Shown piece after piece: positions 1 to 45,835 of a stretch of DNA of 45,835 nt; within the stretch, counting starts at the first letter, position 1, and every line of letters starts with the position of its first letter. The stretch lies in contig JAURPG010000003.1 of NCBI GenBank assembly GCA_030835405.1, positions 1-45,835 on the forward strand. The letters run 5' to 3'. The position numbers and the translations under genes were made by a program. The DNA comes from Gammaproteobacteria bacterium. GTDB lineage: Bacteria > Pseudomonadota > Gammaproteobacteria > Eutrophobiales > Eutrophobiaceae. A model generated the notes under the pieces. That model did not search any database, was not told the origin of the DNA, and saw only the letters and a list, made by a program, of their open reading frames with translations.

Positions 1-345
1 GATCAAATTACCATTGCTGGCATCCAGGGCCTGGACCTTACCACCAGTATGTGAAAGAAACATGATACCGTTATAGACAATGGGCTCCTGCTCCGTTTCA
101 CCATCATTTAGATTCCATGCCCATGCTAACTGCAGGTTTTTAACATTTTCAGTATTGATCTGATCCAGAGGACTAAAACCATCGGCATTGTGATTACCGC
201 GCCATCGTAGCCAGTTAGCAGGATCGGGGTTATTGATCGCCTCATCACTAACAGGTGTAAACTCCTGGAGTTGTGCGTAACTGATCTGGGAAAGTAAAGT
301 CAGTATTGTGAATACTAAAATAGTGCCTCTTCGAATTAACGTCAT
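1..345 (-). CDS. PQQ-dependent dehydrogenase, N-terminal 115 residues (cut by window edge)
   Basis: The gene runs off the left edge; only the first 115 codons are present, starting at the ATG at 345-343. The N-terminus is a hydrophobic signal peptide ending near SYAQ, so the protein is periplasmic. The mature start carries the opening signature of the quinoprotein alcohol dehydrogenase beta-propeller: WLRWRGN, then ADGFSPLDQI, NVKNLQLAWAW, EQEPIVYNGIMFL and VQALDASNGNLI. Family members oxidise alcohols or related substrates with pyrroloquinoline quinone and pass electrons to a cytochrome c. A small cytochrome c gene lies 111 bases upstream on the same strand, a natural electron acceptor. The catalytic and calcium-binding residues lie outside the window, so the substrate class cannot be read. 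Confidence 0.85.
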   Translation of the reverse strand, partial: MTLIRRGTILVFTILTLLSQISYAQLQEFTPVSDEAINNPDPANWLRWRGNHNADGFSPLDQINTENVKNLQLAWAWNLNDGETEQEPIVYNGIMFLSHTGGKVQALDASNGNLI

Positions 346-387
346 TCCTGCTCCTCCGCTATTTTAAAAGTGTTTTTATTTGACTAG

Positions 388-407
388 ATTCTGGCTTTCG
401 CCAGAAT
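388..407. repeat. Perfect 8-bp stem-loop, REP-like intergenic element
   Basis: ATTCTGGC at 388-395 and GCCAGAAT at 400-407 are perfect inverted repeats around a TTTC loop, followed by GACG. The form resembles short dispersed palindromes common in proteobacterial intergenic DNA. It sits between the cytochrome c stop and the PQQ dehydrogenase start. Neither side has a clean T-run, so a terminator or mRNA-stability role is possible but not shown. Only one copy was noticed in this window. Confidence 0.5.
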
Positions 408-456
408 GACGTCGAAGTTTTTTATAATAAATTTTATAGTTGTAAGAATAGTCGAA

Positions 457-732
457 TTATTTTTCTAACCCGAAATTATTGGATAGATAGTCGACTACAG
501 TATCGACTTCGTAGTCCTGTAATGGAGCCCCCTGCATGACCATCTGGTTCACCACGAAGCGCCATTGTTCTGCACTGCGTTTGGAATCTATAATATTGGT
601 GAGGTCATGACACATGGTACAGACATCATCAACGATATCACTACCCTCGCCATCTGGCAGGGCAGACTGTGACATTACCGGTACTGCAAGAATAATAAAC
701 AAAATCAGGGATAGGATACGTCCTGTTTGCAT
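457..732 (-). CDS. Small periplasmic monohaem cytochrome c
   Basis: A 91-residue protein with a cleavable signal peptide (hydrophobic to about residue 20) and one CTMCH haem c motif at residues 38-42. A candidate axial methionine lies at 64 or 66, just before a GAPL segment. The C-terminus has the helical form seen in small c-type cytochromes attached to sulfite or quinoprotein dehydrogenases. It starts 15 bases after the stop of the copy-A ankyrin gene and precedes the PQQ dehydrogenase. It is therefore probably co-transcribed with both and carries electrons from the dehydrogenase. The class is clear from the CxxCH; the partner is inferred from position only. Confidence 0.85.
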   Translation of the reverse strand: MQTGRILSLILFIILAVPVMSQSALPDGEGSDIVDDVCTMCHDLTNIIDSKRSAEQWRFVVNQMVMQGAPLQDYEVDTVVDYLSNNFGLEK

Positions 733-747
733 GCTCCCAACCTTCTA

Positions 748-2346
748 TTATTGTGGCTGTGCCGTGGTGTCACCGTAATCAATACTGATGTCCCGGCCGA
801 AAAAGTTTGAGTAGGCATCCGGGGTATTCATTTCATCACGGGAAATTTGAGTTGCACCCAGTTTAACCAGGAGTTCTGCTGTCTCTTCATGGACACCATA
901 TGCACCGACATTATTAAAAGATGGTGCAATACCCAACGCCATACTCCACGGTGTCTCTCCATTGGTATTTCTGGCATCCACCTCGGCACCATTTTCCACC
1001 AGAAACTGAACAACATTAGTTGCCCCGGTGAAGGCTGCCTTGTGCAATGCTGTCTCACCATCTTCATTCGCTTCATTGACGTCAACTCCCTGGGCCAAAA
1101 TGGCCTTAACAGCCTCCAGTGCCCTGGCGCGTTTGGCCGGTGAGGTATTGTCTTCCTGGTTCATACCGGTACATGATGACCTTGCGGCAACCATTAACGG
1201 GGTATTGCCATTATCAGTGGTAATTGTTGCATCGGCCTCATATTCACTTAGCATTTGCAATAATTCCGCATCAGCAGACACAGCCGCCAGAAAATACGGG
1301 GTGGCACCCACCATGTTACTGACACTTTCACAGGAACTACGTATTGCCGGGCCAATCAGGTAACTTTTTTCAATCTTCGCATTAGGATCTGCCCCTGCAT
1401 CCAGCAAGGCCTTCACCAGTTCAGGCTGATTGTTTGGGCGTATGCGGTAAGAGGGATCATAGGTAATCCCATGCATATAAGACAAACCGTTCTGGTGGGC
1501 ATGGTGCAGAGCTGTGACACCATTTTCGTCTTTGGATTCATGATCTGCGCCGGATTGCAGAAGAAAGATAGCAAGGTCTTCATGGCCACTGGCGGCGGCA
1601 ATCACCAGCGGGTTACCATATTCATATGTTGCCTCATTGATATCCGCGCCGGCATCCAGGAGCAATCTTGCTGTTTCAATGTCACCGGCCCTGGCAGCAA
1701 ACATGATTGCCGTAAACCCGCCGGGGGAAGGCTTCCATTCACAGATACGGCAGGTATTGGGGACGCGGTCTTCTGATGGTAAGGTCTTGGGGGAGACATC
1801 TGCACCATGTTCCAGCAACAATCTGGTAATTTCTGAATAACCACCAGCGGCAGCCCACATCAGAGGAGTTTGCCCCATCTTGTTTTCAGAAACATTTGGT
1901 TTGGCACCCGATTTTAATAAGGCGGCGACGGCACCTGTTGTGCCTGTTCGGACACATTCCATGAGTATGGTCTCTCCAGACCATTTCTCTGCATTGGGAT
2001 CGGCACCGGCATCCAGCAATAATATTACAATCTCTGAATTACGGTTGGTGCAGGCCAGTGACATTGGCGAGATACCATAAACATTTTCAGCATCAGGTTT
2101 GGCACCTTTGCTGAGTAATTGTTTAACCGTATCGACATCATTACGATGTACTGCATAATGCAATGCAGTAGTACCGTCTGCCTTCCTGGTATTTATATCA
2201 ATCTTTGATTTCAGCATTGCCTGTATTACTTCCGTATCTCCTTTCTTTACGGCATTGATAAACTCCATCCCTGAATTGGCAATTACTGTTGATGAGGTAA
2301 CTGACAGTAGCAATAATGTTAATGCAGTGCGTAACGACTGGTTCAT
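748..2346 (-). CDS. Exported ankyrin-repeat protein, cassette copy A
   Basis: 532 residues with a signal peptide (to about residue 24) followed by roughly ten ankyrin repeats filling most of the protein, for example DGTTALHYAVHRND near 57-70 and GQTPLMWAAAGG near 158-169. Ankyrin arrays bind proteins, so this is probably a periplasmic partner or scaffold for the enzymes of the same cassette. Copy A carries an insertion of about 20 residues near 187-208 with a TCRICEW motif, a CxxC at 199-202, absent from copies B and C. A non-repeat loop, HGITYDPSYRIRP, and an SSCTG cysteine segment match equivalents in the other copies. A purine-rich site (AGGGAGACC) precedes the ATG. It follows the DUF1552 gene by 31 bases. 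The exact function is unknown. Confidence 0.88.
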   Translation of the reverse strand: MNQSLRTALTLLLLSVTSSTVIANSGMEFINAVKKGDTEVIQAMLKSKIDINTRKADGTTALHYAVHRNDVDTVKQLLSKGAKPDAENVYGISPMSLACTNRNSEIVILLLDAGADPNAEKWSGETILMECVRTGTTGAVAALLKSGAKPNVSENKMGQTPLMWAAAGGYSEITRLLLEHGADVSPKTLPSEDRVPNTCRICEWKPSPGGFTAIMFAARAGDIETARLLLDAGADINEATYEYGNPLVIAAASGHEDLAIFLLQSGADHESKDENGVTALHHAHQNGLSYMHGITYDPSYRIRPNNQPELVKALLDAGADPNAKIEKSYLIGPAIRSSCESVSNMVGATPYFLAAVSADAELLQMLSEYEADATITTDNGNTPLMVAARSSCTGMNQEDNTSPAKRARALEAVKAILAQGVDVNEANEDGETALHKAAFTGATNVVQFLVENGAEVDARNTNGETPWSMALGIAPSFNNVGAYGVHEETAELLVKLGATQISRDEMNTPDAYSNFFGRDISIDYGDTTAQPQ

Positions 2347-2377
2347 AAGGTCTCCCTACTCTGTCTCTCGTATTTAT

Positions 2378-3715
2378 TTATGACACGGACAAGGCATTCA
2401 ATGTGCCGGTGCTGTCACCGAAATTTTCAACTTGGAGGCCAAGCTTTTCAAGCAATGTCAGATACAAATTGCTGATAGGTGTGTCATCCGTGTAGCGGAT
2501 GTGCTTGCCACCTTTCAGCTGTCCTGTTCCACCACCAAAAAGGATACATGGCAGATCCTGCAACAGGTGATCATTACCATCACTCATGGAACAGGCATAC
2601 ATCAGCATCATATTGTCCAGCAGATTGCCTTCTATATCTGGTGTTGATGCAAGCTTATCGAGGTAATGCGTCATTAATTCAGAATGATAGAGATTAATCT
2701 TGTAAAGTTTTTCCAGGCTGATCTCATTGCCCTGGTGATGAGAAAGGGAATGGTGAACGTCTGGCACCCCGATCTCTGGATAGGTGCGGTTACTCTGCTC
2801 CGGCCCCGTCATCAATGTAACCACCCGGGTCATGTCCGTTTGATAGGCCATGACATTAAGATCAAACATCAATTTAAGATGTTCAGCAAAGTCTGCCGGT
2901 ATCCCTGCCGGCGGTGATTCCAGAGACAGATCCGCATCTGTTTGTTGTTCAGCGAGCTCGATTCTGTGTTCGATGTCACGCATACCGTCCAAATATTCAG
3001 TCAGACGCAGTTTATCTTCTGCACTGACCTGATTCATCAGGTCTTTTGCAGCCTCACTGACAGAATCCAGTATGCTTTGTTCTTTTTTAATCCGCTCCAG
3101 TCTCATAGCAGGATTGGTACTGTCTCCGAACATGCGTTCAAATACAGCCCGGGGACGATTTTCAATTGGCAGTGGCTGCGTAGGTGTTTTCCAGGAAAGG
3201 GTGCTGATAAAGGCACAACTCCAGCCTTTCTCACACTGTCCTACCGCATCACTACTATGCAGGCCAAGCTCTAATGACGCCAACTGGGTCTTCTTACCCA
3301 GCTCCTGGGCGGCAATCTGGTCAATTGACGTTCCCACCACACCTTCTCGCTTTGGATGAACACCCGTAAGAAATACCGCACCTGCCCGCTCATGGGGGGC
3401 AGACTCCCCTTCACCGGGTTTGGCATAACCTTCCATATTCGCCAGACCACTCAGGACTGTCATTCTGTCCTTATAGGCTGCCAACGGTTGCAAAATGGGC
3501 GTTAATTGGTAGTTTGCGCCGGTTTCAGTGGGCGTCCATTTTGTCATATTCATGCCGTTGGGGGCGTAAACAATGGACAACCTTTTTGGAATCTCTGCCC
3601 GATCTTTAACAGATGCCAATGCGGGAAACATGGCGTCCAATACAGGCAAGGCAATACTTGCACCCGCGCCCTTTAAAAATGTCCTTCTGGGGATAGATTT
3701 CTTAAATATCAACAC
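2378..3715 (-). CDS. Tat-exported DUF1552 family protein, cassette copy A
   Basis: 445 residues beginning with a twin-arginine type leader (IPRRTFLKGAGASIALPVL, arginines at 10-11), which suggests export of a folded, possibly metal-containing protein. The body matches the DUF1552 family, often found beside DUF1592-type haem proteins in planctomycetes and proteobacteria. Marks shared by all three copies here are HERAG followed by FLTGVHP (108-120), a CEKGWSC cysteine pair (161 and 167), GPEQSNRTY, and a histidine-rich PDVHHSLSHH (318-327) that could bind metal. The start codon lies inside the end of the DUF1592 gene (14-base overlap), so translation is probably coupled. The biochemical activity is not known to me. 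Confidence 0.88.
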   Translation of the reverse strand: MLIFKKSIPRRTFLKGAGASIALPVLDAMFPALASVKDRAEIPKRLSIVYAPNGMNMTKWTPTETGANYQLTPILQPLAAYKDRMTVLSGLANMEGYAKPGEGESAPHERAGAVFLTGVHPKREGVVGTSIDQIAAQELGKKTQLASLELGLHSSDAVGQCEKGWSCAFISTLSWKTPTQPLPIENRPRAVFERMFGDSTNPAMRLERIKKEQSILDSVSEAAKDLMNQVSAEDKLRLTEYLDGMRDIEHRIELAEQQTDADLSLESPPAGIPADFAEHLKLMFDLNVMAYQTDMTRVVTLMTGPEQSNRTYPEIGVPDVHHSLSHHQGNEISLEKLYKINLYHSELMTHYLDKLASTPDIEGNLLDNMMLMYACSMSDGNDHLLQDLPCILFGGGTGQLKGGKHIRYTDDTPISNLYLTLLEKLGLQVENFGDSTGTLNALSVS

Positions 3716-6110
3716 GGTCCGAGACCCTCCTCGTTTGATAAGATGAACTGTTTACAATGGCAACAACCAGAGATGGCAGGCTATGTTGCTGCGCCTTTGT
3801 CTCTTCAATAATTGACCTGATTGTGGGTGCGTCAGTATGGCGAATTTCCCTGCTCAACGCATAGGTCAACATTTTCTCAATCAGGGTAAAGGTAAAGTCA
3901 TACTGCCTTTTTTCACTAAGAACCTGTTTAAGTTCCGATGGCCCTTCAAATTGTGTTCCATCAGGTAAGGCTCCGGTTGAATTGATGGGTGCAGCTGATG
4001 CCCCATCCACGGTACGCCACTTACCGATGGCATCAAAATTCTCCAGTGCAAATCCCAGTGGATCCATAATCTTGTGACAGCTGGCACAAACAGGATTGGC
4101 ACGGTGCATTTCCATACGTTCACGCATGGTTAATATGACACCGGCCTCATTTTTATCTTGCAGGCCAGGGACGTTCGGTGGCGGTGGCGGTGGCGGAACG
4201 CCCAAAATATTTTCCAGGATCCACTTGCCACGGATTGTTGGTGCGGTACGGTTGGCATAGGAGGTTACTGTCAGGATACTTCCCTGCCCCAGCAGTCCGC
4301 CACGCCCTTCACCTTCAAGTGACACCATGCGAAAATGATTTCCATAAATTCCATCTATTGCATAATGCTCTGCCAGACGTTCATTTAGAAATGTGTAATC
4401 CGCTGTTAATATTTCCATTAACGGGCGTTCTTCACGCATGATATGGTTGATAAACAACTCGGTTTCAGTACGAAAAGCCTGCCTGAGATTGTCGTCAAAA
4501 TAAGGGAAGATATCGATGTCCGGTGCGGCCACATTCAGCTTGCCCAGTGTCAACCATTGAGAGGCAAAGTTTTTGACCAGGGCGATAGAACGCGGGTCAT
4601 CAAGCATACGCCTAACCTGGCGCTCTAACACTTCCGGATTACTTAATTCACCTGACTCCGCCACATCCAGAAGTTCTTGATCAGGTATACTGCTCCAGAT
4701 AAAAAATGAAAGTCGGCTGGCCAATTCCAGGTCAGGCAGTGTATAAACCTCCCCCTCTGCCACATTTGTGGGGACCTTTTCTGCAATAAACAGAAATTCA
4801 GGCCCTGCCAGCATCCGCTCTATGGCAACACCAATACCTTCTTCAAAACCGCCACTGGCAACCCCTTGCTCAAAAAAGTCCATAAGCACACTGACTTCCT
4901 TGTTAGTCGGAGTACGCCGATAGGCCTTGCGTGCCATTGAAGACAGGATTGCCCTGGCACAATCTGTATCCTGATTCCCTTGCGGACTGCAAATAAGGAT
5001 TTTTTCCCTGCTTGCCGTCTCACCCGGCCCACGTACCTCGTATGGACCACCAATGGCCAGGGTACGAACACCGGGGTTGCCCCCCTTGAACTGTGTGTAA
5101 TCATACATGGTGTGGTCCGGAATCATGGGGCCTTCCGGAAGGAAGATATCTTCAAGGAATGATGCGGTAATCAACTGTTCTCCTGCCTTGGCAGTAAATC
5201 GGACTTCAAGGTCCTGATCAGAATAACGCTCATAGGCTTCCTGTCTGATGTCACCCTGTGCCGAAGTGGAATACAATTGAGAAGATTTACCAAACTTCTG
5301 ACCACCAACGGTAAAGAGTTTCAACCGTTCATCATTTAGCCTGATATCCAGTTGGTGAGGCCGATTGGTCATACCACGGATATAGTCACGATAATTTCGC
5401 TGTAACCTGACCTGAATGACATACTCACCGTCCATTGGGAAGAAATGACGTACCGCCATCCCGCCACGAGAACCAAACGGCATGTCATCACTCATGCGTT
5501 CATCCTGTTTAAGGGCCTGAGGCAGAGTATAGTAATCGAATGCTGGGGTAATATCAGGGTCGCCCAGGGCCTTGTTACGCACCTTGCGGGCAGCGGCAAT
5601 ATATCGTTCGATCAATAATGGTGAAAGGGTCAGCACCCCACCAATATTATCAAAGTTAAACATGCTGGCATCAGGAGGAAGTAAGGTATCGCCATCGATA
5701 TCAATGGCAAATAAATCCCGGATAGCATTGACATACTCTGTCCTGTTCAGGCGCCGCATGGACGGTCTGCCGGGTTCAGGATTTTGTTTTGCGTGCTGAT
5801 TCAGACCACTCTCAAGGAAACTGACGAAAGATTCATAAGTCGCATCATCGGGTCTAGGCATCCCCGAAGGCGGCATGGCCTTGGCACGCAATTTACGTAA
5901 TACCTTTTCCCAGCTCTCACCATCAGCACCCAGGTCATTGGCATTTACATGCTGTAGACTAAACGTGGCTGTTTTCAATGTGTCGTTATGACAGCCAACG
6001 CAGTACTGATTAACTGTATTTTGATAGAACCCGGCATCCTGTTGTGCCATGGTTACATTTGAAATTAGCAGTAGTGCGTAACCAATTATTGCAATAAAAC
6101 CTTTTACCAT
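3702..6110 (-). CDS. DUF1592/DUF1588/DUF1585 dihaem planctomycete-type cytochrome, cassette copy A
   Basis: 802 residues from the ATG at 6110. A longer reading from 6182 would put 24 polar residues ahead of the signal peptide. The chosen start has a G-rich site upstream and gives the same length as copy B. In order I see: signal peptide (1-21); a planctomycete-cytochrome (PSCyt1-like) region with CVGCH at 37-41 and MPPSGMPRPD; DUF1587 (RRLNRTEYVNAIRDL); a central beta-rich part; DUF1595/DUF1592 (GIGVAIERMLAGPEFLF); DUF1588 with RGGLLGQGSIL and a polyproline stretch; a second haem site CASCH near 675-679 followed by KIMDPLGFALE; and DUF1585. It is probably a periplasmic dihaem oxidoreductase. 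The reaction and substrate are unknown. It is first in its operon. Confidence 0.88.
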   Translation of the reverse strand: MVKGFIAIIGYALLLISNVTMAQQDAGFYQNTVNQYCVGCHNDTLKTATFSLQHVNANDLGADGESWEKVLRKLRAKAMPPSGMPRPDDATYESFVSFLESGLNQHAKQNPEPGRPSMRRLNRTEYVNAIRDLFAIDIDGDTLLPPDASMFNFDNIGGVLTLSPLLIERYIAAARKVRNKALGDPDITPAFDYYTLPQALKQDERMSDDMPFGSRGGMAVRHFFPMDGEYVIQVRLQRNYRDYIRGMTNRPHQLDIRLNDERLKLFTVGGQKFGKSSQLYSTSAQGDIRQEAYERYSDQDLEVRFTAKAGEQLITASFLEDIFLPEGPMIPDHTMYDYTQFKGGNPGVRTLAIGGPYEVRGPGETASREKILICSPQGNQDTDCARAILSSMARKAYRRTPTNKEVSVLMDFFEQGVASGGFEEGIGVAIERMLAGPEFLFIAEKVPTNVAEGEVYTLPDLELASRLSFFIWSSIPDQELLDVAESGELSNPEVLERQVRRMLDDPRSIALVKNFASQWLTLGKLNVAAPDIDIFPYFDDNLRQAFRTETELFINHIMREERPLMEILTADYTFLNERLAEHYAIDGIYGNHFRMVSLEGEGRGGLLGQGSILTVTSYANRTAPTIRGKWILENILGVPPPPPPPNVPGLQDKNEAGVILTMRERMEMHRANPVCASCHKIMDPLGFALENFDAIGKWRTVDGASAAPINSTGALPDGTQFEGPSELKQVLSEKRQYDFTFTLIEKMLTYALSREIRHTDAPTIRSIIEETKAQQHSLPSLVVAIVNSSSYQTRRVSDRVDI

Positions 6111-6310
6111 TAACTTAAGCCCCCGGAGCGGTATAGAATGTATTTGAATTACCGGAATTATAGCTGAATAATCGATGTACATTAAATATGGTTAACCGGA
6201 ATGAGAATTATCCTACCACACCCCAAAAATACTATTTATTAATTAATTTCAATAGGTTAGAGTTCAAACCCAACCTAAAACCACGTATTGGTCCTATCTC
6301 GCCAAATCGA

Positions 6311-8071
6311 TTATCTCGGTCTCACCATCAGGTTAATGGTATTTGACACCCCTCCCTCAGGGGGCGGATTAAACGCATGGATTTCAATTCCGCGAAAACC
6401 CACAATATTACTTCCCTGATAAGGTCCTGGAGAGCTGTAGGGATCCGGGGTCGCCCTGGCAAACAAACTAGCCGGCAGATCAAACTCGACCCTCCTTGGA
6501 TTGATAAACTCTGTCTTCACTGATATCCCGTTGACTCTGACCAGGGTCGTCATCTGGAACCCACTACCTTCCAGGGCAATTCGTCGTTCTTCTCCGCCAG
6601 CCACCACATACGATGGTAGTACAGTGCTGATAACGGGCGCAAATGTCGAACCGGCAATGGCACGGGATGGTCTGGTAAAGGTATAATATTCAGGGTGGTA
6701 GCCGAGTTCTACCCATTTACCATCTTTCATTACCCTGGATATCGACCTGGTATGATAAATATCCACCAGGGGATTTTTATCCAGCACCACCAGGTCTGCA
6801 TATTTGCGTGGTTCAATGGATCCGACTTTCGCTTCACCCCGTTTTCCATCAATGCCTTCCAACTTCTCGGCTGACCAGCGGGTTACAGATTTGATGGCCT
6901 GCATGGGTGTCAAGCCGGTTTCTACCAGAATGCGCATTTCCTGGTGCAGAATCAGACCTGGGACACCGGCGGTAATGGCATCTGTTCCCGCCTGCACCTT
7001 ACCACCAGCCGCCATCCAGCGGCGCATGAATTCCTTGATATTTTCAAAGCCAGTTTCAAATTCATGCCGATCTGCTTCAGGTAATTTATTCACCATGGGA
7101 AGATTCCCATAACGTGTTGAAAAATTCTTGATTTGCCGGTGCTTGGCAAACAGGCTTAGCTTTATATTGTCAGGAAAATAAACCAGGTCAGGGTCACGTA
7201 ATGTCAGGTAGTCATCAATCTCTCGTTGATTTGCGTCGCGACTCATTCCACCCCATTCATAAACCAGTGTCGGGTTTAGATAGATACCCTGTTCCACAAC
7301 ATCCCTGATGATTTTATCTATCTCATCCCAGCGGTCAGTCATGAAAGTTGCCCAGGTCAGGTAGTCTCCCCGCTGGAAGGCAGCAAGTTCATCTTCAGAC
7401 ATCACCGCCTGGGTGAAACCCCAGATGTGTTCGATGATGCCATGTCCATCACGGGTACTGTTAGGGACATTTTCTGCATGCCCAAATACCTTGTATCCAT
7501 GGCGCTGGACCTCTTTGGCGGCCAGGGCATAGGCCCTGCTGATTGTCTCATTATGTGTTGGAAAGTGCGCAATGTCCGGTTCATTCTCCAACCAGTCATT
7601 AATCACCTGGCGCATCTCCCTTTGCGTGGTGTCCTTGTTAAATGGAGGACGATTACCGCTATGAAACAATCTTGGGAGTCCGTGTGAAGTTTGACTTGAT
7701 GTGCGCATGGACTTGTCCAGATTGGCCAGGGCGATCACAGAAGTCACCCCATGATTGACGTACAGTTCCCCCATCCAGTCCAGCCAGTGAACATGGGAAT
7801 CGATCAGCCCGGGGATGATATATTTGCCTTCCAGGTCAATTCTTTCCAGGTCTCCATCCGCAGATTCCCCCGGCGGCAGGATCTCCCTGATGAGATTGTC
7901 TTCAACCAGGATAGAATATCCCCGCAATGGTGTGTCTGATATACCATCGATAATGGTAGCCCCTTCAAGGAGCAATCTTACCGGGCCGTCCTGCGCCAGG
8001 ACAGGCGTGATGAATATAAAACAGATAAATAACCTTGTTACTAACTGACAAAACCCACCAATCTTTTCCAT
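6311..8071 (-). CDS. Exported amidohydrolase with C-terminal IPT/TIG-like domain
   Basis: 586 residues. A signal peptide ends near VLAQ (residues 23-26). Next comes a metal-dependent amidohydrolase barrel of the imidazolonepropionase-like group: GKYIIPGLIDSHVHW, with the metal-binding HxH at 93-95, a later FGHAEN histidine, and AGTDAITAGVPG, whose aspartate is the usual catalytic acid. Family members hydrolyse cyclic amides, dipeptides or related C-N bonds. From about residue 480 a beta-rich module (GSGFQMTTLVRVNG) looks like an IPT/TIG fold, unusual for this family and possibly a binding domain. A good ribosome site (GAGGGAG) precedes the ATG. It lies about 200 bases downstream of cassette A and is not tightly linked to it. 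The substrate is unknown. Confidence 0.85.
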   Translation of the reverse strand: MEKIGGFCQLVTRLFICFIFITPVLAQDGPVRLLLEGATIIDGISDTPLRGYSILVEDNLIREILPPGESADGDLERIDLEGKYIIPGLIDSHVHWLDWMGELYVNHGVTSVIALANLDKSMRTSSQTSHGLPRLFHSGNRPPFNKDTTQREMRQVINDWLENEPDIAHFPTHNETISRAYALAAKEVQRHGYKVFGHAENVPNSTRDGHGIIEHIWGFTQAVMSEDELAAFQRGDYLTWATFMTDRWDEIDKIIRDVVEQGIYLNPTLVYEWGGMSRDANQREIDDYLTLRDPDLVYFPDNIKLSLFAKHRQIKNFSTRYGNLPMVNKLPEADRHEFETGFENIKEFMRRWMAAGGKVQAGTDAITAGVPGLILHQEMRILVETGLTPMQAIKSVTRWSAEKLEGIDGKRGEAKVGSIEPRKYADLVVLDKNPLVDIYHTRSISRVMKDGKWVELGYHPEYYTFTRPSRAIAGSTFAPVISTVLPSYVVAGGEERRIALEGSGFQMTTLVRVNGISVKTEFINPRRVEFDLPASLFARATPDPYSSPGPYQGSNIVGFRGIEIHAFNPPPEGGVSNTINLMVRPR

Positions 8072-8187
8072 TATGCTCCCTCAATTAGATATGAAATATG
8101 TATCTAAAACGTGATATATATCAGATTATAAATATTTCCGGACACAATTAGAACTCGATCTGCGCAATGGATCAAACTCAAGCATAA

Positions 8188-8433
8188 TTACAAATTCACC
8201 GACCGAAGGTGGTGTTCATAGGCTCTGGCTTTACCGGCGTGGCTGCCACAAAACAACTGGCATCAACTAACGCCAATATCAGTTTGATAGATAAGATTAA
8301 TTATCATGTCTTCCAACCCTTACCCTACCAGCACACAAATGCCTTATCGTTGCCAAAGACTGGTTATAGCCTTAACTTACCGGCTATCGGGGGGGGGAAA
8401 GATTGGTTACCTCAAATTCAGATCAAGATTTAG
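8188..8433 (+). pseudogene. Remnant of a type II NADH dehydrogenase (NDH-2-like) N-terminus
   Basis: An open stretch reads HRPKVVFIGSGFTGVAATKQ, then ISLIDKINYHVFQPLPYQ. This is the Rossmann FAD-binding start and the conserved NHHLFQPLLYQ-type segment of NDH-2 family oxidoreductases. The frame has no ATG (a TAA lies at 8185-8187; GTG at 8209 is the only near start) and stops after about 80 codons, against about 400-430 in intact members. Similarity fades after PYQ, and a run of nine G (8389-8397) interrupts the degraded part. It lies on the plus strand between two minus-strand genes. I read it as a decayed gene fragment left by deletion. Confidence 0.7.
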
Positions 8434-8439
8434 ACTAGT

Positions 8440-9381
8440 TCATTTAATCAGATTGATAGGTTTATTTTCCAGCCAGGCAAGCAGGTTCTCGTAGGTCTGT
8501 TGATAAAAAACTCTGAAGGTGTCGACACTGCAATAACCTTTATGAGGTGACAGGATCACGTTGGGAAGTGTCCGTAACTCATCATCTTCCGCCAGGGGTT
8601 CTGTTTCAAACACATCCAGTGCTGCACAGATCCTGCCAGTATGGAGTTCCTTTAATAATGCCTGCATGTCGATGATGGGGGCCCGTGATGTATTGACGAT
8701 CCAGCTACCGTCTTTCATATTTGCAAGGTCCTCAGTTTGGACCAGGTGATGAGTATGGTCTGATAACCTTAAGTGAATGGTCATAAAATCACTATGGGAC
8801 ATCAGCTCTGCCTTGCTGACCAACTCAACACCGCACTCCTTCGTACGTTCCCTGGTTAGATTTGTACTCCAGGCGATGACATTCATATCCATAGCCTGCG
8901 CGTACCCTGCCACCAGACCACCAATCCTGCCAAGGCCCATAACACCCAATGTACGACCTTTTATATTGCCTCCAAGGCTCGATTGCCACCCCCCTCTGCG
9001 CATATGGTTATGCTCAGTGATTACCCCTTTCGCTGCTGCCAGGATCAGAGCGAATGTCAGCTCTGCGGTACCGTAACCGGGAGAATCGGTACCGCAAACC
9101 GTAATGCCGGCTGATTTACAGGCATCCATATCGATCACGTCGTTACGTCTGCCAGTGGTCACGATTAGTTTAAGATTAGATAATTTCTCAATGATATTTG
9201 CCGGGAAGGCAGTCCGTTCTCGCATAACCAGCAAGATATCAAACTCATGCAGGGTTTCAACCAGCTTGTCCTCAGCAATACCTTCTGCAAAAACTCTGAT
9301 TTGATGCTCCGGTTCCAGGTCTTTGAAAGGGGCATACTCCATTGCCACCTCAAGATAATCATCCAGTATCGCAATCTTCAT
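8440..9381 (-). CDS. D-isomer specific 2-hydroxyacid dehydrogenase
   Basis: 313 residues, cytoplasmic, no signal peptide. The NAD-binding Rossmann motif GLGRIGG is at 149-155. The catalytic set is visible: arginine in NTSRAP, glutamate in FETEPL and histidine in SPHKGY. The substrate domain has TTGRRNDVID in place of the usual GVGVDNID of phosphoglycerate dehydrogenase, so it belongs to a divergent subgroup and is unlikely to be SerA. It would interconvert a 2-keto acid and a D-2-hydroxy acid. It begins 21 bases after the stop of a carboxymuconolactone-decarboxylase-like lipoprotein gene, so the three genes 10817 to 8440 probably form one operon. The substrate is unknown. Confidence 0.88.
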   Translation of the reverse strand: MKIAILDDYLEVAMEYAPFKDLEPEHQIRVFAEGIAEDKLVETLHEFDILLVMRERTAFPANIIEKLSNLKLIVTTGRRNDVIDMDACKSAGITVCGTDSPGYGTAELTFALILAAAKGVITEHNHMRRGGWQSSLGGNIKGRTLGVMGLGRIGGLVAGYAQAMDMNVIAWSTNLTRERTKECGVELVSKAELMSHSDFMTIHLRLSDHTHHLVQTEDLANMKDGSWIVNTSRAPIIDMQALLKELHTGRICAALDVFETEPLAEDDELRTLPNVILSPHKGYCSVDTFRVFYQQTYENLLAWLENKPINLIK

Positions 9382-9402
9382 ATTTCTACCCAGACTCTTA
9401 AC

Positions 9403-10086
9403 TTATCGCAAGGTAGATGGTCTATCGTAAGGCAGGTGAACATCAAACATGAACAACAGAAAAAAACTATTCATTCCACCGCCCATTAATTCGATGATCT
9501 GGATCAGATCTTTTCGGCCAAAATGTTCCGATAAATCTGCGTATGTCTCAGAACTGACTTGATGGTCCTGGAACACCTCTCTGACCATCTGGATAACGGC
9601 CGCCTCATCATCAGGGACACCTGAAAGCGAGCGATTATATTTTATGACATCAATGGTCCTCTGGCTCAGACCTTCCTTCAATGCCACAGGTTCATGCATG
9701 GTCCATTCAAAATCCTGGTCCATCTCACGGGATATGGCCAGTCTCACCAGCTCTCTTATTCTGGGAGTGATTTTTGAAGGGCTTTTATCCGCAGTAGCAT
9801 GCAATCTGATACCACCTGGCCCCTGTATGCCGGCGAGTGATGTTGAATCAGGAGACATATAGCGGTCATAACGGGCCTTGCCATCGTCATCCAGATCGGC
9901 ACGGTTTACAATGGGCAGTCTTCCCCTGGATTCAGCATGTACATCATCTGGCAGCGATGCATTAAATTCAGCCTCGGTTATTGGCCGATCTGTTGTTATA
10001 TCTTCATAATATGTTTTAACTGTGGAACATCCGTAAAGTCCAGCTGTAATAAAAATTGCTAATATTTTGTAACGTTGTTTATTCAT
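9403..10086 (-). CDS. Carboxymuconolactone decarboxylase-like lipoprotein (first of two paralogues)
   Basis: 227 residues. A lipoprotein signal peptide ends in LYGC (cysteine near residue 20), so the protein is membrane-anchored outside the cytoplasm. The core matches the CMD/AhpD helical family: RIRELVRLAISREM, then DFEWTMHEPVALKEGLS and IDVIKYNRSLSG. The W..H.P.A arrangement is kept, but the CxxC redox pair of AhpD is absent, so a peroxidase-type thiol role is unlikely. The family includes gamma-carboxymuconolactone decarboxylase and many uncharacterised proteins. A lipoprotein form is unusual. It is 35 bases downstream of a paralogue and has an AGGGGG-type ribosome site. The function is unknown; an exported lactone or aromatic-acid step is a guess. 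Confidence 0.82.
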   Translation of the reverse strand: MNKQRYKILAIFITAGLYGCSTVKTYYEDITTDRPITEAEFNASLPDDVHAESRGRLPIVNRADLDDDGKARYDRYMSPDSTSLAGIQGPGGIRLHATADKSPSKITPRIRELVRLAISREMDQDFEWTMHEPVALKEGLSQRTIDVIKYNRSLSGVPDDEAAVIQMVREVFQDHQVSSETYADLSEHFGRKDLIQIIELMGGGMNSFFLLFMFDVHLPYDRPSTLR

Positions 10087-10121
10087 GATATTTCCCCCTG
10101 TAAATTTTTAGTCTGCAATAG

Positions 10122-10817
10122 CTATGGTAATGGTAATAAAGGCTGACGTTCATAAGGCAAATATGCATTAATAGTGTGCAGTAAAATTGCCGTTGTTGTG
10201 TAATTCCCCATATAGGTTGTGAGATCGATCAGATCACGTTTACCAACATTTCTTAAGACCCTGGCAAATGTCTCTGAACTGACACTATGGGTTTGAAACA
10301 ATTCCCTTCCCCATTGGATTAAAGAAGCTTCGCGCTCAGGGAGTCCATCCAGGGGTTTCCGGTATCGAATGACATCGATAATTTCCGGTTCCAGACCGTT
10401 CTCCAGCGCAACGGGTTCATGCAACGTCCATTCAAATGGTTGGTCCATCTCCCGCGAGACTACTAACCGCACCAGTTCCTGCGTGCGTTTATCCACCATG
10501 GACTCACTAAGACTGGGACTACCATGTAACCTGACCGAGCCTGGTCCCCTGATACCACCCAGTGATCTTGAACCCGGTGCACGACGGCTATCATAAAATG
10601 CCCTCTGCTCATCAGATAAAAGTTCCTCGCGTTTGACAAATGGTAGACGGCTTCCTGAGTCGGCATATACATCTTCGGGAAGCGAATAGGCATATTCTTC
10701 CTGTGTTACCGGCCATTCCAGATTGTAATATTCCGGTACCGTTGTGGTTCCTGCACAACCATAGATCAGAACAGAAAGAACTACCACTAATAATTTGATA
10801 TTATTCTGCATATTCAA
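10122..10817 (-). CDS. Carboxymuconolactone decarboxylase-like lipoprotein (second paralogue)
   Basis: 231 residues, closely similar in layout to the next gene: lipobox LIYGC, the segment LPEDVYADSGSRLPFVKREE, RGPGSVRLHGSPSL, then RTQELVRLVVSREMDQ and FEWTLHEPVALENGL. These mark the CMD family core. No CxxC is present. It is the first gene of a likely three-gene operon reading into the paralogue and the 2-hydroxyacid dehydrogenase. The two copies appear to be an old tandem duplication, because the matching blocks are separated by diverged stretches. They could act as a heterodimer or on different substrates; neither is shown. Upstream is an AT-rich region shared with the divergent ABC exporter. 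Confidence 0.82.
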   Translation of the reverse strand: MNMQNNIKLLVVVLSVLIYGCAGTTTVPEYYNLEWPVTQEEYAYSLPEDVYADSGSRLPFVKREELLSDEQRAFYDSRRAPGSRSLGGIRGPGSVRLHGSPSLSESMVDKRTQELVRLVVSREMDQPFEWTLHEPVALENGLEPEIIDVIRYRKPLDGLPEREASLIQWGRELFQTHSVSSETFARVLRNVGKRDLIDLTTYMGNYTTTAILLHTINAYLPYERQPLLPLP

Positions 10818-10909
10818 TATCCACGATTATTTATAATTTTTTTTCATTATCCAATATAACAACTCATAAATAAAAAGATTTGAACAGTTTTAAAAACAAG
10901 GGTGAATTC
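10818..10909. promoter_or_regulatory. AT-rich divergent intergenic region
   Basis: The 92 bases between the CMD-lipoprotein operon (minus) and the ABC exporter operon (plus) are strongly AT-rich and must hold promoters for both. A TATAAA-like box lies upstream of the minus-strand gene, but I found no well-spaced -35 partner. An AAGGGTG ribosome site at 10898-10904 fixes the TTG start at 10910. Confidence 0.4.
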
Positions 10910-11836
10910 TTGCAACCAATAATTTCCGTTAAGGAACTAAATAAGACCTATAATAACAATTTTATTGCCCTGGAAAATATCGAACTCGATATCTATAAAG
11001 GTGAAATTTTTGCCTTGCTTGGCCCTAATGGTGCCGGAAAAACCAGCTTAATCAATATCATCTGTGGAATAGTCAATCCATCGTCAGGCACTATCCATGC
11101 AAATGGTTATGACATTGTTTCAGACTATCTAAAGGCTCGTAGTGAAATTGGCCTGGTCCCGCAAGAATTGGCGACTGACACCTTTGAAACCGTTTTAGCA
11201 TCAGTTAATTTCAGCCGCGGCCTGTTTGGCAAACGACCGAATCCGGAATTAGTGGAAAAAATCCTCAAACAACTGTCCTTATGGAAAAAACGACATTCCA
11301 GGATCATGACCCTGTCTGGCGGTATGAAGCGCAGAGTTATGATAGCCAAGGCCTTGTCTCATGAACCCACGATACTATTTCTTGACGAGCCCACTGCCGG
11401 TGTTGATGTAGACCTGCGCAAGGGCATGTGGGAAATGGTGAGAGAATTGCGTGAAAACGGGGTAACTATCATCCTCACCACACATTATATTGAAGAAGCC
11501 GAGGACATGGCCGACCGAATCGGAGTTATCAACAAAGGAAAGATCATCCTGGTAGACGATAAAAACACCCTCATGCAAAAACTTGGGAAAAAGCAATTAA
11601 AGCTGCATTTACAATCATCATTATCTGAATTACCGGCTGGACTTGAAGAATTCAATCTTGAACTAACCAATGACGGAATCGAATTGATCTATACATTTGA
11701 CTCACAAAGTAAGGATACCGGTATTGTAATTTTACTAAGAAAGTTAAATGAACATGGAGTCTATTTTAAGGACCTTCAATCCAGTGAGAGTTCCCTTGAA
11801 GATATTTTTGTCAATCTGGTACGAAATCAATCATGA
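10910..11836 (+). CDS. yadG: ABC-2 exporter ATP-binding protein, YadG-like
   Basis: 308 residues from the TTG at 10910, the same length as E. coli YadG. This start has AAGGGTG five bases upstream and places the KTY motif at the same distance from residue 1 as in YadG. An earlier TTG at 10880 has no ribosome site. The protein shows Walker [10 protein letters not shown]-loop LVPQE, signature LSGGMKRR, Walker B ILFLDEP and switch histidine TTHYIEEAE. It powers the membrane partner encoded next, whose start overlaps this stop by four bases. The pair is a two-component ABC-2 exporter; the substrate of the YadGH group is not established as far as I know. The C-terminus ends with the usual LEDIFVNLV. 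Confidence 0.9.
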
Positions 11837-12594
11837 ACATTTACGCCATCATTGCCATATTCAAGTTTGAAATGTCACGCACCAGACGGACCCTGATGCA
11901 GAGTATTGCATCACCAGTGATTTCAACCTCTCTTTATTTTGTCGTATTTGGTGCGGCCATTGGCTCACGTATGGGACAAATTGAAGGGGTTAGCTATGGG
12001 GCGTTTATTATTCCAGGCCTGATAATGTTGTCCATATTGAATGAGAGCATTTCCAATGCGGCCTTTGGAATTTATCTACCGCGGTTTATGGGCACTATAT
12101 ATGAACTCTTTTCTGCGCCGGTCTCCTATATCGAAATTGTTATAGGTTATGTAGGAGCGGCAGCAACCAAGTCTTTGATTCTGAGTTTTTTAATACTGAT
12201 CACAGCCAGATTCTTTGTGGATTATCAGGTGCTTCACCCGGTATGGATGTTTTGCTTTCTGTTTCTCACCGCCATCACATTCAGCCTGCTGGGTTTTATT
12301 ATTGGTATCTGGGCAGACGGTTTTGAAAAACTGCAAATCGTACCATTGATGATAATCACACCATTGACCTTTCTGGGAGGCAGTTTTTATACCATTGATA
12401 TGCTTCCGCCTATCTGGCAAAAGATTACCCTGCTTAATCCTGTCTTATATCTTATTAGCGGTTTTCGCTGGAGTTTTTATGGCATTTCAGATGTCCAGGT
12501 CGGGACCAGTCTGGGTATGATCATGGTCTTTCTGGTCATTTGTCTGACGTTGGTATGGTGGATATTCAAGACCGGTTACCGAATAAAATCATGA
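11833..12594 (+). CDS. yadH: ABC-2 exporter permease, YadH-like
   Basis: 253 residues, about six membrane segments, no signal peptide. The sequence follows E. coli YadH closely in recognisable blocks: [66 protein letters not shown] and [12 protein letters not shown]. It is the membrane half of a YadGH-type exporter. The ATG overlaps the end of the ATPase gene by four bases (ATGA), a classic sign of coupled translation. A DsrE-like gene follows after 21 bases and may share the transcript. The substrate is unknown; the group is related to the NodIJ and DrrAB exporters. Confidence 0.9.
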
Positions 12595-12615
12595 ACCTCG
12601 AATAAGGAGAATGTT

Positions 12616-12969
12616 ATGCACTATGTAATTTCAACCACCTGGGGCCCTACAGACCCCACACGCGCATCGTTGCCCTTTATCTTTGCAGAATCTGCCCTGC
12701 AGGCAGGAGATACGGTAATGATCATGCTTTTCCATGATTCTGTCACTGTTGCAGTAAAAGGATCACATGAAAAAATGATCCCTGTTGGTCCACCACCAAA
12801 ATTTGAACCCGTGTTGAACCATCCCAATGCCAGGGTGCTGGTATGTAAACCCTGCGCTGAAGCCAGGGGTATCACGTCCGAAATGCTGATAGACAATTGC
12901 AGCATGGCTGGAATGAATGATTACCATGCTGAAGTCTCACGGGATGACGCTAAAGCGGTTAGTTTTTAA
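12616..12969 (+). CDS. DsrE/DsrF-like small protein
   Basis: 117 residues, cytoplasmic. It has the alpha/beta DsrE-like pattern: MHYVISTTWG start, ALQAGDTVMIMLFHDSV, then VCKPCAEARGI with two cysteines in a CxxC around residue 76-79, and a further cysteine in DNCSMAGM. Family members are sulfur-relay or peroxiredoxin-like small proteins whose cysteines carry persulfides, in dissimilatory sulfur oxidation or tRNA thiolation. Nothing else from dsr or tus clusters is nearby, so a sulfur role here is tentative. A GGAGA ribosome site precedes the ATG. It is the last gene of the plus-strand trio with the YadGH-like exporter. Confidence 0.8.
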   Translation: MHYVISTTWGPTDPTRASLPFIFAESALQAGDTVMIMLFHDSVTVAVKGSHEKMIPVGPPPKFEPVLNHPNARVLVCKPCAEARGITSEMLIDNCSMAGMNDYHAEVSRDDAKAVSF

Positions 12970-12979
12970 TCATGTTGAA

Positions 12980-13014
12980 AGCAGGCCGCGTGCAAAAGAA
13001 CACGCTGACCTGCT
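12980..13014. terminator. Imperfect stem-loop between convergent genes
   Basis: AGCAGG (12980-12985) pairs with CCTGCT (13009-13014) and GCGTG (12988-12992) pairs with CACGC (13001-13005), leaving a small internal loop and an eight-base loop. It lies in the 58-base gap between the convergent DsrE-like gene and the TonB-dependent receptor gene. No T-run follows on either strand, so it could be a bidirectional transcript end of non-classical form. Confidence 0.45.
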
Positions 13015-13027
13015 CCCAGTTTCCGGT

Positions 13028-15193
13028 TTACCATTTTGCCGAGAGATTGGCAAAAAAGTTGATGCCCCTGCCCGGTAACCTGCTTCCCACCGGGACATCA
13101 CTGCCGATTACCCTGTTAAAACCCGACAAGGGATCGACATAGTGGTTATCAAACAGGTTATCTACTCCTACCTGCAAACTCATCCCACTATCTGAAAAAT
13201 TATAATACCCATGGAGATTTAACAACGCATATCCACTGACCGGGCCGGTATTACCCGATGTACTGTTTGCAGTAATCGTCTGGGAAATCTTTGATTGTTT
13301 TGCATACAGTACACCTTCTACTGAAGCACCCCAGTTCCGGTCATCATCATATGCCAGGGTCAACCGTGTATTAAACGGCGCTATCCTGAATAAATCATCA
13401 TCAATGTCACGCCGCTTGCCACGGGTATAGCTCATAATCCCGTCAATTCTCCAGTTTTCTGTAAACACATAGCCATACATGGTATCAAACCCGTAAAACT
13501 CGGCATCGACATTGGCAAATATCAATGGATTGGGGTCGCCATTGGCATTGGTGCTGACCGCACGGACAAACATATTGGTTGCCGGAACACCTTGTATATA
13601 GTCATCTACCGTACGGTAATACACCCTCGGTGACATGTATGCTTTTTCAATATCCCAGTTAAGGCCCAGTTCAAACTGATGTGATACCTCTGGTTTCAAT
13701 TCAACATCACCAACATAGTTGTTGCCGTCTCCAAGACCTGCATTTACTTCCAACGGTATCCACATAAAGCGTTCAATATAACTGGGTGATCGCGTTTTTC
13801 TGGCGAAGCCCAGTTCGATATTGGTGTCGCCGCTTATGACATAATCAAACTTAACTACAGCATCAAAGTTATCATCGCTGACGGAACGATCCAGGGCATT
13901 AAACGCATTGCGCAACTGCCTGACTGCAAATGGAGGTGTCCCCGGAGTAGAAGCCAGGGGCTCGAGATTGGCGGGAAAGGCATCGACATCTTCAGTACTC
14001 ATTTTTACATGGTCATATCTTAAACCAAGTTCCAGGGTTATATTCGGTGCGATCAAACCACGATATCCACCAAAAAACCCAATGTTGTCTGTTTTTGAAT
14101 TGACAAAGTTATTGACAAAGAACGGGTCGAAATCAGGGTCTCCAACCGTCGCATTATGCTCTGCCAGGTGGCCATCAACACCGAAATCTATAATGCCGTC
14201 ATCCATATCATAATGCAGAATTAAAGAATAACCGGTACCGTTACTATCAGTATCGACAAACCGCTTGTCGTCCTCGAGAAATGGTGGCAATGGCAGTGAT
14301 GAAAAGTCCGGTGCTGGCCGGGTAATATAATTATGCATCCAGTGATCGATCTCGGAATAACTAACCTGGGCGACCACATCAAACGGCCCTATATGTCCAT
14401 CGTAACGGGCCCGAAACAGGTCGGTCTTGAAAAAATCAATATCCAGGGGCAGTACCGGTGTCCCACTGTCATCAGTCTCACTAAAACGATAATCAAGGGA
14501 AAAACGATGCACACCATACTGAAATCCGTAGCCCGCACCAATCATGTAACGTTCATACTGGGTATCGGCAATCTCGCCATTTCCTGCTGAGCGGTTATCA
14601 CCGTCCTCCTGGCTCCCAATCATGTGAAACCGGTGCGTATCGTTGGAAAATCCAATCAGTCCACCAATGTTATATCCATTGTCCGTACTGTGGTAACCAA
14701 GGTCCACGTCACCTGATAAATTGAATTCACTGTCATGGGTAAACTCACTGGACTTGCTATTGGCCAGGACATGGCCACCAATGCCACTTCCATAACTCAC
14801 CGAGGCAATACCGCGGGAGACTTCTATGGAATCCAGTAACGAGGCCGGCATGTAATGTAATGGCGGATCCATCCAGTTAGGACCACCGGAATTGACATAC
14901 ATGCCATCAAGACGAACATTCATTCTGATTCCATACATGCCCCGGTACTGGGTCTGACCACTGATAGGCCCGTTATCATTGATATTCCCACCAGGGACCT
15001 TGAGCATCAGGTTTGATACATCTGATGCAGCAAAGGCCTGGTTATCTATCTGCAGTTCCTGGTGAGAAAACTTTTCCTGCACATGGCCTGACACGATAAT
15101 GTGTTCAATGCCATGGGGTTCATGTTCCTGTGCCAATGCCTGCATAAAAAAGGCAGGGATTACACATACTATAATTCTGATAAATATATTCAT
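13028..15193 (-). CDS. TonB-dependent receptor, OprC/NosA copper-receptor type
   Basis: 721 residues with a signal peptide ending near ALAQ, an N-terminal plug (DVSNLMLKVPGGN, RMNVRLDGMYV) and a beta-barrel ending NLSAKW. The plug segment GGPNWMDPP (103-111) matches the GCPNRMDPP signature of OprC/NosA copper receptors. The later segment DHWMHNY (283-289) matches their HxM copper-ligand region, and SGTPVLPLDI is also typical. It would import copper or a related metal across the outer membrane using TonB energy. The position of the OprC CxxxM cysteine is glycine here, while the methionine and the HxM are kept. A DUF2946-type His-rich protein is encoded 66 bases upstream on the same strand, which supports a metal role. 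Confidence 0.85.
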   Translation of the reverse strand: MNIFIRIIVCVIPAFFMQALAQEHEPHGIEHIIVSGHVQEKFSHQELQIDNQAFAASDVSNLMLKVPGGNINDNGPISGQTQYRGMYGIRMNVRLDGMYVNSGGPNWMDPPLHYMPASLLDSIEVSRGIASVSYGSGIGGHVLANSKSSEFTHDSEFNLSGDVDLGYHSTDNGYNIGGLIGFSNDTHRFHMIGSQEDGDNRSAGNGEIADTQYERYMIGAGYGFQYGVHRFSLDYRFSETDDSGTPVLPLDIDFFKTDLFRARYDGHIGPFDVVAQVSYSEIDHWMHNYITRPAPDFSSLPLPPFLEDDKRFVDTDSNGTGYSLILHYDMDDGIIDFGVDGHLAEHNATVGDPDFDPFFVNNFVNSKTDNIGFFGGYRGLIAPNITLELGLRYDHVKMSTEDVDAFPANLEPLASTPGTPPFAVRQLRNAFNALDRSVSDDNFDAVVKFDYVISGDTNIELGFARKTRSPSYIERFMWIPLEVNAGLGDGNNYVGDVELKPEVSHQFELGLNWDIEKAYMSPRVYYRTVDDYIQGVPATNMFVRAVSTNANGDPNPLIFANVDAEFYGFDTMYGYVFTENWRIDGIMSYTRGKRRDIDDDLFRIAPFNTRLTLAYDDDRNWGASVEGVLYAKQSKISQTITANSTSGNTGPVSGYALLNLHGYYNFSDSGMSLQVGVDNLFDNHYVDPLSGFNRVIGSDVPVGSRLPGRGINFFANLSAKW

Positions 15194-15259
15194 AAAAACA
15201 TCCTCTACAAATCATATATAACACGATCTGCAATACAGCTACAGAACGGCTATAGTTAT

Positions 15260-15712
15260 TTAATTTTTTCTAATTCGGTGAATATAGAGGACGGGGGGGG
15301 CGCGGACAGGATGTCTTTTCCTGATAACTGACTGGCTGAATAGATTATCGTATGACTCCCTTGTAACGTCTACCTTTAATACAAAGAGTTCATCAACAGA
15401 ATAGAAGTGATTACTGATAAAGCTGGCATTGCCCGTCCACAGGCTACAGGTTGCGGTAAAATGGTCGCCATCAGGATTATCAGACTGACTATTATTATTT
15501 TGATCATGGTCATGATCATGACCATCATCAGTATCCAGGGCATAAATATTATTCAGACCCGGGCACCATACGACGCCAAATGAAAATTCACCATTCTCAT
15601 CGACGTTGGCAAATTCATAACCGGGAGCAACCAGTGAGCGAAGACACAGCGATAGGAACAACAACCAGGGCAGGATTTGTTTACATGATTTTGAAAATTT
15701 TCTGGTAGCCAT
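15260..15712 (-). CDS. DUF2946-like His-rich small protein
   Basis: 150 residues. It starts with a hydrophobic segment (PWLLFLSLCLRSLVAPGY), then cysteines at about 50 and 89 and a GHDHDHDQNNN metal-binding-like stretch at 64-74, ending with a RAPP motif near the C-terminus. This layout (LRSLVAPGY, WCPG, HDHDH, RxPP) fits DUF2946, small proteins often beside copper-type TonB receptors. It is probably exported or membrane-bound and handles metal in the periplasm. It is the first gene of a likely two-gene unit with the OprC-like receptor. A run of eight C (plus-strand G 15293-15300) encodes the APP region, so frame could vary by slippage or sequencing error. Confidence 0.7.
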   Translation of the reverse strand: MATRKFSKSCKQILPWLLFLSLCLRSLVAPGYEFANVDENGEFSFGVVWCPGLNNIYALDTDDGHDHDHDQNNNSQSDNPDGDHFTATCSLWTGNASFISNHFYSVDELFVLKVDVTRESYDNLFSQSVIRKRHPVRAPPVLYIHRIRKN

Positions 15713-15825
15713 TTCTACTTATACATCAGGATAAATCAAGTATAAATACGTCAGTATATATATATTATGAATAATATAAGCAAATATTAGCCGTAGCTAT
15801 ACAAGTATATTGATCTAAATATCCA

Positions 15826-16803
15826 TCAATTGGCAGATGACATTAAGTCCAACCTGGCCTTTTGCTGGTATGTTGGATCGGCATATTTCTCCATGCCCTG
15901 ATAGTGTTGGATGACATTTCCTTCGATTAAAATATCACCTACTAACCGCAGGCCGTCCCTGTTTAATGTGCCGTACCTGACTAATCCGTTTTTAATGAAG
16001 GTATCATAGCTGCCCGGCAGGGTTGCCCTGTCGTGGCCGACATCTTCTGCGAAATTGATGGCTTCCTCCCGGTTCGCAGGATCCCGCAACCATTCACTGG
16101 CACGGATGTATCCCCTGAGATAGGCAATGACCTGATCGCGATTTGCCTCGATCCATGTCTTTCTTCCACCGATGGATGAGGCTGGAAATTCAGGGAAATG
16201 TTCTGCCAGGTTGGTCATACGAGTAAAGCCGTCCAGTTCTGCCTGTACACTGGCGGGTGCGTTCATATAGGTAAATTGTGCTTCGTTGTCCACGACCTTC
16301 TTCATCCGGTTCCTGGGCCCACCGGATTCTGGTGATAGCCTGTAATCTCCTGGATTTAATCCATATTTCTGCAACACCTTCCGATACAAAAGCCAATAAC
16401 CCGTTTGTAGATTATCCAGGGCAATGATTTTCCCCCTGAGCTCTTCATAACTATTATATTCAGGCCGCACGATTAGATCGTTAGCGGCACGGGTAATGGT
16501 ATGAATAATCACATAGTCTTTTCCATCTTCGATTTCACGAACAAAATGGTCGGCTGCCTGGTGAAAGATTTCCAATTGTTCTGCATCAACCATATCTAAC
16601 TGATGTTCAGATTCTCCGGTGACCGTGACTTTTACATCAACACCTTCAGCATCAAAAAAGCCTTTAGACTGTGCGATCCATAATGGCCAGTTATTGATGG
16701 ACTGGCTTATCGTCCCGACACGAATGGTTTGTGCTGATAGGCCTAGGGGAATAAGAGAATAAACAAAAAATAATCCAATTAATAAACGACGGTACGAATT
16801 CAT
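15826..16803 (-). CDS. Orphan ABC-type substrate-binding protein, NMT1/SsuA-like
   Basis: 325 residues from the ATG at 16803, which has GGAGGG just upstream; the longer reading from 16848 adds 15 residues before the signal peptide. The signal peptide ends at LSAQ. The mature part starts TIRVGTISQSINNWPLWIAQ, then KGFFDAEGVDVKVTV, the entry segment of the NMT1/THI5/SsuA-type periplasmic binding fold. Later segments (SSIGGRKTWIEANRD, IAYLRGYIRASEWL) agree. Relatives bind taurine, alkane sulfonates, pyrimidine precursors or aromatic acids. No permease or ATPase gene is adjacent, so it either uses a distant ABC complex or acts in another way. It is separated from the upstream ankyrin gene by a strong inverted repeat. 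The ligand cannot be predicted. Confidence 0.82.
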   Translation of the reverse strand: MNSYRRLLIGLFFVYSLIPLGLSAQTIRVGTISQSINNWPLWIAQSKGFFDAEGVDVKVTVTGESEHQLDMVDAEQLEIFHQAADHFVREIEDGKDYVIIHTITRAANDLIVRPEYNSYEELRGKIIALDNLQTGYWLLYRKVLQKYGLNPGDYRLSPESGGPRNRMKKVVDNEAQFTYMNAPASVQAELDGFTRMTNLAEHFPEFPASSIGGRKTWIEANRDQVIAYLRGYIRASEWLRDPANREEAINFAEDVGHDRATLPGSYDTFIKNGLVRYGTLNRDGLRLVGDILIEGNVIQHYQGMEKYADPTYQQKARLDLMSSAN

Positions 16804-16835
16804 ACATCCCTCCATGTTTATTATTAATATAAATA

Positions 16836-16899
16836 CCACAGAGGGCATAGAGTTTACAGAGTTGGCTTTTATTCTCTGTGTGCTCTATGCCCTCTGTGG
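16836..16899. repeat. 17-bp perfect inverted repeat with nested inner stem
   Basis: CCACAGAGGGCATAGAG (16836-16852) is perfectly complementary to 16883-16899. Inside, ACAGAG (16856-16861) pairs with CTCTGT (16874-16879), so the whole 64 bases can fold as a long hairpin. The wording resembles a dispersed environmental-bacterial repeat based on CACAGAG units. It lies just downstream of the copy-B ankyrin gene and upstream of the binding-protein gene, where it could end the cassette transcript or protect its 3' end. Confidence 0.75.
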
Positions 16900-16919
16900 C
16901 TTATTCTTAGTTTTAGTAT

Positions 16920-18425
16920 TTACTGACCCGGCGGCGGTGGGGCATTGGGGTCCATGACATCCCGGCTTGTTGTCTTTGCACCTAGTTGTTCGAGCAATTT
17001 CGCCGTACTTTCATGATAACCGTACAATCCACGGTATCGAAGCACAGGACTGATACCGGACGCCATACTCCATGGAGTTTCACCATAATTGTCCGTTATA
17101 TTAATCTCGGCGCCTTTCTCCGCAAGGTACTTAACAATTAAATCATTACCGGTAAAAGCAGCCATATGCATGGCAGTCTGACCTTCCTCATTCTTTGCAT
17201 CAATATCAATTCCCATTTCAATCACTGTTTTCACTGCATGGAATGACTTTTCTATATCTTTCTCATTGGCCTGGTTCCCACCCTTAAACGCGCATGCGCC
17301 GGTACAGGCGGCCCTTGCAGCAGCCATTAACGAATTGATGCCGCCTTTTGCGGCAATTTCCTGATCGGCTTCATAGGATTTTAACAGCCCCATCATTTTT
17401 GTATCTGCGGAGATAGAGGCGAGTAAAAATGGCGTGGCACCGACCATGTCAAATGGGCTCCCATCCGGCCCTAGACGTTTACTCTTTTTGATTTGTAAAT
17501 TAGGATCTGCACCCGCTTCCAGCAGTGCATCGGCAAGCTTATACAAATTATCTGGGAGTTGCCGATAAACCGGGTCATAACGCACACCATTCAGGGCTGC
17601 CATGCCATTTGCCATTGAATAATGGAGAGCGGAGATACCATTCTCATCAGTTGCATCAGGATCTGCCCCCATACTTAAAAGATATAATCCAAGATCTTCA
17701 TGTCCCCCGGCAGCTGTAATCACCAGAGCAGTACCCTGTTCAGGGGTAGCTTCATTAGGGTCTGCGCCTGCATCAATAATCGCCTTTGCAGAGGCCACGT
17801 CACCTGAACGCGCAGCAAATAAAAGTGGCGTAAATCCTGAACTGGATTTGGCACTGATATCGGCACCATTTGTCACCAGTAACTGACTGACTTCACCGTG
17901 GCCCTCTGCTGCAGCCCACATTAAAGCTGTTTGATTTTTCTTTTTATCTGAAACATTGGGATTGGCGCCCTTTGCAAGTAATGCGGCGACTGCCTCTGTT
18001 GCCCCTGTTTTTGAACAGTTCATCAATACAGACTCACCACTCCACAGCATAGCATTGGGATTGGCGCCTGCGACCAGTAGTTTCTTAACCAGCTCATTAT
18101 TTCGATTGGTACAGGCAAGATATAATGGTGTCACACCGTAATCATTTGCAGCATTAACATTTGCCTCTGCAAAGAGTAACTGTTGTGAAATTTCGATGTT
18201 ATTACGATGTACAGCCCAGTGTAATGCCGTAGTACCATCGGCCTCAGAAGCATTTACATTGGCTGACTCAGTGATTAACCTGGCAACCCTACCAGCATCC
18301 CCGCGTTTTACGGCATCAAGTAGCGGAAGTTCTCCTACTGAATACGCCGAAGCAGAATAAAGGCATAAAAACAGAAAAATATTTAGCCATTTGAATTGAT
18401 GCTTGCACATGAAAAAATTAATCAC
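16920..18425 (-). CDS. Exported ankyrin-repeat protein, cassette copy B
   Basis: 501 residues. The reading begins at 18425; a second ATG five codons in (18410) is also possible. A signal peptide of about 30 residues is followed by ankyrin repeats (DGTTALHWAVHRNN, NQTALMWAAAEGHG, GFTPLLFAARSGDV, GQTAMHMAAFTGND). Between repeats are non-ankyrin loops shared with copy C: NGVRYDPVYR, the KSKRLGPDGSPFDMVGATP stretch and AACTGACAFKGGNQ with two cysteines. The tail is proline-rich (APPPPGQ). It lies 12 bases after the DUF1552 stop and is last in cassette B. It probably binds the exported partners of the cassette in the periplasm. It lacks the CxxC insertion of copy A. Confidence 0.88.
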   Translation of the reverse strand: MINFFMCKHQFKWLNIFLFLCLYSASAYSVGELPLLDAVKRGDAGRVARLITESANVNASEADGTTALHWAVHRNNIEISQQLLFAEANVNAANDYGVTPLYLACTNRNNELVKKLLVAGANPNAMLWSGESVLMNCSKTGATEAVAALLAKGANPNVSDKKKNQTALMWAAAEGHGEVSQLLVTNGADISAKSSSGFTPLLFAARSGDVASAKAIIDAGADPNEATPEQGTALVITAAGGHEDLGLYLLSMGADPDATDENGISALHYSMANGMAALNGVRYDPVYRQLPDNLYKLADALLEAGADPNLQIKKSKRLGPDGSPFDMVGATPFLLASISADTKMMGLLKSYEADQEIAAKGGINSLMAAARAACTGACAFKGGNQANEKDIEKSFHAVKTVIEMGIDIDAKNEEGQTAMHMAAFTGNDLIVKYLAEKGAEINITDNYGETPWSMASGISPVLRYRGLYGYHESTAKLLEQLGAKTTSRDVMDPNAPPPPGQ

Positions 18426-18437
18426 AGTATTACACCT

Positions 18438-19781
18438 TTATGAGACATTTAATAAATTGACCTTACCTGTGCTATCACCGAACTTCCCTTCCTCAACACC
18501 CAGTTTATCCATAATTGTCAAATAGAGGTTAGAAATAGGTGTTTCTGCCGGATATCTGATGTGCTTGCCGCCTTTCAGTTGCCCTGAACCACCACCAATC
18601 AGAGCAATCGGCAGATCTTGCAACAAATGTTCGTTTCCATCACTTATGGCACTTCCGTACATGACTATCATGTTATCGAGAAGATTTCCTTCAATATCCT
18701 GGGTAGCACGTAATTTCTCCAGATAGTAGGTAAAAAGTTGTGCATGATACAGGTCAATCCTGGCAATTTTTTCAAGAAATACCGGATCATTCCTGTGATG
18801 TGATAACGAATGATGCACATCGGGTATACCAATTTCCTCATATGTCCGGTTACTCTGCTCCGGACCAGTCATAAAGGTAATCATGCGCGTCATGTCCGTC
18901 TGGAATGCCAGGACCTGCAGATCAAACATCAGTTTGAGGTGATCAGCAAATTCAGAAGGAATCCCGGCAGGCCTTTCAAATGACGGGATTTCCCTTGAAG
19001 ACTGTTGCTCAGCTAACTGAATACGTCTCTCTACATCCCGCATGCCTTCCAGGTATTCACTCAATCTTGACTTGTCCTCTACCCCAACCTTTTTCATCAT
19101 TCGATTGGTGGCATCGGTAATGGAATCGAGAATACTCTGTTCCTTTTGAATGCGGGCAAGCCGGAGCGCGGGATCAGTACTATTACTGTCGCCAAATAAC
19201 CGTTCAAACACAGCACGTGGTCTGTATTCAATCGGTAATGGTGTGGTCGGTGATCGCCAACTCAAGGTCATTCTGTAAGCACAGCTCCAACCTTTTTCAC
19301 AGCTTCCTACCACATCAGTATTGTGTAATCCGAGTTCCAGGGATGCCAGCTGGGTATATTGCCCCAGTTCCCTGGCAATAATCTGGTCTATGGATGTACC
19401 AACATGCCCTTCCCGTAATGGATGGACACCGGTCAGGAAAACACCGCCCGCACGCTCGTGCGGTGCAGATTCACCTTCACCGGGCAGCGCATCACCAGCA
19501 CTATTGTTCATGCCACTGAGTACCAGCATCTGGTCACGATATGGTGCCAATGGTTCCATGGTCTGGGGCAGCACAAAATCTTTCCCAGTTTCTGAGGGTA
19601 ACCAGTGCTTCATGTTCACGCCGTTTGGTGTATAAACGATAGAAAATCGTTTTGGCAACGTTGCCTTATCGCCCGCTGCAGCAAGTGCGGGGGACATGGC
19701 ATCAAGCATAGGTAATGCTACACAGGCACCTGCACCGCGCAGGAATGTACGCCGAGGTATGGAACGTTTAAATATCATCAT
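18438..19781 (-). CDS. Tat-exported DUF1552 family protein, cassette copy B
   Basis: 447 residues from the ATG at 19781. A longer reading from 19823 would put 14 extra residues before the leader. The shorter start gives the same MMIFKRSIPRRTFLRG opening as copy C and the same 14-base overlap with the preceding gene as in copies A and C. The twin-arginine leader is followed by the shared blocks: HERAGGVFLTGVHP, SCEKGWSC, YRPRAVFERLFGD, GPEQSNRTY and PDVHHSLSHH. It is part of the DUF1592-DUF1552-ankyrin operon. The histidine cluster suggests metal binding, but no activity is established. Confidence 0.87.
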   Translation of the reverse strand: MMIFKRSIPRRTFLRGAGACVALPMLDAMSPALAAAGDKATLPKRFSIVYTPNGVNMKHWLPSETGKDFVLPQTMEPLAPYRDQMLVLSGMNNSAGDALPGEGESAPHERAGGVFLTGVHPLREGHVGTSIDQIIARELGQYTQLASLELGLHNTDVVGSCEKGWSCAYRMTLSWRSPTTPLPIEYRPRAVFERLFGDSNSTDPALRLARIQKEQSILDSITDATNRMMKKVGVEDKSRLSEYLEGMRDVERRIQLAEQQSSREIPSFERPAGIPSEFADHLKLMFDLQVLAFQTDMTRMITFMTGPEQSNRTYEEIGIPDVHHSLSHHRNDPVFLEKIARIDLYHAQLFTYYLEKLRATQDIEGNLLDNMIVMYGSAISDGNEHLLQDLPIALIGGGSGQLKGGKHIRYPAETPISNLYLTIMDKLGVEEGKFGDSTGKVNLLNVS

Positions 19782-22176
19782 GGCCAGGGGCCCTCCTCTT
19801 CTGAAATGGTGTGCTATCAACAATCGCCAGGATCATTGAAGAAAGTTTGTGATCATCATCTGCAGATTTTCTCATGATGTCGCGCATCACAGGAGCATCA
19901 CGGTAATCAACGCCTCTACCCAATGCATAAGTCAATAATTTTTCAATTGAAGTCAGGATAAAATCATCCTTTCTTTTTTCAATCAGGACTTCTCTCAATT
20001 CTGCCATCCCCTTAAATGGAGTACCGTCAGGTAAAGTCCCGGTAGCATCAATGGAAGAATCAGATGCCGCATCCTCCGTTCGCCATTTGCCAATTGCATC
20101 ATAATTTTCTAGTGCAAACCCGAGCGGGTCCATCACTTTATGACAACTTGCACATACTGGATTGGCCCGATGCTGCTCCATCTGCTGGCGCATATTAAGG
20201 ACCTTCCCCTGATCATTGGTATCTTTTAATGCAGGAATATTGGCCGGTGGTGGTGGTGGTGGTGCACCAAGGATATTTTCCAGTATCCATTTTCCACGAA
20301 TTGTAGGTGCTGTCCTGTTCGGGTATGAGGTTAACGTTAATATGCTACCTTGCCCAAGTAGACCACCCCGGGTTGCATCAGGCAAGCTGACTTTCCTGAA
20401 ATGGCTGCCATAGACATTGGGAATACCGTAATGCCTCGCCAGTCTTTCATTTACAAAGCTATAATCTGCATCAAGCAACTCCAGCATGGATCGGTCATTT
20501 CTAAATATATAATTAAAAAAGTATTCCGTTTCACTTTGAAACGCCTGCCTGAGATTGTCTTCAAAATAGGGAAAAAGATCGGTGTTTGGTGCCGCTGCAT
20601 TTAAATTACCAAGCTGAAGCCATTGTGAAGCAAATTTCTTAATAATGGCTTCCGATTTAGGATCGGATAACATGCGCTTAATCTGCTGTTCAAGTATGAC
20701 AGGATCCGACAGTCTTGCAGATTCAGCCAATGACAATAACTCATCATCCGGGATAGAACGCCATAGAAAAAATGATAATTCGCTGGCAAGTTCCAGGTCA
20801 GAGATATTATATATTTCACCTGGCTTAATGTTGTCAGGACGTTCGACAATAACAAATAAAAATTCAGGCCCCGCAAGCATACGTTCTATAGCTATCCCGA
20901 TTCCTTCATCAAAACTGACAGATTTCCCCTGATGATAAAATACCATCAAGTCACTGACTTCCTGTTCGGAAGGGGGACGACGATATGCCCTGTGTGCCAG
21001 GCTGGTTAAGATTTTCCTGGCACAATCTTCGTCATTATTATTTTGTGGTTGGCAAATAAGAATTTTTTCTCTGCTGGCAGTATCACCAATACCCCTGGCG
21101 TTATAGGGGCCACCAATGGCGACGGTATGGACTGCTGGGACACCACCCTTGTACTGGGCATAATCATAAAGTGTATGTCGAGGGTATTCTGGCTCTTCAG
21201 GAACCGTTGATTCCTTGAGCAAGGTAACTGTTAGCTTGTGCATGCCAGCTTTGGAAGTAAAGCGGGCCTGTAATGCCTCATCGGCCGTTCTCTCATAATG
21301 CTCCTGCTCGACATCACCGGACGTTCCGGATGAGAATATACCCGCGGAACGGCCATATGTTTCACCACCGATTGTAATCAGTTTAATTCTTTCACCATTG
21401 AGGCGAATATCAAACTGGTAGGGTTCCGTCAGTCCTCTTATGTATTCCCTGGAATTACGTTGCAATTTAATCTGGACAACGTACTCACCATCCATGGGGA
21501 AATGATGGTTTACCGATGTCCCGCCCATGGACCCAAATGGCATCTCTTCCCCCATGCGATCATCCTGCATCAGGTAACCAGAAACGGAATAAATATCAAA
21601 GGCTGGTGGCATTTCAGGTTCACCCAGGGCGAGCTTCCTCACTTTTCTGGCTGCTGATATATATTGTTCAGTCAGTAATGGCGAGAGAGTCAATACTTCA
21701 CCAATATTATCAAACCCATACATAGTGTCATCGGAGGGCAAAATGGTATCGTCGTTGATCTCTACCGCAAGAAGATCGCGAACGGAATTAATGTATTCAG
21801 TCTTGTTTAACCGACGGATAGATGGGCCAGCTGGCTTGGGGTCAGTCATGGCCAGGGTATCCAGGGATGTCTCTATATGACTGGCGATAGCCTGGTAGGA
21901 GGACTCATCCGGTCGTGGCATACCCGATGGTGGCATGGACCTGGATTTTAATTTACGAAGGACTTTTTCCCAGATTTCTGCATCTTCTCCAACCTTTGTG
22001 GCATCCACATCCTGGAGCGACAGACCTGCAGTACGCAAAGTATCATTATGGCACCCCATACAATATTGACTGACGATGGCCTGATGTTCAACACCCTCTG
22101 AGGCTTGCTGGGCACTCACATTGAGATAAAAATTTATGCCCAGAGCGATTAGGCAAATCCTGGAAAATACGGTCAT
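19768..22176 (-). CDS. DUF1592/DUF1588/DUF1585 dihaem planctomycete-type cytochrome, cassette copy B
   Basis: 802 residues, the same length as copy A. The signal peptide ends near NVSAQ. An N-terminal haem site CMGCH comes with MPPSGMPRPD. DUF1587 follows (RRLNKTEYINSVRDL), then a central beta-rich part, DUF1595/DUF1592 (GIGIAIERMLAGPEFLF), DUF1588 with RGGLLGQGSILTLTSYPNRT and a PPPPPP stretch, a second haem site CASCHKVMDP, and DUF1585 at the C-terminus. A GGGGGTAG site lies just before the ATG. It is first in cassette B and is preceded by a 177-base gap after cassette C, so B may have its own promoter. It is probably a periplasmic redox protein of unknown substrate. Confidence 0.88.
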   Translation of the reverse strand: MTVFSRICLIALGINFYLNVSAQQASEGVEHQAIVSQYCMGCHNDTLRTAGLSLQDVDATKVGEDAEIWEKVLRKLKSRSMPPSGMPRPDESSYQAIASHIETSLDTLAMTDPKPAGPSIRRLNKTEYINSVRDLLAVEINDDTILPSDDTMYGFDNIGEVLTLSPLLTEQYISAARKVRKLALGEPEMPPAFDIYSVSGYLMQDDRMGEEMPFGSMGGTSVNHHFPMDGEYVVQIKLQRNSREYIRGLTEPYQFDIRLNGERIKLITIGGETYGRSAGIFSSGTSGDVEQEHYERTADEALQARFTSKAGMHKLTVTLLKESTVPEEPEYPRHTLYDYAQYKGGVPAVHTVAIGGPYNARGIGDTASREKILICQPQNNNDEDCARKILTSLAHRAYRRPPSEQEVSDLMVFYHQGKSVSFDEGIGIAIERMLAGPEFLFVIVERPDNIKPGEIYNISDLELASELSFFLWRSIPDDELLSLAESARLSDPVILEQQIKRMLSDPKSEAIIKKFASQWLQLGNLNAAAPNTDLFPYFEDNLRQAFQSETEYFFNYIFRNDRSMLELLDADYSFVNERLARHYGIPNVYGSHFRKVSLPDATRGGLLGQGSILTLTSYPNRTAPTIRGKWILENILGAPPPPPPANIPALKDTNDQGKVLNMRQQMEQHRANPVCASCHKVMDPLGFALENYDAIGKWRTEDAASDSSIDATGTLPDGTPFKGMAELREVLIEKRKDDFILTSIEKLLTYALGRGVDYRDAPVMRDIMRKSADDDHKLSSMILAIVDSTPFQKRRAPGHDDI

Positions 22177-22353
22177 TTACTACCCCCGGTAAGTCATACT
22201 TTAATTTAAAACGATCCGGTCATTATATCGACTTTGAGTTTAAATATTAACCGAATATGCCCAGCCAATTATGGAATATTGTTGAAAAAATAATCCTTTA
22301 CGATCAAGAATTAACTAAGAATAGCTCTCAGCCTGGATTAGCAATGCAAAGGA

Positions 22354-23835
22354 TTATTGACCCGGTGGCGGGGGAGAACGATCATCCATCTGCTCACGGG
22401 TAACCACTTTTGCCCCTAACTTTAATAGCAATGCTGCGGTACTTTCATGATTGCCATACAGACCCTGGTAGCGGATCACAGGACTGATTCCCGATGCCAT
22501 ACTCCATGGTGTTTCACCGTAATTATCAGATACGTTTACCTCTGCTCCCTGGTCATACAGATACTGAACAATTTCGTCGGCACCAATGAACCCCGCCATG
22601 TGCATAGCGGTTTGTCCCTTTTCGGTCCTGGCATTAACATCAACACCCATTTCTACCGCCGTTTTAACTGCCTCCAGGGCAAGCCGACTTCTCTCACTAT
22701 CAGACTGGTTACCACCTTGAAAAGTACAGGACCCGGTGCAGGCGGCCTGGGCAGCGGCAATTAACGGGGTTATCCCGCCCTTGGCTACCAGGCTGGGATC
22801 CGCTTCATATTCGGCCAACAAATTCATTAATTCAACATCTGAAGAAAGTGCTGCGAGCATTAATGGTGTCGCATAGGTCATTTCAAAGGCACTGCCGTCT
22901 GGGCCAAGCCTGTGACTTTTTTGTATCTGGGCATTGGGATCGGCACCGGCTTCAAGCAGGTTTTTAGTCAGGCTGCGCATATTTTCCGGTCGAACCCGAT
23001 AGACTGAGTCATAACGGACACCGTTCACGGTAGACATCCCATTGCGTATAGAGTTATGCAATGCCGTCACACCATATTGATCACCTGAATCGGGATTGGC
23101 ACCTTGTTGCAATAAATATATAGATAGGGCTTCATGACCACTGGCACTGGCAATCACCAGCGTATTTCCCTGTTCTGGTGTACTTTCATTTGGATCGGCA
23201 CCGGCTTCTATGAGGTACTTTGCTGTTTGTACATCTCCTGAGCGTGCTGCAAATAGCAGTGGGGTAAATCCATTATTCGATACAGCCTTAACCTCTGCCC
23301 CATTATCCAACAATGTCTTGACCACATCAGCATGCCCACCCGCGGCAGCCCACATGAGCACAGATTGACCTTTCTCCATTTCTGTTGCATTGACATCTGC
23401 TCCAGCCGAAATCATTGCGATAACAGCATCTACCGCACCTCGTTTAGCGCAGTTCATTAACGACGTTTCACCAGACCACATATCAATATTAGGATCGGCG
23501 TTTGCCTTCAACAATAATTCCACCATTGCCGAGCTTTTATTGGTACAGGCCAGATACAATGGCGTGACACCATAGTCATTTGTTGCATCGGGATTAGCCT
23601 TATTTCTAACCAGGTAATCTGCAACTTTCAGGTTATCCCAGTGTGCCGCCCAGTGTAGTGCAGAGGTACCATCATTATGGGTTGTGTTTATATCTACCAC
23701 ATCATCGTTAAGCAACGCAGTAATCTGATCCATATCATTTTGTTTTGCAGCTTCAACCAAAGGCGGCAGTGATGACGCGAGACTCCCTTTCGTGAACAGA
23801 ACAGTAGCTAGTAACAGACAGTATTTAGTTTTCAT
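22354..23835 (-). CDS. Exported ankyrin-repeat protein, cassette copy C
   Basis: 493 residues with a signal peptide ending near GSLAS, then ankyrin repeats across nearly the full length (DGTSALHWAAHWDN, QSVLMWAAAGGHAD, GFTPLLFAARSGDV, GQTAMHMAGFIGAD). It shares with copy B the loops NGVRYDSVYRVRP, KSHRLGPDGSAFEM and AACTGSCTFQGGNQ and a proline-rich tail (SPPPPGQ). It begins only three bases after the DUF1552 stop. B and C look closer to each other than either is to A, in line with a more recent tandem duplication. The likely role is a periplasmic protein-binding partner for the cassette enzymes. Confidence 0.88.
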   Translation of the reverse strand: MKTKYCLLLATVLFTKGSLASSLPPLVEAAKQNDMDQITALLNDDVVDINTTHNDGTSALHWAAHWDNLKVADYLVRNKANPDATNDYGVTPLYLACTNKSSAMVELLLKANADPNIDMWSGETSLMNCAKRGAVDAVIAMISAGADVNATEMEKGQSVLMWAAAGGHADVVKTLLDNGAEVKAVSNNGFTPLLFAARSGDVQTAKYLIEAGADPNESTPEQGNTLVIASASGHEALSIYLLQQGANPDSGDQYGVTALHNSIRNGMSTVNGVRYDSVYRVRPENMRSLTKNLLEAGADPNAQIQKSHRLGPDGSAFEMTYATPLMLAALSSDVELMNLLAEYEADPSLVAKGGITPLIAAAQAACTGSCTFQGGNQSDSERSRLALEAVKTAVEMGVDVNARTEKGQTAMHMAGFIGADEIVQYLYDQGAEVNVSDNYGETPWSMASGISPVIRYQGLYGNHESTAALLLKLGAKVVTREQMDDRSPPPPGQ

Positions 23836-23838
23836 ATA

Positions 23839-25179
23839 CTAAGCCGTCTCAATATCCAGGCGGCCAGTGCTGTCGCCAAAAGAATCCAGGTGAACGCCAA
23901 GCTTGTCCAGCAGGGTAAGGTAAAGATTTGCTACCGGTGTTTTTTCGGGGTACCGGACATGAATACCACCTTTTAACTGACCCGACCCACCACCGATCAC
24001 AACCAGTGGCAGATTTTGCATGAGGTGGTCATTACCATCGCTGATACCACTGCCATACAGAACAATAATATTATCCAGCAGTGACCCATCCATATCCGGG
24101 GTTGCAGCCAGACGGTCCAGGTAATAACCCATTAATGCCACATGGTAGCTATCGATTTTCTTTAGCTTACCCAGTTTTTCTGCGCTACCCTGATGATGGG
24201 ACAGGGAATGATGCACATCGGGGATTCCAATTTCCTTGTAAGTACGGTTACTTTGTTCCGGCCCCATCATAAAGGTAATAATACGGGTCATGTCTGTCTG
24301 ATAGGCCAGTACCTGTAAATCAAACATTAATTTCAGATGATCAGCAAAGTTTGCCGGGACACCTGAAGGACGCTCAACTGTCGGAATTTCGCGATCTGAT
24401 TGCTGCTCGGCCATCTGGATCCGTCGTTCAACATCACGCATACCCTCAAGATATTCAGAGATTCTGACACGGTCTTGTGGACCTACCTTTTTCATCATCC
24501 GAGAGGCAGCATCTGTTACTGCATCCAACAGGCTCTTGTCTTTCTCTAACCTTTCCATCCGCACTTTGGGGTCGGTGCTGTTATTGTCTCCAAACAATCT
24601 TTCAAATACAGCCCTGGGGCGATATTCAATGGGTAAAGGTGTGGTTGGGTTGCGCCAGGACAAGGTGTTCATAAAGGCACAACTCCAGCCTTTTTCACAG
24701 TGACCAGTCACGTCCGTTGAATGTAAGCCAAGCTCCAATGAAGCCACCTGCGTATGTTGTCCCAGCTCTTTGGCGACTATCTGGTCAACTGATATACCTG
24801 TCTCACCATAACGTAGGGGATGCACGCCTGTTAGAAAGACGCCCCCTGCACGTTCATGGGGTGCGGTCTCTCCCTCTCCAGGCAAGGCATCACCTTCATT
24901 ATTGTCCAGACCTGTCAGGACATGCATTTTATCCTTATATTTCACAATTGGTTCCAAAGACGGGCTCAATTGAAAATTTCTGCCCGTGGCTTCAGGTGTC
25001 CATTGGGACATATTGACGCCATTGGGGGTATATATGATTGAGAACCGTTTTACTGATTCGTGTCCGTCCTTTGCTGCAGCCATGGCAGGCACCATAGCAT
25101 CAAGAAACGGTAATGCAACAGTTGCCCCGGTCCCTTTCAGAAACGTCCTACGATCAATGGCTTTTTTAAATATCATCAT
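23839..25179 (-). CDS. Tat-exported DUF1552 family protein, cassette copy C
   Basis: 446 residues opening MMIFKKAIDRRTFLKGTGA, a twin-arginine leader. The shared family blocks are all present: HERAGGVFLTGVHP, HCEKGWSC, YRPRAVFERLFGDNNS, LKLMFDLQVLAYQTDMTR, GPEQSNRTY and PDVHHSLSHH. The ATG lies 14 bases inside the end of the upstream DUF1592 gene, as in the other two copies. Export as a folded protein and a metal site at the histidine cluster are inferences. The catalytic role, if any, is unknown. Confidence 0.88.
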   Translation of the reverse strand: MMIFKKAIDRRTFLKGTGATVALPFLDAMVPAMAAAKDGHESVKRFSIIYTPNGVNMSQWTPEATGRNFQLSPSLEPIVKYKDKMHVLTGLDNNEGDALPGEGETAPHERAGGVFLTGVHPLRYGETGISVDQIVAKELGQHTQVASLELGLHSTDVTGHCEKGWSCAFMNTLSWRNPTTPLPIEYRPRAVFERLFGDNNSTDPKVRMERLEKDKSLLDAVTDAASRMMKKVGPQDRVRISEYLEGMRDVERRIQMAEQQSDREIPTVERPSGVPANFADHLKLMFDLQVLAYQTDMTRIITFMMGPEQSNRTYKEIGIPDVHHSLSHHQGSAEKLGKLKKIDSYHVALMGYYLDRLAATPDMDGSLLDNIIVLYGSGISDGNDHLMQNLPLVVIGGGSGQLKGGIHVRYPEKTPVANLYLTLLDKLGVHLDSFGDSTGRLDIETA

Positions 25180-27562
25180 GGCTTACGGCCCTCCTCGTCT
25201 GGAAAGGTATACTTTCAACGATTGCTGTAATTAAAGAAGAAATCTTGTGCTGGTCATCTTTGGTCTTTCGCATAATCTCACGCATGGTGGCTGCATCACG
25301 GTAATTAACTTCTCTCCCCAATCCATAGGTCAGAATTTTTTCTACGAAGGTCAATATAAAATCTTCGCTACGTTTTTGCAGGATGACCTCTTTCAGGCCA
25401 GCTGGCCCTGAAAAAGGTGTGCTATCAGGTAGTTCACCAGAGGGGTCAATGACTGAACTTGATGCGGCATCAACTGTACGCCACTTCCCTATACCATCAT
25501 AGTTTTCCAGGGCGAAGCCTATGGGGTCCATGACCTTGTGACAACTGGCACATACCGGATTGGCACGGTGCTGCTCCATTCTCGCACGCATGGACAATAC
25601 CTTGCCCTGATCATTCTTGTCCCTTAAGCCCGGGACATTTGGTGGAGGTGGAGGTGGAGGTGAACCCAACAGATTTTCCAATACCCATTTGCCTCGAATC
25701 ACCGGTGATGTTCGGTTTGCATAGGAAGTGATGGTAAGAATACTACCCTGCCCTAAAAGGCCTCCCCGTGCCCTGTCAGACAAAGAGACCTTCCTGAAAT
25801 GGCTACCATGAATATCTGGGATTCCGTAAAAGTTGGCCAGCCGTTCATTGACAAAGGTATAAGGTGCATCCAGTAATTCCAGTAACGGGCGGTCTTGCTT
25901 GATAACATGATTAACGAATAACTCTGTCTCTTTTTTAAATGCTGCCCGCAAATTATCATCGAAATAGGGAAATAGCTCTGTATCGGGTGCAACGGCATTT
26001 AACCGACCAAGATTTAACCACTGCAAGGCAAAATTATTCAGCAATGCATCTGCCCGAGGGTCATTTAACATCCGCTGTACCTGCTGGTTCAAGATCCTTG
26101 AATTATGGATCTCTCCAGATTCGGCTAATGTCAGCAGGTCATCATCAGGAAAACTGCTCCAGATAAATAGTGCTAATTTGGTGACCAGTTCATGGGCAGA
26201 GATTTTGAATGTATCTCCCTCTGCGAGGTTGCTTGGCTGTTCCTCAAGGATAAAAAGAAATTCAGGGCCAGCAAGTATCCTTTCAACTGCAAGACCAATA
26301 CCTTCATCAAAGCTCCCCTCTGCCTGACCACGTTTAAAAAATGCCATTAACTCCTGCATCTCGCCAGCTTGTGGCTGACGCCGGAAGGCACGGGTTGCGC
26401 GTGTTCTTAAAATGGATTCCGCACACGCAATATCATTGATACCCGACGGCTTGCAGGTATAGATCATTTTGCGACTGACTGTCTCAACCATCCCGCTTGG
26501 ATTAAAAGGCCCGCCTACAGACACGGACCGAATACCTGGCAGCCCCCCCTTATACTGGGAAAAATCGTAATTTGTATGCTTTGGATCAACCGGGGTCTCG
26601 GCTATGGCATTGTCTTTAAGAAAAGTGGCAACCACCTGGTGATAACCGGCGTCACTATAAAACCGAACATACAAGGCATCGTCCGCAGTCCGCTCATAAT
26701 GTTCCTGGGCAATATCACCCTGCGAGGCAGTGGAAAAAATTCCAGATGACCTGCCATGTTTTTCTCCTCCGATGCTAATCAGATCAAGCCGTTTACCATC
26801 CAGACGGATATCAACCTTGTGTGGGGCATCCTGCAGGCCGCGAATATAATCCCGGGAATTGCGCTGCAGTCTGACCTGGATTTCATATTCACCATTGGCA
26901 GGGAAATAATGCTGTGCCGCTATGCCGCCGCGGGAACCGAAAGGCAGATCTTCACCCAGTCGTTCTTCCTGGCGGGTATTATTCGATAATGTATATATTT
27001 CATAGCCAGGCTGTATATTGGCATCTCCCAATGTCTGCCTTCTAACCTTTCTCGCTGCGGAGATATATTGCTCCGTTAAAACAGGAGATAAGGTCAAGAC
27101 ATTGCCAATATTGTTAAAACCAAACATGGAATCATCCGGGGGCAACAAGGATTCTTCATCTATCTGGACCCCCAACAGATCGCGAATGGCATTGGCGTAT
27201 TCGGTCCGGTTAATTCTGCGCATAGCAGCCCGTCCCGGGTGAGGATTGGCGTTGGCATATTCATCCAGGCCATTCTCAAGATATTGCGAAAACCCTTCAT
27301 AGGTAGCCGCATCCGGCCTGGGCATACCTGATGGAGGCATACTTTGTACCTTTAACTTTCGCAGTACCTTCTCCCATTTTTCGGCACCGCCGCCCAAATC
27401 ATGGGTATTGATATCCTGCAACGTTAATCCTGCGGTTTTCAGCTGGTCATTATGGCAGGTGACACAAAACTGATTGACCACTGACTGATACTTCTCAGCC
27501 GGTGATTGTGCTGAGCACGCCATGCTAAACAAAAATAATAATATAAAATAATGTATACGCAT
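25166..27562 (-). CDS. DUF1592/DUF1588/DUF1585 dihaem planctomycete-type cytochrome, cassette copy C
   Basis: 798 residues with the same domain order as copies A and B: haem site CVTCH with MPPSGMPRPD, DUF1587 (RRINRTEYANAIRDLLG), a central beta-rich region, DUF1595/DUF1592 (GIGLAVERILAGPEFLF), DUF1588 (RGGLLGQGSILTITSYANRT, then PPPPPPP), a second haem site CASCHKVMDP and DUF1585. The N-terminus LFLFSMACSAQS has a cysteine at the signal cleavage region, so this copy could be a lipoprotein, although the lipobox is not canonical. AGGGGGA precedes the ATG. It is the first gene of cassette C and is divergent from a Tat-exported flavoprotein gene. Confidence 0.88.
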   Translation of the reverse strand: MRIHYFILLFLFSMACSAQSPAEKYQSVVNQFCVTCHNDQLKTAGLTLQDINTHDLGGGAEKWEKVLRKLKVQSMPPSGMPRPDAATYEGFSQYLENGLDEYANANPHPGRAAMRRINRTEYANAIRDLLGVQIDEESLLPPDDSMFGFNNIGNVLTLSPVLTEQYISAARKVRRQTLGDANIQPGYEIYTLSNNTRQEERLGEDLPFGSRGGIAAQHYFPANGEYEIQVRLQRNSRDYIRGLQDAPHKVDIRLDGKRLDLISIGGEKHGRSSGIFSTASQGDIAQEHYERTADDALYVRFYSDAGYHQVVATFLKDNAIAETPVDPKHTNYDFSQYKGGLPGIRSVSVGGPFNPSGMVETVSRKMIYTCKPSGINDIACAESILRTRATRAFRRQPQAGEMQELMAFFKRGQAEGSFDEGIGLAVERILAGPEFLFILEEQPSNLAEGDTFKISAHELVTKLALFIWSSFPDDDLLTLAESGEIHNSRILNQQVQRMLNDPRADALLNNFALQWLNLGRLNAVAPDTELFPYFDDNLRAAFKKETELFVNHVIKQDRPLLELLDAPYTFVNERLANFYGIPDIHGSHFRKVSLSDRARGGLLGQGSILTITSYANRTSPVIRGKWVLENLLGSPPPPPPPNVPGLRDKNDQGKVLSMRARMEQHRANPVCASCHKVMDPIGFALENYDGIGKWRTVDAASSSVIDPSGELPDSTPFSGPAGLKEVILQKRSEDFILTFVEKILTYGLGREVNYRDAATMREIMRKTKDDQHKISSLITAIVESIPFQTRRAVSHDDI

Positions 27563-27839
27563 TCATTCCCCCTGCATGACCTGAAATAAAAGATTCATTC
27601 CCAGGTATTTAATTCCCAAGTATATGAAGGAACATTACCGATATCAAACCCAACTCAGAGGATTCACCGGATACACTGCAATTTGTGAAAATAATATATT
27701 TTTCAATATTGTCTGTATTTCGTAAATTCTAAATATAGGATATCTTGACATTGATGCAGGAATGGGTCATTTTCAGCCTGATTATTGCATCAATATGCAG
27801 GACTGTTTGAATATCGAAATTATGATTGAGGGGCCATAA
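27563..27839. promoter_or_regulatory. Divergent intergenic region upstream of cassette C and a flavoprotein gene
   Basis: 277 bases between two divergent starts. It should hold promoters for both. A TTGACA at 27745-27750 points to the plus-strand gene, but the bases 16-18 downstream are a poor -10 box. No clear operator palindrome was found. Ribosome sites are good on both sides (GAGGGG for the flavoprotein, AGGGGGA for cassette C). Confidence 0.4.
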
Positions 27840-29699
27840 ATGAGTAAAGATGAAAAAGGTAATGACAACACAATAAAAAGAAGAGAATTCATAAAAGGTG
27901 CTGGTATGAGCGCTGCTGCTATAGTAGGCAGTGGGGCCATCAACCCGGCGGCGGCACAGTCCAGCCAGATACCGGAACCTTATAATATCCCGGACACATG
28001 GGACCTCGAGGCAGACGTTGTCATTATAGGCTCAGGGCCCACCGGCCTTGTGGCAGCAAATCGAGCCAGAGATGCAGGTGCCTCTGTGATTGTTGTTGAT
28101 GCAAATTATGATGTTGGCGGTCATGGGCTGATGAATGGTGGACAGATCCACCTGGGTGGTGGAACGGCCATGCAAAAAAAATATGGGATTGAGGACGATC
28201 CGGATACCTATTTCAAGGACCTTATCGACTGGTCGGTTGTGGAAACCAATGGCATGCCGGATTACCGTTATAATGACAGGGGTGTGCAGCGTGCCATTGC
28301 GGACAATGCTGCTGCAACCTTTGACTATCTGGTGGAGAATGGTGTTGAATTTGTTGATATGGCACCTGCAACGGCAGGTGGACACGCAGTTGGACTGTCT
28401 GCACCTCGTGGACACTACGCCATCTGGACGAAAGGTCAAAGTGCAGAGAGTCCCAGGGGCGGTGGTGGTACCGCCATTTACCGTGCCCTGGAGGTCAGTG
28501 CCCGCAACAAGGGTATAAAATTTGTCCTCAATTACCACATGGATGTTATCTACCGCGAACGGCCCAATGCCGGGCGTGTGCTGGGTATCAAGGCCCATCA
28601 TTCCCCGCGTTATCTGCCCGGCGAATCAACCCCTATGAAAAGCTTTCATTCCAAAGGCAACATCGATATGGACAAGCCAGAGATTACCGTCAAGGCTAAA
28701 AAATCCATTCTGGTGGGCACAGGTGGACATACCGGCAACCTGAATTTTCGACGTATCTTTGACCCGAGAATGACGGAAGAATATCAACTGGCCGGCAGCC
28801 CTTTTTCTGATCAGGACGCCAGTGGCGAAATTGCCGCCATGGAAATTGGCGCTTCATTGTGGGGCGTTGCTAACCAGGTCATGGAACGTAATGGCTATTT
28901 CAGAAAACGCCCGGTCATTGGTTGTAAACATACCTATATTGAATGGACGCCGGACAGTATTCTGTTCCCGTTTGTTAAAGCTACCGGACTTAAAGTGAGA
29001 AGCTTCAGGAACTTGATCCTCGTCAACCAGATGGGCAAACGTTTTTATAATGAACTTGGCGCGAACTGGCCCTATGGGACACATCATGGGGATATTGACG
29101 GATATAAACAGGGCGACTGGCGAAACCCCATGAAAAGGCCCTATAGACCTGATAACTGGCTGGATGCTGCTGTGGCACCGAATGAAGGATCTGAACCACC
29201 GGACTATGCAGCTGGACCTGTCTGGGCCATCTTTGATTCAGAGGCAGTGAAGCGAGAGAAATGGGACCTGTCCCCGCCGTCTACCGATCCTGAATATTTC
29301 TTCAGTGCAGATACTCTGGAAGAGCTAGCGAGGAAGATTAAAAATAACCCTTATCAAAAAGTGGATATGCCTGAAGACAACCTGGTTTCCACAGTTAAAC
29401 GCTTTAACCAGATCGTGGAATTTGGATATGACCCGGATTTTGAACAACCCAATCCCCGGTTTAAATTTAATGCCCCACCCTATTATGCAGCCTGGGCAAC
29501 CCCCGTCATTCACGACACCTATGCGGGACTTCGCATCAATATGAAATGCCAGGTTGTTGACATGAATGGGGAGGTGATTGAAGGTCTTTACTGCGGAGGT
29601 GAATCTGCCGGTGGATGCAGCCAGCATGGTCAGGGACGCTGTACAACACAGGGCTATATAGCCGGGGGCAATCTCACAAAAGAAAAGCCGTGGAGCTAG
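27840..29699 (+). CDS. Tat-exported FAD-dependent oxidoreductase (FAD_binding_2 type)
   Basis: 619 residues. The twin-arginine leader is TIKRREFIKGAGMSAAAIVG, with cleavage likely after PAAAQ. The dinucleotide-binding site VVIIGSGPTGLVAANRA follows at about 61-77, then GGHGLMNGGQIHLGGGTA, and a C-terminal FAD segment GLYCGGESAGG followed by TTQGYIAGG. This is the architecture of the fumarate reductase flavoprotein / 3-ketosteroid dehydrogenase family, which reduces or desaturates C-C bonds next to a carbonyl. Export means the FAD is loaded before translocation. A GAGGGG site precedes the ATG. It diverges from cassette C, so the two could be regulated together. The substrate is unknown. A 189-codon antisense reading inside it looks spurious. 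Confidence 0.87.
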   Translation: MSKDEKGNDNTIKRREFIKGAGMSAAAIVGSGAINPAAAQSSQIPEPYNIPDTWDLEADVVIIGSGPTGLVAANRARDAGASVIVVDANYDVGGHGLMNGGQIHLGGGTAMQKKYGIEDDPDTYFKDLIDWSVVETNGMPDYRYNDRGVQRAIADNAAATFDYLVENGVEFVDMAPATAGGHAVGLSAPRGHYAIWTKGQSAESPRGGGGTAIYRALEVSARNKGIKFVLNYHMDVIYRERPNAGRVLGIKAHHSPRYLPGESTPMKSFHSKGNIDMDKPEITVKAKKSILVGTGGHTGNLNFRRIFDPRMTEEYQLAGSPFSDQDASGEIAAMEIGASLWGVANQVMERNGYFRKRPVIGCKHTYIEWTPDSILFPFVKATGLKVRSFRNLILVNQMGKRFYNELGANWPYGTHHGDIDGYKQGDWRNPMKRPYRPDNWLDAAVAPNEGSEPPDYAAGPVWAIFDSEAVKREKWDLSPPSTDPEYFFSADTLEELARKIKNNPYQKVDMPEDNLVSTVKRFNQIVEFGYDPDFEQPNPRFKFNAPPYYAAWATPVIHDTYAGLRINMKCQVVDMNGEVIEGLYCGGESAGGCSQHGQGRCTTQGYIAGGNLTKEKPWS

Positions 29700-29733
29700 T
29701 TAGCTAGGGTAACTATAAATTTAATCCGAATAA

Positions 29734-29759
29734 ACGGGACCGGTTGCTGCCGGTTCCGT
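29734..29759. terminator. Stem-loop after the flavoprotein gene
   Basis: ACGGGACCGG (29734-29743) pairs with CCGGTTCCGT (29750-29759) with one G-T wobble around a six-base loop. It lies 35 bases past the flavoprotein stop and before the pseudopilin gene. There is no T-run, so it may act as a weak or factor-assisted end, or as an mRNA 3' stabiliser. Confidence 0.5.
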
Positions 29760-29796
29760 GGATGATTGTCGGCATTTCTGAATCCCTGCTGATTGA

Positions 29797-30273
29797 ATGA
29801 CAATGTTAATTCAAACTGGTCAAAACCAACGAGGGTTTACCCTGGTAGAATTCTCCATGGCCCTACTCGTGGCAGTCCTGGTAATCGGGACAGCAACCCC
29901 GGCATATATCTATCTCGTTGACAAGGCGCGCACAAATAAAACCATTGATGAACTTCGCAGTATGCAACGGGAAATCGATCGTTACGAAAGAAAAAATAAT
30001 CGCTACCCGGATTCTTTACTGGAAATTTATCCACAGCAGCCCATGGATCCCTGGGGCAATTTTTACCAGTATCTGAATATCAGAAATGCATCAAATCCAA
30101 GCATCATCAACCCTAGAACAGACAATAGTTTTAAAAGATTAAATATCGACTACGATCTGTATAGTACTGGCGCGGATGCCTTGAGTCTGGGGCCCATTGC
30201 TGCAAGTGAGAGTCAGGATGATATTTTGCGTGGTGATAATGGCGATTACATCGGTCTGGCCAGGGAATACTAG
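29797..30273 (+). CDS. GspG-like type II secretion pseudopilin, orphan
   Basis: 158 residues. A short leader ends in the prepilin peptidase site G13-F14 (RGFTLVEFSMALLVAVLVIG), with the conserved glutamate at +5 and a hydrophobic N-terminal helix. The C-terminal part has RYPDSLLEIYP and MDPWGNFYQY, the pattern of the major pseudopilin GspG. It would need the prepilin peptidase and other T2SS or pilus genes, none of which is in this window. It may be an accessory pseudopilin or a stray copy. It starts 97 bases after the flavoprotein gene. The ATG at 29797 and another at 29803 are both possible. Confidence 0.8.
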   Translation: MTMLIQTGQNQRGFTLVEFSMALLVAVLVIGTATPAYIYLVDKARTNKTIDELRSMQREIDRYERKNNRYPDSLLEIYPQQPMDPWGNFYQYLNIRNASNPSIINPRTDNSFKRLNIDYDLYSTGADALSLGPIAASESQDDILRGDNGDYIGLAREY

Positions 30274-30370
30274 GCCATATCCATATTTTTTTCACTTAAT
30301 TAAGCATCTATAAAAGCCTTTTTTAGGTATCATTGCGCAACTTTTCATCTTGCCCGAGGCCAGTTTCCGA

Positions 30371-32482
30371 ATGAAGTCAAATAGTCGTTATTCAATACCC
30401 CTCTGTATTTATCTTATCGCTTTTTCTATATCTGTCTTTTCGCAAACGAATGAACCTGCAAATATGGGAGAAGACGATACACAGATTGTCAGCTACCCGG
30501 CATCCTTTTTTGAGCGTTACCAACCCAGTACAGCCCTGGAAATCGTCAACCAGGTCCCGGGTTTTATTTTAAATGACGGAGATTCTGAACGTGGGTTTGG
30601 AGGCTCAGTAGGAAATGTCCTTATCAATGACCGACGCCCCAGTGCCAAACAGGACCCTCCATCCCAGATATTGAGCCGAATCCCGGCCAGCCTGGTGGAA
30701 CGGGTTGAACTGATCAGGGGACAGGTAAGAAATATTGACCTACAGGGGTTCTCTGTGGTGGCGAATGTGATAATCCTTGAAGATGCAGAGGCCGCGGCAC
30801 GTTGGGAATCTGCAATGCGTTATAACTTTTCTGTTTTTCCAGTCACCTGGTCAGGCGGTGTCTCTGTTTCAGATAAATGGGGGGACATCGAGTTTAATGC
30901 CGGGCTAAGCGGCAGGACTGGCTCATCCGGTGACGCCGGGACGGATGATGAGTTCGACCCGACAGGCACCCTAACAGAATCCATTATTGAAAGCTTTATA
31001 AACAAAGCCGATAGCGGTTCAGGAAACCTGAACGCCTCAACCTGGTTTGGTGAAACCTTTGTTCAGTTAAATTCTGAATTATTTTTTGAAAAACGCGACA
31101 TGCATAGAAGTACCCATATTTTTCCTCAATCCCCTGGGGAGTCCCAGAGCCGGGAAACTATCGATGGTGACTCAAACCTGTACCGTTTTGAACTGGGCAT
31201 GGACGCAGAGCGTTTATTACAGACCGATCTTATGGGTAAGGCCATCTTCCTGTTTTCATATCGTGACTTCGAAAGGGTCAATGATGAACTGAATTTTAAT
31301 TCCTCAAACCTGGAAGTCTTACAAAAAATAGCCGACGAAGATACCGAGACCTCGGAAATTATTTCAAGGTTAGAATTTGACTGGGTAAGATGGGAGGACC
31401 ATACATTACAGGCAAACTTTGAAGTAGCCTATAACGTTCTGGATAACTCACTGGCACAAACGGAAGATACGGGCACCGGTCCCGTCGAGCGTGTGGTACC
31501 TGGGGCCAATTCAAAGGTTAAGGAAATCAGAGGTGATTTTGAGGTCCAGGATACCTGGACACTGGGGGCATTCGAACTGGAGTTGGGACTGGGTGGAGAA
31601 GTGTCTAAAATTTCACAATCGGGTGATGCAGTGGAAGAGAGGGATTTTTTCTTTATAAAGCCCCTGGCTAATTTAACCTATTCGCCGAATCAACAGACCC
31701 AGACCCGGGTCCGACTATTCAGGGAAGTTGCACAGCTGGATTTTAATGATTTTGTCAGCACGGTTGTATTTGAAGATGATGAAAGGGCATTGGGCAACCC
31801 CAACCTGAGGCCCGAGACCACGTGGATAAGCGAGGCCAGCCATGAACGCCGTTTCGGTGAAGTAGGTGTTGTGACTGTGACCGCCTTTCATCACTGGATA
31901 TCTGATGTTCAGGATTTATTACCAGTCACGGAAGAAGATGAAGTCCCTGGAAACATTGGTAATGGCAGGCGTTGGGGCCTGGAATTGGAAAGTGCTTTTC
32001 CACTTGACTGGATTGGACTGGAAGGTAGTCGACTGGACATTCAAACCCGATGGCAGGATTCCTCTGTCACCGATCCAGTGACCAATCAAAAACGTGTCTT
32101 AACCTCATCAAGGGGATATCCTAAACCCCTGCCCTTTAGAGATGAACTGGAATTTATCATCATAGCCAAATTCCGCCAGGACTTTAAAGATGCCAGGGTG
32201 TCCTGGGGAATAGAAGGACGGGAACGAAGTAGTCGTCCTATTTTCAGGGTGGATGAACTGGAAGTCTTTAATGAGACCACTGAGGTTAATGCCTTTATCG
32301 AGACTACGCGGTACTGGGACTTAAAAATAAGGCTGGAAGGGCAGGATGTACTTAACTTTAATCAATGGCGAAACCGTACATTCTTTACTGGAAGGCGGGA
32401 TCTGACACCGGTCCAAAGTAGAATGCGCATTTTACGGCATGATGGTGCAAGACTGTATTTATCTGTAAGCGGCAACTTCTGA
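30371..32482 (+). CDS. TonB-dependent outer membrane receptor
   Basis: 703 residues from the ATG at 30371, which has GAGG upstream and puts a signal peptide (SIPLCIYLIAFSISVFSQ) at the N-terminus; a TTG at 30350 would add seven residues. The plug domain is visible: STALEIVNQVPGFIL, NVLINDRRPS and ILSRIPASLVERVELIRGQ. A barrel rich in alternating polar and hydrophobic strands follows, ending LYLSVSGNF with the aromatic terminus typical of outer-membrane barrels. The ligand is unknown. No siderophore or sugar genes are adjacent. The 3' end overlaps the end of the convergent serine hydrolase gene by 24 bases. Confidence 0.85.
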   Translation: MKSNSRYSIPLCIYLIAFSISVFSQTNEPANMGEDDTQIVSYPASFFERYQPSTALEIVNQVPGFILNDGDSERGFGGSVGNVLINDRRPSAKQDPPSQILSRIPASLVERVELIRGQVRNIDLQGFSVVANVIILEDAEAAARWESAMRYNFSVFPVTWSGGVSVSDKWGDIEFNAGLSGRTGSSGDAGTDDEFDPTGTLTESIIESFINKADSGSGNLNASTWFGETFVQLNSELFFEKRDMHRSTHIFPQSPGESQSRETIDGDSNLYRFELGMDAERLLQTDLMGKAIFLFSYRDFERVNDELNFNSSNLEVLQKIADEDTETSEIISRLEFDWVRWEDHTLQANFEVAYNVLDNSLAQTEDTGTGPVERVVPGANSKVKEIRGDFEVQDTWTLGAFELELGLGGEVSKISQSGDAVEERDFFFIKPLANLTYSPNQQTQTRVRLFREVAQLDFNDFVSTVVFEDDERALGNPNLRPETTWISEASHERRFGEVGVVTVTAFHHWISDVQDLLPVTEEDEVPGNIGNGRRWGLELESAFPLDWIGLEGSRLDIQTRWQDSSVTDPVTNQKRVLTSSRGYPKPLPFRDELEFIIIAKFRQDFKDARVSWGIEGRERSSRPIFRVDELEVFNETTEVNAFIETTRYWDLKIRLEGQDVLNFNQWRNRTFFTGRRDLTPVQSRMRILRHDGARLYLSVSGNF

Positions 32483-33529
32483 TCCGGTTTTCACCTCTGC
32501 AACTACACGAATAATATAATCTTCTATCAAATTGGTTAATTCTCGTCTATGACTGCGTCTGTCCTGGTGCGGCGTACTGTTTGATGTGGTAACGATTACT
32601 AGATCGAGCTTCGGAACCAGAATAATATATTGACCGCCATAACCCCAGGCATAACTTGTATCGTAGCCGGCCATTTCTTTCAGCCACCAGCCATAACCAT
32701 AGTATCGACCCCTCTCACGAGTTGAGATCGCATGCTTTTGAAAAGATTGTTTAATCCAGTTTTCTGTAACAATCTGCTCCTCTTTGAATCTTCCTGAATT
32801 AATAAATAACTCGCCAAACCTCAACATTTGCCAGGCCGTCATTTCCATGTCATTTCCACCAAAATAAATCCCCTGTGGGTCCGTAGGCCAGGGTGCCAGT
32901 GTGAATCCCAATGGTTCCCCCAGAAATTCTCTGGCGAATTCCCACGTATTTTTCCCTGTTGCCCTGGTCAATATCGCTGATAATAAATGTGTATTACCGG
33001 TACTGTAACGCATTACCGTCCCCGGACTTGCCTCCATGGGCTGCGCCAACGCGAATCCTATCCAATCCTTACTCAGGATCCATGCGCCATAATTGCGATT
33101 ACTGGTAGGTCTTAAACCTGACTGCATGGACAGTAAATTTGCAATCGTTATATCCTTTTTCTCATCACTGAAATTATCTATAGGCATACTATCAAAGTAA
33201 TTTTTGATAGGTTCATTAACATCGCTTATAAACCCCTGCTCTACGGCGATACCAATCAATGCAGAAACAATACTTTTTGAGGCTGATTTAATATTGACCA
33301 GTTTATTCCGATTACTGCCATTAAAATATTCTTCCAGGTATATCTTGCCGTTTACACTCACAATGACACCGTACAACCTGTTCATACTACTTGCCGACTT
33401 GAGGAACTGATCAAATCCCTCACCATTCTTAAGCAGTTCATCTTGCTCTGCTATAACAACATCAGACAATAAACTGGCAATTATTAGAATAGAGCTGGCA
33501 ATGTATTTCATATGGCGAATGTTTGTCAT
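32459..33529 (-). CDS. Exported serine hydrolase, beta-lactamase class C/EstB-like
   Basis: 356 residues from the ATG at 33529. The reading is open to 33676, but the extra 49 residues are charged and would run into the divergent gene at 33602, while the chosen start yields a proper signal peptide (YIASSILIIASLL, ending VVIAEQ). The catalytic SxxK is in NIKSASKSIVSAL, the tyrosine motif is RYSTGN, and the third element is around YGWWLKEM and AWGYGGQY. Relatives are beta-lactamases, penicillin-binding peptidases and esterases; the 6-aminohexanoate-dimer hydrolase type (EstB-like) seems closest. The substrate is unknown. The stop lies within the end of the convergent TonB-receptor gene. Confidence 0.83.
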   Translation of the reverse strand: MTNIRHMKYIASSILIIASLLSDVVIAEQDELLKNGEGFDQFLKSASSMNRLYGVIVSVNGKIYLEEYFNGSNRNKLVNIKSASKSIVSALIGIAVEQGFISDVNEPIKNYFDSMPIDNFSDEKKDITIANLLSMQSGLRPTSNRNYGAWILSKDWIGFALAQPMEASPGTVMRYSTGNTHLLSAILTRATGKNTWEFAREFLGEPLGFTLAPWPTDPQGIYFGGNDMEMTAWQMLRFGELFINSGRFKEEQIVTENWIKQSFQKHAISTRERGRYYGYGWWLKEMAGYDTSYAWGYGGQYIILVPKLDLVIVTTSNSTPHQDRRSHRRELTNLIEDYIIRVVAEVKTGSEVAAYR

Positions 33530-33601
33530 ATCTCTAATATTCTTTTCGGTCAATTGAATAATCATATTGTAAAATTTATCAATATTCATTAACTTGATTT
33601 C

Positions 33602-34747
33602 ATGTCTAATGTTATCAAAGGTAAACATAATTTTCTTTTTCTCGCCGGGAATAAAGATGCTGTTATCAAGCAACATACCGGAAAAAGATTGCTAAATGAA
33701 CGCCAAACAAATAAATGGGCAAAAGTTATTCAAGAGAGACAGAGATACTTTGACCAATCCAATATAAAGTACTATTTGCAAATCATACCCGATAAGCACC
33801 CTGTCTATAGCCAATTTCTACCTGACGATTGCATACTCGCAAAGACACGTAACATCGATTTGTTTCTAGAGTCCGTCAGTCCAATCTTACTGCATCGTAT
33901 GAATTATCCATTAGATATCATCATAACTGGTAGCGCACAACATCAGGTCTATTTCAAATGGGATTCTCATTGGACAGATAGGGGGGCATATCTGGCTTAT
34001 CTGGACTTGATGAAAATGATAAAACATGACTACCCTGAATTATCTATTTTAAAATCTCCCACGTTTAAGCCCGGCAAGTTTCAAGGTGATCTTGCACGAA
34101 TGGCTGAAATAGACATTGAAGAACCCACCGATTTTTTCAATCAAACCACCTCTATTGACATCTCTTTTGATAACAAGGTCAAAAATACCGGACGTATCAT
34201 TTCATTTGCAAATCCTGCAGCTAAAAACAATCTTACCATTATGGTCTTTGGGAGCTCATCTTCTCTATTTACGCTGAAATTCCTGAATCAGGATTTTACA
34301 AAAGTAATTTTCTACTGGTCAGGTAATTTTGATTATTCTGCAATTGAGCACTATAAACCTGATTTAATTATCAATCAGATCCGTGAAAGGCACTTGATCA
34401 GACCAGCTGATGACCTGGTGGGTCTCAATACAACTGAAATGGCGTTTGTAAAATCTTTTTTGGATATCGGTGAGGCTATTTCGCCAATACCGTTTAACAC
34501 AAAATCCATCTTAGAAAATTGCTTTGCGAAAGTAGGAAACAAGTCAAACCAGGCATACAAGAAATACCTGAAAACCCTCGCTGAAAAACTTAAGCTTGAA
34601 AATATTTATGATTATTCCATAAAGATTGATCGTAACAGGTTTTCATACCGGACAATTCATTTTATGGTAAAAACCAGAACGTTAGCTAATCAGATATATG
34701 CTGGTACTTTAATATCTCGATTGAATAAAATTGCGCGCTCCAAGTAA
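33602..34747 (+). CDS. AlgX/AlgJ-like SGNH-type acetyltransferase domain protein
   Basis: 381 residues. It starts directly with the domain (GKHNFLFLAGN) and has no signal peptide or membrane anchor; an in-frame stop shortly upstream (TAA at 33590-33592) rules out a longer form. Segments typical of AlgJ/AlgX-type polysaccharide O-acetylation proteins are present: LQIIPDKHPVYSQFLP, YFKWDSHWTDRGAYLAY (the DxHW motif), FGSSSSLFTLKFL with the nucleophile-region serines, and KPDLIINQIRERHLI. Such proteins normally acetylate alginate or similar polymers in the periplasm with an MBOAT partner such as AlgI, not found nearby. The C-terminal 80 residues are unlike the domain. A cytoplasmic or degraded form is possible. 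No good ribosome site precedes the ATG. Confidence 0.75.
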   Translation: MSNVIKGKHNFLFLAGNKDAVIKQHTGKRLLNERQTNKWAKVIQERQRYFDQSNIKYYLQIIPDKHPVYSQFLPDDCILAKTRNIDLFLESVSPILLHRMNYPLDIIITGSAQHQVYFKWDSHWTDRGAYLAYLDLMKMIKHDYPELSILKSPTFKPGKFQGDLARMAEIDIEEPTDFFNQTTSIDISFDNKVKNTGRIISFANPAAKNNLTIMVFGSSSSLFTLKFLNQDFTKVIFYWSGNFDYSAIEHYKPDLIINQIRERHLIRPADDLVGLNTTEMAFVKSFLDIGEAISPIPFNTKSILENCFAKVGNKSNQAYKKYLKTLAEKLKLENIYDYSIKIDRNRFSYRTIHFMVKTRTLANQIYAGTLISRLNKIARSK

Positions 34748-34748
34748 T

Positions 34749-36167
34749 TCAATCTGAAACGATGGCTTTGGCTTCGCCAGTTAATTCAAGTATATGCATA
34801 CCCGTACCAACACGGTCTACGATGTAAACGTACCCTCTTCCATCCACTTCAACATTGTTGGTTTGAACTACAATTTTACATGGGATGCTGGGGTCTCTTC
34901 TTACACAGCTTTGTTGGGTTTTTGATGTCGTAGCTGGAATATAATAGCCGATTTCTTGTGGCCTGAATGGGTCGCGAATATCCACTGCCCTAACGCCCGC
35001 ATTAAAATATGAGACAAAGACCAATTTTCTGTAATAGCCGGGATACATAGCCTCATCCACAGCGTGTGGACCGAATCGCCCTCCCCGCTGACAGAATTCT
35101 CCGTCTGATTCACGTACCTGGTAATTTGAAATTGGCATGGGCTTTTCTGGATAGGTGATATCAATAATTAAAACCGCATCTCGCTCTTCCGTACATTCTT
35201 CCCGGGTTGATTCTGAGGGAACAACAAGAAAGTCTCTAACCTGACCTATTGAACTGTCTGCGTAGTCTGGAACAGGAATACCGAGAACCGGTAGAGTTGT
35301 GTGTGCAGCAAAGTTTGGCGCAAGATAAAACCGTGCAATCTCCGGTGCTTCCAGGTTTTCTACTGTCGGTTCCGGATCACCATTTAATAATTTTTCCCGA
35401 TCCACAATCTGAATGATACCCTCTCTGGAAGATCCATATCCAAAATAGACCTTGTCATTCAATACCATCGGGCCATGCAGGTCCATTGGCACAGGCTCAA
35501 CAGTCGACCCCGGTTCCATTCCTGGTACCCCATAGCTTCTTATATAGACCGGGTTTGATGGATCACTCAAGTCATATATCTTTGTGTGTCTTGCTCGCCA
35601 GCCATCCCCATCACCAACAATATAGGCAATACCGGTATCACACTCCCACCAGTTTTTATGAATACTGGTGATATCATCTTCCACATTTAATACCAGTTCA
35701 GGTTCACGAGGAGTAGTTACATCCCAAATCTGGTGGCCTGAATTCCCATAACTTCTTAATAAATATGATCTATCATTGATAGTACAGACTCTGTTCATCT
35801 GGGCCCCGCTTCCGGCTGGACTGGACGCCACATCGCTACCGGGGATGTGTACCAGGCCTATGGGATTTTCCGGATCAGTGACATCGACAATATAAGTACC
35901 ATTCCATTCCATTTCACCGTTAAAATCATTGACTGCGCTACCACTTCCCAGCCCTAAATAAGCAATCCATCTATCACCCTGTTGTTCGATGACAGGTTGA
36001 TATGTCCCCCGGCCTTGCACGTCGTGATAACCGACCAGACGCATGTTCCAACTTTCTGCTCCATGTCCTGCGCGATTACCAGGCGCTTGTTGGGCCGAAA
36101 GATTTGAAGTCATCAATAACCCTGCGAGAATATATAATATAGCGAATATTTGTTTTAACTGTCTCAT
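34749..36167 (-). CDS. Exported LVIVD-repeat protein
   Basis: 472 residues with a signal peptide ending near NLSAQQ. The body has several LVIVD-type beta-propeller-like repeats: GTYIVDVTDPENPIGLVHI, HQIWDVTTPREPELV, KIYDLSDPSNPVYIRSYG and AVDIRDPFRPQEIGYY. Such repeats occur in secreted or surface proteins of unknown role. It is the third gene of an operon with the amidase and the cyclase-family hydrolase, three bases after the latter, so it may assist them in the periplasm. Its stop is one base from the stop of the convergent AlgX-like gene, leaving no room for a terminator between them. Confidence 0.82.
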   Translation of the reverse strand: MRQLKQIFAILYILAGLLMTSNLSAQQAPGNRAGHGAESWNMRLVGYHDVQGRGTYQPVIEQQGDRWIAYLGLGSGSAVNDFNGEMEWNGTYIVDVTDPENPIGLVHIPGSDVASSPAGSGAQMNRVCTINDRSYLLRSYGNSGHQIWDVTTPREPELVLNVEDDITSIHKNWWECDTGIAYIVGDGDGWRARHTKIYDLSDPSNPVYIRSYGVPGMEPGSTVEPVPMDLHGPMVLNDKVYFGYGSSREGIIQIVDREKLLNGDPEPTVENLEAPEIARFYLAPNFAAHTTLPVLGIPVPDYADSSIGQVRDFLVVPSESTREECTEERDAVLIIDITYPEKPMPISNYQVRESDGEFCQRGGRFGPHAVDEAMYPGYYRKLVFVSYFNAGVRAVDIRDPFRPQEIGYYIPATTSKTQQSCVRRDPSIPCKIVVQTNNVEVDGRGYVYIVDRVGTGMHILELTGEAKAIVSD

Positions 36168-36170
36168 AAA

Positions 36171-37130
36171 TCACCTGATGGCAATGGGTGCAACCGCAGA
36201 CCCCGTTGCCCCTTTTAGTTTCAAGGGTTGCACAACAAATAAAAATTCAAATACTTTATCATTTGCTAATTTTTCTAAATTCATATTTTCTATCATGTAG
36301 ATCCCTTTTTCTATTAGCATCAAGGAATGCACATCAAGTCTACGGTTTTCTGGTGACCTGAATTCAACACAACAGGTATCTGTACCAACCAGCACAGGCT
36401 GTTGTTCTACTATCCACAGTCCTGCCTCTATACCAATACCCGGGGTATTTGTGCCGTAGTTTTCATTATTCACACCACGGTTCTTTCCCCACCCGGTATT
36501 GATAATAACTGCATCACCAGATTGAATTTTGGTATTTTGCCTGGCAAGGGCCTGGCGAATATCTGCCACGGTTATTACATAATCCTGCGCCACCATGTTA
36601 ACGCCTTTATATCCGGCAATATCGATTAGAATCCCTCTGGAAATTATACTGCCGACATTTTCTATCCCCAGCTTTTGATAACCCGAACGGGTGACAATGT
36701 CCTTATATTTAAAACAATTATAAAAGCTTTCACCGTACATCTGATGAGTAAAACCGTCCAATTGTGTTCCCACCTGTCCCAGTTCTGTTACCACCAGTTC
36801 TTCACTGGATACCCTTCGACCTTCTACCGGCACCACGGGTTTGGTATATATATTAAATACCCTTCCACGATTAATATAAGACTCTTCAGGGTCAGTCGTT
36901 AATACCTCACCCAACTCATAAATTTCTCCGGTTTTAACTACCTGAAGTGCGTTGAGGACTGAGGTGGGTGTGACCATGTTAGCTGAACCTCGTTCATCAT
37001 CTGCTCCCCATTTTGATGGGCACCGATCTGCTTCACGGGCGATCTCCCAACTCTGGGCAATCGCATTTGTTTGAATTAGTGAAAGTAAAAGGAATAAACT
37101 TGCATTTCCAAAATACAGATATTTACCCAT
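36171..37130 (-). CDS. Exported cyclase-family hydrolase (kynurenine formamidase-like)
   Basis: 319 residues with a signal peptide (LFLLLSLIQTNAIAQ). The mature part begins WGADDERGSANMVTP, then VGTQLDGFTHQMYG, where the family's HxGTHxDxPxH metal site is expected. Here the first histidine is replaced (the motif reads TQLDGFTH), so metal binding may differ. VIINTGWGKN and PVLVGTDTCCVEF also match the cyclase group, which includes bacterial kynurenine formamidase and putative polyketide cyclases. It probably hydrolyses an amide or lactone. It lies between the amidase (23 bases) and the LVIVD gene (3 bases) in one operon. The substrate is unknown. Confidence 0.82.
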   Translation of the reverse strand: MGKYLYFGNASLFLLLSLIQTNAIAQSWEIAREADRCPSKWGADDERGSANMVTPTSVLNALQVVKTGEIYELGEVLTTDPEESYINRGRVFNIYTKPVVPVEGRRVSSEELVVTELGQVGTQLDGFTHQMYGESFYNCFKYKDIVTRSGYQKLGIENVGSIISRGILIDIAGYKGVNMVAQDYVITVADIRQALARQNTKIQSGDAVIINTGWGKNRGVNNENYGTNTPGIGIEAGLWIVEQQPVLVGTDTCCVEFRSPENRRLDVHSLMLIEKGIYMIENMNLEKLANDKVFEFLFVVQPLKLKGATGSAVAPIAIR

Positions 37131-37153
37131 AATTAGTTCCCGTTGTATTTAGA

Positions 37154-38800
37154 TCATTTTATAACATCTGGTAACAGTGGTGGCGCTCTTCGCTTTTTAC
37201 TGGCCTGCTCATAGGCATAAGCATAAGCAAGAACTGGACCATCATCGTATGGCTTGCCAAAGAATGCCAGGGCCATGGGCAACCCCTGGCTGCCATGTCC
37301 CATTGGCACAACTATGCATGGAAAGCCTATAGAATTATAGCCAGCAAGTGTTGAGGGTACAGGTACGTCTGAATCGACAAAATCAGGATCCTCTAATGAA
37401 TAAACTGGATTACTAATAACACTTGCAAACCTGGTTTCATAGGGAAAAACCAGTACATCCAGGTCATTTGAGTTAAAAATTTCCAGTTTATCTTCTGTGG
37501 CCTTTGGCAAGACTTCATTAACCAGATTTTGATATGCCTCTTCCTCGGTTGAATGTTGCAGTGAAGTTCTGAGTAGTCGCAATACGCTCTCCCTGACTGG
37601 AAGATTAGATTTATTAACTACGTTCTCATATATTTCAATAAACTCTGCAACGGTCTTGGGGGCACCGGGCAAGGTTTCCAAATAGGTCTCCCAATCTCTA
37701 CGGAATCGATAGTCTGCAGTTCGCCGTATATACCGACTACCTTCACCGAGATATCGAGCAATAAAGTCATCACTCAATTCCACATCTACGAGAATGCCGC
37801 CCAGGGATTCAATTACCTTTAAAGCTTCCTCAGCCATTGCATCAATCTCAGGATCACCGCCAAACAATGTCCTGACGACCCCTATCCTTTTACCGTTTAT
37901 TGCCTGTCTGTCCAGATATTTTGTAAAATCGACATGGCCATCAGTAACAACATATTTGTTCCTTACCTCAGACCATACATCACTGCTTATCGGATCTGCT
38001 CGATCTTCTACAGCAATGGTACTTAACATATAGGCCACATCAGTAACCGTTCGCGCCATCGGGCCGGCACTGTCAAACTCAAGGTCTTTGGGTGCAATAC
38101 CGTCACGACTGATTAATCCCGTAGTGGGTCTTAATCCGACGATACCATTAAATGCCGCAGGCCCCCTGACTGATGTGCTGGTATCGGTACCAACCGCAAG
38201 AACAGCAAAATTTGCTGCTATTGCAGATGCTGATCCGCTACTCGAACCTCCAGTATCACGTTTTAAATTGTAGGGATTTATCTGCTGACCGATTACAGAA
38301 TTGTAACTACCGCTGGCAAACTCGCCCATAGCAGCCTTACCGAGGATGATGGCACCTGCTTCCCTTAATTCTCTTGTTACAGTTGCATCATCAGGTGGAA
38401 TGATGTCTTTAAGGATGGCTGACCCATTGCTGGTGGGCAAATCATATGTATCAATATTATCCTTAAGCAACACGGGTATGCCATGTAACGGGCCTCTGCT
38501 TTCACCCGCATTACGTTCCTTATCCAGCTGTTCAGCAATCTGTAATGCATCGTGATGTACAGTAATAATTGAGTTAATCCCAGGACCTTTCTTATCATAC
38601 TCATTAATGCGTTCGAGATATGCCTCAATCAATTCTACTGATGTCAATTCGCCTGCATCGTAGGCAGATTGTATATCCTCAATCGTCACTTCAAGTAAGG
38701 TAAATTGGCGATGGCCAGTTTGTTTATCTGCAATCATTTCACAACCGGACAGAAAAATTAGAACTGCAATAAATAAGATATTGGTTAATGATATTTTCAC
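37154..38800 (-). CDS. Amidase-signature lipoprotein
   Basis: 548 residues. A lipoprotein leader ends in LSGC (cysteine 20), so the enzyme is anchored outside the cytoplasm. This differs from the GatA subunit it resembles. The Ser-cis-Ser-Lys triad is visible: lysine in GIPVLLKDNIDT (113), GGSSSGSA (184-191), and the nucleophile region GTDTSTSVRGPAAFNG near 204-219. It hydrolyses carboxamides to acid and ammonia. It is the first gene of a three-gene operon with a cyclase-family hydrolase and an LVIVD protein; all three are exported, suggesting stepwise degradation of an amide or peptide-like compound outside the cytoplasm. The substrate is not identifiable. Confidence 0.88.
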   Translation of the reverse strand: MKISLTNILFIAVLIFLSGCEMIADKQTGHRQFTLLEVTIEDIQSAYDAGELTSVELIEAYLERINEYDKKGPGINSIITVHHDALQIAEQLDKERNAGESRGPLHGIPVLLKDNIDTYDLPTSNGSAILKDIIPPDDATVTRELREAGAIILGKAAMGEFASGSYNSVIGQQINPYNLKRDTGGSSSGSASAIAANFAVLAVGTDTSTSVRGPAAFNGIVGLRPTTGLISRDGIAPKDLEFDSAGPMARTVTDVAYMLSTIAVEDRADPISSDVWSEVRNKYVVTDGHVDFTKYLDRQAINGKRIGVVRTLFGGDPEIDAMAEEALKVIESLGGILVDVELSDDFIARYLGEGSRYIRRTADYRFRRDWETYLETLPGAPKTVAEFIEIYENVVNKSNLPVRESVLRLLRTSLQHSTEEEAYQNLVNEVLPKATEDKLEIFNSNDLDVLVFPYETRFASVISNPVYSLEDPDFVDSDVPVPSTLAGYNSIGFPCIVVPMGHGSQGLPMALAFFGKPYDDGPVLAYAYAYEQASKKRRAPPLLPDVIK

Positions 38801-38931
38801 TGAAGATATCCCTTATATATTTTCTCTAAGATAATACTAGCGAGGAATCAGTGATAAGTCATTAATTACAAAACTTGAAAAAACAGATATGAAAGATAGT
38901 TTGGATTGAAGAGTACTTTTATCCGAATGGC

Positions 38932-41070
38932 TTAAAAACCTGACTCTCGTATCAGTACGGATGCGACGGTTTCATAAAAATACCGTAATAAACTTTCTGC
39001 ATGGCCCTCAATATACATAGTACCAACCACAACCTTATCAATTGGACCTGGATCCTCAATAGGAATAAGTTTTACCCTGTATACAGAGGTTTCAGGGATT
39101 AATCTATTTGATGAATCCTGTCTGACTGCGATACTCCCTCCATATTGTGAGGCCAAATACAGATTGTCTAAATCCTGAATATTCGTATCTTCAATTTCGA
39201 CAATATGGGCTTGAATTTCATCTAACTCAGGTTCATTGGGCAAGAAAACCGCATCCTGATTTATTTCAATCCTTCTTAATTGTTCTGCAGGGATAATCGC
39301 GGTAAATTCTATATTTCGGTTATCAATCACTGAAGCAAGCCTGAAATCCTCATTTACCCATCTGCCCACATGAAGATTCCTGGGAAGATCAACAATCTTA
39401 CCGCTGATGGGTGGTCTTATGGTTAAATCATCCAATAATGCCTGTAGTCCAGCCAACCTGGACTGTAACTCCTGGATATTTTCGTTAAGCACACCACCGG
39501 ACGCTAGATCTTCAGGGTTAGCAACACGCCTGTTTAACCTGAATCTAACCAGATTTAATTCACTTATGGTTTTTTCAATCTCATTTTCCAGAGAGGGCGA
39601 TTCAAGTACCAAAAGTACATCATTACGCGTGACCTCTTCTCCAATTTCAAAATTGATTGATTTAATCCGACCCGGGTACGGTATATAAATGGAAGTTTCA
39701 TTAGAAGTTTTCAATATTGCTGGAACTGAAACCGTAGTATTAAATGGAATAATTACACCTAATAAACACGCAAGTAATATGCCTGCAATGATGTAATATC
39801 GTTTAGATTCACGGATCTTCTCTTTCATACCCCACCAAACCTGCATCTCTTTTCTTATCGGGTTCAATATGAACCATATAACCTCTATTATAAATAACAA
39901 TAATCCAAGAAGCTTGAAAAAGAAATAATAAACGAGTAATGCAATACCTAAAAATAGAAAAAATCGATAAACCCAGACACACCATGCATAGATGGTTAAT
40001 TTCCATGCCAGCACCGGATCCATTTTTTCGGGCATTGGTAAATTTAAATTAAACAGTAAATTTCTCAGTCTCCATTTCCCGAATGCAAATGACCTACTCT
40101 GTAAATTTTCAACTTCTAAAAAATCAGAAAAAATATAATAGCCATCAAAGCGCATAAAAATGTTCGTATTAACCAGTACGGACATAGTCCAACTCGTGGT
40201 GGCAAAAATAAACGCTATACTTTTTAATATCCCCTCAGGTAGAAAACTCCATAAAAAAGTCGACAGAAAAGCAATATATAATTCTGTCATCATGCCGGCT
40301 GACCCAATTAATATTCGTTGCCGTTTTGATACCAATTTCCAGCTATCTGATGTATCTGTGTATAAAACTGGAAACATAACGAGAATCACGATTCCCATGG
40401 TAGGGATGCGACATCCATAACTCGCCGCCAGATAGGCATGTCCAAATTCATGCAATATTTTTATGACAATTAATGCTAAAACATACATTGCCATGCCTTG
40501 CAGAGAAAAAAAGTATAAAAAAGTACTGACAAATTCATCCCATTGCCTGGCAACGAGAAATAAGCCAACAACTCCCCATGCTGCAACTAATATCCTGAAC
40601 ATTTTTCCAAATATAAACTTCACATATGGCAATGTAGTATTAATAAAACGATCAGGACGAACTAAAGGTATCCGGATAAAAAGAAAACTTGTTATCAATT
40701 GAAAAAAGCTACGTTTTGTGGCTTTTAATTGCTGAAGATAATCATCTGATGATCCACTTGCGGACTTTTCTGTAAGACTGTTTTTATATAAAAATTCTGT
40801 TAACTCTTTTAGATTATCCAGCGTTATATTACAAACAGTTTCATTCCTGACTCGATTAAGAATCGCTTTCGAATTACCACTATGCCATCGGGATAAAAGC
40901 TGAAAAGCAGACCACCCAATACGGAAATATTTATTTCTAACAGGATCAAATATATTCCATGTAGGTGAACCATCCAGCGCAGCCGGGCCACGCAATAACT
41001 TTAAATCTTCTCTTAGTGCTGGAAGAGCAAAATCCTGCCCGCTCTCAGTGGAGTTGATAGCTAGACTCAT
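38932..41070 (-). CDS. M50 metalloprotease membrane protein fused to a HlyD-type adaptor, with PqqD-like N-terminus
   Basis: 712 residues in three parts. Residues 15-105 (LREDLKLLRGPAALDG, FRIGWSAFQLLSRW, LDNLKELTEFLYKN) look like a PqqD-like winged-helix domain. Residues 155-430 form an M50 site-2-protease-type membrane domain with HEFGH at 207-211 and the third ligand region RFDGYYIFSD (308-310 FDG), so the zinc site seems intact. From about 440 there is a periplasmic biotin/lipoyl-like adaptor (IPYPGRIKSINFEIGEEV, then a coiled-coil hairpin and IRPPISGKIVDLP). Bacillus YydH, a putative peptide zinc metalloprotease, is a distant relative of the membrane part. It overlaps the GAF-HlyD gene by four bases (ATGA). 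It probably forms the inner-membrane core of the export locus. Confidence 0.82.
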   Translation of the reverse strand: MSLAINSTESGQDFALPALREDLKLLRGPAALDGSPTWNIFDPVRNKYFRIGWSAFQLLSRWHSGNSKAILNRVRNETVCNITLDNLKELTEFLYKNSLTEKSASGSSDDYLQQLKATKRSFFQLITSFLFIRIPLVRPDRFINTTLPYVKFIFGKMFRILVAAWGVVGLFLVARQWDEFVSTFLYFFSLQGMAMYVLALIVIKILHEFGHAYLAASYGCRIPTMGIVILVMFPVLYTDTSDSWKLVSKRQRILIGSAGMMTELYIAFLSTFLWSFLPEGILKSIAFIFATTSWTMSVLVNTNIFMRFDGYYIFSDFLEVENLQSRSFAFGKWRLRNLLFNLNLPMPEKMDPVLAWKLTIYAWCVWVYRFFLFLGIALLVYYFFFKLLGLLLFIIEVIWFILNPIRKEMQVWWGMKEKIRESKRYYIIAGILLACLLGVIIPFNTTVSVPAILKTSNETSIYIPYPGRIKSINFEIGEEVTRNDVLLVLESPSLENEIEKTISELNLVRFRLNRRVANPEDLASGGVLNENIQELQSRLAGLQALLDDLTIRPPISGKIVDLPRNLHVGRWVNEDFRLASVIDNRNIEFTAIIPAEQLRRIEINQDAVFLPNEPELDEIQAHIVEIEDTNIQDLDNLYLASQYGGSIAVRQDSSNRLIPETSVYRVKLIPIEDPGPIDKVVVGTMYIEGHAESLLRYFYETVASVLIRESGF

Positions 41071-42449
41071 AGACCGATGTATTGTCTAAGTGTCGCAATA
41101 GGCCTTCTGAAGAGGTAAAAGAAGAGCGTAATTCTCTCACCATAAATTTTTGCAGTACCCTGTAATCCAATTCTTGGCATATCTTCAGAATTAGTAAAGT
41201 CTGCTGTGATACGATATGCCAATATATTTTCCGGCGTCAATTCTGCCTCATAACTGGCATGGGTCAATGTTGCCTCTAATGAATGCAATGGATCATAATC
41301 CAGAAATATTGTGATCTCAGCACCTGGAAACAATACTATGGCATCGTTAACGGGCAGGTCAATTCTTAGTTCTACTCGACCTGGATCGGCTATTTGCATT
41401 ATTCGTTCACCAACACGTACTGGTGTGCCAGCCCAGTCTGACTCATCAGAATAGATTAACAATCCTGAGACTGGTGCCTTCATTTCAACCTGTTGCAGTA
41501 ACTCATTTGCATAGTCCCTTTGCGTCCGCCTGAGTTCTACCTGCGACTTTATTAATGACACGCGTGAATTACTTGTACTATCCTGAAATGCCCCCTGTGA
41601 AACCTGGCGAAACTCAGCCATAGATACAGCCAGGGCTTTATCCGCTATTTCAAATTCATTTCTTAGTTCTGTATCCACATACCTGAATAACGTCATTCCT
41701 GATTGTACTAGGGTATTAGGAGGAACCAATACTTCGTCAATAAGACCATCCATGGGTGAGCTGATAATTAAAGGGTCTTTTGAAACGACCTCTACTGGCG
41801 CTAACGTGCTTATTCTTATAGGTATTACAAAAAAGCTGAAAATGATGAAGAAAACTGAAAACAGGGCTACCCGTTCATGGTAGGTTTTCTTTTCCAGCTT
41901 TTCGAAATCTTCAACGGCAAATGCGGCGTGTGCATACGTTTCACATAATCTTCTAATCAATACAAACTCATTTTCTACCCAGGGCTTTTCCCGTGCAAGC
42001 CATAGAATGCCTATATGTTTTCCATTAGGTAAATTTAACGGACACAATAATACATAAGGTAGCGAAAAGTCTTTCCATTGATCTCTATAATTTTCCGGGC
42101 AATTGACTGAATCTATTTGAATTAAATCCCGTTTGTTTGACTTTCTATAAACCTGTGAAACAAGTTTTTCTGACCAGACCGTTGCAGGTGCATCTTTATC
42201 AACTATGGCAACACTTGATGCTACCTGGAGTTTATGGGAATCATTAGATAACGCCCCGGTTTTGAATAATAATGCCTGTCGATATATAACAAGTTTCCTG
42301 GTTTCATTAACGACAAGAAATTCCAATGATTTTAATGATCCTGCAGCACGGGCCATCGATTCCAGCTGCATTAACATAGAGACAGCTGCCATCATCGGGT
42401 CTTTATTATTTTCTGTAGCCATAATTTTATTCAAATATTGCTGTGCCAC
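41067..42449 (-). CDS. GAF-domain/HlyD-type membrane fusion hybrid
   Basis: 460 residues from the GTG at 42449, with GGGATGA just upstream; an ATG at 42422 directly after the preceding stop is also possible. The N-terminal half (about 35-185) has a GAF-like cytoplasmic sensor layout (VLLCPLNLPNGKHIGILWLA). One membrane segment follows (about 194-212). Next is a periplasmic HlyD-type adaptor: the lipoyl-like half IISSPMDGLIDEVLVPPNTLV, a coiled-coil stretch, then VEMKAPVSGLLIYSDESDW and a beta barrel. A cytoplasmic GAF joined to an adaptor is unusual and could couple signal sensing to export. It overlaps the preceding adaptor gene by 23 bases and the M50 gene by four bases, so the three are translated together. 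Confidence 0.8.
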   Translation of the reverse strand: MAQQYLNKIMATENNKDPMMAAVSMLMQLESMARAAGSLKSLEFLVVNETRKLVIYRQALLFKTGALSNDSHKLQVASSVAIVDKDAPATVWSEKLVSQVYRKSNKRDLIQIDSVNCPENYRDQWKDFSLPYVLLCPLNLPNGKHIGILWLAREKPWVENEFVLIRRLCETYAHAAFAVEDFEKLEKKTYHERVALFSVFFIIFSFFVIPIRISTLAPVEVVSKDPLIISSPMDGLIDEVLVPPNTLVQSGMTLFRYVDTELRNEFEIADKALAVSMAEFRQVSQGAFQDSTSNSRVSLIKSQVELRRTQRDYANELLQQVEMKAPVSGLLIYSDESDWAGTPVRVGERIMQIADPGRVELRIDLPVNDAIVLFPGAEITIFLDYDPLHSLEATLTHASYEAELTPENILAYRITADFTNSEDMPRIGLQGTAKIYGERITLFFYLFRRPIATLRQYIGL

Positions 42450-43182
42450 TCATCCCAGACAAAACATCATCAGGGGTAGCTAAAAATTCACCTATTAACC
42501 TGACTGTCTGACTAACAGGATCAACGATTGCACCAACCTGGGTTATTTTGGCTTCGTATTCCCTTCCGGTCTCATCAACTGAAAAAATAAACTCTTCTCT
42601 AGCATTCATATCCACCAACCAAGTTGAAGGAATGATGAGTTCAATCTCAAGCAACTGGTCATTTAGAATTGAAATTAATTCCTGATCTGCCAATACAGTT
42701 TCGAATTCATTGATAAATACATCAGTGACTCTTCCATTGTATGGCGCCTCAATTGAGCAACCATTAGCAAATATTCTTCTTATGGTTGCCTCTGCTCTGG
42801 CCATTTCCATTTCAGCAAGTGAGGCTTCTACATCAATATCACTTGTCGCATTTAACTCGAATAACTTCTTGTAATTTTCATATTTCTTCGATTCTATAGT
42901 AAATTTAGCATTTGCTGATGCCAGTTCGGCCATATATCGTTCACAATCAAACCTGACTAATAAATCACCTTCATTAAACCGTTCGCCAATACCATACTGA
43001 ATTTCTACGATCTTCCCGGAAATTTCACTGGACAAAACAGCTCTTTTTTTTGGTTTAATCAGGCCACGTATATTCTCAATATTACTAATACTCGAATTAT
43101 ATGAGAGATCTTGTGAGCTAACGCCTGACATAAAACAGATCCAAATAATTAACAAACATTTACTAGTAATTTTATTAGTCAT
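42427..43182 (-). CDS. Short periplasmic adaptor (HlyD/RND-type membrane fusion protein)
   Basis: 251 residues, shorter than usual adaptors (about 350-400). The signal peptide ends at GVSSQ. The lipoyl-like halves are AVLSSEISGKIVEIQYGIGE and SIEAPYNGRVTDVFINEFET, separated by a short helical hairpin. A beta barrel follows (IELIIPSTWLVDM, YEAKITQVGAIVDPVSQTVRL). The usual membrane-proximal domain after the barrel is missing. Such adaptors link an inner-membrane transporter to a TolC channel. The gene lies between the TolC-like gene (135 bases upstream) and the GAF-HlyD gene, so this locus encodes three adaptor-type proteins. The short form may act as a helper that docks on the other two. Confidence 0.85.
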   Translation of the reverse strand: MTNKITSKCLLIIWICFMSGVSSQDLSYNSSISNIENIRGLIKPKKRAVLSSEISGKIVEIQYGIGERFNEGDLLVRFDCERYMAELASANAKFTIESKKYENYKKLFELNATSDIDVEASLAEMEMARAEATIRRIFANGCSIEAPYNGRVTDVFINEFETVLADQELISILNDQLLEIELIIPSTWLVDMNAREEFIFSVDETGREYEAKITQVGAIVDPVSQTVRLIGEFLATPDDVLSGMSGTAIFE

Positions 43183-43317
43183 ATCGCATCTTCCAGTTTC
43201 TAATCAGATTAGTTAATTTTTCTCATTCTGATTTAAGATCATCATTAATAATATTCTGGTTTTATTAATCTTTATTCTTGTACATATACAATAGTTGAAC
43301 CTTGGCAACCATGGTAT

Positions 43318-44835
43318 TTATTCAATTTTAAGTTGAAATATTTCATCGTAAATTGTTAGTGCGTTAAACTTCTTCTCTAATAAATTTTCCAATGTTTCCA
43401 GTGGCATCAAATAGTCATAACCAGGGAGCAAATCAACACCAAGTGCTGAATAAATACCTGCATAAGAATTTTGCAGATCAGAATAAGCAATGTCATAACG
43501 CATCTCAGCCACCAGCATATTCATCTCTTCTCGAATTAATGTTTGTTGACTAATGGTCTCTACAATAGCTGCAGTGGAAATTTGCTCTAGTATTTTCTTT
43601 TGTGTTTCATAGTAATCCATAGCAGTTTGATATTGTCTTCTGGCAAATTCATACTGGGCAATACTGACATGCACTTGGGACAGTACAGCCATACTCACAG
43701 ACAGTCTTTGTGCATCTAGAACGGCTTCTCTGGCATCTATTTGCCTGTTAACAGAAGGCAACCTGAGCAGGTTAATTAAGTTAGAACTAATCCTTGCACC
43801 ATAATTCAACCAATCATTATTAAACAGAAAACTGTTATCGTTATATTCCTGCCCAAAATTAAGATTCAATCCCGGCAACAATTCTAAAATAGCAGCCTTA
43901 GATTCATTACGATTAATTCTTTTCTGATAACTGATTTCCCGTACTTCAGGTCTGTTTTCCAATGCAATTGTCTCTAACATCTGGAGTGAAATTTCCAGTG
44001 GCTTAATGTCTCTATCTCTTTCCGGGATTGACAGATCGTATTTTTCCCCGGGAGATAAATTCATTAAGGCGGCAAGTTGTATCTTTGCAAAAGACAGGCT
44101 TTGCATCAATTCTTCTATTTCCCGTTTTATTCCAATCAGCTCGCGCTGATAAGTCAAAGCTGTTAAAGGCCTGTCCAGTCGTTCTGCTTCAATTTGCCTG
44201 GAATCAGATAATGCAGAATTCACCTTTACCAACAAACCTTGCATTTTTTCAATCAACCTATCATTGCTCACTGCTCTCCAGTAAGCTGTACGTGTATTAC
44301 GTACCAGACGATTGATTACTTTACGCTTTTCCTCCTCGGCCAATAACACCCTGTCCGCTGCTTGTTTAGCCCTGAAATAAGACAGGCCAAAATCCAGTAC
44401 ATTCCAGGTTAAAGAGAGATTAGCGGAATGGATATCCCGATCCGAGGACGTTGATGTTGGAAGGGATTGCCTCCCGGTAACTAAATTGCGACTTCCTGCT
44501 CCGCTAAAATTAGATCTCCCTGCATACCCTAGGTTAGTAACCATCTGCGGAAGTAGCTCATAATGCGATATTTCAAGATCTTTTTGCGCAAGAACCTTGT
44601 TGGCTAACTCAAGATGAAAATCAAGATTGTATTTCAGGGCTCTGGCAATGGCTTCGTATAAGGAGACTGGACCAGAAACGGGATCCTTGTTAGCTATAAT
44701 ATTTTGCCTGTCTGATTGCGCCTGTGCCTCAAATTCGTCCTGGGGGATAGGCGAAGGAATTAAAGCGCAGCCTGATATAAAAATAATCAGGCAGGACAAT
44801 AAATGACATTGCCACTTTTTATTGCAATTACGCAT
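43318..44835 (-). CDS. TolC-family outer membrane channel lipoprotein
   Basis: 505 residues with a lipoprotein leader ending ISGC (about residue 23). Two long coiled-coil repeats are typical of TolC/OprM channels: SLYEAIARALKYNLDFHLEL and ALENRPEVREISYQKRINR mark the starts of the halves, with DFGLSYFRAKQAADRVLLAE in between. It provides the outer-membrane exit for the adaptor proteins encoded downstream on the same strand. The gene lies 87 bases after the stop of the large exoprotein, consistent with a cargo-plus-exporter order. No ABC transporter or RND pump gene accompanies it in the window. Confidence 0.88.
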   Translation of the reverse strand: MRNCNKKWQCHLLSCLIIFISGCALIPSPIPQDEFEAQAQSDRQNIIANKDPVSGPVSLYEAIARALKYNLDFHLELANKVLAQKDLEISHYELLPQMVTNLGYAGRSNFSGAGSRNLVTGRQSLPTSTSSDRDIHSANLSLTWNVLDFGLSYFRAKQAADRVLLAEEEKRKVINRLVRNTRTAYWRAVSNDRLIEKMQGLLVKVNSALSDSRQIEAERLDRPLTALTYQRELIGIKREIEELMQSLSFAKIQLAALMNLSPGEKYDLSIPERDRDIKPLEISLQMLETIALENRPEVREISYQKRINRNESKAAILELLPGLNLNFGQEYNDNSFLFNNDWLNYGARISSNLINLLRLPSVNRQIDAREAVLDAQRLSVSMAVLSQVHVSIAQYEFARRQYQTAMDYYETQKKILEQISTAAIVETISQQTLIREEMNMLVAEMRYDIAYSDLQNSYAGIYSALGVDLLPGYDYLMPLETLENLLEKKFNALTIYDEIFQLKIE

Positions 44836-44922
44836 ATCAGCAAATATTATATGATTTTTTACAATAAATCATATAGTTATTGGATAATTTAGACTTGATA
44901 AATGAGGTTATTAGACTTCTGG

Positions 44923-45835
44923 TTAGTCTGAATTATTGCTATAAAAACCAGTAACAGGATCATCGTAACCCTGCAATTGATCTGAAAATGACGATCCGGT
45001 GATATTTTCTGTATTAATATCATTTATTGCGGTAATTTCACCACTGCTAAGATCAACCTCAATAAATCTAACAATTGTGGAACCGTCATTGAGCACCACT
45101 TCAATCCGCAATTGAAGTTTTTCCATACCTTCAGGGGGATATCCTGTAATTAATGCACCAGAATCATCAATTCTTAACCATTCTGGTAAAGCATTGCCAT
45201 CAAGCATTGTTACCCTGTAACTATCTACCTCAATATTTATATTTGAAAAAACCTGATAATCGATATCTAAATAAATTGCATCCTCTCGTAAAACTGTTCT
45301 TAACACCAACTTATCAACATCTTCTATTTCTGATTGCTCAAATTGTAGCGGATCTAATCCTGATTCCTGTCCTTCTGAAAATCTACTGAATTCAGTAACA
45401 TTAAAACTAGCTGAAGATGTCATTACATTTGATCCTTCAATACTATCTCTAGTTATATCTGTTATAGAGCCGGGCCTTGTTATATTGAAGCTTTCAACCG
45501 CATTAAGAACGGCATCCTCTGAATCAACATCTCCAATAATATTTAAGGCATTTGCTGCTTCAATCGCATCAATCATCGCATTATCAGCATTGGTTACATT
45601 TATTTCGATGCCTGGCTCAAAAATATTTACAATGAAATTATTATCATCGGCTCTATCAATTTCTTCTGATGAACCATCAGATGCTTCTGAACCAGCCGTC
45701 GAGACGTTTTCCGTCACCGCAAAGGTCTGATTCGCCGCCGTGATGTCCAGGTCGCCAACATTAATCGTGATGGTCGCCGTGGCATCCACGTCGCCGCCGT
45801 CGTCCACTTCCACCGTCAAGGTGTACTGCGTGGCA
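44923..45835 (-). CDS. C-terminal end of a large cadherin/Ig-like exoprotein (cut by window edge)
   Basis: About 304 residues of the C-terminal end are visible; the start lies beyond the window. The first part, YTLTVEVDDGGDVDATATI, is the end of a cadherin-like repeat of the type found in tandem in giant adhesins. A low-complexity acidic Ser/Asn-rich region follows, then a putative Ig module (ALPEWLRIDDSGALITGYPP). It ends without a GlyGly-CTERM, LPxTG or hydrophobic anchor. Base composition changes sharply near 45715: the repeat part is GC-rich, the tail AT-rich. Being directly upstream of TolC and adaptor genes, it is probably the secreted substrate. The exact size and repeat number are unknown. 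Confidence 0.75.
   Translation of the reverse strand, partial: ATQYTLTVEVDDGGDVDATATITINVGDLDITAANQTFAVTENVSTAGSEASDGSSEEIDRADDNNFIVNIFEPGIEINVTNADNAMIDAIEAANALNIIGDVDSEDAVLNAVESFNITRPGSITDITRDSIEGSNVMTSSASFNVTEFSRFSEGQESGLDPLQFEQSEIEDVDKLVLRTVLREDAIYLDIDYQVFSNINIEVDSYRVTMLDGNALPEWLRIDDSGALITGYPPEGMEKLQLRIEVVLNDGSTIVRFIEVDLSSGEITAINDINTENITGSSFSDQLQGYDDPVTGFYSNNSD

Follow-up and report, generated by a model that had tools for sequence, protein, structure and literature searches.

Modules in which an M50/HlyD protein stands together with a GAF/HlyD protein, a further HlyD protein and a secondary SecA have been described before (Kamneva et al., 2015; PMC4452313). In the literature that we searched, which included few subscription papers and no preprints, this is the only direct prior work, and neither PqqD nor LEPR is mentioned in its main text. 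Among proteases of the same class, MpaP, a fusion of an RRE with a site-2 protease (S2P), has been proposed to remove the leaders of daptides (PMC10036551), and the M50 protein EpeP is thought both to cleave and to export EpeX (PMC10885120).

The window analyzed here, 45,835 nucleotides long, is the whole of contig C20 of a 2.8-Mb draft genome, and its last position, 45835, lies inside the gene for a giant repeat protein. The initial annotation had described the tail of this giant followed on one strand by TolC-like, short adaptor, GAF-HlyD and M50-HlyD genes, the last three overlapping; all of these open reading frames are present on the minus strand (Table 1), in the order TolC, MFP, GAF-MFP and M50-MFP after the giant, and the adaptor-type genes overlap by 4 nt and 23 nt. 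The M50-MFP is, as had been proposed, the sole multi-spanning inner-membrane candidate of the module. The GAF label is good only by family: the domain falls below Pfam detection in the window protein and was found in 10 of 29 orthologues, by which the assignment holds on sequence grounds. The suggestion that this domain senses a signal is unsupported in our analysis.

Table 1. Features of the export locus at the end of the window.
Feature	Coordinates	Strand	Evidence or remark
RRE-M50-MFP fusion, 712 aa	38932..41070	-	Pfam Peptidase_M50 and HlyD_3
RRE/PqqD-like domain of the M50-MFP, residues ~12-102	40765..41037	-	predicted fold
GAF-MFP, 460 aa: GAF-type N-terminal domain, one TM (190-222), periplasmic MFP domain	41067..42449	-	HlyD_3
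Short MFP, 251 aa, N-terminal hydrophobic signal/anchor (segment 5-23)	42427..43182	-	HlyD_3; RND_mfp over cut-off
TolC/OEP outer-membrane factor, 505 aa, lipobox-like signal (ISGC)	43318..44835	-	PF02321, 2.5e-30
Giant exoprotein, C-terminal end: He_PIG domain and short tail	44923..45834	-	open at window edge

A second contig, C48, shares an 88-bp identical, in-frame stretch with the tail of the giant, within a cadherin-type repeat, and probably encodes its N-terminal part (L187:11103-14797), with LEPRIMLDAAAVATG; because repeats can be common to several genes, the joining of the two contigs is probable rather than proven. The genes upstream of the giant on C48 encode an amidohydrolase, an EAL regulator, a histidine kinase and an amino-acid kinase, with no transporter there. 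Elsewhere in the window, three copies of a three-gene set lie on the minus strand (748-6182, 16920-22176 and 22354-27562), encoding a DUF1592/1588/1587/1585/1595 cytochrome-type protein, an HXXSHH (DUF1552) protein and an ankyrin-repeat protein, the first two of which bear domains named for Planctomycetes.

The M50-MFP combines an N-terminal domain (~12-102), a site-2-protease core and a C-terminal HlyD domain (~440-712) in one polypeptide. Its protease site, HEFGH at 207-211 and FDG at 308-310 (D309 of FDGYY), is intact, in agreement with the initial annotation: H207, E208, H211 and D309, the zinc ligands among them, are invariant in 46 aligned relatives, and HExxH was found in all 93 complete proteins examined. 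The topology predicted by AlphaFold2 for the full-length protein (pLDDT 87) comprises the N-terminal domain, a membrane core and the MFP domain, the latter aligning with MFPs at Z 14.5 to 12. Since a full-length VIA search was dominated by the MFP domain and uninformative on the N-terminal domain, this domain was folded alone (AlphaFold2, pLDDT 88). RRE proteins occupied the first six rows of a Foldseek search with the isolated domain; the E-values are weak (0.07-0.48), and the match therefore rests on fold and topology. VIA alignment gave Z 10.2 to a lasso-peptide B1 protein (82 residues, 2.9 Å), 9.9 to TbiB1 and 9.1 to PqqD, the three top matches having rmsd values of 2.6-3.0 over 81-85 residues, and the rows that follow are mostly RiPP or microcin enzymes with RRE domains. 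The predicted model has the beta-beta-beta-alpha-alpha-alpha winged-helix fold of RRE/PqqD domains, and Pfam PqqD is found above cut-off in a sister-type homologue (L049); a sequence-profile search of the PDB with the domain returned chance matches only. At the start of the M50-MFP we thus predict an RRE/PqqD-fold domain, the kind of domain with which RiPP enzymes read leader peptides, and the recognition of this predicted domain is new in this analysis.

Far from being a one-off, the locus recurs widely. At least 579 relatives matched in public genomes, of which the best 80 were retrieved, and the relatives belong to Nitrospirota, alpha- and gammaproteobacteria including SAR11, Campylobacterota and Thermodesulfobacteriota; a search of viral contigs found none. 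Carriers of the module include Nitrospira, SAR11 (Pelagibacteraceae), Azospirillum, rhizobia, Pseudomonas cichorii and others, and an M50-MFP or a remnant of one is present in 18 of 53 genomes of the order. We defined the window type by a profile score above 800 bits, independent of SecA content. The gene order is conserved over 95 such loci in four phyla, a few of those counted being the same records from two collections. Among the 64 window-type loci with full flanks, the GAF-MFP is present in 64, the MFP in 60 and TolC in 53, leaving 11 without a nearby TolC and four without a nearby MFP. In the neighborhoods of the relatives no gene is conserved beyond the module and the giant, and the proposed adjacency to giant repeat proteins is supported. 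Because the same order recurs across four phyla, the arrangement is not due to chance, and a generic unrelated neighbor is ruled out.

Site-2 proteases are often regulatory and GAF domains often sensory. On that ground the M50 protein could be read as an anti-sigma-type site-2 protease that controls expression of the giant adhesin, the MFP domains being structural, but the neighborhoods of the loci contain no conserved transcription factor or anti-sigma partner, and three MFPs, a TolC and an RRE fold point instead to transport of a leader-bearing substrate; we regard such regulatory proteolysis as very improbable.

The window genome holds two further paralogous loci. The locus on contig C27 runs giant, TolC, MFP, GAF-MFP and M50-MFP, without SecA; that on C103 runs giant, GAF-MFP, M50-MFP, secondary SecA (660 aa) and MFP, which is the order of the Methylobacterium operon of Kamneva, Poudel and Ward (2015; PMC4452313). 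This kind of locus is therefore already published, and the question left is the nature of the SecA-less form, represented in this genome by two loci, the window included, next to the single SecA-linked one; the sole other SecA of the genome is a housekeeping SecA of 901 aa. A local secondary SecA occurs in none of the 95 window-type loci as against 20 of 25 sister-type loci, and a recognized TolC in none of the 20 SecA-bearing sister-type loci. In the phylogenetic tree, 92 window-type rows fall on one side of a single branch (support 99); judged by these protein sequences, the SecA-less type is a clade separate from its SecA-linked sister type. In window-type genomes that lack a sister locus, the only SecA present is the housekeeping one, as in the one-contig G275 and the 100%-complete G022, G023 and G213; no SecA match of any kind came from G038, G042 and G045, which are thus uninformative on SecA count.

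Some individual loci deserve mention. A SecA candidate of 907 aa at L122 is housekeeping-sized and adjoins the module but lies outside it, and it was not counted as a secondary SecA. L195 and L196 (G241 and G257) have the sister-type order GAF, M50, MFP, giant with an LL-AD motif, and no secondary SecA was found in a genome-wide search of either. At L193 (557-4462; G030:C69) an open reading frame of 1301 aa has the C-terminal part of a secondary SecA and an N-terminal part whose beginning resembles that of a secreted or outer-membrane protein, possibly a fusion or an assembly artefact.

The initial annotation had stressed the missing canonical ABC or RND partner, and here it was borne out: no ABC or RND transporter is present at the window locus or conserved beside the 95 window-type loci. 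Of the two findings that it had named as telling against its reading, a canonical transporter directly beside the locus and a generic neighborhood for the M50 protein, neither came up. The overall picture that it drew stood in this respect and was incomplete in others, having overlooked the RRE domain, the LEPR motif, the SecA-bearing sister locus in the same genome and the prior paper. Of the components of type I secretion, an MFP and a TolC-family outer-membrane factor are present and the ABC inner-membrane component is absent, by which a plain type I system is ruled out; likewise, plain RND efflux adaptors are ruled out by the lack of a pump. An ABC-labeled neighbor (622 aa) at the divergent locus L209 was rejected, its start looking like that of a soluble ABC-F-type ATPase and not an exporter, as judged from sequence. 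An unlinked type I ABC exporter might still act in trans, the M50-MFP serving as adaptor and processing subunit only. Full-length LssB-like ABC proteins in G022, G050 and G168 (525-579 bits, below cut-off) are in keeping with this reading, but none of ten window-type genomes passes either of two cut-offs with models for type I ABC proteins, six of them (G000, G023, G041, G044, G213 and G245) have only partial, MsbA-sized matches, and no ABC gene is conserved beside window-type loci, all of which makes an exporter in trans improbable.

The giants themselves carry a recurrent N-terminal motif. In G050 the whole giant gene (3128 aa) lies directly upstream of TolC, and giants with a visible start open with a basic tail (median length 41 aa, net charge +5), after which the window-type proteins have the motif LEPR[IL]MFD[GA]AA, then ...A-T. 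Across 41 non-redundant giants, chosen by a regular expression that already required part of the motif, L, E, R, D and one A never vary. Near window-type loci, the motif is present in 34 of 49 giant-like open reading frames with a complete start versus two of 2639 others (p 9e-64), and many of the 15 giant-like frames without it resemble antisense or broken frames. The giants of SecA-type genomes have LEPRxLLSAD, and the window genome, which has both machines, has both versions; by motif comparison, the motif version follows the machine version. The occurrence of a candidate LEPR signal on the adjacent giants, in two versions by machine type, is new here. The N-terminal 400 aa of the giant contain no hydrophobic segment, and the adjacent giants lack a Sec signal. 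SecA-type giants match NCBIfam LEPR-8K (NF012209) above cut-off and one matches Pfam Planc_extracel (PF07595) weakly; the probable N-terminus of the window giant scores 14.2 bits with LEPR-8K when translated and 17 in six-frame search, the threshold being over 17 bits.

Giants from several phyla (L116, L117, L127 and L131 among others) have similar last ~30 residues, F.PL..QL.......D.YG..L..L, possibly a C-terminal secretion signal, and Nitrospira giants instead have a hydrophobic segment close to the C-terminus. L209 is a divergent offshoot with the order MFP, GAF, TolC, an 836-aa cadherin-type protein and M50, and its cadherin-type protein starts MRKLEQRVVLDAAAVA. At L189 (G004:C53) an open reading frame of 229 aa has a LEPR-type motif, LEQRLLLSADL, and no M50-MFP was detected in that genome.

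Substrate and machine also co-occur across genomes. Of the 53 genomes of the order, 13 encode DUF4347 (PF14252), which comes after the motif in many giants; all 13 are among the 18 with an M50-MFP or remnant, versus none of the 35 others (p 1e-8). Over the 274 genomes of the class, DUF4347 is found in 31, of which 22 have an M50-MFP (p 3e-15) and nine gave no M50-MFP match, with at most four candidates scored per genome; neither p-value takes account of shared ancestry. This co-occurrence of protein domains is, likewise, newly reported here. In G040 (L051 7589-8596; G040:C87), a single open reading frame joins the LEPR/DUF4347 N-terminus of a giant to the C-terminus of an M50-MFP. The frame has the structure of a scar left by deletion of the entire operon, and machine and giant were therefore lost in one event. 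In G007 (L033 9021-9332), only the last 103 residues of a window-type M50 protein are left, in the same neighborhood and beside a transposase-like gene pair.

The reading that we favor, and consider somewhat more probable than its alternatives taken together, is that the locus encodes an RRE-site-2-protease-MFP machine for export and processing of LEPR-tagged giants, a SecA-free sister of the SecA/M50/HlyD module of Kamneva and colleagues. How this module binds, cleaves and transports its substrate, and what energizes it, we infer as follows. The giant would be made without a Sec signal, and the RRE domain of the M50-MFP would bind its basic N-terminal tail and LEPR motif at the cytoplasmic face; the site-2-protease core, given its conserved zinc ligands, may then cut or clear the leader. 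The inner membrane would be crossed at the complex, most likely with housekeeping SecA pushing through SecYEG, the weakest step of the scheme. The three MFPs (M50-linked, GAF-linked and free) and the lipoprotein TolC would form a periplasmic conduit, and the giant would finish outside the cell as an adhesin-like protein. The module encodes no energy source of its own, and housekeeping SecA is favored as the motor because the sister clade has its own SecA.

Alternatively, the giant might cross through the membrane domain of the M50 protein, driven by the proton motive force and without SecA or SecYEG, the sister type adding an ATPase. The want of a Sec signal on the giant, the absence of an ATPase from all 95 loci and the precedent of EpeP, an M50 protein thought to export (PMC10885120), speak for this route, but such a pore is putative and the retention of SecA in 20 of 25 sister loci points to a Sec-like motor; we think passage through the M50 protein rather unlikely. 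A broader proposal we can put forward only tentatively, at somewhat less than even chances: the module may represent a secretion system of its own kind, devoted to giant proteins. Its RRE would read the LEPR leader and its site-2 protease would process that leader, the polypeptide that carries both would also contribute to the periplasmic conduit, and no ATPase would be dedicated to the task; the SecA-free and SecA2-linked subtypes would each read their own motif version. If true, the combination of RiPP-type leader recognition with an intramembrane protease and a TolC conduit would bring two fields together, and the module would be a protein exporter that has neither an ABC nor a SecA motor dedicated to it. 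As each machine subtype has one motif version, the question of export is directly testable, and the wide taxonomic spread of the module implies a large ecological reach.

Compared with known systems, the window type shares with the Kamneva module (PMC4452313) homologous M50-HlyD, GAF-HlyD and HlyD proteins, which occur together here as there, sometimes an OEP, and the lack of an ABC transporter; it differs in having no local secondary SecA_DEAD, in its distinct M50 clade, in a built-in TolC and in substrates with an MFDAA and not an LLSAD motif. The nearest curated family of the M50-MFP is the daptide leader peptidase NF041824 (best NCBIfam match, E 4e-37), at 128 bits against an equivalog cut-off of 300. 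The M50 proteases MpaP, of this family, and EpeP/LiaK resemble the M50-MFP in the RRE fused N-terminally to a site-2 protease, whereas they lack a C-terminal MFP and act on short peptides. Type I secretion (HlyBD-TolC, LapBCE) shares the MFP and TolC-family conduit and giant RTX/Ig adhesin-like substrates; unlike it, the window module has no ABC transporter, three MFP-type proteins and a conserved N-terminal LEPR on its substrate. LEPR-XLL (NF012209), DUF4347 (PF14252) and Planc_extracel (PF07595) proteins, in turn, share an N-terminal LE.R motif on giants; LEPR/DUF4347 giants, present in several phyla and without an export route in the literature searched, are here linked to one machine, the M50-MFP module.
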